A DNA stretch of 37,986 nucleotides, taken from Candidatus Nanopelagicales bacterium. Its GTDB lineage: Bacteria > Actinomycetota > Actinomycetes > S36-B12. A program made the translations under genes and the position numbers. Within the stretch, counting starts at the first letter, position 1, and the number at the start of each line of letters is the position of its first letter. The stretch spans positions 1-37,986 of the forward strand of contig JAPKAV010000009.1 of the NCBI GenBank assembly GCA_028825115.1. The letters run 5' to 3'. The notes under the pieces are model-generated. The model did no database searches and was not told the origin of the DNA. It worked only from the letters and a program-made list of their open reading frames with translations. Positions 1 through 37,986 of the stretch are shown here, one piece after another.

Positions 1-2
1 TT

Positions 3-182
3 GCGGATGGCCGAGCCATGGCTCTAAAAATTGAGGGCGGATCGGAGCAGGGGCGAAATGCCACAATGGCTGGATTGCTCATGTACATGGGTGTTCCAGA
101 GTCGGTTGTTCACATCTACTCCGCTCAGCCGGTTCTTGGCGGCGGCAAAATAGTGGGAAGCGTTCACCCCACACTTATCTGA
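3..182 (+). CDS. C-terminal end of an L-asparaginase II (PF06089-type), cut by the window edge
   Basis: An open frame runs in from the left edge and ends at the TGA at 180-182, giving 59 residues. Visible pieces are a RAMALKIEGGSEQGRN stretch, then MAGLLMYMGV, then PVLGGGKIVGSV just before the stop. From memory this resembles the C-terminus of the actinobacterial/rhizobial asparaginase family PF06089, where a G-ALK-EDG-RAR-P motif is followed by a small helix and a G-G-PVG ending. That family hydrolyses L-asparagine to aspartate and ammonia and is unrelated to E. coli AnsA/AnsB. Only the tail is present, so no catalytic residue can be checked. The first base of its codon phase is position 3. 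It is probably the last gene of the preceding unit and unrelated to the catabolic genes downstream. Confidence 0.5.
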   Translation, partial: ADGRAMALKIEGGSEQGRNATMAGLLMYMGVPESVVHIYSAQPVLGGGKIVGSVHPTLI

Positions 183-240
183 GCCGACCCACCCGAGCCG
201 ACCCACCCGAGCCGACCCACCCGAGCCGACCCACCCGAGC
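181..240. repeat. 14-bp tandem repeat, four copies plus a partial fifth
   Basis: Unit GAGCCGACCCACCC at 181-194, 195-208, 209-222 and 223-236, followed by GAGC at 237-240. The four copies are identical. The array starts inside the TGA stop codon of the upstream frame (the GA of TGA is the start of copy 1) and is not coding in any convincing frame. A related sequence, GAGCCGAC, recurs at 1007-1014 just after the next two genes. Identical copies suggest recent slippage expansion; no function can be read from it. Confidence 0.9.
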
Positions 241-274
241 TCACTCAAGCACACAATTGGCCTTGCCCCCACCC

Positions 275-328
275 CGCTAGCGGATGCAAGCGCTAGCGTT
301 TGCATTTGCAAGCACTTAGGTGCATACT
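275..328 (+). promoter_or_regulatory. Palindrome-rich promoter/operator of the XRE gene
   Basis: Two perfect 8-bp palindromes CGCTAGCG lie at 275-282 and 291-298, 16 bp apart. The second is the core of a 22-bp near-perfect palindrome at 284-305 (arms ATGCAA and TTGCAT, one mismatched pair at 290/299). A possible promoter is TTGCAT (300-305), 17 bp, CATACT (323-328), so the -35 overlaps the right arm of the palindrome. Transcription would then begin at or next to the A of the ATG at 335, suggesting a leaderless mRNA, which is common in Actinobacteria. The likely binder is the XRE protein itself (autorepression, inference). The palindrome is plainly visible; the promoter call is weaker because the -10 is a poor match. 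Confidence 0.55.
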
Positions 329-334
329 GAGGTT

Positions 335-721
335 ATGGCCGGAATAGATGTCAGTGGACTCGGATCTTTTATCCGAGATCAACGCGATCAAGCGCAAATG
401 TCGCTTCGCCAGCTAGCAAAAGCTGCCGAAGTCTCCAACCCGTATCTGAGCCAAGTGGAACGCGGATTGCGCAAGCCCAGTGCTGAGATTCTCAATCGAA
501 TTGCCCAAGGTCTCCGCATTTCCGCGGAAACGCTATACGTACAAGCCGGAATCCTCAGCGATCGTTCAGGCGAGGAAATCGTTACCACAGCGATTGCTTC
601 AGACCGAACTCTCACCGAGCGTCAGCGAACCACGCTGCTGCAGATTTATGCCGCCTTCCAAGCAGAAAACGGCGCTAGCTCGCAGTCCAACACGCAAACC
701 AAACCCCAAGAAAACGAATAA
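335..721 (+). CDS. XRE-family helix-turn-helix transcriptional regulator
   Basis: 128 residues from ATG 335. An upstream in-frame GTG at 320 is possible but would lie within the predicted promoter. The first ~60 residues form a Cro/C1-type HTH: LGSFIRDQRDQAQMSLRQLA, then the recognition helix region around NPYLSQVERGLRKPS, then a third helix ending in LYVQAGIL. A helical segment (TLTERQRTTLLQIYAAF) and a polar, disordered tail rich in Gln, Asn and Ser follow. It is a DNA-binding cytoplasmic regulator, probably of its own promoter, where a 22-bp palindrome lies immediately upstream. Only 19 bp separate it from the next small gene. The pairing resembles Rv0474 and hbhA of mycobacteria, but this rests on gene order and domain type, not on an alignment. 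Confidence 0.85.
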   Translation: MAGIDVSGLGSFIRDQRDQAQMSLRQLAKAAEVSNPYLSQVERGLRKPSAEILNRIAQGLRISAETLYVQAGILSDRSGEEIVTTAIASDRTLTERQRTTLLQIYAAFQAENGASSQSNTQTKPQENE

Positions 722-740
722 GAAAATGAAAGAGGATCCA

Positions 741-1007
741 ATGTCTGAAGAAATGAACACATCAAGGAAATTCAACTTCTTTGGGGTCGATCTGCTAAAG
801 ATCGACCTACCAAAGATCAACCTGCCGAAAGTTGACGTGCCCACTTTAAACATGCCCGCTGTACACATGGATGGCGTGAATACTGCGATTGATGCAGTAA
901 AAAGTGCTGCAAAAGACGGCTACACCACGGCCACAGAAGCTGCTACCAAAGTTCGCAACGGTGCCGGTCACACGGTCACTCTGGTACGCGAAGCAATTGG
1001 TGTTTAG
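741..1007 (+). CDS. Small helical protein of unknown function downstream of the XRE regulator
   Basis: 88 residues from ATG 741, preceded by an AGAGGA ribosome-binding site at 731-736. The N-terminal half has a periodic pattern (KIDLPK, INLPK, VDVP, LNMP) in which an aliphatic/Asp-Asn/aliphatic-Pro motif recurs about every five to six residues. The C-terminal half (from about residue 45) is Ala/Lys/Thr-rich and predicted helical (AIDAVKSAAKDGYTTATEAATKV). There is no signal peptide, no Cys and no clear membrane span. The position directly after an XRE gene matches hbhA in mycobacteria, and the Lys/Ala-rich helical half is loosely reminiscent of it, but the protein is much shorter and lacks the KKAAPAK-type tail. 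I do not recognise the family. Confidence 0.7.
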   Translation: MSEEMNTSRKFNFFGVDLLKIDLPKINLPKVDVPTLNMPAVHMDGVNTAIDAVKSAAKDGYTTATEAATKVRNGAGHTVTLVREAIGV

Positions 1008-1283
1008 AGCCGACTTCGGCTGGGTGGGGCGCTACTGCAAAGAGCGGCTCTGAACGGACTTGCAGACACGCCGGCGCGAGAAGAAAACTTTAGAGGGTAG
1101 AAGGTTATGGTTCTCCACCACCGCCGAACTTTGTCATCTCGGTTGGAACCTTCACGTTTCTGATCAGTAGTGCAGGTTATCTTGGACTGTATGCGAAAGA
1201 TTCACGGTCATTAGCCAGACAGCAAGTCAAAAGAATGTCTAATATTGGAATGTGCCCCGAAAAATATCGGATAACGAGTAGTC
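1008..1283. other. Intergenic gap with a weak hairpin and a possible 18-codon leader ORF
   Basis: This 276-base gap separates the XRE unit from the catabolic genes. Directly after the stop codon, AGCCGA/TCGGCT (1008-1013/1016-1021) can pair but leaves almost no loop and no U-run follows, so it is a poor intrinsic terminator. A tiny frame at 1107-1163 (ATG to TGA, 18 codons: MVLHHRRTLSSRLEPSRF) has GAGG and AAGG stretches upstream; it could be a leader peptide, but nothing proves it. The region upstream of 1284 is AT-rich (around 1238-1275) and probably holds the promoter of the following operon, but no convincing -35/-10 pair stands out. Confidence 0.4.
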
Positions 1284-2024
1284 ATGTCTACTCTGGCTGG
1301 GAAAACTGCATTGGTCACAGGGGCGCAGGGTGGCCTCGGCGCCGCAATCGCGGATGAACTGCACGCTAACGGTGCGCGGGTGTTTGGCACGTCGCGTAAT
1401 CGGGACGATGCAGAACTCATAGCTTCAAAATATGGAACTGCCCCAGTCGTACTGGATGTCTGCGATACCTGGTCCCTGAAAAGTGGTGTGAAATCTTTGT
1501 GGGACACGGAGGGGCCTATTCACCTTCTGTGCAACAACGCAGGCATTAATGCGCCGCAGGCTGCCTTGGATGTAGATGAAGACTCGTGGCAGCGTGTTAT
1601 GGACACAAACGTGAATGGGACTTTTTTTGTCACACAAGCGCTTGCCCGTTATTGGGTCGCTGAAGGTATTCGCGGAAGCGTCGTCAATATTGGCAGTCAG
1701 GCAGGCACCGTGGCTATTGAGGAGCGGGTTGCGTACGGAGCCAGTAAGGCGGCCGTCGCGCACATGACTCGTGTCTTGGCGCTCGAATGGGGTCAGTACG
1801 GCATTCGAGTGAATGCCGTCGCCCCCACATTCATCTGGACGGACTTGACCGCCGCTACCTTAAGTCGCCCAGGAATGGAAGAGCAATTGACATCGCGCAT
1901 CCCCTTAGGAAGGTTGGGGCTACCGACCGACGTCGCACCTGCTGTGGCTTTTTTAATGAGTGAGCACGCTGGCATGATTACCGGGCATGTATTAGCAATC
2001 GATGGCGGATACACAATTCATTAA
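1284..2024 (+). CDS. Short-chain dehydrogenase/reductase (SDR)
   Basis: 246 residues, the normal size of a classical SDR. The cofactor motif TGAQGGLG is at 12-19, NNAG at 84-87, and the catalytic set is Ser138, Tyr151 and Lys155 (YGASK). The residues after beta-2 are TSRNR (36-40); a Ser-Arg at this place usually means NADP(H) preference. The C-terminal part has the usual substrate loop (PTFIWTDLT) and ends in an IDGGYT motif. It would oxidise or reduce a secondary alcohol/ketone or a hemiacetal in the cytoplasm. It leads the forward operon and lies 15 bp before a 3-hydroxyacyl-CoA-dehydrogenase-type gene. The substrate cannot be read from sequence; pyridoxal 4-dehydrogenase, gluconate 5-dehydrogenase and many others are SDRs of this size. 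Confidence 0.9.
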   Translation: MSTLAGKTALVTGAQGGLGAAIADELHANGARVFGTSRNRDDAELIASKYGTAPVVLDVCDTWSLKSGVKSLWDTEGPIHLLCNNAGINAPQAALDVDEDSWQRVMDTNVNGTFFVTQALARYWVAEGIRGSVVNIGSQAGTVAIEERVAYGASKAAVAHMTRVLALEWGQYGIRVNAVAPTFIWTDLTAATLSRPGMEEQLTSRIPLGRLGLPTDVAPAVAFLMSEHAGMITGHVLAIDGGYTIH

Positions 2025-2039
2025 GGGAAGGGTATTAGG

Positions 2040-3011
2040 TTGAACGTGCACGAAAGGCCAATTAAAAAGATAGTAATCGTTGGCAGTGGTTACATGGGAG
2101 GAGGAATGGCTCAGTGCTTCATCCTGGCCGGCTACGAATGCGCGATCGCCGATATCGACAAGGAAACAGCTCACGCAGCTAAAGTGCGTTTAGTCCACGA
2201 AGCAAGGGCATATGAGCGAGATGGGCTTTTTGAGTCGGGAAGCGCTGATGTTATCGAGCAGCGACTTGTTCCCGCCGATTCAATCGAGGATGCCGTGGGC
2301 GATGCGGACTACATTGCCGAAGTTGTGTCAGAGAATTTGGCAGCCAAGGAACAGGTGTTTGGTCGAATTTCAGCAGCAGCACGGGTAGATACCGTCATCA
2401 CATCAAACACTTCGGCGATTCCCATTAGTGTTCTCGCTGAGTTTGTTGTGAATCCCGAGCGTTTTCTGGGTGCACACTGGATGAACCCGGCCCCGTTCGT
2501 GCCATGCGTGGAAGTTATTCCCATAGAACAAACATCGGAATCGGTTACCGCTGGTGTCGAGCATCTGCTCCAGAGTCTTGGCAAGGTCACTACCCTAGTA
2601 TCTGACGTTGCAGGTTTTGTTGCGAACCGGCTTCAATTTGCTCTCTTCCAGGAATCCATGCGCATGGTTGACGAGGGATCGGCGACGCCTGAATTAATCG
2701 ATGAAGTTGTGAGAAATTCGTTCGGATTCAGATTGCCTTTCTTCGGTCCCTTTGCGGGTGCCGATATGGCGGGTCTCGACGTCTACGTTGGAGCTTATGA
2801 AAGTTTAAGCAAGGCATATGGAGAAAGATATGCGGTTCCTGCGTCTTTGGTTGAGCGGGTTGAGAGTGGAAATCTTGGGCTGAAGTCAGGTGGCGGATTT
2901 ACGGGCATGGACACGTTGCAACGAGAAGAAATTGCTCGTTATCGAAACCGGGCTTACGCGGCTTTAGCCAAGTTGCGTGAAGAAATCGGCCCACCACCGG
3001 GTCGAGATTAA
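2040..3011 (+). CDS. 3-hydroxyacyl-CoA dehydrogenase family oxidoreductase (HWMNP subgroup)
   Basis: 323 residues from TTG 2040; a GTG three codons in (2046) is an alternative. The N-terminal Rossmann motif GSGYMG is at 15-20 and is followed by an acidic residue after beta-2 (Asp38), typical of NAD use. The catalytic His146 lies in GAHWMNPAPF and pairs with Glu158. Classical fatty-acid enzymes read HFFNP here; HW-NP variants are found in enzymes acting on non-CoA or short hydroxy acids, such as the L-gulonate/lambda-crystallin and vitamin B6 pathway branches (from memory). The C-terminal helical domain is complete (GFVANRLQ, then GLKSGGGF). It is part of the forward operon between the SDR and the rhodanese. 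It is probably a hydroxy-acid or aldehyde dehydrogenase step, substrate unknown. Confidence 0.85.
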   Translation: MNVHERPIKKIVIVGSGYMGGGMAQCFILAGYECAIADIDKETAHAAKVRLVHEARAYERDGLFESGSADVIEQRLVPADSIEDAVGDADYIAEVVSENLAAKEQVFGRISAAARVDTVITSNTSAIPISVLAEFVVNPERFLGAHWMNPAPFVPCVEVIPIEQTSESVTAGVEHLLQSLGKVTTLVSDVAGFVANRLQFALFQESMRMVDEGSATPELIDEVVRNSFGFRLPFFGPFAGADMAGLDVYVGAYESLSKAYGERYAVPASLVERVESGNLGLKSGGGFTGMDTLQREEIARYRNRAYAALAKLREEIGPPPGRD

Positions 3012-3065
3012 GGTTGTGTTGAGTGAACAACGTGAAGTGGAAAAACCGATCGAGGAGAAGAACAC

Positions 3066-3977
3066 ATGACTAGCCACCAAGATTCCCACCAAGGTGCGTC
3101 GTATCGAACTTTGATCTCCGCTGAAGATCTTCACTCGATAATCCATCGACGAGGGCTTGTGATTTTAGATGCAAGATTTGACATCGACTCCGAAGACCAA
3201 GCGCTGGTTAACTTTGGTCAGGGACATCTTCCGGGCGCCCGGCAGGCTGATGTCGCGGTGCACATGGCAGGTGCAATTATCCCTGGCGTGACAGGACGGC
3301 GACCATTGCCGGGGAAGTCGACATTTGCGCAAACCATTCGCGACTGGGGCATCGACGAATTATCGCAGGTTGTTATTTATGATGACATGAATGGAATCAT
3401 GGCGGCTTCGCGTTTGTGGACCATGCTCAGATGGGCGGGGTTGGAGTCGGTCGCGTTGCTCGATGGTGGATATCAAGCGTGGGTGGCGGCAGGATTCCCG
3501 CTGGACGCGGAGACGTCGGAGGTTGCTCGCACGGCCTACGATCCAAATTTTCTCGATCATGTTTATATTCACCTCCCGGAGATTCAAAAGATGAGCGAGA
3601 GTGGGGAACTCCTCATTTTTGATTCTCGCTCGCTGAGTGACGGAGTCCCCTCGCACGATGCGATCAAGGGTCACATTCCCGGGTCTCAGGCGGCAGACAG
3701 AGCATTAAATAGTGCACCAGACGGCATGAGTTGGCGGTCCAGTGAAGAATTGCGAGATCACTTTCGAGCGCTCATTGGTGAGAGAAATCCGAGTGACGTG
3801 GTGTTTTACTGCGGATCGGGTATTACCGCCGCTCAAAATGTGCTCGGAATGGCGCACGCGGGACTTGATGGGGCCCGAATGTATGTAGGTTCGTGGAGCG
3901 AATGGATCACTGATACGAGCAGAGCTATTGACGATTCTTGGGAAATTGGAGAGTCTGGCCCTGTGGCTGAAGTGTAA
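3066..3977 (+). CDS. Tandem-rhodanese sulfurtransferase
   Basis: 303 residues with two rhodanese-like domains, like SseA/TST. The N-terminal inactive domain has the LDAR...GHLPGA pattern (about 35-60) and DGGYQAW near its end. The C-terminal domain has FDSRS, GHIPGS and the active-site loop beginning with Cys249 in YCGSGITA. A six-residue loop of the CGSGIT type is usual for thiosulfate/3-mercaptopyruvate sulfurtransferases. A clear GAGGAG ribosome-binding site precedes ATG 3066. The enzyme moves sulfane sulfur from a donor to a thiophilic acceptor in the cytoplasm. Its presence inside a catabolic operon suggests that a sulfur-containing intermediate or cyanide/thiol detoxification is involved, or it may be an accessory of unrelated sulfur metabolism. 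Confidence 0.9.
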   Translation: MTSHQDSHQGASYRTLISAEDLHSIIHRRGLVILDARFDIDSEDQALVNFGQGHLPGARQADVAVHMAGAIIPGVTGRRPLPGKSTFAQTIRDWGIDELSQVVIYDDMNGIMAASRLWTMLRWAGLESVALLDGGYQAWVAAGFPLDAETSEVARTAYDPNFLDHVYIHLPEIQKMSESGELLIFDSRSLSDGVPSHDAIKGHIPGSQAADRALNSAPDGMSWRSSEELRDHFRALIGERNPSDVVFYCGSGITAAQNVLGMAHAGLDGARMYVGSWSEWITDTSRAIDDSWEIGESGPVAEV

Positions 3978-4006
3978 AAAGTTAATCAATATCTAAGGAG
4001 AAGTTA

Positions 4007-4879
4007 ATGGTAAACACCGTTGTCAAAAAAGTTTATGTTCTCGACGGGGGTGAACTAGAACTTGATGCAAGCGTCATGGTTTCTGGGGATCGTCCTGGGC
4101 AAAGAATCCGAATTCCGGTTCAGTATTTCTTGCTCGAGACAACACGAGGATTTGTCCTCATTGACACGGGCAACGACCCTGATGTCATTGATGACCCCGA
4201 AGGAACTTGGGGGATCCCGCTCGCTAGCGCTGCGACCCCGATCATGGAGAAACGCAATCACCCCCTAGAGCAAATCAAGCTTCTCGGACTGAACGCTTCT
4301 GACATCAAAATGGTGGTCTACACGCACCTACACCATGATCATTGTGGCGGAGCACGATTTTTTCCAGAGGCTCTGCATGTTGTTCAAAAGGCTGAATACC
4401 GTTGGGTATCGGCTCCAGATGGTTTTTCCACGTTCCCCTATCAGAAGAGCGACTATGACCACCCGAATTTTAACTGGAACCTGGCCGAGGGGGATTGGTG
4501 CATCCTTCCTGGGGTTCATTTGATCTCAACGCCCGGTCATACGCCCGGCCACCAGTCTATTGCCTTGTGGGATGTTCCCGACGTGGGATCGGTGATTCTC
4601 GCTGGAGATGCGGTGAATTGCCAGAACAACGTCGCATGGGACACTCCTGGTGGGATCACGAGTGACGCGACCTCCGCTGCCATGTCAATGCATCGCTTGA
4701 CTGCCCTGGCAAATGTTATGGACGCAAATATGTTAGTGAGTCACGACATGGGGTTTTTTGAAATGTTGCCGAAAGCTCCCGACGCCCTCACTCGGTTCAG
4801 TGCTGAGCAGAAAGCCTTTTGGAAGCATGGCGTTCAGACTGTTTACCGGGGAATTTCTGACCCCGCAAACCTTATTTAG
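4007..4879 (+). CDS. AHL-lactonase-type metallo-beta-lactamase-fold hydrolase
   Basis: 290 residues with all hallmarks of the dinuclear zinc MBL fold: His107, His109, Asp111 and His112 in THLHHDHCGG, a later STPGHTPGH with the third metal His, LAGDAV with the bridging Asp, and SHD near the C-terminus. The layout fits the AttM/AiiA lactonase group, which opens gamma-lactones, and also includes 4-pyridoxolactonase of vitamin B6 breakdown. It has a strong AAGGAG site before ATG 4007. The surrounding dehydrogenases suggest it opens a lactone made by the upstream SDR rather than serving quorum quenching (inference). Other members hydrolyse thioesters, so a thioesterase role cannot be excluded. Confidence 0.85.
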   Translation: MVNTVVKKVYVLDGGELELDASVMVSGDRPGQRIRIPVQYFLLETTRGFVLIDTGNDPDVIDDPEGTWGIPLASAATPIMEKRNHPLEQIKLLGLNASDIKMVVYTHLHHDHCGGARFFPEALHVVQKAEYRWVSAPDGFSTFPYQKSDYDHPNFNWNLAEGDWCILPGVHLISTPGHTPGHQSIALWDVPDVGSVILAGDAVNCQNNVAWDTPGGITSDATSAAMSMHRLTALANVMDANMLVSHDMGFFEMLPKAPDALTRFSAEQKAFWKHGVQTVYRGISDPANLI

Positions 4880-4888
4880 GACTGTTTT

Positions 4889-5908
4889 ATGCCCAAGCGG
4901 ATCCTGATAATCGGGGGTGGAGCCATCGGTGGCGTCACGGCTGCTCGCTTAGCGAGAAGTGGCCATGACGTCACTGTTCTTGACGCCGACCGCGAACACG
5001 TCAAACGAATGCGCGACCCGGGCTTGGAAGTTGATCTTGTGGGTGAAGGGCACATCGTGCCTCTCATGGCCGTGAGTGATGTAAGTGAATTGAGCGGAAC
5101 TTATGAGTTTGGCCTAGTTACACTAAAAGCTCCGCATATTCGCGCCGCACTTACCCCGCTCGTCGAAATGCAATGTGTCGATCTCTTCGTTTCATTGGGA
5201 AACGGGCTGGTTCAAAATCGTATTCAAGAAGTTATTGGGTCGGACCGCTTGCTCGTGGGAACGGTTTCTTGGGGTGCAACAAACTTGGGGCCAGGCCATG
5301 TGGCTCAGACAACGATCGCGCCATTCGCTTTAGGAGAGCTCAACGGAGCGATGTCTGAGCGTCTCGAATCTTTAGGTCGGGTGCTCTCCGACGTAGCTGA
5401 AGTTCATTTCACTGACAATATCCAAGGTCAAGTTTGGTCGAAGTTGCTACTGAACAGCTCTTTCTCTGGGCTAGGGGTCGTTACTGGGTTGGTATATGGA
5501 GACGTGATCGCTCAGCCGCATGGCATAGACGTGGCGATAGCTCTGTGGACCGAAGGTTACCGGGTCGCGGTGGCCATGAATATGAATCTTGATGTTGTCG
5601 CCGGGATCAAGCCGCGCGATATTGCAGTGCTCGATCCCAAGGACCGACCCCGATCGATGGAGTCGATTAAAGTGCTTATGTCAACACTGGGACCAACTAA
5701 GGCGTCCATGTTGCAAGATATTGAAAAAAACTCGGTCACGGAGGTTGACGTCATCAACGGTGGTGTCTCCGCCGAAGGCAGAAAGGTCGGTATCCCAACT
5801 CCGCTCAATGATGCGGTTGCGGCCATTGTTCACCGGTACGAAGAGTCTCACGGGCGGCCTCACCCCGATCAGTTATTGGGCCTTGCCAGTATGTCTGAGT
5901 CCGAATGA
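4889..5908 (+). CDS. Ketopantoate reductase family (PanE/ApbA) oxidoreductase
   Basis: 339 residues. The N-terminal Rossmann motif GGGAIGG is at 9-15. SLGNGL, the lysine in QVWSKLLLNS and the C-terminal SMLQDIEKNSVTEVD...NGGV block are the conserved PanE positions (catalytic Lys, Asn-Ser, and the usual SMLQD-TEID-NG signature). The family reduces 2-keto acids to 2-hydroxy acids with NADPH; true pantothenate enzymes are about 290-310 residues. The extra length and the catabolic operon context point to a paralogue acting on another 2-oxo or 3-oxo acid, not to pantothenate synthesis. It starts 9 bp after the lactonase gene and precedes the acetoacetyl-CoA synthetase. Confidence 0.85.
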   Translation: MPKRILIIGGGAIGGVTAARLARSGHDVTVLDADREHVKRMRDPGLEVDLVGEGHIVPLMAVSDVSELSGTYEFGLVTLKAPHIRAALTPLVEMQCVDLFVSLGNGLVQNRIQEVIGSDRLLVGTVSWGATNLGPGHVAQTTIAPFALGELNGAMSERLESLGRVLSDVAEVHFTDNIQGQVWSKLLLNSSFSGLGVVTGLVYGDVIAQPHGIDVAIALWTEGYRVAVAMNMNLDVVAGIKPRDIAVLDPKDRPRSMESIKVLMSTLGPTKASMLQDIEKNSVTEVDVINGGVSAEGRKVGIPTPLNDAVAAIVHRYEESHGRPHPDQLLGLASMSESE

Positions 5909-5957
5909 CCCGTAAAGGGAATTCAATCAATTTTTCCATGAGTAAAGAGCTTGTAAA

Positions 5958-7916
5958 ATGACAACGGTTATGTGGAGCCCGGATTTATCCACGCTCCCCC
6001 AGAGTGCGATGGCTAATTTTGTTGAATTCGTTAATAAAAGGCACACACTCGGACTGACAGTCCAAGATTACGGATCATTGCACCGTTGGTCAGTTCAGGA
6101 TATTGGCCGATTTTGGGCAGATCTTGCCGACCACATTGGTCTTAACCTCACCGTCGAGTCAGATGCAGCGCTCCAGGGAGAAAACTTGGAGTCGGCACGT
6201 TGGTTTCCCGGGTCGAGATTAAATTACGCTGAAGTAGCGCTAAGGGAAACCGGTTCGCGGCCTGCCGAGGCACTCGTTGTAATCCATGTCAGCGAAGACG
6301 GCCGACGCACAACGCTGACTCTCGCGGAGTTGACAGACCTTGTTGCGAGAGCGAGGTCAGGGATGCGTCGAATCGGGGTCGCAAAGGGGGATGTTGTCGC
6401 TGCAGTGCTACCAAACTCGATTGAGGCACTTGTTGGATTTCTCGCGAGTGCTTCACTTGGAGCTATTTGGTCGTCTTGTTCTCCTGATTTCGGGGGACAA
6501 GCGATACTTGATCGATTCCGCCAGTTAAAACCGACGCTCCTCATTGCCGTCAATAGTTACTCTTATGGCGGAAAGCTTTTTGATATCTCTTCGACCGTCG
6601 CAACCCTCGTAGGGTCCTTACCAACGTTAAGGGATGCTGTCGTTGCGGGCCCTGAAATGACTTCGCCCTCTCGCCATTCAACTCGCTGGGACAAATTCGT
6701 GTCGGAGTATGAGCCGCTCAAATTTGAGCAGGTTGATTTCTCGCACCCACTCTGGGTTCTATTCTCTTCAGGGACAACCGGTTTACCCAAAGGCATTGTG
6801 CACGGACACGGGGGCATAGTTCTAGAGCATTGGAAGAACCTGCGTTTACATCACGACCTCGGGCCAACTTCGCGATTTTTTTGGTTTACGACGACAGGCT
6901 GGATGATGTGGAATTATCTTGTCTCTGGTTTACTCGTGGAATCAACGATCATCCTCTTTGACGGAAACCCCGGGTGGCCAGATGTGAACCGACTTTGGCA
7001 ATTAGCGGCGGACGAGCAGGTCGAACTCTTCGGGGTTTCCGCATCTTTTATTCATGCTTCGATGAAAGCTGGTGGGCGTCCATCGACTGTCGGAGCTATG
7101 CCCAGACTCAAGTCGATTGGTTCGACAGGATCCCCGCTCTCCCCAGAGGCGTTTGGGTGGATTTCAGAGTCACTGGGTACCCATATTCAAGTTTGTTCCA
7201 CATCCGGTGGGACAGATGTGTGTACAGCATTTCTCATATCAGCACCGAATCTTCCAGTCTGGAAGGGTGAGCTGTCCGGGGCCGGATTGGGGGTTGACGC
7301 CCAGTCCTTTGATGAAAACGGTCAATCGGTGCTCGAAGAAGTCGGCGAGCTCGTCTTGATCCAGGCACTGCCGAGCATGCCGGTAGGGCTGTGGGGTGAT
7401 ATCGATGGATCTCGCTACCGGGATACGTACTTCTCCTTTTACCCTGGTATCTGGCGCCATGGAGATTGGTGCACGCATACCTCACGCGGCTCATTTATTA
7501 TCGTGGGACGTAGCGACGCAACACTCAATCGCGGCGGGATTCGCAGCGGCACCGCAGACTTCTATCGTGCTGTGGAAAAAATCGAGGGCATCTTAGATAC
7601 CCTTGTGGTGGATGTGGTCCAACCTGGCTCGACTGATGACGGAGTCATGTGGTTATTTGTAGTCAAGAGTGATGAGGCGAATGAGCAAGAGATTATTGAG
7701 CAGGTTCGTCGCGTGGTTAAATCTAAATTGTCTCCGCGCCATGTCCCAGATGAAGTTCGATTCATTCCATGTATCCCAAAAACGCTTAATGGTAAGAAAT
7801 GTGAAGTGCCGGTCAAGAGGATTCTCCAGGGTGCCCGCGCCCAAGAAGTCATAAACATTGAGTCCTTGCAGGACGCATCAGCTCTTGACATCTTTATCCA
7901 ACTAGCGAATAACTAA
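5958..7916 (+). CDS. Acetoacetyl-CoA synthetase (acetoacetate-CoA ligase)
   Basis: 652 residues, the typical length of AACS. It is an ANL-superfamily adenylating enzyme: an N-terminal ACS-type lid (RWFPGSRLNYAE at about 80), P-loop SSGTTGLPKG from Ser270, WFTTTGWMMWN, GSTGSPL, CSTSGGTDVCTAF, WRHGDW, GRSDATLNRGGIR, and the catalytic Lys613 in the C-terminal domain (TLNGKKCEVPVK). The GGTDVCTAF and NGKKCEVPVK versions separate AACS from acetyl-CoA synthetase. It converts acetoacetate, ATP and CoA to acetoacetyl-CoA in the cytoplasm. In this operon it probably captures a four-carbon end product so that thiolysis can feed acetyl-CoA. No intact thiolase is found in the window. Confidence 0.93.
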   Translation: MTTVMWSPDLSTLPQSAMANFVEFVNKRHTLGLTVQDYGSLHRWSVQDIGRFWADLADHIGLNLTVESDAALQGENLESARWFPGSRLNYAEVALRETGSRPAEALVVIHVSEDGRRTTLTLAELTDLVARARSGMRRIGVAKGDVVAAVLPNSIEALVGFLASASLGAIWSSCSPDFGGQAILDRFRQLKPTLLIAVNSYSYGGKLFDISSTVATLVGSLPTLRDAVVAGPEMTSPSRHSTRWDKFVSEYEPLKFEQVDFSHPLWVLFSSGTTGLPKGIVHGHGGIVLEHWKNLRLHHDLGPTSRFFWFTTTGWMMWNYLVSGLLVESTIILFDGNPGWPDVNRLWQLAADEQVELFGVSASFIHASMKAGGRPSTVGAMPRLKSIGSTGSPLSPEAFGWISESLGTHIQVCSTSGGTDVCTAFLISAPNLPVWKGELSGAGLGVDAQSFDENGQSVLEEVGELVLIQALPSMPVGLWGDIDGSRYRDTYFSFYPGIWRHGDWCTHTSRGSFIIVGRSDATLNRGGIRSGTADFYRAVEKIEGILDTLVVDVVQPGSTDDGVMWLFVVKSDEANEQEIIEQVRRVVKSKLSPRHVPDEVRFIPCIPKTLNGKKCEVPVKRILQGARAQEVINIESLQDASALDIFIQLANN

Positions 7917-7932
7917 TAGAGAGGAAATGATT

Positions 7933-8232
7933 ATGGTTGAGGAAATTGCATTCATTGAAGTGCAGGAAGGTAAGCAAGATGCATTTGAAGAGGCGGTGAG
8001 AATAGCTAGCAAAGACATATTCCCCCGTTCACAAGGCTTTGTGTCGCTATCGCTGGGTCGCGGCATTGAACGACCCAACACTTTCGCCCTCAAAATCAAA
8101 TGGGATAGCGTAGAGGATCACACAATAGGGTTTGTTCAGTCCGAGCTGTTTGGCGCTTGGAGCGTACTTGTGACTGATCTTCTTGGTGAGGCTCCAATAG
8201 TGGAGCACTGGCGACCTGTAAATTTAGTGTAG
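7933..8232 (+). CDS. Antibiotic-biosynthesis-monooxygenase (ABM) fold protein
   Basis: 99 residues from ATG 7933. An in-frame ATG at 7927 exists, but the GAGG site at 7921-7924 is only 2 nt from it and 8 nt from the second, so 7933 is preferred. The pattern VEEIAFIEVQEGKQDAFEEAV, then GFVSLSLGRGIERPNTFALKIKWDSVEDH is that of dimeric alpha-beta barrel ABM/Dabb proteins. Members include cofactor-free monooxygenases, haem-degrading enzymes and isomerases; no diagnostic catalytic residue can be named here. It is squeezed between the acetoacetyl-CoA synthetase (16 bp) and an SDR (7 bp), so it is surely cotranscribed. It could act as a small accessory enzyme on a quinol-like or dicarbonyl intermediate. 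Confidence 0.7.
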   Translation: MVEEIAFIEVQEGKQDAFEEAVRIASKDIFPRSQGFVSLSLGRGIERPNTFALKIKWDSVEDHTIGFVQSELFGAWSVLVTDLLGEAPIVEHWRPVNLV

Positions 8233-8239
8233 GAATCTA

Positions 8240-8974
8240 ATGGAACCTTTACTCGACGCCAAGACCTGCATTGTGACAGGGGGAGCCCAAGGAATCGGGC
8301 TCGCCACAGCAGAGATGATGTGGAAACACGGAGCCAATATTGTTGTCGCAGACGTGAGTGAAGTACGCCCGGACTCAATTACGCAATTCTCTGATCGATT
8401 TTTGTATGTTGCATGTGATGTTACTGAAATTACGTCCATGGAGAGACTTTTTGATCGAGCCATTGACAAGTTTGGCATTGTTAACGTTCTCGTTAACAAT
8501 GCAGGCATCACTCGAGATGCAACTTTGTCGAAAATGACCGAGCAACAGTTTGATGAGGTCATTAATGTCAACCTCAAGGGAGTTTGGGTTGGCACGAAAA
8601 CCGCTGCCTCGTACATGAAGGGATCTGGCGGAGGCGCAATCGTCAATCTGTCCTCAATCAGCGGGAAGGTCGGCTTCTTTGGGCAGACCAACTATTCGGC
8701 AGCCAAGGCTGGCGTAGTCGGTCTCACGAAAGCTGCCGCTAAAGAGGTTGCGCGGTATGGAATCCGAGTGAATGCGGTTCAACCGGGCTTGATTGAAACT
8801 CCCATGACGGCATCTCTTTCAAAAGAGATACTCCAAGAGAAGATACGCGAGATTCCACTAGGAAGGCCGGGTGCGGCAGGCGAGGTGGCGAAAGCAGTCC
8901 TCTTTCTTGCTTCCGATCTATCAAGTTACGTAACTGGCGCCGTGCTAGAGGTCACGGGCGGTCGGTATATGTAG
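8240..8974 (+). CDS. Short-chain dehydrogenase/reductase, FabG-like
   Basis: 244 residues. The cofactor loop TGGAQGIG is at 13-20, Asp38 sits after beta-2 (VADVS), which favours NAD(H), NNAG is at 86-89, and the catalytic residues are Ser139, Tyr152 and Lys156 (YSAAK). The segment GITRDATLSKMTEQQFDEVINVNLKG is close to FabG/PhaB consensus. FabG-like members interconvert 3-oxoacyl and 3-hydroxyacyl thioesters; 2-hydroxycyclohexanecarboxyl-CoA dehydrogenase (BadH) belongs to the same group. It ends the forward operon and is convergent with the LacI gene, with only 9 bp between them. Its role is probably oxidation of a hydroxyacyl or cyclic hydroxy intermediate. The exact substrate is unknown. 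Confidence 0.9.
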   Translation: MEPLLDAKTCIVTGGAQGIGLATAEMMWKHGANIVVADVSEVRPDSITQFSDRFLYVACDVTEITSMERLFDRAIDKFGIVNVLVNNAGITRDATLSKMTEQQFDEVINVNLKGVWVGTKTAASYMKGSGGGAIVNLSSISGKVGFFGQTNYSAAKAGVVGLTKAAAKEVARYGIRVNAVQPGLIETPMTASLSKEILQEKIREIPLGRPGAAGEVAKAVLFLASDLSSYVTGAVLEVTGGRYM

Positions 8975-8983
8975 AACCTGGGA

Positions 8984-9994
8984 TTAGTGCGTCTCCGCAT
9001 CAAGAGCGCGAGGGCGGCCATGGGTGGATCGCAGCGTGAGTACAGGTTTCATTGTCACCCGCTGCACCGCCCGCTCAGTATCGTCCATTCGACGTGTCAA
9101 CAATCCTACTGCGGTCATTGCCATTTCTTCAAGTGATACGCCCACAGTAGTAAGCCCAAATATGTTCCAACTCGACATGGGAATGTTGTCGAAGCCAACG
9201 AGGGTCACGTCTTCTGGGATCCTCACCCCGAGAGCAGCTGCTTCACTGACGGCACCAAGAGCGATAACGTCGTTGGCGCAGAAGATAGCGGTCGGCTTTG
9301 CATTCCAGAGATACTGAAATCCTTGGGACCCAGTTGTTGAAGAGAAGGGGCCACTAAAAGTGAGTGAGTTGGGAAGGCTTGCCCCAAGCCGTCCAAGGGC
9401 TTGGGCGAAGCCAGTACGCCTTTCGAGGCCGGTACTCGCGGTATCCGGCCCAAAAATAGCTCCGATACGTTGATGTCCCAGCCCAAGGAGGAGCTTTGCC
9501 AAATCCCAAACACCAACGGTGTTGTTCACCACACATGCGTCATATTCTGGCTGGCGGGTGTCTCGGTTGAGGAGCACAAAGGGGACTCCTCTGCGACGCA
9601 ATTCGTAGGGAAGCTGGCTATCCAATTCTGTCGTTGTGAGAATTACGCCGTCCAACGATCCATCGATTATGGGTTCCAATTCAACAGGTTCGTGACCGCG
9701 GTCGGTTACAAGAATGGTGCGATATCCAAGGCGAGCAAGTTCATCATGCACAGGTTCAATGATCGCCGGATAAAACGGGTTCGAAAGTTCGGCGCTGACA
9801 ATTCCAATGCGCCCAGATGTCTGCGTAGAAAGTGTCCGGCCGGCTTGAATCGGAACGTAGCCAAGGGTGCGAGCAGCTTCGCGTACCTTTCGGCGAGTTG
9901 AGGCAGAGACTCCCCACTGGTCGCGCAATGCGCGCGAGACTGTGGGCTGTGACACTCCTGCGAGCCGCGCAACATCGTGACTCGTGATCGCCAT
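8984..9994 (-). CDS. LacI-family transcriptional repressor
   Basis: 336 residues, normal length. The N-terminal HTH (TSHDVARLAGVSQPTVSRAL, about 4-23) is followed by the hinge-helix region ending RTLSTQTSGRIGIV and a periplasmic-binding-type effector domain (NPFYPAIIEPV, DGVILTT, VNNTVG, GHQRIGAIFG, FCANDVIALG, VTLVGFDNIP). The divergent operon begins 96 bp away, and a perfect 14-bp palindrome with a central CG, the usual LacI-type operator form, lies between them. The protein most likely represses the HisD-kinase-lyase-PxpABC operon and perhaps itself, and is released by a pathway intermediate. The effector cannot be told from sequence. Confidence 0.93.
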   Translation of the reverse strand: MAITSHDVARLAGVSQPTVSRALRDQWGVSASTRRKVREAARTLGYVPIQAGRTLSTQTSGRIGIVSAELSNPFYPAIIEPVHDELARLGYRTILVTDRGHEPVELEPIIDGSLDGVILTTTELDSQLPYELRRRGVPFVLLNRDTRQPEYDACVVNNTVGVWDLAKLLLGLGHQRIGAIFGPDTASTGLERRTGFAQALGRLGASLPNSLTFSGPFSSTTGSQGFQYLWNAKPTAIFCANDVIALGAVSEAAALGVRIPEDVTLVGFDNIPMSSWNIFGLTTVGVSLEEMAMTAVGLLTRRMDDTERAVQRVTMKPVLTLRSTHGRPRALDAETH

Positions 9995-10029
9995 TTTCTC
10001 TCATTTCTCAAGGTATTGTTCGATACTGC

Positions 10030-10058
10030 TTGACATGCATACGTATGCAAAGAATAGT
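10030..10058 (+). promoter_or_regulatory. Promoter with LacI-type operator in its spacer
   Basis: A consensus -35 TTGACA (10030-10035) and a -10 AATAGT (10053-10058, four of six matches) are separated by exactly 17 bp. The spacer contains the perfect 14-bp palindrome TGCATACGTATGCA (10036-10049), with the central CG step typical of LacI/GalR-family operators. A repressor bound there would cover the whole promoter. On the opposite strand TTGCAT within the same palindrome may serve as a -35 for the repressor gene, which would give autoregulation (weaker). The sequence pattern is seen directly; the binding partner is inferred from divergent gene order. Confidence 0.8.
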
Positions 10059-10089
10059 AGGATTACAACTACGAGGCAAGGGAACTGAT

Positions 10090-11412
10090 ATGGCTAAAGT
10101 ACTCAAGGCGCCGGTGGACAAAGAGATTGCTACTGCAGCCCAAGTGGAGGTTCGAGGGGTTGTTGCAGAGGTTATCGCAGATATTCGCTTGCGCGGCGAT
10201 GAAGCCGTACGCGAGTACTCAGAGAAATTTGACAAATGGTCGCCGGAGAACTTTAAGCTCAATCAAGAAGAGATTGAGCGCATCATAAGTGACGTTCCAG
10301 CACAATCCATTGACGACATTAAAGCCGTGCAGGCTAATGTGCGGGCGTTCGCTCAACTCCAGAAGGATTCTTTGAAAGATTTCGAAGTAGAGACCATGCC
10401 TGGAGTGTTCCTTGGGCAAAAAAATATTCCTGTTAACGCTTCGGGGGCCTACGTCCCCGGTGGCCGTTACCCGCTTGTCGCATCAGCTCATATGACAGTT
10501 GTTACCGCGAAAGTTGCGGGCGTCCAACATGTTGCAGCATGTACTCCGCCCATTCGTGGTGAGATTCCCGCGGCCACTATTGCGGCCATGCATCTTGCAG
10601 GTGCAGATGACATTTATTTGCTTGGTGGAGTCCAGGCGGTAGCTGCGATGTCACTGGGCACCGAAACCATTAAGAAGGTCGATATTCTCGCCGGCCCAGG
10701 CAACGCATACGTAGCTGAAGCCAAACGACAACTGTTTGGAGAGGTCGGCATCGATCTGTTCGCCGGACCGACCGAGATTTTGGTGGTTGCAGATGAATAT
10801 GCAGACCCATTTATCGTTGCGGTTGATCTCTTGAGTCAGGCTGAGCACGGCCCAGATTCTCCCGCAATTCTAATTTCAACGTCGGAGGTTGTCGCCCATA
10901 AAGCGATGGAACACATTGACCGCATTCTGCCCGAGATGCCCACGAATGACATGGCCGGGCCAGCGTGGCGGGATCATGGTGAAGTGATCGTCGTTGGCAA
11001 TAGAGATGAAGCATTCGCTCTTGCCGATGAACTCGCGAGTGAGCACGTGCAGATTCTGATGGAGAATCCTCGGGAGGCACTCGAAAAAATGACAGACTAT
11101 GGCGCACTTTTCTTAGGAGAGGGAACCTGTGTCTCTTATGGCGACAAGGTCATTGGCACTAATCACACCCTCCCTACCCGCAAAAGTGCCCGGTATACCG
11201 GCGGACTTTGGGTTGGTAAGTACCTCAAGACGGTCACCTATCAAGAAGTAGTGAACGAGGAATCAAGCACCGAACTTGGCCGCATGTGCGGGCGAGCGAG
11301 TCGAGTTGAGCTGTTCGAAGGCCATGCCCGATCTGGTGACGTGCGGGCGACAAAGTACGCAGGGGATCCCTTGCCATGGGCAGAATGGGCTTTTCAGCCA
11401 CAAAAATCGTGA
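10090..11412 (+). CDS. Histidinol-dehydrogenase-family enzyme (catabolic HisD paralogue, HpsN-like)
   Basis: 440 residues from ATG 10090, which has AAGGGA upstream; longer frames would run back through the promoter and operator. The fold is HisD throughout: NIPVNASGAYVPGGRYPLVA, GPGNAYVAEAKRQLFG, DLFAGPTEILV, SQAEHGPDS with Gln and His metal ligands, ASEHVQ with the catalytic Glu-His pair, THTLPT-like NHTLPTRKSARYTGGLWVGKYLK, and FEGHARSGD with a C-terminal His ligand. HisD oxidises an amino alcohol to an acid in two NAD steps. The sequence style (GQKNIPVNASGAYVPGG) matches paralogues such as sulfopropanediol 3-dehydrogenase HpsN rather than biosynthetic HisD, and no other his gene is near. 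As first gene of the LacI-controlled operon it probably oxidises a primary alcohol of the substrate to a carboxylate. Confidence 0.85.
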   Translation: MAKVLKAPVDKEIATAAQVEVRGVVAEVIADIRLRGDEAVREYSEKFDKWSPENFKLNQEEIERIISDVPAQSIDDIKAVQANVRAFAQLQKDSLKDFEVETMPGVFLGQKNIPVNASGAYVPGGRYPLVASAHMTVVTAKVAGVQHVAACTPPIRGEIPAATIAAMHLAGADDIYLLGGVQAVAAMSLGTETIKKVDILAGPGNAYVAEAKRQLFGEVGIDLFAGPTEILVVADEYADPFIVAVDLLSQAEHGPDSPAILISTSEVVAHKAMEHIDRILPEMPTNDMAGPAWRDHGEVIVVGNRDEAFALADELASEHVQILMENPREALEKMTDYGALFLGEGTCVSYGDKVIGTNHTLPTRKSARYTGGLWVGKYLKTVTYQEVVNEESSTELGRMCGRASRVELFEGHARSGDVRATKYAGDPLPWAEWAFQPQKS

Positions 11413-11446
11413 GCATATTTTTCCGCAAAAGCGCATCGGAGAGCCT

Positions 11447-12448
11447 GTGACAAGCGAAAGTAAGTCAGACGATGCCGGCCGTGAAGGCGGGACCGACTCC
11501 GGCGATCTCTGCCAACTTGTCGAACGCACCCACGGACTTTCCGTTATCGCAGCGCGCTCACTGGGAGGGGAACTCGATACAAATGTTTGGATTCGCGATT
11601 CCCAGGATCGTGAATACACAATCAAGAGATCCACATGCGGTGACCCCCAAGAGATCCGATGGCAGTACTTGGTGCTTGAGCATCTCAATAAAAGGCTCGC
11701 TGGGATCCAGGTTCCCACTCTCGTCCCTACCCTTGAGGGCGATTGGGACGTTGTTTGTGAGCACGGTTCAACCTGGGTCGTGGTCCGACTCGCCAATTGG
11801 GTCCCTGGCCAGGTGATCGCAAGCCACCATCAGCCGCCCCCCAGATTACTCAAAGAATGGGGGCTTTTAGCGGCGAACACCGTTCTTGCGCTGTCAGATT
11901 TTGATCCTGGTTCTGTCCCTCCCACTCATTATTGGGATCTGCGAAAGTCCCTAGTGGCCGTCGAATCCTGTTTAGAGTTTGTTGAGGACCGAGAAAATCG
12001 TCTGGCAGTTGAGCGGTTGATGGAAGGTAGCGAAGCAGCTATTGAAAAATTTGAACAACTTCCACACCAGGTTATCCACCAAGATCTCAATGATTTTAAC
12101 GTCCTGATCAGCGAAGTATCGACAGAAGCCCGAGTTACTGGCCTTTTGGATGTAGGTGACACAGTCTTCGCCCCGCGGCTTTCCGAGCTTATTGTCGCAT
12201 CCGCATACGCGATGCTGCGCCAACCACAGCCATTGTCAGCCGTCGATCAAGTGATTGGCGGATACGCGGAAATATTGCCGCTGCCCGATGCTGAATATGA
12301 CATGGTGAGACAGTTGTCCGGGCTGCGCCTGTGTGTCAATGCGACGACATGGACAAAGCGAGCATCTCTGGAACGAACAATGTACGGACAAAGAAGAATG
12401 GCCGCAACGTGGCCAACAATACGCACGCTCGCAAAAGTAATTGGTTAG
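11447..12448 (+). CDS. Aminoglycoside-phosphotransferase-fold small-molecule kinase
   Basis: 333 residues from GTG 11447, chosen because GGAG at 11438-11441 is 5 nt upstream; the frame is open further back but that part overlaps the dehydrogenase gene. Kinase features are a beta-sheet N-lobe with YTIKRS as the ATP-binding lysine, then HQDLNDFNVLI (catalytic Asp and Asn loop) and LLDVGDTVFAPRLSEL, in which the metal-binding Asp is in DVGD. Canonical APH enzymes read HGDLHPGN and IDWGD; the version here resembles hydroxylysine kinase and the kinase domain of APH-M23-aminotransferase fusion proteins. It would phosphorylate a hydroxyl of a small alcohol or amino alcohol. The downstream phospho-lyase strongly supports such a kinase-lyase pair. 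The substrate is unknown. Confidence 0.8.
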   Translation: MTSESKSDDAGREGGTDSGDLCQLVERTHGLSVIAARSLGGELDTNVWIRDSQDREYTIKRSTCGDPQEIRWQYLVLEHLNKRLAGIQVPTLVPTLEGDWDVVCEHGSTWVVVRLANWVPGQVIASHHQPPPRLLKEWGLLAANTVLALSDFDPGSVPPTHYWDLRKSLVAVESCLEFVEDRENRLAVERLMEGSEAAIEKFEQLPHQVIHQDLNDFNVLISEVSTEARVTGLLDVGDTVFAPRLSELIVASAYAMLRQPQPLSAVDQVIGGYAEILPLPDAEYDMVRQLSGLRLCVNATTWTKRASLERTMYGQRRMAATWPTIRTLAKVIG

Positions 12449-12513
12449 GTTATTGATTGTTAAAGACGTTTCGCCGAAAAATGCGTTAACTTAAGCCATA
12501 CCTAGGAGGTGAA

Positions 12514-14433
12514 GTGGCGATGTCTTTTTGGACTAAGATTCTACCTCAGGGGTACACCATTGTTTCCATCGACCTCTCACCTGGAAGTGATGCCTACGAT
12601 GAGGCGCTTTGGTCCGACCCATTAAGCACAAGTGCTTATATTGACGGCCTCCTGGGCGATAGAAAAATGACAGCTGGAACTATCTCAGCGGGTAGCGTGA
12701 TCATGGCGTGGGCCAATGACTCGCAGCGATCCAGTGATGTGGCCACTACCGCTGAACATGCGTTAGTTATTACTCAACCAGGGACTCAGGTCAGATGGCC
12801 AGGGATGCCGGCCATCGTTCACATGGTTGAACCGAATCGAGTACTCGTCCGGGAATTAGATTCTGGTTCCGCTTTCGCGTTCAACGGAATCGAACCGGGC
12901 GTGGTGACGGGTCAAACGATTTCTGCTGGTGATGTTTTAGGTGCATCAACATCTTTAGTCCACGATTCGGTTATTGGCGATTATTTTTCTATTCAAGTCG
13001 TGACCGATCACAAAAACTCCTATTCGCAACTTGGACTCCTGACCACGCAGGAACTTTTTGAAGCTCGACGAGCTGTAATAGAGGGCGGATTCGACTCACT
13101 TGGTCTGAAGAAAACTACGGGACCACTATCTTCCAGCGAGATAGTCGCTTTGCGGGACAAGAGATTGGCTCGATCGCAGCGGGCTTACTATCGCGTTCCG
13201 CCAGCACTAGTGAGGGCTAAAGGCGTCTGGATGTACGACGAAAACGGTGGCGCATACCTTGACACAATAAATAATGTCACCCACGTGGGTCATAGCAATT
13301 CACGAATAACGAGGGCTGCCAATCGGCAACTGGCTAAACTCAATACAAATTCTCGATTTGTATACGAGGGTCTCGCCCAGTATGCGGATCGCCTGGTTGC
13401 AACGCTCCCAGATCCACTTGAAGTTGTTTTCTTCGTCTGTACGGGGAGTGAGGCCAACGATCTTGCGCTTCGAATATCCAGACAATTCACTAGCCGTCGC
13501 GATGTCGTGATCTTGGATGGTGCCTACCACGGGAACACAACGGCAGTGATGGAGATAAGCCCCAATCGTTATAAGGGTCCGGGGGGGCGAGGCAAGCCGG
13601 AGACAACGCACGAACTTGAAACCCCGGACCTTTATCGTGGCTCATATCGTTACGGAGACACTTCTGCAGGAGCCAACTACGCGGCAGATGCATCGTTGGT
13701 ATTTGAAGGGCTCTCGCAAACCAACAGCCAACCGGCGGCTTTCATTGCTGAATCTCTCATGGGGACTGCGGGCAATGTTGTATTGCCAGATGGCTATCTT
13801 GAAAAGGTATTTGCTACGGCCCGAAGCCACGGTGCACTTTGTGTATCTGACGAAGTACAGGTCGGGGCGGGCCGCTTCGGAAATCACTATTGGGGATTTG
13901 AAGACCAAGGTGTGGTTCCTGACATTGTGACGATGGGGAAGCCGATAGGCAACGGGCATCCAATGGCGGCCGTGGTCACGACTCGCGAAATTGCCCAGGC
14001 TTTCGACGACGGTGTTAAGTACTTCAATACTTTTGCGGGGAATCCTGTGTCCTGTGCAATTGGAATGGAGGTCCTCCAAATTATTGACGATGAAAATTTA
14101 CAAGATAATGCCCAGAATGTTGGCGCCTACCTGTTGGCTTCATTGACTGAGCTCAAGGCCAAGCATGAACTTATCGGCGATGTCAGAGGAAAAGGCCTTT
14201 ATTTGGGTGTCGAATTAGTTCGGGACCGTGAAAATCAAGAACCAGCGAAAAAAGAGGCCGCCTGGATCAGTGAGGAATTGCTCAAGCACGGTGTCATTTC
14301 CTATCCAACAGGGGTTTATGACAATGTCCTAAAAGTGAAGCCCCCGATGGTGTTTGACAAGTCGAACGCAGACTTCTTTATCGAAGGATTGGATCAGGTT
14401 TTCGCTTCGCCCCGACCACTTTTTGAATCCTAA
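12514..14433 (+). CDS. Class-III aminotransferase-fold PLP enzyme with N-terminal M23-like domain; predicted amino-alcohol-phosphate phospho-lyase
   Basis: 639 residues from GTG 12514 (ATG two codons later at 12520 is also plausible; AGGAGG is at 12504-12509). Residues about 1-200 are a beta-rich domain with GQTISAGDVLG, recalling a degenerate M23-peptidase/lipoyl-like fold; the zinc ligands HxxxD and HxH are not evident. From about 220 it is a full class-III aminotransferase fold: VTHVGHSN, CTGSEANDLALR, GAYHGNT, SDEVQVGAGRFG, and PLP Lys476 in TMGKPIGNGHP. DEVQVG-GR and TMGKPIGNGHP are characteristic of the AGXT2L group (ethanolamine-phosphate and 5-phosphohydroxylysine phospho-lyases), which release ammonia and phosphate rather than transaminate. 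With the kinase upstream it reproduces, as separate genes, the APH-M23-aminotransferase fusion known in other bacteria. Confidence 0.85.
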   Translation: MAMSFWTKILPQGYTIVSIDLSPGSDAYDEALWSDPLSTSAYIDGLLGDRKMTAGTISAGSVIMAWANDSQRSSDVATTAEHALVITQPGTQVRWPGMPAIVHMVEPNRVLVRELDSGSAFAFNGIEPGVVTGQTISAGDVLGASTSLVHDSVIGDYFSIQVVTDHKNSYSQLGLLTTQELFEARRAVIEGGFDSLGLKKTTGPLSSSEIVALRDKRLARSQRAYYRVPPALVRAKGVWMYDENGGAYLDTINNVTHVGHSNSRITRAANRQLAKLNTNSRFVYEGLAQYADRLVATLPDPLEVVFFVCTGSEANDLALRISRQFTSRRDVVILDGAYHGNTTAVMEISPNRYKGPGGRGKPETTHELETPDLYRGSYRYGDTSAGANYAADASLVFEGLSQTNSQPAAFIAESLMGTAGNVVLPDGYLEKVFATARSHGALCVSDEVQVGAGRFGNHYWGFEDQGVVPDIVTMGKPIGNGHPMAAVVTTREIAQAFDDGVKYFNTFAGNPVSCAIGMEVLQIIDDENLQDNAQNVGAYLLASLTELKAKHELIGDVRGKGLYLGVELVRDRENQEPAKKEAAWISEELLKHGVISYPTGVYDNVLKVKPPMVFDKSNADFFIEGLDQVFASPRPLFES

Positions 14434-14452
14434 CCCTCGAACAGGAGATCTC

Positions 14453-15226
14453 ATGAACCCTATTATTGATATTAATGCTGATGCAGGCGAGAGTTTTGGA
14501 CGATGGATTCTCGGAAATGACGCAGAACTTCTCCCGCTTGTAAATACCGTGAACATCGCATGTGGATTCCACGCAGGTGACCCGGGAAACATGCGAGCTT
14601 CAGTGCTCTTGTGTAAACGGCACTCACTTAATGCTGGTGCTCACCCCGGGTACCCCGATCTTTTGGGTTTTGGTCGAAGGGCGATGCAATTTTCAGACCG
14701 AGATGTCATTGACTACATCGTTTACCAGGTGGGAGCACTCTGGGGCATAGCCATGGCCGAAGACGTCAGGCTCACTCATGTGAAGCCACATGGCGCCCTG
14801 TATGCATACATTGCACGGAGCCCCGAGCTGGCTTGTCGCCTCGTGGAACAGCTCTTGCGCCTGGATCCACAGTTGGCTTTCCTGATTTCTTCTGGGCCGA
14901 GTGGGCTGACATTGCGCCAAGAGGGTTTCCCTGTAATTTTTGACGCGCCATCAGATCTGGACTACAACGACGATGGTTCTCATCGAATTGAGCCAATACC
15001 TCAGGCTAAAGACCCCGACGAAGTGGGTCGTCGTGCCGTTGAAATCGCGCATGGGAGCGTGACGACTATTTCAGGTAAGACGATTGAGATGCCTGCCGAA
15101 TCTATTTGTGTTCACGGTGATCGGCCAAATGCGGTGGAGGTAGCCAAAGGCGTGCGGCTGCATTTGGCTAATGCCGGTGTTGAAATCCGGGCGATGGAAA
15201 ACCGCAGCTGGATGGCCGGCAGCTAA
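14453..15226 (+). CDS. pxpA: 5-oxoprolinase subunit A (LamB/YcsF family)
   Basis: 257 residues from ATG 14453, with AGGAG at 14443-14447. The family signature is complete: DINADAGESFG (normally DLNADLGE-FG), NIACGFHAGDP, GAHPGYPDLLGFGRR, HVKPHGALY, EVFADR-like FDAPSDLDYNDDG and VHGD near the end. Acidic and His residues in these motifs line the metal/substrate site of PxpA. The FDAPSD segment departs from the common EAFADR sequence, so specificity may differ from 5-oxoproline. PxpA works with PxpB and PxpC in ATP-dependent opening of a lactam, best known for 5-oxoproline to glutamate. Here all three genes overlap or nearly overlap, and biotin components follow. Confidence 0.9.
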   Translation: MNPIIDINADAGESFGRWILGNDAELLPLVNTVNIACGFHAGDPGNMRASVLLCKRHSLNAGAHPGYPDLLGFGRRAMQFSDRDVIDYIVYQVGALWGIAMAEDVRLTHVKPHGALYAYIARSPELACRLVEQLLRLDPQLAFLISSGPSGLTLRQEGFPVIFDAPSDLDYNDDGSHRIEPIPQAKDPDEVGRRAVEIAHGSVTTISGKTIEMPAESICVHGDRPNAVEVAKGVRLHLANAGVEIRAMENRSWMAGS

Positions 15227-16122
15227 TGAATACCTACACCGAGTTTGTAGATGGGGCGCAGGCAAGTTTTGGAGGTGACGAATTCATCTTTGTTGAGGTG
15301 GCGACCGACATGGACCTTGAAGCTACTCTTCGAGTCATTGCTCTTACCGATTCGGTGGCAGCCGCTGAAATTTCCGGTGTGACAGATATTTGTCCGGCGC
15401 ATGTTTCCTACATGCTGCGCGTTGACCCCGATATCAGGGACCCTCGTGACTTACTCCCCATTCTTGCAGAAATACACAAGCAAAAAGCGAAGGATTCGAA
15501 ACTTACGATTGGAAGTCGAATAATAGAAATGCCGATTCTCTACCAGGACCCTTGGTCGCATGAGGTTCTCATGCGTTTCAGGGACAGGCACCAGGATCCA
15601 ACTTCGACTGATCTGGATTATTGTTCCCGCATAAATGGTTTCTCGTCGGCACCGGAATTCATTCACGCCCATTCATCCCGACTGCACATCGCAACATTCG
15701 TGGGTTTCATGCCTGGCAATGCTGAGTGCTACCAACTTGTGCCATCCGAGATGCAACTACAGGCGCCTAAGTACGTTCGACCCAGAACAGACACTCCGGA
15801 TCGCGCACTTGGTTTCGGGGGAGCTTTTAGCACTATTTATCCTGTGCAAGGCGCCGGTGGGTTTCAGCTTCTCGGACGTTGCGCTGCACCGGTTTATGAA
15901 ACAAAAAAACCATTTGGTCCTTTTGAACACAGCACAGTCCTTCCGAAGGGTGGAGATATATTTCAATACCGGTCAATTGAGATGGCGGAATATGAAGATA
16001 TTCGAAGCCGAGTGGAAGCGGGAACGTACCAATATCGAATCGGCATACTCGAATTTGATTTATCACAGTTCCGCGAAGATCCAACTGGATACCCGCTCAC
16101 GCTAGTAGAGGCATTGCCATGA
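15226..16122 (+). CDS. pxpB: 5-oxoprolinase subunit B / KipI-type carboxyltransferase subunit 1
   Basis: 298 residues. The start ATG overlaps the upstream TAA by one base (TAATG). The family core is recognisable in IPVLYQDPW-like IEMPILYQDPW, FVGFMPGNAECYQL, PRTDTPDRALGFGGAFSTIYPVQGAGGFQLLGR and the FEPGD-like ILPKGGDIFQYR. KipI/PxpB proteins are usually about 220-240 residues; the extra length is in the first ~90 residues and the C-terminal tail. KipI and KipA together correspond to the carboxyltransferase domain of urea carboxylase, so with the BCCP and biotin carboxylase of this operon they could form a split, biotin-dependent amide or lactam carboxylase. Confidence 0.85.
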   Translation: MNTYTEFVDGAQASFGGDEFIFVEVATDMDLEATLRVIALTDSVAAAEISGVTDICPAHVSYMLRVDPDIRDPRDLLPILAEIHKQKAKDSKLTIGSRIIEMPILYQDPWSHEVLMRFRDRHQDPTSTDLDYCSRINGFSSAPEFIHAHSSRLHIATFVGFMPGNAECYQLVPSEMQLQAPKYVRPRTDTPDRALGFGGAFSTIYPVQGAGGFQLLGRCAAPVYETKKPFGPFEHSTVLPKGGDIFQYRSIEMAEYEDIRSRVEAGTYQYRIGILEFDLSQFREDPTGYPLTLVEALP

Positions 16123-17102
16123 TTACCGTAATTCAACCTGGCCTATACACAACGGTTCAAGATCGAGGGCGGTTTGGGTTTTACGGCGTTGGATTTCCTC
16201 CGTCTGGATCGATGGATCTGTATTCCAGCGCTGTCGCCAATATTTTAGTTGGCAACCCAGCGAATGCTGCGGTCTTGGAGACAACATTCGTTGGGCCGAC
16301 CCTTGAGTTCGAACGCAATGGGCGTATTGCTGTTACTGGCGCGACAGCAGATATCACGATTGACGGAGTTTCGATTCAGCCGTGGACAATCGTTGAGATT
16401 AAGAAAGGTCAAGTCCTCGCATTTGGTGGCATCTCTGCGGGAGTTCGCAACTACCTCGCCATCTCTGGCGGTATCGGTGTTCAGCCGGTGATGGGAAGTA
16501 GATCGACATACGTTGCATCCAATCTTGGTGGTGTTGAAGGAAGAGCTCTGCTGCCGGGTGACCGTCTGGAAGTACTCGCCGACAGCGAATCTCGCACGAA
16601 CAGAAACCGTTTTGAAATTCCGGAATACTTACGAGTATCCCCAATGCCACATCATGTGATTCGCATTGTGCCGGGGCTGTGCAACTACCTATTAGACCCG
16701 CAATCCCAACAGTTGCTCACGGCTGAGACATTCACGGTTTCGACAGAAGCCAATCGCACCGGCTACCGTCTTACCGGACACCAATTGAGTTTTATTGAAC
16801 GGGAGCAACCGTTTGGAGCGGGGTCCGACCCCAGCAACGTTGTGAACCTCGGCTACCCAGTGGGCTCGCTTCAGGCTCCCAGTGGCACTGAACTCATTTG
16901 CCTCATGCGTGATGCTGTTACCGGTGGAGGCTACGCAACATTAGCTACGGTAATTTCCGTTGACCTAGACATTCTTGCGCAGATGAAATTTCCAGAGACA
17001 GTTTTGTTCGAGACGATCAGTATGGAGGCTGCTCTGCAATTGCGTGCGGAGAGAGGAAAGCGCCTTCAAAGCCTCGTCGAATTGATTGATGCAGTTACGT
17101 AA
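16119..17102 (+). CDS. pxpC: 5-oxoprolinase subunit C / KipA-type biotin-dependent carboxyltransferase
   Basis: 327 residues; ATG 16119 overlaps the preceding stop as ATGA. Conserved elements are IQPGLYTTVQDRGRFGFYGVGFPPSGSMD at the N-terminus, then the cis pattern NPANAAVLETTFVGP, RNYLAISGGI, SRSTYVASNLGG, GRALLPGD, and near the C-terminus NRTGYRLTG and PVGSLQAPSGTELICLMRDAVTGGGYATLATV. These are the hallmark blocks of the KipA/AHS2 family. The protein forms a complex with PxpB. The length is normal. With BCCP and biotin carboxylase downstream, carboxyl transfer onto an amide or lactam nitrogen is possible, with PxpA performing the final hydrolysis (inference). Confidence 0.9.
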   Translation: MITVIQPGLYTTVQDRGRFGFYGVGFPPSGSMDLYSSAVANILVGNPANAAVLETTFVGPTLEFERNGRIAVTGATADITIDGVSIQPWTIVEIKKGQVLAFGGISAGVRNYLAISGGIGVQPVMGSRSTYVASNLGGVEGRALLPGDRLEVLADSESRTNRNRFEIPEYLRVSPMPHHVIRIVPGLCNYLLDPQSQQLLTAETFTVSTEANRTGYRLTGHQLSFIEREQPFGAGSDPSNVVNLGYPVGSLQAPSGTELICLMRDAVTGGGYATLATVISVDLDILAQMKFPETVLFETISMEAALQLRAERGKRLQSLVELIDAVT

Positions 17103-17125
17103 TGACCATCTAATGTGGAGGAACT

Positions 17126-17377
17126 ATGCCTGAAATTCACGAAATTGCAGCCCCATTTCCTGGAGTATTCTACCGACGCGCAGCCCCAGGTTCAGCGCCC
17201 TTGGCAGAGCCTGAACAGGTGATAGCCGTTGGTCATGTGATCGCACTTGTTGAAGTTATGAAGATGTTTCACGAAGTCCAATCGGCAGTTGCAGGCAGAA
17301 TTACAGAATTCTGCGCGGAAGATGGCGATGCTGTTGCTATGGGGCAGATAATCGCCAAAATTGAGTCTCAATCGTGA
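17126..17377 (+). CDS. accB: Biotin carboxyl carrier protein (short BCCP)
   Basis: 83 residues, essentially a bare biotinyl domain: IAAPFPGVFYRR at the N-terminus, VIAVGHVIALVEVMKMFHEVQS with the biotin-accepting Lys46 in the Met-Lys-Met motif, and GDAVAMGQIIAKIES at the C-terminus. It lacks the long Ala/Pro linker of the fatty-acid AccB, as is usual for BCCPs next to pxp genes. A GGAGG-like site (tggagga) is just upstream. It would carry CO2 on biotin between the biotin carboxylase encoded next and the PxpB-PxpC carboxyltransferase. It could alternatively serve another carboxylase, but the tight operon argues against that. Confidence 0.9.
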   Translation: MPEIHEIAAPFPGVFYRRAAPGSAPLAEPEQVIAVGHVIALVEVMKMFHEVQSAVAGRITEFCAEDGDAVAMGQIIAKIESQS

Positions 17378-18723
17378 CAATGACGAGAGTGCTTGTTGCG
17401 AATCGAGGTGAAATCGCTTCGCGGGTAATTCGGGCATGTCAGGAACTCGGCTATGAAACTGTTGCTGCATTTTCCGAAGCGGATCGAGATGCCCGTTGGG
17501 TTCGGGAGGCAGATTCGGCTGTGTGTATTGGGCCCCCGCCAGCGGCAAAGAGTTACCTGAATCGCGAAGCTGTAGTTCAGGCCGCTCTTGACTGCGGTGC
17601 GACTTCGGTTCATCCTGGATATGGATTCCTCGCCGAGAATGAAGTATTCGCTCAGGCAGTTGTGGATGCGGGGCTGATTTGGATTGGGCCCCCGCCGCAG
17701 TGCATCGGATTGATGGGTGATAAGTCTTCGGCGTTAAGGGTGGCTACCCAAGCCGGTGTTCCTACTTTACCCAGATCTGGCGTGCTGGTCTCACTTGATG
17801 AAGCACTGATAGCGGCAGGGGTGCTCGGTTATCCTCTGCTGCTTAAGGCAAATGCCGGTGGCGGGGGCAGAGGTATTCGTCCGATCGAGAGTCCTGATGC
17901 GTTGGTGGTGAGTTTCGATCAGGCACGGGCCGAAGTGGGAGCGGCATTTGGCGACGCCAGCCTGTATCTGGAAAAACTCTTGACAGGTGCCCGGCATGTC
18001 GAAGTGCAAATTATTTGTGACAGTTCGGGTAACAGTATTCATCTCTATGAACGCGATTGCTCCTTACAGCGCCGACGACAAAAAGTGGTAGAGGAGGCCC
18101 CATCTTCATTTATTGACGCGGTGACCCGTGCCGAATTGGCTGAAGCCGCTCTTCGCTTAGCGAGAGCTGTCGATTACATTTCGGTGGGCACCGTTGAGTT
18201 CCTTGTCGCCCAAGATCAAAGCTTCTACTTTATTGAAATGAATACACGAGTTCAAGTAGAACATGGTGTGACCGAATTGGTCACGGGAGTGGACATTGTC
18301 CGCCAACAAATCAGGATTGCTCACGGCCAGCCACTGTCGCTGCAACAAAATGACGTCGCACTTCGCGGCGCAGCGATTGAAGTTCGAGTCAACGCTGAAG
18401 ATCCTGAGATGAGTTTTATGGGCAGTCCGGGTACGCTCACGGTGTTTGAAGCGCCCTCGGGGCCTGGGATTCGTGTTGATTCAGGGTTTGGTTCTGGCGA
18501 CATGGTTCAGCCGTTTTACGACTCACTTGTGTGCAAGATTCTGGCGCACGATGTTGATCGCAAGGCTGCGATCCGAAGACTGGAAATAGCATTGACGCAA
18601 GCAGATATCCAAGGAGTGACTACGAACCTCTCATTTCTCGGTAAAGCCCTGAAATTAATGTCATTTCAAGAAGGAACTCATCACACCCAAACCCTCGAAT
18701 CTGAAATAGCCAGCGGCGGCTAA
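17374..18723 (+). CDS. accC: Biotin carboxylase
   Basis: 449 residues, complete. GTG 17374 overlaps the BCCP stop as GTGA; ATG 17380 is an alternative. Features in order: RVLVANRGEIASRVIRAC, SVHPGYGFLAEN, IGPPPQCIGLMGDK, the glycine-rich ATP loop KANAGGGGRGIR, HVEVQI, ERDCSLQRRRQKVVEEAPSS, VGTVEFL, and the catalytic IEMNTRVQVEH. The C-terminal domain has AIEVRVNAEDP. It carboxylates biotin on BCCP using ATP and bicarbonate. As last gene of the LacI-controlled operon it supplies the carboxyl group for the predicted PxpBC reaction. A hairpin terminator region follows directly. Confidence 0.93.
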   Translation: MTMTRVLVANRGEIASRVIRACQELGYETVAAFSEADRDARWVREADSAVCIGPPPAAKSYLNREAVVQAALDCGATSVHPGYGFLAENEVFAQAVVDAGLIWIGPPPQCIGLMGDKSSALRVATQAGVPTLPRSGVLVSLDEALIAAGVLGYPLLLKANAGGGGRGIRPIESPDALVVSFDQARAEVGAAFGDASLYLEKLLTGARHVEVQIICDSSGNSIHLYERDCSLQRRRQKVVEEAPSSFIDAVTRAELAEAALRLARAVDYISVGTVEFLVAQDQSFYFIEMNTRVQVEHGVTELVTGVDIVRQQIRIAHGQPLSLQQNDVALRGAAIEVRVNAEDPEMSFMGSPGTLTVFEAPSGPGIRVDSGFGSGDMVQPFYDSLVCKILAHDVDRKAAIRRLEIALTQADIQGVTTNLSFLGKALKLMSFQEGTHHTQTLESEIASGG

Positions 18724-18732
18724 AAAAAGTGA

Positions 18733-18757
18733 GGGGGCCCAATAAAATTGAGCCCCC
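18733..18757 (-). terminator. Hairpin between convergent operons; T-tract on the minus side
   Basis: GGGGGCCCAAT (18733-18743) pairs with ATTGAGCCCCC (18747-18757) with one mismatch and an AAA loop, an 11-bp stem. Reading the minus strand, the hairpin is followed by CTCAC and then a run of seven T (the A-run at 18722-18728 on the plus strand), so it is a good intrinsic terminator for the cupin-ADH-monooxygenase operon. For the plus-strand operon no U-run follows, so stopping there would rely on the hairpin alone. Confidence 0.8.
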
Positions 18758-18778
18758 GCACCTGCACAAATTTGCGGT

Positions 18779-19246
18779 TTATCTTCCGAGAGACAGTGGC
18801 GTATTAGAACTTTCCACCAGTTCAACGGTGCTGAACACTAGCTCGGTGTCACCAATATTTTCCAAATCGTGTAGTAGCGATTCACCAGGACCAAAAGCGT
18901 AGAATCTGGTGTCTCCTGGCTCATACGATACTTCGCGTGTAGCGCCATCAAATGTTCGTTGACGACTTTGCCCGGGTGTGATGGCGGTCCAAAAATAGTC
19001 AAGGGAATGGCAGTGTGCATGCCAACGCTGACCTGGTTGAAGCCGAATTTCCCACACCCGAACCCTATGGTTTTCAAAGAGTAACTGCGACCCTACGTGG
19101 CCATCTGATACGAGTTCTTCAAACTCTTTCTTCACAACATCGGACCAGCCCTCGAAGTTTTCGCCAACGAGGTTACCCGCAATCGGGAGTTTACTGAGAT
19201 GATCTGTTGACTGATCTGTTGACTGATCTGTTGACTGATCTGTCAT
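18779..19246 (-). CDS. Cupin-like protein with a TDQS-repeat N-terminus
   Basis: 155 residues. The start codon overlaps the ADH stop (ATGA). Residues 2-15 are a TDQS repeat encoded by a 12-bp DNA repeat. The remainder is a single cupin barrel: VRVWEIRLQPGQRWHAHCHSLDYFW (His-rich first motif), then YEPGDTRFYAFGPGESLLHDLENIGDTELVFSTVEL. The His residues HAHCH and a later HDLEN could bind a metal as in RmlC/quercetinase-type cupins. Small cupins act as isomerases, dioxygenases or sensors. In this operon, after an FAD monooxygenase and a zinc ADH, a small-molecule role is likely. The exact function is unknown. Confidence 0.7.
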   Translation of the reverse strand: MTDQSTDQSTDQSTDHLSKLPIAGNLVGENFEGWSDVVKKEFEELVSDGHVGSQLLFENHRVRVWEIRLQPGQRWHAHCHSLDYFWTAITPGQSRQRTFDGATREVSYEPGDTRFYAFGPGESLLHDLENIGDTELVFSTVELVESSNTPLSLGR

Positions 19247-19247
19247 G
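19201..19247. repeat. 12-bp tandem repeat at the 5' end of the cupin gene
   Basis: Unit GATCTGTTGACT at 19201-19212, 19213-19224 and 19225-19236, followed by GATCTGT (19237-19243) into the start codon. The copies are perfect and in frame, coding TDQS on the minus strand. Because the unit is a multiple of three, copy-number change lengthens or shortens the protein tail without frameshift. It lies across the translation start and overlaps the end of the ADH gene region. Confidence 0.9.
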
Positions 19248-20274
19248 CAGTCAGCACCACCTTTAGTGCGTTTGTTGTCGCCGCGTTTTTGAATACGTCA
19301 TACCCCTCTACTGTTTCTGCGAGCGGCATTCGGTGACTGATCATGGTGGTTCCGTCTAGCGTTCCTGACTCGATGGCTTTCATTAATTGGGGAACACTCA
19401 AAGCGGAGGGAATACCGGTGGTAATGGTCACTTGCTTAGCCCACAGTTTCTCAAGGTGCAAGGTTGCGGGCTCTTCGTGAACGCCGATATTGGCGATACG
19501 TCCGCCAGAGCGAACAAGATCAGCGGCTAATTCGAATGGGGCAGGGAATCCAGCGGCTTCAATTGTCACGTCAGCGCCCAGCCCACCGGTGAGGGTATTC
19601 ACGATGTCGTGCGCCTTATCCGGCGTGACTGCGTGGGTTGCCCCAAGTTCAAGGGCCTTCTTCAGTCGCGATTCCACGAGGTCCACGACCACAATATTGG
19701 TAGGTGCGAACAGCTGCGCAGTTAATACGGTTGCAAGCCCAACGGGACCAACTCCAACTATTACGATGGTGTCACCAGGTGCCACTTGCCCCATCAACAC
19801 GCCAACTTCATATCCGGTTGCCAAGATATCGGTGAGGAAGACGACCTGTTCGTCGGAAAGCGCGTCAGGGATCTTGTAGGTGGAGTTCTGGGCAAATGGG
19901 ATTCGTGCGAAGTCCGCCTGCACCCCATCTATTAAATGACCGAGTGCCCAGCCACCGTTGAGGCATTGACCGTATTGCTGCGAAGTGCAGAAACGGCAAT
20001 ATCCGCATGCGGTCACGCACGTTGCCAGAATCCGGTCTCCCGGCTTAACGCTTTTAACAGCTGACCCAACTTCTTCAACAATTCCGACACCTTCGTGTCC
20101 CAAGATCGTGCCGTGTGGGGTATCGGGAACGCCGCCTTTGATGATGTGCGTGTCGGAACCACAAATAGTAGTTGTGGTTATCCGCACGATTATGTCCGTG
20201 TCAGCTTGCATTTTGGGATCGGGCCGATCGGTCCATGTGATTGAGCCGGGTCCGTTGTAAACAAGTCCCTTCAT
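19243..20274 (-). CDS. Zinc-dependent medium-chain alcohol dehydrogenase
   Basis: 343 residues from ATG 20274, which has AGGAG upstream; a longer start at 20334 lacks support. Catalytic zinc ligands are Cys38 (CGSDTH) and His60-Glu61 (GHEGVG). The structural zinc motif is intact as CGYCRFCTSQQYGQC, four Cys with 2, 2 and 7 spacing. The cofactor loop is GVGPVG, followed by VVVDLVESRLKKA, where the Asp suggests NAD(H). GWALGHLIDGVQADFARIP is typical of the branch with isopropanol/butanediol-type dehydrogenases. It would oxidise a secondary or primary alcohol. It lies between the FAD monooxygenase and the cupin, with a 4-base overlap to the cupin. Confidence 0.92.
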   Translation of the reverse strand: MKGLVYNGPGSITWTDRPDPKMQADTDIIVRITTTTICGSDTHIIKGGVPDTPHGTILGHEGVGIVEEVGSAVKSVKPGDRILATCVTACGYCRFCTSQQYGQCLNGGWALGHLIDGVQADFARIPFAQNSTYKIPDALSDEQVVFLTDILATGYEVGVLMGQVAPGDTIVIVGVGPVGLATVLTAQLFAPTNIVVVDLVESRLKKALELGATHAVTPDKAHDIVNTLTGGLGADVTIEAAGFPAPFELAADLVRSGGRIANIGVHEEPATLHLEKLWAKQVTITTGIPSALSVPQLMKAIESGTLDGTTMISHRMPLAETVEGYDVFKNAATTNALKVVLTA

Positions 20275-20335
20275 CGTTTCTCCTATTGCAATTGTTGTTG
20301 GTATGGAATATTTCTGCTGAGTTTGGTGAACCAAA

Positions 20336-21535
20336 TTAATACTGCGGTTGAAGGAGGCCTCCTTTCAACCCAAAGCGCAACTCCTGGTCGGTTGGAACCC
20401 AATTGTGTTCGAATTGTGCCCGCCGGCCCATGAGTGTTACTCGATCGATGAGCTTATTACCGACTTCTAAACGATGTGTTTCCCACTGTGACAATGTCGT
20501 CGCAATATCTGCATCAGATTCGTTGAATTCGTCGAACAAGGCCCAAGCATCGTCTGCTGCCTTTGCGCTACCTGCTGCCGCGTGAGGTCGAGCGACAAAG
20601 GCTGCATCGCCTAACAAGGCTATTCGACCGGTCACCATTCGGGCCACGCGGACATCAAAGATCACTTGAATGTACGGCTGCGCAGTCTTTGTAATTAATT
20701 CGGCTGTCGCTGGAGGAAGTGTCTCTGTCGCATGTTTCTTCATCTCACGTATATACTTTTCTTGCACCCGACCTGGTGGCACGGAAACGAAGCCTTTGAT
20801 GCCGTCAATATCTGTCATCATGGCATCAAGTTCGGCACCGTGAGCGACGTTTTGGTAGTAGACGTAATTCATGAGCCGCGAGCCAGCCGTGATTTCCCCG
20901 TTAGGACCAGGGATGGGATACATGCAAATGTGGCCATCGTCGACGAATGCATAGCCAAGGGCATCTCCCATGAGTTTCAGGGACTCTGGGCTTAATTCAT
21001 TTTCCGGAACAGTGCCTCGCCACCCGACGTAGCCGGAGTACTCGGGCCCAGCCTCGGGGAAGACAAGTTGTCTTCCCGTTGAAGTAATTCCGTCAGCAAA
21101 GATCACGAAGTCGAATGCCGCCGAGTCACCATTTTCGAAGAACAATGTTGCGCAATCGAGGTCTTGTTGAACATTTGCAACACTATGGTCGAGAAAGTAG
21201 CGATCGGGTTTAAAGTCGGCGAGCAGTGCACGATACAGCGTGCTCCACGAACTAAACCGCCATTGAACTGGCTCTTCGTAGGTGACGGAGTTTTCGGGAC
21301 CTAAATAACGAAGCGCGCTCGATCGAATGGACAGTTTAGAGGGGTTTTGCGTACTGATTTCTTTGAACCATCGCAACATTTCTGGTTGTAAGACGATCCC
21401 ACCTCCTCTGCCGTCCAATTCCCTGGAGCTTCGTTCGTAGACTGTGACGTCAAATCCGACGTGATCCAGTAGTAACCCGGTAGTGAGTCCTCCGATAGAA
21501 CCACCAACCACCGCGGCAGATCCTTGCCTCTTCAC
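20336..21535 (-). CDS. Class-A FAD-dependent aromatic hydroxylase, 2,6-dihydroxypyridine 3-monooxygenase type
   Basis: 399 residues from GTG 21535, with GAGGAG 8 nt upstream. The FAD-binding motif reads GGSIGG (11-16) instead of GxGxxG, normal in the dihydroxypyridine hydroxylase branch. RGGGIVLQPEML follows at about 43, and the second FAD motif is GDAAFVARPHAAAGSAKAADDA from Gly309. GD-AF-RPH-AAG-AKA is the signature I associate with 2,6-dihydroxypyridine 3-monooxygenase and 6-hydroxynicotinate-type enzymes. Such enzymes use NAD(P)H and O2 to hydroxylate an electron-rich heteroaromatic ring, some with decarboxylation. It is the first gene of the minus-strand operon and diverges from the first LLM pair. 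It is the clearest hint that the island handles a heteroaromatic compound. Confidence 0.85.
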   Translation of the reverse strand: MKRQGSAAVVGGSIGGLTTGLLLDHVGFDVTVYERSSRELDGRGGGIVLQPEMLRWFKEISTQNPSKLSIRSSALRYLGPENSVTYEEPVQWRFSSWSTLYRALLADFKPDRYFLDHSVANVQQDLDCATLFFENGDSAAFDFVIFADGITSTGRQLVFPEAGPEYSGYVGWRGTVPENELSPESLKLMGDALGYAFVDDGHICMYPIPGPNGEITAGSRLMNYVYYQNVAHGAELDAMMTDIDGIKGFVSVPPGRVQEKYIREMKKHATETLPPATAELITKTAQPYIQVIFDVRVARMVTGRIALLGDAAFVARPHAAAGSAKAADDAWALFDEFNESDADIATTLSQWETHRLEVGNKLIDRVTLMGRRAQFEHNWVPTDQELRFGLKGGLLQPQY

Positions 21536-21624
21536 TGTGAGCGCTCCTCAGAATCAGACATGGGCCTTAAAAGTTGACGAGATGGTAAGACGCATTGATT
21601 AATTTCATGAAAAGATTCTACCGA

Positions 21625-21659
21625 AACCGGTTGATAACTACAAGGGTCGGTACTACTAT
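21625..21659 (+). promoter_or_regulatory. Promoter of the first LLM operon with an AACCGGTT palindrome at the -35
   Basis: TTGATA (21631-21636), 17 bp, TACTAT (21654-21659) forms a good sigma70-type promoter upstream of the ATG at 21700. The 8-bp palindrome AACCGGTT (21625-21632) with a central CG overlaps the 5' end of the -35, which is a plausible operator for a LacI-type regulator. It differs from the 14-bp palindrome at 10036-10049, so a different repressor would be needed. Position and spacing are seen; regulation is inferred. Confidence 0.6.
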
Positions 21660-21699
21660 CTGAAACTAATTAACGACTGCATTTTTTAAGGAGTTACCA

Positions 21700-22758
21700 A
21701 TGGAATTCGGAATTGGATTGTGGGGCATGCAGAGCACGCGGAACGCGCCCCTGTCGCATCCCACGTTGTATCGGAGATTGGCCGAAGATGCACAATTCGC
21801 CGAGCACGTGGGTTTTGAATCCTTATGGCTTACTGAGCACCGTTTTTGGTACGACGGCTACCTGCCGTCTCTTCTCACAGCTGGGGGCTACATTGCCGGG
21901 GCGACCACTCGCCTACGCATTGGCACTGGTTGCTTACTGCTCCCTCAGCATGACCCGATGCGTGTCGCTCAGGGCGTAAACACACTTGACCAGATATCCC
22001 ATGGCCGACTGGATTTCGGCGTGGCCCTTGGCTACCGTGATATTGAGTACGATGCCCTAGGTATTTCACGGAAAAAACGCGCAAGTCGCATGGAAAATGC
22101 CCTCGACATCTTGGCAGCGTCCTCCCGTGGAGCCTCTTTTGGTGAATGCAAAGCGTATTCACCCGAAAGGGGGGAGGCAGCACAATTAATTACCCCTTCG
22201 CCCGTTCAGCAACCTGTGCCAATATGGGTAGCAGCAGTTGGGGAGAAAGCTGTCGAAAGAGCCGCACGCCGGGGTCTGAACCTCCTTCTTTCAGACGCAC
22301 ATGATGATCGGCGGGCGGGTGAACTCATCGAGTTGTATCACCGAACAGCTCAATCCGCCGGAGTTGACAGCAGTAATATCAGATTCGGCATTTTGAGGTA
22401 CGTCTGGGTTGACGAGTCGGCGGCTCGAGCAGAAGCCGTTACCATCCCTCGGCTCCGCGCATTCCTATTGGAGCAACTTGGTGGTTGGCGGTACCTGTCT
22501 GACGAAAACGGAAACTCATTGGGTTTTGATCAACCGGTGGCATTGCGTAAAGCTGCAGAAGGAGTTATCCGTAACAATGCGGCGATCGGTACCCCCGACA
22601 CTGTGATTAGACGGCTTAAGAACCTTGAATCTGTTGGAGTTAACTTTATTGTGGCGCGGACACACATGGTTTCGGAGTCACCTGAGGACAGGCATCGCGC
22701 CATGGAATTGTTGGCGAGCGAAGTTGCGCCAGCGTTAAGCACAGTAGGGAGGGCATGA
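21700..22758 (+). CDS. Luciferase-like (LLM) flavin-dependent monooxygenase, first member of pair A
   Basis: 352 residues, AAGGAG 6 nt before ATG 21700. It has a TIM-barrel bacterial luciferase fold: FGIGLWGMQST (strand 1), AEHVGFESLWLTEHRFW, TRLRIGTGCLLLPQHDPMRVAQGVNTLDQISHGRLDFGVALGYRDIEYDALG and PVPIWVAAVGEKAVERAARRG. The EHRFW and QHDPMRVA positions are the usual flavin/substrate pocket residues. It needs reduced FMN from a separate reductase, which is not encoded in the window. Its stop is one base before the start of the second LLM gene, so both are translated from one mRNA and may form a LuxAB-like heterodimer. It is clearly similar to the product at 28121-29167. Confidence 0.88.
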   Translation: MEFGIGLWGMQSTRNAPLSHPTLYRRLAEDAQFAEHVGFESLWLTEHRFWYDGYLPSLLTAGGYIAGATTRLRIGTGCLLLPQHDPMRVAQGVNTLDQISHGRLDFGVALGYRDIEYDALGISRKKRASRMENALDILAASSRGASFGECKAYSPERGEAAQLITPSPVQQPVPIWVAAVGEKAVERAARRGLNLLLSDAHDDRRAGELIELYHRTAQSAGVDSSNIRFGILRYVWVDESAARAEAVTIPRLRAFLLEQLGGWRYLSDENGNSLGFDQPVALRKAAEGVIRNNAAIGTPDTVIRRLKNLESVGVNFIVARTHMVSESPEDRHRAMELLASEVAPALSTVGRA

Positions 22759-22759
22759 C

Positions 22760-23800
22760 ATGCGTTTTGGATTAGGGCCTTTTGCCGCCGAGCAAGCAGG
22801 TGCCATCTCATGGATGGAAGCGTACGAAATTGTTGGTGAAGCTGCACGCCAGGCTGATTCCACGGGATTTGATTCCGTGTGGGTTGCGGAGCGACAATTT
22901 TCGGCCGATGGGTACTGCCCGCAGCCTTTTATTGCAGCTGCGAATATTGCCGCCAAGACTGAGTCTGTCAAGATTGGTGTACTCCCTATTGCTGGGCTAA
23001 CGCACCCCCTGTATCTCGCCGAAGATGCTGTCGTCCTTGACAATCTCTCCGGGGGACGGGCAATCGTGGTGCCCATCAACGCGGCCTCGCACGAGAGGAT
23101 GGCCTACGGAATTAGCGAAGACGATTATCAGGAGCGATACCGAGAGACTATTGAAGTGCTTCTGAAGGCCTGGGCTCCGAAAGCATTTCGGCATGAAGGC
23201 AAGCATTGGACAATCCCTGCTGGACTACCTGAACATACACCGATTCCATCGGGCACTGTTTTGGTTCAGCCGCAACCGGCCCAGTTCGAACTGCCCCTCT
23301 TGATCGGTGGTTTTTGGGATTATGGAAGATCCCTGGCAGCAGAAATGGGATTACCTTTGGTTCTTGGTGCTATTTCAGATAATGATGCGCTACGTTCTTT
23401 GTGGTCTGAGTACGATGCGGTGGCACCTGCAGCCGCGCGTCGCCCGAAGATGCTAATTCGCGACGTGTACGTTTCAGCCAATGACGATCCCTTGTCTGAA
23501 GTTGCTGACATGGTTTCTTACCAATTTAAGCGGTATTCGGACTGGGGAATGTGGCAGGGTGATCCTGCTGATGTTGCGGGATTGAGCAGGTCTTCATTGA
23601 TTGTTGGCAATCCTGAACAAGTAATTGAACAGATCGCCGCACTAGATTCAGTGAACGGTCTCGACCACCTCATCTGCCGCATGCATTTTCCTGGCATGCC
23701 GCTTCATCAATTGTTGGCTTCGATGTCCCTGTTCAGTCGCGAGGTTATTCCTGAGTTCCGTATGCCAGATTTACCAAAGCAGATTCGCAGAGGTATCTAA
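22760..23800 (+). CDS. Luciferase-like (LLM) flavin-dependent monooxygenase, second member of pair A
   Basis: 346 residues, ATG 22760, translationally coupled to the preceding LLM gene. Motifs are MRFGLGPF, STGFDSVWVAERQFSADGYCPQPF, ESVKIGVLPIAGLTHPLYLAEDAVVLDNLSGGRAIVVPINA, QPAQFELPLLIGG and a C-terminal HFPGM...IPEFRMPD. It aligns by eye with the product at 29196-30275 far better than with its own neighbour, which shows that the two-gene unit was duplicated as a block. By analogy with LuxB it could be the non-catalytic or accessory chain, although the ERQF pocket motif is retained. The substrate is unknown. Confidence 0.88.
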   Translation: MRFGLGPFAAEQAGAISWMEAYEIVGEAARQADSTGFDSVWVAERQFSADGYCPQPFIAAANIAAKTESVKIGVLPIAGLTHPLYLAEDAVVLDNLSGGRAIVVPINAASHERMAYGISEDDYQERYRETIEVLLKAWAPKAFRHEGKHWTIPAGLPEHTPIPSGTVLVQPQPAQFELPLLIGGFWDYGRSLAAEMGLPLVLGAISDNDALRSLWSEYDAVAPAAARRPKMLIRDVYVSANDDPLSEVADMVSYQFKRYSDWGMWQGDPADVAGLSRSSLIVGNPEQVIEQIAALDSVNGLDHLICRMHFPGMPLHQLLASMSLFSREVIPEFRMPDLPKQIRRGI

Positions 23801-23843
23801 ATTGCATCTAATTTTACGTCACTTTTGAGTCTTAGGAATTTTC

Positions 23844-24179
23844 GTGCAAAGTGATGTTTACCGTGTCGGTGGGGTTCGCACTCCTTTTCGAAAACATCGA
23901 GCTGGCTTCTCCGGGATGTGGCCCGACGATGCCGCGGCCTCAAATATAGAGAGAATAATTGAGGTAGGCGGTGTGGTAGGCGGGGCGACAGGTCAAATTA
24001 ATACCGGTCACAGTTATCAGGTCGGCCCGACTGGAACCGGGAATCTCTTCGGGGCATCCGGTACTCGGTTGGTTTCCACCCTGGCACGAGAATTACGTAA
24101 AAATGATGGTCAGTATTCACTGATCACGAGGTGCTTTGGTGGAGGCCAAGGTGGATCTTGCTTGCTGGAGCGGCAATGA
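23844..24179 (+). pseudogene. Internally deleted thiolase (N- and C-terminal ends fused)
   Basis: 111 residues from GTG 23844, with AGGA upstream. Residues 5-30 (VYRVGGVRTPFRKHRAGFSG...PDDAAA) match a thiolase N-terminus. Residues from about 67 (LFGASGTRLVSTLARELRKNDGQYSLITRCFGGGQGGSCLLER) match its C-terminus, with the Cys of CxGGGQG retained. About 280 residues that should lie between are missing, including the nucleophilic Cys near residue 90 and a normal GHP motif with the catalytic His; a filler segment with GQINTGHSYQVGPTGTG replaces them. It cannot be an active thiolase. The frame is intact and its stop overlaps the next start (ATGA), so it still couples translation to the CoA-transferase gene. 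Confidence 0.8.
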
Positions 24180-25366
24180 CAAATCACGCGCGTCCACTTG
24201 CAGGTATAAAGGTCTTAGAAATGGGCGCACTTGTGGCGGCGCCTTTCTGCGGAATGCTTCTCGCGGACATGGGTGCTGAAGTTATTAAACTTGAACCGCC
24301 AGAAGGTGATATGGCCAGACAATTTGCCCCCTTTGTGTCTGGGGAAAGCGCGTTCTTCATGGCGGTTAATCGAGGCAAGCGAGGATTGACTCTCAACTTG
24401 AAAGATCCCCAGGACCTGGCTACTGCTCGAGAGATCGCTTCGCACGTCGATGTTGTGATTCACAACTATCGAACAGGCGTTGCTGAACGCCTCGGGCTTG
24501 CTTATCCGGATCTTTGCGCTCTTCATCCGGGGCTTGTTTACTGCGCTGTTTCAGGTTACGGACCTACCGGTCCGATGGCGAGTAGACCGGGGATAGATCT
24601 CCTATTTCAAGCAGAATCTGGAATGCTTGCAGTAACTGGAAGCCCTAATGGTCTTCCGGTCAAGGTGGGCACTAACGCCGCGGATGTTTACGCTGCAACT
24701 ACCGCCGCATTCGCGATCACGGCCGCTTTGTTGCAACGCGAACGGACAGGAAAAGGATCAGAAGTGCATGTCGCGCTACGTGATGCATTTGTAGCATTGC
24801 AAGCGTGTTGGGTGAGTTCGTATCTGGCAACAGGGGAACAGCCTCAGCGACTAGGGTCAGGGTCACCATTCACTGCTCCCACAGATGTATATCGAGCTAA
24901 AGATGGAGACCTTGTACTTGCGGTCGTCAACGACAGGCACTGGCAAATCCTGTGTAAGGCGCTCGGGCTTGCAGATTTAATTTCCGATCCTCGGCTAGCA
25001 ACCAACGACTCACGCGTGAAGCATGCCGAGTATTTAAGAACCCGAGTAAGTGAGGCTTTGGCTCACTGCAATGTTCAAGAATGGATCAACCTTCTTGACG
25101 TTGCAGGAGTTCCAGTGGGTCGAGTATTGGATTATGGAATGGTGTGCGACGATCCACAAATTCAGCACAACGAAATGGTTCTCGAACTTAATCACAGTCT
25201 TGCCGGAACGATTAAGGTGCAAGGATCGCCGATTTGGATAGATAGCGAAAAATGCGTGACGAGGTTTCCACCACCTGCTTTAGGCGAGCACTCCCAAGAA
25301 ATTCTTTACGAGTATGGCTGCATTACGGGAGCGGAACAGGGGAGTGATCCACGTGGGCACCTGTAA
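24176..25366 (+). CDS. CaiB/BaiF-type (class III) CoA-transferase
   Basis: 396 residues from ATG 24176, with GGAG five bases upstream inside the preceding frame. Features: PLAGIKVLEMGALVAAPFCGMLLADMGAEVIKLEPPEGD, NRGKRGLTLNLKDP, SGYGPTGPMASRPGIDLLFQAESG with the catalytic Asp141 that forms the acyl-anhydride, and the C-terminal lobe GVPVGRVLDYG. Length is normal for the family (about 380-430). It moves CoA from a donor thioester to a carboxylic acid, so it activates a substrate without ATP. It closes the first LLM operon, in parallel to the PaaK-type ligase that closes the second LLM pair. Confidence 0.92.
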   Translation: MTNHARPLAGIKVLEMGALVAAPFCGMLLADMGAEVIKLEPPEGDMARQFAPFVSGESAFFMAVNRGKRGLTLNLKDPQDLATAREIASHVDVVIHNYRTGVAERLGLAYPDLCALHPGLVYCAVSGYGPTGPMASRPGIDLLFQAESGMLAVTGSPNGLPVKVGTNAADVYAATTAAFAITAALLQRERTGKGSEVHVALRDAFVALQACWVSSYLATGEQPQRLGSGSPFTAPTDVYRAKDGDLVLAVVNDRHWQILCKALGLADLISDPRLATNDSRVKHAEYLRTRVSEALAHCNVQEWINLLDVAGVPVGRVLDYGMVCDDPQIQHNEMVLELNHSLAGTIKVQGSPIWIDSEKCVTRFPPPALGEHSQEILYEYGCITGAEQGSDPRGHL

Positions 25367-25385
25367 TCGTGGTGCAGGAGTTGTG

Positions 25386-26306
25386 CTAGCTGGCGTCTTC
25401 GTTTCGCAAAATTTTCGCAGTCAACGAATGGTTTACGGCCGCATCATTTGCCACCGAGTCGATAGAAGTGTCAGACACGACCAAGTCTTGGTTGACGTTG
25501 GTGAGCAATTCAAGTCCGGCACCAAAGGTTTTCATCAGCTCAGGACCGAATCGTGCGTAAATTTTCTGAACGTAAATGTCGTGCCGAATGTAGGTGCGCA
25601 CCAAGCCCACAAGTCTGAGGTCCTGTGCCAGCAAACCTGTCCAACCAACATCATCAACATAAGTCGCCCAAAGAACGGTGTTACCGTCTGCCACAAGAGC
25701 AAAATGTCGGTTTTGATGGTGATGGTAAACGGTTTTCAAGGTAGACCCATGGCGGTAAAAATGCCCGTTCGGCTCATACACTTGTCCTTGGCCAAATCCC
25801 AATGTGACGAAGAAAACTCCATCGTTAGATGCTCGCTTAATTTGGAGTTCGAGTTCGGAAAGCTCGGGGACCCAGGCCGACAGGTAGATCTTATCGGTTG
25901 CCTCAGCCAAGAGCCGACTTGCCGCGGCCATGATCGTGGCTTTTCCAGAAAGCCCCGTCATTACTTTCGGCGCTTCGGTGAGTGGCTTGTTTTCCGAAAC
26001 AGCGACGGTAACTGCATGGTCCGCACTACTCATGCGGGATTCAAATTCAGCCCGCAAACTCGTGAGGATTTCTTGCGGAGGGGTTGCCGCGAACTTCTGG
26101 GGGTCGGTAGAGACAAGAATTGCGGCACCTCGGGCTTCCAATTTTCTCAGAACTTCATAAACTTTTGGCTGCGGAACTCCGGTGACCTTGGAGAGTCCAT
26201 ACGCGGTTTGACTGTAATTTTCCAGGAGCCCTGTATACGTTCTCGCTTCGTAGGTCGTGAAGCCAAGCGCACAAAGCGCATCAATCAACTGCGTTCGGTG
26301 CGGCAT
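25386..26306 (-). CDS. TrmB-family transcriptional regulator
   Basis: 306 residues from ATG 26306, with AAGAAGGG upstream; the longer frame to 26372 lacks a site. The N-terminal winged HTH of TrmB type reads IDALCALGFTTYEARTYTGLLENYSQTAYGLSKVTGVPQPKVYEVLRKLEARGA (about 6-60), followed by a coiled region (LRAEFESRMSSADHA) and a C-terminal domain with IYLSAWVPELSELELQIKRA, which is the PLD-like/effector part found in many TrmB proteins. It is divergent from the crotonase operon (107 bp) and convergent with the CoA-transferase (19 bp). It probably controls the crotonase-LLM-PaaK-ABC operon. The effector may be the imported compound or a CoA intermediate. Confidence 0.88.
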   Translation of the reverse strand: MPHRTQLIDALCALGFTTYEARTYTGLLENYSQTAYGLSKVTGVPQPKVYEVLRKLEARGAAILVSTDPQKFAATPPQEILTSLRAEFESRMSSADHAVTVAVSENKPLTEAPKVMTGLSGKATIMAAASRLLAEATDKIYLSAWVPELSELELQIKRASNDGVFFVTLGFGQGQVYEPNGHFYRHGSTLKTVYHHHQNRHFALVADGNTVLWATYVDDVGWTGLLAQDLRLVGLVRTYIRHDIYVQKIYARFGPELMKTFGAGLELLTNVNQDLVVSDTSIDSVANDAAVNHSLTAKILRNEDAS

Positions 26307-26413
26307 CGCCAACCCTTCTTTCCGCGTACGTCTGAAACAACTTATCCGACCAAAGTTACCAAGGCACACCATAGGGGTTCATACCTGGGTCTGGCGAAAA
26401 CAAGGAGGAATGA

Positions 26414-27208
26414 ATGATGCAAAGGGAACTGAAAGATATCACCTATGTCGTGGACCGGGGGTTGGCATGGATCACTATTAACCGACCTGAACGGCTCAAT
26501 GCATTCTCAGCCAACACCATTGACGAATTGATCCACGCCTTCAAGGTCGCTTGGGGAGACTCGACAGTTGGGGTAGTAGCGCTTACCGGTGCTGGCGATA
26601 AGGCCTTTTGCGTGGGTGGAGATCAGAAGCAGCGCCAACAAACGGGTGATTACGGACCGAGTGACTATGGCGTGTTCCAGGACGAATACCTACAGCGGGT
26701 AATCAGGGACATTCCTAAACCTGTCATTGCGGCCGTCAATGGTTACGCAATAGGCGGAGGGCAAGTTTTGCATGTTGTCTGTGACTTATCGATTGCTGCA
26801 GCGCATGCCGAATTCGGTCAAGCCGGCCCCAGAGTCGGTTCCTTTGATGCAGGATTTGGAACCGCCTACCTCGCTCGAATTGTCGGAGCACGCCGAGCAC
26901 GTGAAATTTGGTTTTTGTGCCGCCGCTATTCAGCGCAACAGATGATGGACTGGGGGCTGGTTAACGCAGTTGTTCCGTTCGAGCGGTTACATGAGGAAGT
27001 ACGAGCGTGGGCCGATGAAATGTTGGCGTTGAGTCCAACCGCGCTACGGATTGTGAAGCATTCGTTCAATGCGGACAGTGAGTCAATTGCGGGGATTTCC
27101 ACGATGGCCTTTGATGCCCTGGGTGTTTTCACGGGGACTCCTGAATCGAAAGAAGGAGTAAACGCATTTGTAGAGAAACGTTCTCCGAACTTCGAGGGCT
27201 ACCGTTGA
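26414..27208 (+). CDS. Crotonase-family enzyme of the MenB/BadI type (predicted ring-opening hydrolase)
   Basis: 264 residues; AGGAGG is at 26403-26408 and ATG at 26414 (a second ATG follows at once). Crotonase core: GDKAFCVGGDQKQR (oxyanion Gly68-Gly69), NGYAIGGGQ (114-116), FGQAGPRVGSFDAGFG with Ser143 and Asp145, REIWFLCRRYSAQQMMDWGLVN, SPTALRIVKHSFNAD and EGVNAFVEKRSPNF. These blocks are those of DHNA-CoA synthase MenB and of BadI, which hydrolyses 2-ketocyclohexanecarboxyl-CoA. Q136-x-G138 is the bicarbonate-type MenB pattern. No menaquinone gene is near, while a 3-hydroxyacyl-CoA dehydrogenase directly follows; this fits oxidation of a cyclic beta-hydroxyacyl-CoA and then retro-Dieckmann opening, as in the BadH-BadI step. 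Confidence 0.85.
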   Translation: MMQRELKDITYVVDRGLAWITINRPERLNAFSANTIDELIHAFKVAWGDSTVGVVALTGAGDKAFCVGGDQKQRQQTGDYGPSDYGVFQDEYLQRVIRDIPKPVIAAVNGYAIGGGQVLHVVCDLSIAAAHAEFGQAGPRVGSFDAGFGTAYLARIVGARRAREIWFLCRRYSAQQMMDWGLVNAVVPFERLHEEVRAWADEMLALSPTALRIVKHSFNADSESIAGISTMAFDALGVFTGTPESKEGVNAFVEKRSPNFEGYR

Positions 27209-28044
27209 GCCAACGTATCGTTGTTCTGGGCGGAGGGACGATGGGAGCAGGTATCGCCTACGTTTTTGGCTTAGCGGAGTTTGAAGTTGATGTAGTTGAC
27301 CCGGCAGAAGCGAGCAGAGAGTCATGTGTTCGGCTTGTGCAGCATGTTGCTGACCGTGCGGTCGAACGTGGAGTGTTGGGGAGCTCTGACCGTGATTTAC
27401 TCACCCAACGGGTTTCCACACAGTCTTCACTAGGGGCAATTCCACCAAAGCCGCTACTTCTCGTTGAAGCGGTGCCAGAAGACTTTGATCTGAAGACTGT
27501 TGCATTGTTGGATGCGGAGACTTTGCATCCCACCATGCTGGCTTCCAACACGAGTAGCATTTCAATCAGCTCACTTGCGGCAAAACTTACCCGCCCTGAG
27601 TCATTTATCGGGATGCATTTTTTCAATCCCGCATGGTCGAATCCTTTGGTTGAAATCGTGGTCGGAGAAAAAACTTCAACTCAGACTGCTGCTTCGGCCA
27701 GGCAATTAGTTGACGTTATTGGCAAGGACGCCATCACAGTGGAAGATAGCCCTGGATTTGCAACGAGTCGACTCGGAATCGCACTTGGCCTCGAGGCGAT
27801 TCGCATGGTGAGTGATGGTGTTGCTTCGGCGGCCGATATTGATCGGGCAATGGAATTGGGTTATCGGCATCCGATGGGACCGTTGCGCTTGACGGACTTA
27901 GTCGGCCTTGATGTTCGATTGGGCATTGCTCGCAATCTGGCCCAAGCATTGGGGTCTCGTTTTGAGCCACCTCAGCTTCTGATCGACATGGTTGCGAGCG
28001 GGGATCTTGGAAAAAAATCGGGTAAGGGATTTTTTGTTTGGTGA
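27205..28044 (+). CDS. 3-hydroxyacyl-CoA dehydrogenase (classical type)
   Basis: 279 residues, the normal size of FadB2/Hbd-like monofunctional enzymes. The start TTG overlaps the preceding stop (TTGA); the next Met is inside the cofactor loop, so TTG is needed. GGGTMGAG is at 9-16, Asp32 after beta-2 points to NAD, SNTSSISIS is at 114-122, and the catalytic pair is His138 (GMHFFNPAWSN) and Glu150. The C-terminal domain is complete (DSPGFATSRLG, PMGPLRLTDLVGLD, GDLGKKSGKGFFVW). Unlike the product at 2040-3011, it carries the canonical HFFNP motif, so it should act on a CoA thioester. It forms a coupled pair with the MenB/BadI-type crotonase. Confidence 0.92.
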   Translation: MSQRIVVLGGGTMGAGIAYVFGLAEFEVDVVDPAEASRESCVRLVQHVADRAVERGVLGSSDRDLLTQRVSTQSSLGAIPPKPLLLVEAVPEDFDLKTVALLDAETLHPTMLASNTSSISISSLAAKLTRPESFIGMHFFNPAWSNPLVEIVVGEKTSTQTAASARQLVDVIGKDAITVEDSPGFATSRLGIALGLEAIRMVSDGVASAADIDRAMELGYRHPMGPLRLTDLVGLDVRLGIARNLAQALGSRFEPPQLLIDMVASGDLGKKSGKGFFVW

Positions 28045-28120
28045 AAGTGCTTGCTGGAGGGGCGATTTGACTCTACAGTTTGGTTAATACCTACCGGAGT
28101 TAGTACTAGGGAGCGTGGTT

Positions 28121-29167
28121 ATGGGTAAACTTGAAGTTGGCGTCGGCATTTGGAGTATGCAGTCCACGAAGCAGGGTCCGCGACACTTTTCGTATCTTTA
28201 CAAAGAGCTGATGGAGGATGCGCAGTACTGCGATGAATTGCAAACAATTAAGACGATCTGGCAAACGGAGCATCACTTCTGGTACGACGGTTACTCACCG
28301 GCCCTACTTACGGTGGCTGGCGGTATTGCCGCGGCAACTAAGCACATCAAAATTGGACAATCCACCATGCTGTTCAGCCAGCATGAGGCGCTGCGTGTTG
28401 CGACTCAAGCAGCGGTCGTTGACCAACTCTCAGGCGGCAGACTTGAACTTGGTCTAGGTTTGGGCTACCGAGACAACGAATTCGACGGATTCAACATCGA
28501 CAGGCGCAAGCGCAGGATTCGTTTTGAAGAAGGCATCGAGGTTTTGCGGCGTTCCTGGAGTAACGATCCGGTGAATTTTCACGGCAAGCAATTTGACGTG
28601 CCTGATGTCTCAGTGACCCCCAAACCATTCCAATCAGACGTGCCGATCTGGGTAGCAGCAGTGGGACCGGAGCCTATTAAGCGTGCGGCAAAATTGGGAG
28701 TATCGATTATCCTCTCCGACGCGCTAACCCTTGACCAATTAAGTGAACACATCGAGCTTTACCACAAAACTGCACAGGAATATGGCGTAGATGTTTCCAC
28801 AGCAAAGATGGGAGTGCTGCGCCGAGGATGGGTTGCTGAAACAGATGATGATGCTTACCAAAATGCGCTGAAGTCCCTGCGATTCTTGTTGCGGGATCAA
28901 CTTGGCGGCTGGCGGTATCTCAAAGACGAAAATGGTGAGTCCGTCGGTTTTGATACGCCTGACAAACTGGACGCAGCGGCGGCAAAGCTCGTCACCGTAC
29001 ACGAGCGCACCATTGGCCGGCCCGAAAAAGTTACACGAGGTTTAAGGGAAATCGCAGCAACAGGTTGTGATCACATTATTTTTGGTACCCGATTTGACTC
29101 GCTTCCGCGCCAGAAGTACTTGCGCTCACTTGAATTGCTCGCGACCGAAGTTATCCCGAATATTTAA
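28121..29167 (+). CDS. Luciferase-like (LLM) flavin-dependent monooxygenase, first member of pair B
   Basis: 348 residues from ATG 28121 (AGGGAG at 28108-28113; GTG at 28115 is less likely). Closely parallel to the product at 21700-22758: VGIWSMQSTKQGP, QTEHHFWYDGYSPALLT, HIKIGQSTMLFSQHEALRVATQAAVVDQLSGGRLELGLGLGYRDNEFDGFN, DVPIWVAAVGPEPIKRAAKLG and DQLGGWRYLKDENGESVGFD, the last almost identical in both. The shared GGWRYL(K/S)DENG block implies the same fold detail and perhaps related substrates. It requires reduced flavin. The gene follows the dehydrogenase with a 76-bp gap that could hold a second promoter. It starts the second two-gene LLM module. Confidence 0.88.
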   Translation: MGKLEVGVGIWSMQSTKQGPRHFSYLYKELMEDAQYCDELQTIKTIWQTEHHFWYDGYSPALLTVAGGIAAATKHIKIGQSTMLFSQHEALRVATQAAVVDQLSGGRLELGLGLGYRDNEFDGFNIDRRKRRIRFEEGIEVLRRSWSNDPVNFHGKQFDVPDVSVTPKPFQSDVPIWVAAVGPEPIKRAAKLGVSIILSDALTLDQLSEHIELYHKTAQEYGVDVSTAKMGVLRRGWVAETDDDAYQNALKSLRFLLRDQLGGWRYLKDENGESVGFDTPDKLDAAAAKLVTVHERTIGRPEKVTRGLREIAATGCDHIIFGTRFDSLPRQKYLRSLELLATEVIPNI

Positions 29168-29195
29168 CATGTTCAATTGGTGATTGGAGAAAATT

Positions 29196-30275
29196 ATGCG
29201 TTTCGGACTGGGGCCCATGACATTGGAGTCGGTGCAGGGTTGGCGCTGTGCTGGCTGCCGTAAGCCAGCTAGTGGCTGTTGCGGCCGCAAACAAGTAGAC
29301 ATTTATGAAGAGGTTTTAGAACATGCAGTGACAGCGGAGTGGTGGGGGTTCGACTCCGTTTGGGTTGATGAACGGCACTTCACGCCGGACTCTTTCAATT
29401 CGTCAGCGTCGGTCGTGGCGGCTGGACTTTCACAAAGAACAGAATTTGTGCGAGTGGGAATGATGCCGGTCCTTGGCTTGGTAAATTCGATTTACGTCGC
29501 CGAGGAAGTCGCTTGCATTGACAACATCAACGCGGGCCGAACAATCGTCGCAGGCCAAGTGCCAAATGATGAGACCGTTCGCGGCTGGGCTGGTTCGGGA
29601 GCTTCAAACTCTGCCGATCGTATCGTTGATGACATCGCCGTCCTGCGAAAAGCATGGGGGCCAAATCCATTCTCGCACCACTCAGCGTTTCACAACATCC
29701 CCATGAATAATGAAGAGATTCACGTTCAGGCAAGGGGCCTAGATCGCATTTCGGTGCAGCCCAAGCCCGCTCAATTAGATATGCCGCTGTGGATGTCCGG
29801 TGGGACCGAGGCAGCTGAGGTTGCACGGCGAACCGGTATTCCGTACATGGCCCCCGGCCATTTGACTCTAGAGCAAATGCGTCCGTTGTACGAAGGATTA
29901 AATCCAACTTTTGAACGAGTCGTCCCTTTAATTCGTGATGTTTTCATTGCGCCAACAACGGACGAGGCGCAACGCCTGGCCGGAGCTGCCATTCGTGATT
30001 TGTACAACGCACAAATGCGTGCCGGCCTAGAACTGTCATCATCGGAATTTGACAAACTTGTAATGGACACGATCATTATCGGGGATCCAGACACATGTAT
30101 TGAGCGGTTGTACGGCTACGAACGAGAGTTGGGCGTGAATTATGTAGTTGCACGCTTGGCCTACCACAATATGCACCCGGGAGACACGGCCCGCGCAATT
30201 CAATTGTTCGGCCAGGGCGTCGTTCCAGAGTTTCGAATGTTCGGTCTTCCCGACGAAATCCGGAAGGTGGTATGA
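29196..30275 (+). CDS. Luciferase-like (LLM) flavin-dependent monooxygenase, second member of pair B, with a Cys-rich insertion
   Basis: 359 residues from ATG 29196 (GGAG at 29186-29189). It parallels the product at 22760-23800: MRFGLGPM, WGFDSVWVDERHFTPDSF, EFVRVGMMPVLGLVNSIYVAEEVACIDNINAGRTIV, QPKPAQLDMPLWMSGG and VPEFRMFGLPD. Between strand 1 and helix 1 it has about 15 extra residues (about 15-32) with Cys18, Cys21, Cys28 and Cys29 in a CxxC-x6-CC arrangement plus several basic residues. This insertion is absent from its paralogue. It lies at the barrel mouth, where the substrate pocket is in LLM enzymes, so it could bind a metal or alter specificity. The underlying DNA contains an inverted repeat. 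Confidence 0.87.
   Translation: MRFGLGPMTLESVQGWRCAGCRKPASGCCGRKQVDIYEEVLEHAVTAEWWGFDSVWVDERHFTPDSFNSSASVVAAGLSQRTEFVRVGMMPVLGLVNSIYVAEEVACIDNINAGRTIVAGQVPNDETVRGWAGSGASNSADRIVDDIAVLRKAWGPNPFSHHSAFHNIPMNNEEIHVQARGLDRISVQPKPAQLDMPLWMSGGTEAAEVARRTGIPYMAPGHLTLEQMRPLYEGLNPTFERVVPLIRDVFIAPTTDEAQRLAGAAIRDLYNAQMRAGLELSSSEFDKLVMDTIIIGDPDTCIERLYGYERELGVNYVVARLAYHNMHPGDTARAIQLFGQGVVPEFRMFGLPDEIRKVV
29250..29269. repeat. Inverted repeat inside the Cys-rich insertion of the LLM gene
   Basis: GCTGGCT (29250-29256) and AGCCAGC (29263-29269) are perfect inverted arms around GCCGTA; a further TGGCT follows at 29273-29277. The surrounding ~45 bp encode the residues that the paralogous LLM protein lacks, so this may be the trace of a small hairpin insertion that was domesticated in frame. 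Confidence 0.7.
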
Positions 30276-30276
30276 G

Positions 30277-31605
30277 GTGACAGAAACTTTCGATGAGTTA
30301 GAAGTTCTACCGTGGTCTGAGGTCTCAGAATTGCATGAAGACTTGTTTCAAAAACAATTGGATTATGTTTTAAGCCAATCAGATTTCTATCAACAGAAGT
30401 ATTCAGGTGTTACACGGACTTCGATCACATCGCTGAAGGAACTACCTAACTTACCGCTCACAACGAAAGACGAGCTTCGCGAAAGCCTGTTGGCTCGTCC
30501 ACCGCTCGGATTACACGCCGCGGCCTCGTTGGCTGACATTGTCCAGATCCAATCATCTTCAGGAACAACCGGAATGCCAACTTTCGTAGCTGCCACTGGG
30601 CAAGATATTGAAACGTGGAATTCAATGGGTGCCCGCGTTTTTTATGCCAATGGCTTTCGCCCACGGGACTGGGTAATGCACGCATACGCCATGGGCAGGG
30701 GTTTTGTCGGTGGTCTCGTGAACATTGAGCACCTTCAGCACCTTGGCTGCTGCGTCATTCCGTTGGGCGCCGAGTCGGGAACCGAGCGACTATTGCAGGC
30801 GATAGACCACCTAAAACCTGTCGCCATGTGTGCCACACCCTCAATGGTGAACCACTTAGGGAGTGTTGCTCAGGACGTGCTGGGCAAAAGTGCTTCTGAA
30901 CTTTCGATTCGCAAAATCTCGGTCGGCGGTGAACCTGGAGGAGGCGTCCCAGCTATTCGTCAAAAAATGGAAGAGCTATGGAGCGCAGATGTGCGAGACA
31001 TGATGGGAGGTGCAGACTTTGGGAGTACTTACTGGGCTGAATGCGATGTCAAGGACGGAATGCATCTGTGCAGCCAAGCCGCTTTACACGTTGAGTTAAT
31101 CGACCCCAACACCCTTGAATCAGTGCCGATCGAGGAAGGCGCAACAGGCGAATTGGTATACACCACATTGCGTCGTCAGGCGACACCCTTAATCCGCTAT
31201 CGAATGGGGGACATCATCACGGTTTCAGACATGAGCTGCTCGTGCGGCAGGACCGGCTATCGAATCAAAGCCCACGGTCGGGCAGATGACATGCTTATTG
31301 TTCGCGGCGTAAATGTTTTCCCCGCTGCGGTGAAGGACGTTGTCACGCAATTGGCGCCTGACACAACTGGTTACTTAAAGATCGATTTGGACTTCGACGG
31401 GCACAGCACTTATGAACCCCTCAAGACACGCGTGGAGCAAAGTCAACGTTCAACTTTAAATCCCAGCGAACTGAAGAGAATGGTTGAAGACGAGGTTCGC
31501 GACAAACTGACGGTTCGCGTGGTTGTCTCAATAGTACCGGAGGGAACGATTGAGCGTCCTGGAACGCAAAAAGAGAAACTTTTGGAAAGAATTAAGGTTT
31601 CATAA
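30277..31605 (+). CDS. PaaK-type (phenylacetate-CoA ligase family) CoA ligase
   Basis: 442 residues from GTG 30277, one base after the LLM stop; GGAAGG is at 30262-30267. Longer frames overlap the LLM gene and look non-coding. Features: LDYVLSQSDFYQQKY at the N-terminus, LPLTTKDELR, P-loop SSSGTTG (93-99), the acceptor-pocket region MHAYAMGRGFVGGLVN, SVGGEPGGG, GGADFGSTYWAECD, ELVYTTLRRQATPLIRYRMGDI and the C-terminal GRADDMLIVRGVNVFP. Length and motifs match PaaK and its relatives, which activate aryl or heteroaryl acids with ATP and CoA. The CSCGRTG segment has the Cys pair common in this family. It likely activates the acid made by, or used by, LLM pair B. Confidence 0.92.
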   Translation: MTETFDELEVLPWSEVSELHEDLFQKQLDYVLSQSDFYQQKYSGVTRTSITSLKELPNLPLTTKDELRESLLARPPLGLHAAASLADIVQIQSSSGTTGMPTFVAATGQDIETWNSMGARVFYANGFRPRDWVMHAYAMGRGFVGGLVNIEHLQHLGCCVIPLGAESGTERLLQAIDHLKPVAMCATPSMVNHLGSVAQDVLGKSASELSIRKISVGGEPGGGVPAIRQKMEELWSADVRDMMGGADFGSTYWAECDVKDGMHLCSQAALHVELIDPNTLESVPIEEGATGELVYTTLRRQATPLIRYRMGDIITVSDMSCSCGRTGYRIKAHGRADDMLIVRGVNVFPAAVKDVVTQLAPDTTGYLKIDLDFDGHSTYEPLKTRVEQSQRSTLNPSELKRMVEDEVRDKLTVRVVVSIVPEGTIERPGTQKEKLLERIKVS

Positions 31606-31701
31606 CGGCCTAAGAATTACCTGCATAATCTAAATTTTTGGCCCTTGGAAGGGGTAATGTGCAATTTATGGACTTAGTTCTTATCCCTGAAAGGAGTTCG
31701 C

Positions 31702-33222
31702 GTGAAAATATTGGAAGTCTCAAACCTCAGCAAGCATTACGGTGACGCGACGGCCTTAAACGGTGCCACCTTGACGATGGAAGCTGGAGAAATCCACGCC
31801 ATTGTAGGCGAAAATGGTGCGGGAAAATCTACGTTAGTAAAGGTGCTATCGGGAATCGTGGTTCCTGATAGGGGATCGGTGAAGATCGCCGACCAAGAAT
31901 TGGAGTTTGGCAATCCACGAAAGTCGGGATCTTTAGGGGTGAGTACGGCTTTTCAAGAACTCTCGCTTATTTCTAATCTCAGTGTGGCAGAGAACGTATT
32001 AATTTCTCATTTGCCAACGCGATTCGGAATTGTAACTCGAGCGGGAGTTGAATCACAGGCGCGTGAGATCCTACATGAGTGGGGTGTGAACGACATTAAT
32101 GTGCGTAGCACGGTCGCGTCCTTGTCGCTAAGTGCAAAGCAGCGAATTGAAATTGTATGCGCTCTGAATAGCAACCCGAAAATCCTGATTCTTGATGAAC
32201 CTACGGCGGCGCTTTCAGATACATCGTGGCTTTTTGAGCATGTTCAAAGAATGCGCGATGCGGGCACCTGCGTTATCTACATTTCCCACAAGCTCGCGGA
32301 AATTAAAGAGATTTGTGACAGAGGAACCATCATGCGAAATGGCGCAATAGTTGGGGAATTCCTTAAGGCAAACTTTAATCACGAGCACATCATCTCCACT
32401 ATGATTGGGCGGTCAATTTCCTTGGCATTTCCGCCCAGAGAGAGTCCCTTACGAGAAGATGCCTCAACTCTGATAGAAGTTAAAGACCTAGTCGTCGGAA
32501 GTCAAGTGTCGGGGGTGAGTCTGGATGTTCGCGCGGGAGAAATAGTTGGCATTGCAGGGCTAGAAGGACAGGGTCAGCGCGAGTTGTTCTACTCACTCGG
32601 TGGGGCGATCCGGTCAAGTTCGGGGGAAGTGCGCGTGGACGGCGAAGTTGCGAAGTTGCGTACACCGCGCACCGCATCGCGTTCGGGGCCGGGAATAGCT
32701 CTCGTTCCAGAGGAGCGGAAGCGAGAGGGAATTTTTTCCGATATGACGTCAATTAAAAATATTTCGGTTCCAGTTCTCTCGAAGGTTTCGACGGCAGGAA
32801 TTATCCGAAATCGTTCTGAAAGGAGTATGTCGCGTAAAGCAGGTAGTGAGAATCACCTTCCTGAGGATTTTTTGACAAGAAATGTTGGCCAGTTGTCGGG
32901 AGGGAATCAACAGAAAACCGTTTTGGCCCGTACGGCACTTTCAGGCGCGCAAATCTTGTTGATGTTTGACCCGACGCGCGGGATTGACCCGTCTGCGAAA
33001 TTAGAGGTGTACAGCACGTTGCGCAAATCCTCAGGGGAGGGCGTTGGTGTGTTGCTGTACTCAACCGAGATCCCCGAACTTTTAGGCCTTTGCGATCGAA
33101 TACTCGTCATGTACGACGGCAAAATCGTTGCGTCCATGTTGGGTAGTGACGCGACAGAAGAAAAAGTAATGGCAGCTGCCGTTGGGCGACATTCTAGCGC
33201 TCAGTCAACGGGAGCTCTTTAA
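31702..33222 (+). CDS. ABC importer ATPase, CUT2 type (RbsA/MglA-like, two nucleotide-binding domains)
   Basis: 506 residues from GTG 31702, with AAGGAG upstream. Domain 1: Walker A GENGAGKST (36-44), Q-loop FQELSL, a family-typical degenerate signature SLSLSAKQRIE, Walker B ILILDEPTAAL. Domain 2: degenerate Walker A region GLEGQGQREL, RKREGIFSDM, full signature LSGGNQQK, and a Walker B written LLMFDPTRGID, in which the usual Asp-Glu pair is replaced by Phe-Asp, a known pattern in this subfamily. One domain therefore probably hydrolyses ATP. It energises the two permeases encoded next; the genes overlap by one base. Confidence 0.93.
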   Translation: MKILEVSNLSKHYGDATALNGATLTMEAGEIHAIVGENGAGKSTLVKVLSGIVVPDRGSVKIADQELEFGNPRKSGSLGVSTAFQELSLISNLSVAENVLISHLPTRFGIVTRAGVESQAREILHEWGVNDINVRSTVASLSLSAKQRIEIVCALNSNPKILILDEPTAALSDTSWLFEHVQRMRDAGTCVIYISHKLAEIKEICDRGTIMRNGAIVGEFLKANFNHEHIISTMIGRSISLAFPPRESPLREDASTLIEVKDLVVGSQVSGVSLDVRAGEIVGIAGLEGQGQRELFYSLGGAIRSSSGEVRVDGEVAKLRTPRTASRSGPGIALVPEERKREGIFSDMTSIKNISVPVLSKVSTAGIIRNRSERSMSRKAGSENHLPEDFLTRNVGQLSGGNQQKTVLARTALSGAQILLMFDPTRGIDPSAKLEVYSTLRKSSGEGVGVLLYSTEIPELLGLCDRILVMYDGKIVASMLGSDATEEKVMAAAVGRHSSAQSTGAL

Positions 33223-34256
33223 TGAGCGCCGTGGGGTCGGTCGTTCGCCGCATCGCTAGCGATGGCTCGACAAGGGCCGCATTTATTCTCTTGGTGTTCT
33301 TTCTAATTTGGGCAATAAACGCGCGAAACCCTCTTGAGAGCAAGGATATAACGGACTGGCTTGTGCTCGCATTACCTTTAGCAGTCGCCTCAATTGGTGT
33401 CACCTTGGTCATTATCACTAAGCAGTTTGACCTGTCGGCTGCCGGAGTTATTACTTTAACAAGCGTCATGATGGCTACAAGTTTTAAGGAGACGAACGTC
33501 TGGATAGTGGTCATCTTGGTGCTTGCCGTAGGAGCATTAGTAGGACTGCTCAACGGAGTGTTTGTTGTGTTTGCAAAGCTTCCAGCTATCGCCGTTACCC
33601 TCGCAACACTCATCATCTTGCAGGGCGTTTCTCTCATCCTCTTGGTGCGCCCAGGGGGCTCAGTCGACGAGAACCTCATAGCCTTGGTCACGGGCTCTTC
33701 TGAATCATCGTCGTCCGCGTTCATCCCCCGACCGGCACTTATCTTGTTGGTGCTGGTCGTAGCTTGGCTCTTATTCAAGCGGACAAAGCTCGGGATTTAC
33801 ATGTATGCAGTGGGACGCGATGAAGAGGCCGTCCAGCTGTCCGGTGTCTCCGTTCGTAAAGTTCGCTTGTCCATCTTCACTATCGCGGGCATTTTGTACG
33901 CGCTGGCAGGAGTTTTCTTGGCAGCCGCTATTAAATCCGGCGATGCGACGATTGGTGAGTCATATGTTTTGTCAACTTTCGCGGCAATCGCAATTGGCGG
34001 CACTGCCTTTATCGGCGGCAGTGGATCGGCGATTGGAACAATCTTTGGCGCACTGACCCTAATGGTTATGCCGAAGATGCTGTTCGTTATTGGAATTAGC
34101 GGCTGGAGCGCACGAGTATTCACGGGCGTACTCATTATTTTAGCTGTCCTGGCCGGCGCTGTCAGTGCAATGCGGCAGGGCGCAAAACTTAAGGAAACCG
34201 CTGGTGATGTAGATCAAACGAACGCAGATCACTTGGTGGAAGGGAATGGTTACTAG
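33222..34256 (+). CDS. ABC importer permease, CUT2 type (first)
   Basis: 344 residues, start overlapping the ATPase stop as TAATG. Hydrophobic with about eight to ten predicted membrane segments. BPD_transp_2 hallmarks are SIGVTLVIITKQFDLSAAGVITL (with the conserved GxxDLS-like stretch), GLLNGVFVVFAKLPAIAVTLATLIILQGV, YAVGRDEEAVQLSGVSVRKVRLSIF (the cytoplasmic coupling loop) and AAIAIGGTAFIGGSGSAIGTIFGAL. It sits in the cytoplasmic membrane and forms a heterodimer with the next gene product. The short C-terminal tail (KLKETAGDVDQTNADHL) is polar and probably cytoplasmic. Confidence 0.92.
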   Translation: MSAVGSVVRRIASDGSTRAAFILLVFFLIWAINARNPLESKDITDWLVLALPLAVASIGVTLVIITKQFDLSAAGVITLTSVMMATSFKETNVWIVVILVLAVGALVGLLNGVFVVFAKLPAIAVTLATLIILQGVSLILLVRPGGSVDENLIALVTGSSESSSSAFIPRPALILLVLVVAWLLFKRTKLGIYMYAVGRDEEAVQLSGVSVRKVRLSIFTIAGILYALAGVFLAAAIKSGDATIGESYVLSTFAAIAIGGTAFIGGSGSAIGTIFGALTLMVMPKMLFVIGISGWSARVFTGVLIILAVLAGAVSAMRQGAKLKETAGDVDQTNADHLVEGNGY

Positions 34257-34258
34257 TC

Positions 34259-35332
34259 ATGAGTATCGAAATTGCTTTGTTCATCTGTCTTGCAGTATCT
34301 GCGATAACCGTATTTATAGCCGCTTCGTCGGAAGGCGGTCGCAATCTGCTTAGGTCGCCGGGCTTTATCCGACCACTAATTCTGGTGAACCTCGCCATTG
34401 GAGTGCTCTTTCTCGGTCGCTTCTACAGCGATGGGCTTCCTTCGTACTTGTCGGTAGGAACAATTCTTACGCAGAGCCTGTTCGTAGCCGTGATCGCTTT
34501 CGGTCAAGGCTTGGTCATGTTGATTGGTGGGCTGGATCTTTCCATCCCTGGCGTGATTGCTGTCTCTGCCACTATCGTGGCCGTGGGGACCAGCGTGTGG
34601 GAGTGGCCTGTCCTAGTGGCGGTCGTTGTGGCGCTAATCGCGTCGGCACTATTCGGATTGATCAGCGGATTTATTATTGCAAAATTCCAGATTCCTGCTT
34701 TCATCATTACTCTTGCCATGGGCACAATTTTGGCAGGCGTTTCGATGGGAATGACCTTTGGCCGTAAAGCTCCGGCTGGGCCAGATGCTGTCATCAACCT
34801 GTTTAGTGGTATCGGAAAGATCTATGGGATTGGTATCCCTATATTTATTTTCCTCCTCGTGGGAGTGTTGGGTTACATCATTCAGGCTAAGAGCGTTTTC
34901 GGACGCCAGGCTTATCTCTTTGGAAGCTCCCCAGGCACAGCTCGTATTGCAGGTCAACCGGTGTTGCGTATTGAAATTTTGGTGTATGTCGTGGGTGCGC
35001 TGGCATCTGGCATTGCCGGGATCATGCTGCTTGGTTATTCAGGCAACGCACAGTTAAGCCTGGGCGACGAATGGTTGATACCTGCAATCACTGCGGTACT
35101 TGTTGGGGGAACAGTAATTGGAAGTGGGTTGGGATTCTGGCAAAGCACTTTCGCTGCGACGGTGCTTTTGACAACAATTATCGTTGTGATTCAGGCAACT
35201 GGGTATCCAGAAGGGTACAAGTCAGTGCTTTACGGAGTGGTGATCCTCCTCGCCTTGATTGTTACTCGTCCGGACCGTAAATGGAGCTTAGCTAAATCGA
35301 ATCCTCGACAACAAGTGTTGGAGAGAAAGTGA
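34259..35332 (+). CDS. ABC importer permease, CUT2 type (second)
   Basis: 357 residues, two bases after the first permease gene. Strongly hydrophobic; conserved family segments are VIAFGQGLVMLIGGLDLSIPGVIAVSA, FGLISGFIIAKFQIPAFIITLAMGTILAGVSMG, YLFGSSPGTARIAGQPVLRIEILVYVVGALASGIAGIML and PAITAVLVGGTVIGSGLGF. The GLDLS motif is a textbook version of the family. The N-terminus starts directly with a membrane segment (IALFICLAVSAITVFIAA). Two different permeases with one double ATPase and one binding protein is a standard CUT2 layout, usually for monosaccharides, but related systems carry purines, autoinducer-2 and other polar compounds. Confidence 0.92.
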   Translation: MSIEIALFICLAVSAITVFIAASSEGGRNLLRSPGFIRPLILVNLAIGVLFLGRFYSDGLPSYLSVGTILTQSLFVAVIAFGQGLVMLIGGLDLSIPGVIAVSATIVAVGTSVWEWPVLVAVVVALIASALFGLISGFIIAKFQIPAFIITLAMGTILAGVSMGMTFGRKAPAGPDAVINLFSGIGKIYGIGIPIFIFLLVGVLGYIIQAKSVFGRQAYLFGSSPGTARIAGQPVLRIEILVYVVGALASGIAGIMLLGYSGNAQLSLGDEWLIPAITAVLVGGTVIGSGLGFWQSTFAATVLLTTIIVVIQATGYPEGYKSVLYGVVILLALIVTRPDRKWSLAKSNPRQQVLERK

Positions 35333-35357
35333 AAATAGTGATGGAAGGAAGACGAAA

Positions 35358-36761
35358 ATGATAAGACAAAAAAATATGAAGCGCAGTCTGGTCCTTAAGA
35401 CCGTGGCTGTACTAGGTGCCGCCTCACTCGCACTTGCTGCGTGTAGCAGCGATGCCGCCGAGGACGCTGCCAGTGCAGGTGACGAAGTTGCAGCAGATGT
35501 AGAAGACGCTGTAGACGACGTAGACGGCGCAGACGGCGCAGACGCAGCTGGTTGCGCTATCGCAGGACCGGGAGCTGTGCCTCCACGATCGGGCGGAGAT
35601 AAGTACACCATTTACATGACCTCTCTCAATATTGGGAATTCGTGGCAAGAAGAGGCTCAAAACACTGGTATGGGAATCGGCCAGATGGCTCCTTACAGCG
35701 ACTGTGTTGAGGTGATTGGAGTTCGCGACGAGGCAGACCCACAGGCACAGATTTCGCAGGTTCAGTCCATGGTGGCCGATGGTGCGGATGCTATTATCAG
35801 TTACGCGCTTTCCCCAACAGCCATCAATGATGCTTACAAGGAAGCTTGTGATGCGGGCGTGACAGTTATCGTTTATGACGCAACTGCAACGGAACCGTGC
35901 GTCTATAATGTTTCCTACATCACATCAGTGCCCTTTGGCACGGATGGTCAACTTGTTGAAAATCCGTTCATGGGCTACAACGCCATGGATCAGTTGCTGT
36001 CGTTGATGGGCGGACCGGGTGAGATATTCGTGTCGCACGGCATTGTGGGAACATCTACAGACATTGTTCACTATGGCTCAGCACTAGCAGCAATGGAGAA
36101 TTACCCAGGAACCGAAATTATGACCGAATACGAAGGCAAATGGGATAGCGCGCAGCAGCAAAAAGAAACTGCTAAAGCGCTAGGATCCTTCCCTAACGTT
36201 CAAGGTATCTTTGGTGGCTACGGTGAATCTGGTGTAGTCAAGGCATTGGATGCTGCAGGGAAAGAGATTCCGGTTACCGGCGAGACTTCCAACTACTTCC
36301 GGTTGCGCATGGCAGAGGGCTACCCCGGTGCATCCATCGGCTCCCCACCATCACAGGGTGCTATTGGAATGAAGGTCGCTATGGCAGTTGTTCTCAACGG
36401 ACCAGAAGGTATTCCTAAGGACATTGAGGTTCCCTACACGATCGTCACAGCGGAAAACGTAACGGAATGTAAGCAAGCCATTGATGAGCCTGCCACGGAG
36501 TACTGCAATGTATTCCCTGAAGGTGTTGTCGGTGACGAAAACACCGCGGACATCTTCAACGTTATGGCCCCAGGGGTCTCGTTGAACATGGCTCAGACAG
36601 GTGAACCCACGCCAGGTATTGAAGCGACCCCATTCACTGCCGAATACCTGCAAGGGTACGAGCAAGATGAGTCACGCCGCTACATCACCCGTGAAACGTG
36701 CCCTGAAGGCTGGACACAGGGAATGTTGCCACAAAACGTTGAGGGTTGTGTTCAGTCCTAA
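35358..36761 (+). CDS. Lipoprotein solute-binding protein of the CUT2 importer, long and Cys-rich
   Basis: 467 residues; GGAAGGAAG precedes ATG 35358. The signal peptide (KRSLVLKTVAVLGAASLALAAC) has the lipobox LAAC with lipidated Cys29. An acidic linker follows (DEVAADVEDAVDDVDGADGADAAG, encoded by short repeats), then a type-I periplasmic-binding fold: YTIYMTSLNIGNSWQEEAQNTG, QAQISQVQSMVADGADAIISYALSP, TVIVYDATATEP, KALGSFPNVQGIFGGYGESGVVKALDAAGKEIPVTGE. Besides the lipid Cys there are eight Cys in the mature part, an even number that suggests disulfides outside the membrane. It is longer than usual RbsB-like proteins (about 300-350). Sugar specificity cannot be assumed, and a polar heterocycle or amino alcohol fits the operon better. 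Confidence 0.9.
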   Translation: MIRQKNMKRSLVLKTVAVLGAASLALAACSSDAAEDAASAGDEVAADVEDAVDDVDGADGADAAGCAIAGPGAVPPRSGGDKYTIYMTSLNIGNSWQEEAQNTGMGIGQMAPYSDCVEVIGVRDEADPQAQISQVQSMVADGADAIISYALSPTAINDAYKEACDAGVTVIVYDATATEPCVYNVSYITSVPFGTDGQLVENPFMGYNAMDQLLSLMGGPGEIFVSHGIVGTSTDIVHYGSALAAMENYPGTEIMTEYEGKWDSAQQQKETAKALGSFPNVQGIFGGYGESGVVKALDAAGKEIPVTGETSNYFRLRMAEGYPGASIGSPPSQGAIGMKVAMAVVLNGPEGIPKDIEVPYTIVTAENVTECKQAIDEPATEYCNVFPEGVVGDENTADIFNVMAPGVSLNMAQTGEPTPGIEATPFTAEYLQGYEQDESRRYITRETCPEGWTQGMLPQNVEGCVQS

Positions 36762-36788
36762 CGTCCAAGGATAACTACAAGAAATGAT

Positions 36789-36838
36789 CCTGACCCCAGC
36801 CGCCGATACAGGCCGCTGGGGTCAGGCTTTCTTTCTTT
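36789..36838 (+). terminator. Strong intrinsic terminator after the ABC operon
   Basis: A perfect 12-bp stem (36789-36800 with 36815-36826; inner arms CTGACCCCAGC and GCTGGGGTCAG) is extended by an inner GCC/GGC pair around GATACA, and is followed by a T-rich tail (36828-36838). It separates the importer operon from the EthD-domain gene. Confidence 0.93.
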
Positions 36839-36869
36839 GCACTCTCGGAAATAATTAATGGAGGTAGTT

Positions 36870-37775
36870 ATGGGTGAAGTTCATGTAGCGATGATGAATT
36901 TGCTGTGGCCGCGCAGTGGGTTAGCAAGGCAGTGGTTTTACGACTATTGGTCGGGTGCGCATACTCAGATTTCTTCGCGCCTTCCGGGAATCCATCAGTA
37001 TTTTGAACACCACCTTGATCCTGACCTTGGCGAGGGAATGCCAGGAATTGACGCGTGGACTCAGAGTGACACTAATGGTTTTTTCGGTGACGCTGAGATT
37101 ACATTTGCAAACGAGCGGGACCTTACGGATTTCGCTGCGAACCTTAATCCATTGATGCAGGATGAGCAGAATGTTTTTGACAAAACGGTTAGTTATCAAG
37201 CGCCGGGAGACTTTACAAGATCTTTAAAAGACGAAACACTTAATCAGTCGCCAAATGGCAATCTAGGCGATCAGCTGAAGTTCATGATCTACGTCCAGTC
37301 TGCAGCCGGAATTTCACGAGAGGATTGGCGTAGCGCGTTCATCAAACGGGTCGCACAGCCTTTACGCGAGAGCGAACACATTTCCAAGGTGCGGTATCGC
37401 CTAGTTAATTTTTATGATAACGATGCGGTCACACTCCTTGCTCCCAATGTGAGCAATTTTGAAGCCCCTGAGAATCAGTTTGACGGTTGTTTGGAAGTAG
37501 TGTTTCCGGACGCGATGGCTCGCCATCGGTATGTCGGAACATCGCAACATGGGCAAAGCAGCGCAGCGCTGGCTGAACTAACGCGAGGAGTTACCTGCCA
37601 TCGCGCGATCCGCACTTTTACCGTGTACAACCACGGTGAGATAACTCTTGCTGGGTTAAGGACCCCTCAAATGGCCGCCCAAATTGAGGCTCTGGGAGCT
37701 CGTAACCAGGTTGGTGAAGAGAATTACCGGCTGATGTTAGGCGAACACACCTTTTCTCCGAGGTATTACCTGTAA
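36870..37775 (+). CDS. EthD-domain protein, probably two ferredoxin-like domains in tandem
   Basis: 301 residues from ATG 36870, because GGAGG at 36860-36864 is 5 nt upstream; an ATG at 36858 overlaps that site. The first half has WFYDYWSGAHTQISSRLPGIHQYFEHHL and FANERDLTDFAANLNPLMQDEQNVFDKTVSY, the typical EthD/Dabb pattern (W-x-H, LPG, then an Asp-Glu-x-x-FD end). The second half (LKFMIYVQSAAGISREDWRSAFIKRVAQPLRES, DGCLEVVFPDAMARHRYV) repeats the fold more loosely. EthD-like proteins accompany monooxygenases and decarboxylases in catabolic clusters and some are dehydratases or decarboxylases. No catalytic residue is assigned. It has its own transcription unit after the terminator, but is probably part of the island. 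Confidence 0.75.
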   Translation: MGEVHVAMMNLLWPRSGLARQWFYDYWSGAHTQISSRLPGIHQYFEHHLDPDLGEGMPGIDAWTQSDTNGFFGDAEITFANERDLTDFAANLNPLMQDEQNVFDKTVSYQAPGDFTRSLKDETLNQSPNGNLGDQLKFMIYVQSAAGISREDWRSAFIKRVAQPLRESEHISKVRYRLVNFYDNDAVTLLAPNVSNFEAPENQFDGCLEVVFPDAMARHRYVGTSQHGQSSAALAELTRGVTCHRAIRTFTVYNHGEITLAGLRTPQMAAQIEALGARNQVGEENYRLMLGEHTFSPRYYL

Positions 37776-37986
37776 TACGCTCCGCTGGTTGAGCACGACC
37801 TCGGTCCCCAGAAGGCACTTCTGTGGGCCTCAAAGTGTTGAGCCACCTAGGGAATTGGTGCGCAAGTCTACTTTTTTACGTACACGTCCGTCGACAACAG
37901 CGTGGTTGCACACTGGGGTGAATCCCGCAACGAAACCGGCGGGATTCTGCAATTGGGGGAGGCGTCAGTTAGCATCACGGCATGGG
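37776..37986. other. Non-coding end of the window with a small hairpin
   Basis: No convincing gene is seen in these 211 bases. A perfect 9-bp inverted repeat, GAATCCCGC (37920-37928) and GCGGGATTC (37939-37947), encloses a 10-nt loop; no U-run follows, so it is not a classic terminator. A weaker stem with one bulged base (CCCAGAAG with CTTCTGTGGG, about 37817-37836) lies soon after the EthD stop and might end its transcript. The right part could be the leader of the next gene outside the window. Confidence 0.5.

What the first reader, a model, noticed from the sequence alone, without database searches (positions are those of the whole stretch)
10030..18723. LacI-controlled operon joining a HisD-like dehydrogenase, a kinase/phospho-lyase pair and biotin-linked PxpABC: candidate undescribed pathway
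Eight closely spaced genes encode a catabolic HisD paralogue, APH-fold kinase, AGXT2L-type phospho-lyase, PxpA, PxpB, PxpC, BCCP and biotin carboxylase. Each pair of functions is known separately: kinase plus phospho-lyase deaminates amino alcohols, and PxpABC opens lactams. Their union in one operon under one repressor suggests a single route. Oxidation of an alcohol to an acid, phosphorylation and elimination of ammonia, and ATP/biotin-dependent opening of a cyclic amide would fit a hydroxylated lactam or hydroxy-diamino acid, for example one related to 5-hydroxylysine or 6-oxopiperidine-2-carboxylate. The order of steps and the substrate are inference.
Basis: partly seen in the sequence, partly recalled or inferred. 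Interest (0 to 1): 0.78.

Follow-up and report, generated by a model that had tools for sequence, protein, structure and literature searches.

The report
Lactam-opening operon with amino-alcohol kinase
An actinobacterium carries an operon in which a ring-opening enzyme for cyclic amides is paired with a kinase and a phosphate-eliminating enzyme, a pairing kept in distant relatives, which points to an undescribed way of eating hydroxylated lactams.

Summary
The eight genes and the divergent LacI are real. The union is half right. One clade of long-type PxpB (8 of 8 tree rows) occurs with an APH kinase and a class III phospho-lyase, on one contig in 7 of 8; one genome's lyase comes from another branch. 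Kinase, phospho-lyase and PxpABC therefore very probably form one route. A ribose-type ABC importer goes with it in 6 of 8 (window: 31702-36761). The HisD paralogue and LacI look like a separate, added pair: 10 of 10 HisD neighbourhoods outside the genus lack the kinase/lyase, and an ATACGTAT palindrome recurs upstream of HisD in two distant genomes. The paralogue is HpsN-like but lacks the sulfonate-recognition His, so DHPS is unlikely. Substrate clue: in the sister PxpB clade 7 of 19 fetched loci have GABA transaminase (3 of 3 tested pass the cut-off), 3 have SSADH. I infer that such Pxp opens gamma-lactams to GABA-type acids and that here the transaminase is replaced by kinase plus phospho-lyase, fitting a hydroxylated gamma-lactam (4-hydroxy-2-pyrrolidinone to GABOB to succinate semialdehyde). 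Substrate and chemistry are inference. Hydroxylysine/6-oxopiperidine is not supported.

The parts
8984..9994 (-). LacI-family repressor, divergent from the operon
   Evidence: Pfam LacI + Peripla_BP_3; a LacI gene 36-41% identical lies within 3 kb of the HisD paralogue in L110, L127, L132
10030..10058 (+). promoter-like TTGACA-N17-AATAGT containing the palindrome TGCATACGTATGCA (10036-10049), putative LacI operator
   Evidence: related palindromes upstream of HisD in L127 (two) and L110; only match at <=1 mismatch in the own genome
10090..11412 (+). HisD paralogue, HpsN-like but with GRYPL instead of GRY(A/S)H; Zn and catalytic residues kept
11447..12448 (+). APH-fold kinase, amino-alcohol kinase by inference
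   Evidence: PF01636; AF2 model pLDDT 89.5; Foldseek first hit aminopropanol kinase 6ef6, but NahK, homoserine kinase and 6ef6 are tied or nearly so in the second alignment
12520..14433 (+). class III PLP phospho-lyase (ETNPPL/AGXT2L type) with N-terminal degenerate LytM/M23-like domain
   Evidence: best solved match ETNPPL 6tor, 425.8 bits; phospholyase 5g4i 298.4
14453..15226 (+). PxpA (LamB/YcsF)
   Evidence: NF003814 261.7 bits, cut-off 226
15226..16122 (+). long-type PxpB (urea-carboxylase-like carboxyltransferase C/D)
16119..17102 (+). PxpC (carboxyltransferase A/B)
17126..17377 (+). biotin carboxyl carrier protein
   Evidence: NF005457 96.9 bits, cut-off 87
17374..18723 (+). biotin carboxylase
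   Evidence: second biotin carboxylase elsewhere in the genome
18733..18757 (.). 11-bp hairpin between the convergent operons (T run on the minus strand)
31702..36761 (+). ribose-type ABC importer (RbsA, two RbsC, SBP), 13 kb downstream; homologues adjoin the kinase/phospho-lyase/pxp genes in relatives
28115..31605 (+). two luciferase-like monooxygenases and a PaaK-like ligase; homologues of the second monooxygenase (63%) and ligase (79%) precede RbsA-RbsC-RbsC-SBP-kinase in G065
36858..37775 (+). EthD-domain protein; homologue (59%) beside kinase-phospho-lyase-PxpA in G004

Best explanation
The operon joins two modules. The core module is a lactam route. A ribose-type ABC importer brings in a lactam or its precursor. 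A biotin-linked, long-type PxpABC opens the ring to an omega-amino acid. Because that acid carries a hydroxyl next to the amino carbon, it is not transaminated but phosphorylated by the APH-fold kinase. The ETNPPL-type PLP enzyme then eliminates phosphate and ammonia to give a semialdehyde. The simplest fit is 4-hydroxy-2-pyrrolidinone -> 4-amino-3-hydroxybutyrate (GABOB) -> its 3-phosphate -> succinate semialdehyde -> succinate. The second module is LacI plus the HpsN-like HisD paralogue. It was placed in front in this genus and oxidises a primary alcohol or aldehyde, either at the end of the same route or of a neighbouring one. Shown: gene content, clade-level linkage, GABA-transaminase/SSADH context of part of the sister Pxp operons, an operator-like palindrome upstream of HisD in three genomes (window included). 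Inferred: every reaction and the substrate.
For: (1) In a 70-row PxpB tree the window-type clade (support 100/99) has 8 rows, all from genomes with a class III phospho-lyase and an APH kinase; on the same contig in 7 of 8, in G004 on two short contigs. (2) The phospho-lyase tree puts 7 linked enzymes in two places (2 changes forced by starred branches) and the G1024 enzyme, a long row, in a third, with Mycobacterium enzymes (99/98), so linkage arose or was kept more than once. The G1024 kinase's only solved match is aminopropanol kinase 6ef6, E 7e-6. (3) Among 146 relatives, window-type kinase (37% identity or more) in 4 and window-type PxpB (over 470 bits) in 3, both in 3: Fisher p 8e-6, with cut-offs set after seeing the scores, the own genome included and relatedness ignored. 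(4) Sister PxpB clade (98/85; joined to the window clade at 94/80, just below the starred limit): of 16 fetched f25 loci (15 in the tree) GabT in 7, GabD in 3, Mo-hydroxylase in 11. 3 of 3 tested f25 GabT pass TIGR00700; the one tested GabD passes TIGR01780. (5) Aestuarium plasmid: PxpA-BCCP-BC-PxpB-PxpC-TorT-RbsA-RbsC, a divergent XRE gene, then GabT-GabD. (6) Glaciibacter: [kinase-lyase]-RbsA-C-C-SBP-PxpABC-BCCP-BC-tartrate/malate-type DH-SSADH-like ALDH; Nocardioides has an ALDH after PxpC. (7) Best solved match of the lyase is ETNPPL.
Against: I know of no biochemistry for any member. GabT is far from universal: 7 of 16 f25 loci, 0 of 3 other fetched sister-clade loci (L180-L182), and no match over 45% in 14 further long-Pxp loci outside that clade (L173-L179, L184-L190); 4 of 14 plasmid regions have a class III enzyme and the three haloarchaeal ones fail the GABA model. 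The SSADH-like ALDH of Glaciibacter scores below its cut-off (580 against 646) and the Nocardioides ALDH is closer to lactaldehyde-type models. The window has no aldehyde dehydrogenase among the ORFs scanned. BCCP and BC are beside the unit in 4 of 8 clade members, BCCP alone in a fifth, so biotin may not be essential. Long branches meet in the PxpB tree (L137/L138 with L163). The window's monooxygenases, CoA ligase and CoA-transferase are not explained by a small hydroxylactam. The kinase fold does not single out a substrate.
Confidence: 0.45

Rival explanations
1. Two unrelated nitrogen-salvage functions share a promoter: the kinase and ETNPPL-type lyase degrade ethanolamine to acetaldehyde, and PxpABC degrades 5-oxoproline to glutamate.
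For: The lyase's best solved relative is ethanolamine-phosphate phospho-lyase; kinase-lyase genes also occur without pxp genes in the fetched stretch, for example beside a B12 diol dehydratase.
Against: The linkage is confined to one PxpB clade and recurs with kinase/lyase of different branches. PxpB and PxpC fail the 5-oxoprolinase equivalog cut-offs. The canonical C. glutamicum and B. subtilis operons carry the transporter PxpT/YcsG (passages of PMC13274462), not a ribose-type importer.
Confidence: 0.2
2. One reading: a single route including HisD for 5-hydroxylysine or 6-oxopiperidine-2-carboxylate.
For: Phospho-lyases of this family are known for 5-phosphohydroxylysine (recalled; the title was seen as a reference).
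Against: HisD was not found with the unit in the 5 lineages outside the genus whose flanks were read; GABA-type, not aminoadipate-type, partners in part of the sister operons; 6-oxopiperidine-2-carboxylate has no hydroxyl for the kinase.
Confidence: 0.07
3. HisD is a working part of the lactam route, oxidising the semialdehyde made by the lyase (as ALDH may do in Nocardioides and Glaciibacter) or a terminal alcohol before ring opening.
For: Same operon and promoter region in two congeneric genomes; HpsN does a 4-electron oxidation and also accepts the aldehyde (passages of PMC11382572); no ALDH among the window ORFs scanned.
Against: The same HisD type with similar palindromes goes with SDR1 and 3HCDH1 homologues in L127; their window counterparts lie at 1284-3011, so HisD may serve that other pathway.
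Confidence: 0.35
4. The lactam carries an N-hydroxyethyl or ethanolamine unit (for example morpholin-3-one), so ring opening leads to free ethanolamine, which the kinase and lyase remove.
For: ETNPPL similarity.
Against: No ether-cleaving or N-dealkylating enzyme was recognised among the genes shared by the linked loci, which were only partly annotated.
Confidence: 0.1

Closest known systems
PxpABC prokaryotic 5-oxoprolinase
   Same: Three subunit families; PxpA passes a subfamily cut-off
   Different: PxpB is long and urea-carboxylase-like, PxpB and PxpC fail equivalog cut-offs, biotin carrier and carboxylase in the operon, ribose-type importer in relatives instead of PxpT
Ethanolamine-phosphate / 5-phosphohydroxylysine phospho-lyase with amino-alcohol kinase (AGXT2L family)
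   Same: Closest solved relative is ETNPPL; kinase next door
   Different: Extra LytM-like N-terminal domain, tied to PxpABC
RMM/aut microcompartment 1-amino-2-propanol pathway
   Same: APH kinase of the same fold, class III enzyme
   Different: No shell-protein gene among the window ORFs scanned with Pfam; lactam opener added. PMC6620236 (passages) proposes a different reaction order for that cluster
Sulfopropanediol dehydrogenase HpsN
   Same: Best solved match (386.9 bits against 260.5 for the best histidinol dehydrogenase); Zn ligands, E/H pair and D-K motif kept
   Different: Sulfonate-recognition His replaced by Leu (GRYPL)
OplAB / CapAB ATP-dependent lactamases
   Same: ATP-dependent opening of lactams
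   Different: Hydantoinase-type proteins; CapAB is said not to be similar to PxpABC (passages of PMC8453981); OplAB has only trace activity on gamma-butyrolactam (passages of PMC11033972)

Membership tests
PxpABC 5-oxoprolinase | PxpA family (NF003814) | tested here: met
   261.7 bits, cut-off 226
PxpABC 5-oxoprolinase | PxpB equivalog TIGR00370 | tested here: not met
   46.7 bits, cut-off 145.55
PxpABC 5-oxoprolinase | PxpC equivalog NF045499 | tested here: not met
   206.7 bits, cut-off 500; domain model TIGR00724 is passed
PxpABC 5-oxoprolinase | ATP-dependent 5-oxoproline hydrolysis | not testable with these tools
   no assay
HpsN sulfopropanediol dehydrogenase | closer to HpsN than to HisD | tested here: met
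   386.9 against 260.5 bits
HpsN sulfopropanediol dehydrogenase | G-R-Y-A/S-H motif with sulfonate-binding His126 (PMC11382572) | tested here: not met
   GRYPL; none of the 12 other rows aligned (11 paralogues, 1 biosynthetic HisD) has His there
HpsN sulfopropanediol dehydrogenase | sulfolactate-degrading partner genes in the genome | not tested
   no search made
Histidinol dehydrogenase (biosynthetic) | sole hisD of the genome | tested here: not met
   second copy on contig C27 scores higher; TIGR00069 is nevertheless passed
ETNPPL-type phospho-lyase | best relative among solved structures is a phospho-lyase | tested here: met
   6tor 425.8 bits, 5g4i 298.4, next 191.6
ETNPPL-type phospho-lyase | elimination of phosphate and ammonia | not testable with these tools
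   no assay
RMM/aut microcompartment system | BMC shell genes | tested here: not met
   none among window ORFs scanned with Pfam; 31702-36761 was not scanned with Pfam but assigned by homology and NCBIfam; rest of the genome not searched
Long-Pxp/BC gamma-lactam route with GabT-GabD (proposed here) | GabT and GabD beside pxp/BC | tested here: not met
   window has kinase and lyase instead; part of the sister clade has them

The most novel reading that the evidence does not exclude
Long-type, biotin-linked PxpABC is an undescribed gamma-lactamase family, the missing enzyme for opening 2-pyrrolidinone to GABA. The window-type clade is its specialised branch for hydroxylated gamma-lactams, in which an amino-alcohol kinase and phospho-lyase replace GABA transaminase.
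Probability: 0.3. Interest if true: 0.78.

Novelty: new variant of a known kind. Interest (0 to 1): 0.57.

Why it matters
[quoted passage not shown] If the reading holds, an operon type now annotated as 5-oxoprolinase or acetyl-CoA carboxylase would supply it, and its hydroxy-lactam variant would add a deamination strategy that avoids a transaminase. Both are directly testable with purified proteins. It also suggests that pxp annotations should be split by PxpB type.

Tried and rejected
DHPS (sulfopropanediol) catabolism was considered because HisD is HpsN-like; rejected because the sulfonate His is missing. Vitamin B6 and carnitine degradation were considered from flanking genes; the matching equivalog cut-offs of the two 3HCDH proteins are not met. 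Kinase specificity from fold: first by Foldseek is aminopropanol kinase, but NahK (Z 25.5), homoserine kinase (24.6) and 6ef6 (24.4) are close in the second alignment. The SBPs of the window and of L045 were compared with solved proteins to name a ligand: mostly sugar-type or unnamed transporter matches. A shared LacI operator for the whole 38-kb region was sought: one site at up to 3 mismatches, and the looser pattern gave 14 sites against 9.4 expected. Viral contigs: no relative. A plasmid search for the kinase gave 125 records, first listed 31.5% identical, not followed. Literature: searches listed no paper on a kinase/phospho-lyase/PxpABC pathway; several listings were capped (for example 12 of 54, 12 of 96, 15 of 144, 12 of 22), and only open-licence papers are held.

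Rows dropped before counts: in the phospho-lyase tree, loci duplicating a genome (L056, L041) and matches shorter than 330 residues; in the PxpB tree, identical rows and matches under 200 residues; L126/G381 is not among its rows. Several of the 16 f25 loci are cut short by contig ends, so 7 of 16 may be low. Genome samples report only the genomes drawn. On checking the draft I added the sister-clade and other long-Pxp loci without GabT and lowered two odds for it (best explanation 0.50 to 0.45, novel case 0.33 to 0.30), and raised one rival from 0.18 to 0.20.
Full report
The observation. Inside the spacer lies a perfect 14-bp palindrome, TGCATACGTATGCA (10036-10049), the only place in the own, incomplete genome at up to one mismatch. 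The promoter scan as a whole is not above chance (8 found, 9.5 expected), so the palindrome and its recurrence elsewhere carry the weight. Gene gaps of -4 to 71 bases and a hairpin after the last gene fit one transcript. A second hisD and a second biotin carboxylase lie elsewhere in this 77.5%-complete genome; no second pxpA was found.

What the parts are. The HisD paralogue is nearest to sulfopropanediol dehydrogenase HpsN (386.9 bits; best histidinol dehydrogenase 260.5). The HpsN paper gives G-R-Y-A/S-H, with the last His recognising the sulfonate, as the mark of HpsN (PMC11382572, passages read). The window has GRYPL; the zinc ligands, Glu-His pair and Asp-Lys motif are kept, and none of the 12 other rows aligned has His there. 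It is a catalytically plausible third type, unlikely to use DHPS. The phospho-lyase is nearest to ETNPPL (425.8 bits) and then to another phospholyase (298.4), well before the next class III enzyme (191.6). Its N-terminal ~200 residues resemble LytM/M23 domains but lack both zinc motifs; that model is weak (pLDDT 61). The kinase model is good (pLDDT 89.5). Foldseek ranks the microcompartment aminopropanol kinase 6ef6 first, but a second aligner puts N-acetylhexosamine kinase (Z 25.5), homoserine kinase (24.6) and 6ef6 (24.4) close together. PxpB is of a long type with urea-carboxylase-like sequence and fails the 5-oxoprolinase model, as does PxpC.

Is the union real? A scan of species genomes with the kinase gave 22 loci. 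Kinase, phospho-lyase and PxpABC stand together in 5 of them: Nocardioides (L035), Actinomadura (L048), Cryobacterium (L045, L172), Glaciibacter (L049, L192), and in the full window order in the congener G009 (L034). In congener G004 kinase-lyase-PxpA and PxpB-PxpC-BCCP are on two short contigs. A tree of 70 PxpB rows puts window, G009, G004 and these four genera, with a row from G1024, in one clade (100/99; a long-branch warning touches L137/L138 and the G1024 row). G1024 turned out to have SDR, APH kinase, phospho-lyase, PxpA, PxpB, PxpC in a row. Its lyase, a long row, falls with Mycobacterium enzymes (99/98), and its kinase's only solved match is 6ef6. In the lyase tree the other linked enzymes fall in two places, with two changes forced by well-supported branches. 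Among 146 relatives the window-type kinase is in 4 genomes and the window-type PxpB in 3, both in 3 (Fisher p = 8e-6; cut-offs set after seeing the scores, own genome included, relatedness ignored). The fourth, G065, ends its contig right after the kinase, and its one PxpB match is of another branch. So all 8 clade members have both functions, 7 on one contig, with more than one source of lyase. I take this as strong evidence for one route. Many related kinase/lyase genes have no pxp genes in the fetched stretch, so the lyase family as such is not tied to Pxp; the PxpB clade is tied to the lyase.

What does not belong to it by descent. HisD stands with the unit only in the window and G009; in G004 the contig begins inside the kinase, and in the other 5 lineages none was found. 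In 10 HisD-paralogue places outside the genus (from 246 genomes) none has a window-type kinase or lyase in the fetched stretch and one (L110) has pxp genes near. In L127 the paralogue (72% identical) is followed by homologues of window SDR1 and 3HCDH1 (1284-3011), with a LacI gene about 1.7 kb away on the other side. A LacI homologue (36-41%) is within 3 kb in 3 of 10 (L110, L127, L132). Upstream of HisD, L127 has TGTATACGTATACA and TGCATACGTATACA. L110 has GTGATGAATACGTATTCATCAC between LacI and a symporter-like gene that precedes HisD. L132 has no ATACGTAT. G009 carries the site with two changes. The regulator and HisD thus look like an older pair, with the lactam unit placed behind them. 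A PucR-type regulator gene lies beside the unit in Nocardioides, Cryobacterium and Glaciibacter and, by homology, Actinomadura; Cryobacterium and Glaciibacter also have a more distant LacI gene (26-28%) in the region.

Importer and flanks. RbsA-RbsC-RbsC-SBP genes like those at window 31702-36761 adjoin the unit in Actinomadura, Cryobacterium, Glaciibacter and Nocardioides; in the window and G009 they lie 13 kb downstream; none was seen in the G1024 stretch. In G065 they stand between homologues of window LLM29 (63%) and the PaaK-like ligase (79%) and the kinase. G004 has a more distant monooxygenase and a homologue of the EthD protein (59%) after PxpA. Nocardioides, Cryobacterium and Glaciibacter instead share a PuuE-like polysaccharide deacetylase relative, an asparaginase and two SDRs.

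Clue to the substrate. Long-type PxpB with BCCP and BC is widespread. The sister clade (98/85, joined to the window clade at 94/80) holds f25 rows and rows from the order of Actinomadura. Of 16 fetched f25 loci, 7 show GABA transaminase, 3 succinate semialdehyde dehydrogenase and 11 a molybdenum hydroxylase; of 3 other fetched sister loci none has GabT. Three of three f25 GabT tested pass TIGR00700 (574.8, 562.2, 533.2; cut-off 506.65) and the one GabD tested passes TIGR01780 (658.5; 646.35). On an Aestuarium plasmid PxpA-BCCP-BC-PxpB-PxpC is followed by TorT-RbsA-RbsC and then GabT-GabD. Against this, 14 further long-Pxp loci outside the sister clade have no GabT match over 45%. Of 14 plasmid regions read, 4 have a class III enzyme and 4 a TorT/Rbs-type importer, and three haloarchaeal class III enzymes do not pass the GABA model. 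In Glaciibacter the unit ends with a tartrate/malate-type dehydrogenase (480 bits, cut-off 470) and an SSADH-like dehydrogenase (580, cut-off 646). A gamma-lactam opened to GABA explains GabT and GabD. A transaminase replaced by kinase and phospho-lyase calls for a hydroxyl beside the amino carbon, hence 4-hydroxy-2-pyrrolidinone, GABOB, succinate semialdehyde as the simplest fit. This is inference from neighbours. It does not explain the window's monooxygenases and CoA genes, which may prepare a larger precursor.

Known and new. Canonical PxpABC is described as an ATP-dependent 5-oxoprolinase with its own transporter (PMC13274462, passages). The ATP-dependent lactamases OplAB and CapAB are hydantoinase-type proteins, CapAB being said not to resemble PxpABC, and gamma-butyrolactam is reported to lack an effective enzyme (PMC8453981 and PMC11033972, passages). 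Ten literature searches (listed under Tried and rejected) showed no paper on this combination; the library is partial and listings were capped. I rate it a new variant of a known kind: known enzyme families in a conserved combination not found described.

Verdict. Observation confirmed. My estimates: single route for kinase, lyase and PxpABC about 0.85; ring-opened hydroxy-amino acid as their meeting point about 0.55; GABOB itself about 0.3; HisD as part of that route about one in three.

Noticed in passing
L054 4619-8927 and L036 8629-10404: Kinase/phospho-lyase genes beside B12-dependent diol dehydratase and its reactivase (L054) or a reactivase (L036), a pairing I have not seen described (no literature search made for it).
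   Followed up: partly
window 25386-26372 (-): The gene here is probably a TrmB-type regulator on the minus strand; the overlapping plus-strand ORF 25314-26417 has no family match.
   Followed up: yes
window 23844-24179: A 111-aa thiolase remnant (Thiolase_C match only); the homologous stretch in congener G009 is as short.
   Followed up: no
window 18779-21535 (-): Small protein without Pfam match, Zn-ADH and PRK07236-type FAD monooxygenase, convergent with the operon; homologues of the small protein and FAD enzyme lie near HisD paralogues in L128 and L129, and all three beside BCCP in G004.
   Followed up: partly
L045 4319-5194, L192, L193: The polysaccharide deacetylase relative next to the unit is very close to 3qbu (475 bits, listed as peptidoglycan deacetylase; H. 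pylori HP0310 by recall), odd company for a lactam pathway; a small-molecule amidohydrolase role is possible.
   Followed up: partly
L223, L225 and f25 loci: Molybdenum hydroxylase (CO/xanthine dehydrogenase family) genes stand beside long-Pxp/BC operons in Sulfitobacter, Diaphorobacter and 11 of 16 f25 loci, possibly making the lactam from a cyclic amine.
   Followed up: partly
L212 (G004 contig C144): No BC lies between BCCP and the convergent gene, while the genome has another long-Pxp/BC operon (L213), suggesting a shared biotin carboxylase.
   Followed up: no

Follow-up and report, generated by a model that had tools for sequence, protein, structure and literature searches.

A thiolase remnant shared by two species appears to drift neutrally, yet its frame remains open upstream of a CoA-transferase gene

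The window analysed here, the whole stretch of 37,986 nucleotides, is contig C107 from a genome of 2.18 Mb (G000; 144 contigs, 77.5% complete), which is most likely a metagenome assembly. Between a luciferase-like monooxygenase gene and a family III CoA-transferase gene it carries a frame of 111 codons, which a preliminary description read as the two ends of a thiolase joined together. This locus raises two questions: whether such a frame still encodes a working protein, and why it is open. The neighbouring genes encode luciferase-like monooxygenases, the CoA-transferase, a TrmB-type regulator, a MenB/BadI-like protein, a 3-hydroxyacyl-CoA dehydrogenase and a PaaK-like ligase, a gene set that suggests an operon for the breakdown of a CoA-activated compound. 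The luciferase-like monooxygenase genes form two tandem pairs (window 21700–23800 and 28115–30275) within this single operon, and all of them are under strong purifying selection. The locus was compared with those of a second (G009) and a third (G004) species of the genus. The features are as follows.

22760–23800, plus strand: luciferase-like monooxygenase gene upstream of the remnant, intact (dN/dS 0.10)
23834–23837, plus strand: AGGA, candidate Shine-Dalgarno of the remnant, shared with G009 and G004
23844–24179, plus strand: thiolase remnant frame (pseudogene) of 111 codons, from a GTG start to a TGA stop; profile and Pfam matches, dN/dS about 1 against G009
23847–24029, plus strand: N-terminal thiolase part, residues 2–62 (profile positions 9–69), from the profile match
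24030–24035, plus strand: deletion junction zone, where the in-frame loss amounts to about 289 residues of the thiolase (about 867 nt), from the profile match; identical junction in G009
24036–24173, plus strand: C-terminal thiolase part, residues 65–110 (profile positions 359–404), from Pfam and the profile
24167–24170, plus strand: GGAG, candidate Shine-Dalgarno of the CoA-transferase gene, within the remnant tail; identical in G009, GGAA in G004
24176–24179, plus strand: ATGA, overlap of the remnant stop and the CoA-transferase start; ATGA in G004, TAATG (-1 overlap) in G009
24176–25366, plus strand: family III CoA-transferase gene, intact (dN/dS 0.15)
26414–27208, plus strand: MenB/BadI-like crotonase-fold gene, intact (dN/dS 0.14; G004 ortholog 89% identical)

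The thiolase profile was made from 18 thiolase-locus sequences, each represented by its longest frame with GHP, a few of which may include extra or wrong-frame residues. Residues 2–62 of the remnant match positions 9–69 of this profile and residues 65–110 match positions 359–404 of 405, all in one frame, with 53 bits and an E value of 6.5e-18 in a six-sequence test set, far above chance. The remaining reading frames of the remnant region gave no significant match to the thiolase profile. Pfam recognised no more than the final 46 positions of Thiolase_C, over residues 65–110 (2.6e-09). A working thiolase has Thiolase_N (PF00108) and Thiolase_C (PF02803) over about 390 residues, of which the remnant covers only the two profile segments. 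These matches bear out the picture of a thiolase cut to its two ends in one open frame, and the ribosome-binding site and the ATGA overlap are intact as described before. A single in-frame loss would account for the remnant; the profile puts it at about 289 residues, close to the earlier figure of about 280, and it includes the active-site Cys.

The roles of the nucleophilic Cys, the NEAF and GHP motifs and the last Cys in thiolase catalysis are well established. In the remnant the nucleophilic Cys and the NEAF Asn are both deleted, and GHP is replaced by GNL in both G000 and G009, so that the His is changed. The C-terminal catalytic Cys is kept in the G000 remnant (residue 97) and is Arg in G009. 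Since its comparison with G009 detects no constraint on the amino acids, the remnant makes no functional thiolase and probably no functional protein of any kind.

An intact thiolase, which the preliminary description had proposed to look for in related strains, is present in G004 (C160) between the same two genes, with an ATGA over the CoA-transferase start. It carries the RLCASG, NEAF, GHP and C-x-G-x-GQG motifs when aligned to the solved thiolase 8gqh; its nearest solved relatives are 8gqh and the beta-ketoadipyl-CoA thiolase 6pca. At the position of the remnant's GTG start, G004 has ATT at the same spacing from AGGA (L024, about 3156–3168, minus strand), and its thiolase may start at this ATT or at a GTG four codons on. 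The G004 gene resembles the remnant in its place between monooxygenase and CoA-transferase, its ribosome-binding site, the ATGA overlap and 40–47% identity over the ends. In contrast to the remnant, where about 289 residues are absent together with the active-site Cys and NEAF, and where GNL stands in place of GHP, it encodes a whole protein with the catalytic residues. The two remnants are 47% and 40% identical to it, and the flanking proteins 79–84%. The syntenic intact ortholog and the significant similarity at both ends identify the remnant as a thiolase by descent.

In G009 the same slot holds a remnant of 106 residues with the same junction, 73% identical to that of G000, on a separate contig of 149.8 kb. 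The two remnants differ by a single gap of 12 bp, which was most likely lost in G009 because the match of G000 to the thiolase profile runs through this place without interruption. Because G004 keeps such a gene in the slot, the ancestral state is read as an intact thiolase gene overlapping the CoA-transferase gene, and the deletion would be older than the split of G000 and G009. The earlier suggestion of a recent deletion does not stand, since G009 shares junction and synteny; the synonymous divergence of the two species is about 0.15. The operon was found in 3 of the 12 genomes of the genus, in none of the 73 further genomes of the family that were searched, and only in G000 and G009 among 395 genomes drawn from the class. 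The remnant itself was found only in G000 and G009, not as a 111-residue protein conserved in many species. When the genome contigs were scanned with the remnant, three loci appeared. Two of them match residues 61–109 only, in keeping with ordinary thiolase C-termini, and the third (L022) was rejected as a relative because the matching region lies in unrelated frames.

Between G000 and G009 the remnant has a dN of 0.147 and a dS of 0.171 (omega 0.86–1.03 by codon comparison), and the change at codon positions 1, 2 and 3 is similar (0.17, 0.11 and 0.13). With a transition bias (kappa) of 3.3, omega is 1.03 with a 95% CI of 0.53–2.15, an interval that is wide because it comes from two remnant sequences only and that is compatible with weak constraint (about 0.5). 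In contrast, 14 flanking genes have dN of 0.008–0.036 and omega of 0.06–0.26, which indicates purifying selection; their dS is mostly 0.08–0.20, and 0.32 for the ABC gene. Nonsynonymous changes make up 31 of the 44 in the remnant (P = 9e-6 under an omega of 0.26), and polarisation by G004 assigns 23 changes to G009 and 12 to G000. Because the dN/dS of the remnant is about 1 while all 14 neighbours are constrained, the remnant appears to be a pseudogene with an amino-acid sequence that drifts neutrally, and no purifying selection was seen on it. Its frame is not disrupted: it is open in G000 and G009, with the large in-frame deletion and the 12-bp indel only. Disruption is usual in pseudogenes but not required, and the open frame does not bar this status because the deletion itself takes the active site. 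Bacterial pseudogenes likewise lose function, after which their protein sequence changes neutrally (Kuo and Ochman 2010, PMC2916853). The remnant differs from them in its persistence, as two species share it, and in a frame that is still open from start to stop.

Within the remnant, 56 nt (24035–24090) are identical in G000 and G009, above expectation (permutation P 0.005, post hoc). An RNA element at this block or at the CoA-transferase start was considered and rejected, since the folds were no better than those of shuffles in G000 and G009 and no Rfam match was found.

A fragmented assembly such as that of G000 might hide a full-length thiolase through collapse or chimerism, as the preliminary description had cautioned. 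This is extremely improbable because G009 shares junction and synteny: the identical junction lies on an independent contig from the MAG of another species, and neutral divergence flanks it on both sides, beyond what a collapse can generate. The retained ribosome-binding site, the open frame and the 56-nt block would suit a functional miniprotein of 111 residues, for example a regulator or partner made from the thiolase ends. However, dN/dS rules against it, the last Cys and the thiolase-like GQG are gone in G009, the two products have diverged to 73% identity as against 92–98% in the neighbours, and the genomes searched give full thiolases as its sole relatives, so that we regard such a product as very unlikely. 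It is also unlikely that the thiolase was lost since the MenB/BadI-type ring-cleaving hydrolase assumed its step, as had been supposed. This hydrolase is in the same operon and under purifying selection, but G004 holds an intact thiolase as well as the hydrolase (89% identical), the latter with its dehydrogenase and monooxygenase neighbours. Moreover, in G000 and G009 a paralogous thiolase gene lies directly 5' of a paralogous, 59–62% identical MenB/BadI-like gene, and the pair is often together. Redundancy with another thiolase would be a simpler cause of the loss; both G000 and G009 have additional thiolases, and in G000 there are six other strong thiolase places, not counting a split gene on contig C7.

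The pseudogene reading is shared by the explanation that the remnant is fully neutral debris, open in both species by pure luck, to which we give slightly less than an even chance. Single changes rarely create a stop in the remnant (2–3.5%). In a neutral simulation with 50 substitutions, conditioned on an open G000 frame, the G009 frame was open in about 23% of the runs, and another substitution-only simulation left the second frame open in 22–37%. However, the only indel in the remnant is 12 bp long, although 1-bp indels exist in the adjacent spacers. The spacers compared contain four indels, each of 1 bp and frameshifting, which is a rough rate from four events that includes the possibly coding 17103–17373 and the TrmB–MenB pair with unequal boundaries. 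With indel:substitution ratios of 0.02–0.074, the joint chance of openness falls from about 0.12 to about 0.01, and it is about 1–4% once frameshifting indels at the spacer rate are included. The low identity to G004 (40–47%) suggests a long shared stem of the two remnants. Such a stem reduces the chance further, to 2–7% with 60 extra shared-stem events and substitutions alone. Openness would thus be mildly to moderately improbable under full neutrality.

The comparison suggests, without proving it, selection for translatability through coupling to the CoA-transferase gene. That active selection keeps the frame open is, in our estimate, nearly an even proposition. Somewhat more tentatively, the pseudogene may be selected only for readability, its residues drifting while stops and frameshifts are purged for the start of the next gene and for protection of the operon mRNA. 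The earlier idea that the frame survives for coupling accordingly stands as the best guess for its openness, with a neutral chance of about 1–12%, and falls short of proof. The stop and start overlap as ATGA in G000 and G004 and as TAATG in G009; where G000 has CAA and the TGA stop, G009 has TAA, and the overlap changes from -4 to -1. These are the commonest forms of gene overlap, with coupled translation (Huber et al. 2023, PMC10666635), and in E. coli 15 nt of the upstream gene's 3' end are enough for termination-reinitiation (PMC10666635). The present pair resembles those coupled pairs in its -4 (G000, G004) or -1 (G009) overlap and in the GGAG or GGAA in the upstream tail. In contrast to them, the upstream member here is a pseudogene and the coupling is putative. 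The CoA-transferase gene owns the GGAG site, so coupling may be dispensable. A consensus scan of the region found no internal promoter, and the single terminator-like site equals the count expected by chance. A literature search, mostly without subscription journals, found no direct precedent for pseudogenes kept open for coupling.

Taken as a whole, we consider it quite probable that the remnant is an old pseudogene, formed by an ancestral in-frame deletion and drifting neutrally, with a frame most likely kept translatable for the CoA-transferase. The thiolase gene would have stood between monooxygenase and CoA-transferase in a catabolic operon until its middle, roughly 870 nt, was lost in frame through a single deletion in the ancestor that G000 and G009 share. 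Drift would then have followed, for which the comparison detects no amino-acid constraint. The 3' end of the remnant still carries the candidate ribosome-binding site of the CoA-transferase gene and the stop/start overlap. Ribosomes may traverse the remnant, reinitiate at the CoA-transferase gene and shield the operon mRNA, and the thiolase step is presumably taken by other thiolases encoded in the genome.

An in-frame deletion followed by neutral decay is an ordinary event; the before/after comparison is unusually clean, and the uncommon point is a frame that is unconstrained yet open. The three genomes give the state before (G004) and after (G000, G009) the loss of one enzyme from an operon with its translation layout kept. 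If the frame is kept open regardless of its sequence, an open frame in an operon is no evidence for a small protein with a function, and a dN/dS check would be needed for short annotated proteins like this one.

Two minor observations concern the other thiolase genes. Thiolase genes directly before a MenB/BadI-like gene were seen in G000 at L064 2–1899, L062 6878–8601 and L063 (up to three copies or variant forms, located where contigs end) and once in G009 (L065 4348–6620). The thiolases beside the MenB/BadI-like paralogs lie on contigs C43, C30 and C6 of G000 and on C11 of G009. On contig C7 of G000 (about 53548–54665; L067 1549–2663) a thiolase gene is divided over two frames, while its G009 counterpart (L068) is intact; it is either a second broken thiolase of G000 or a sequencing error.
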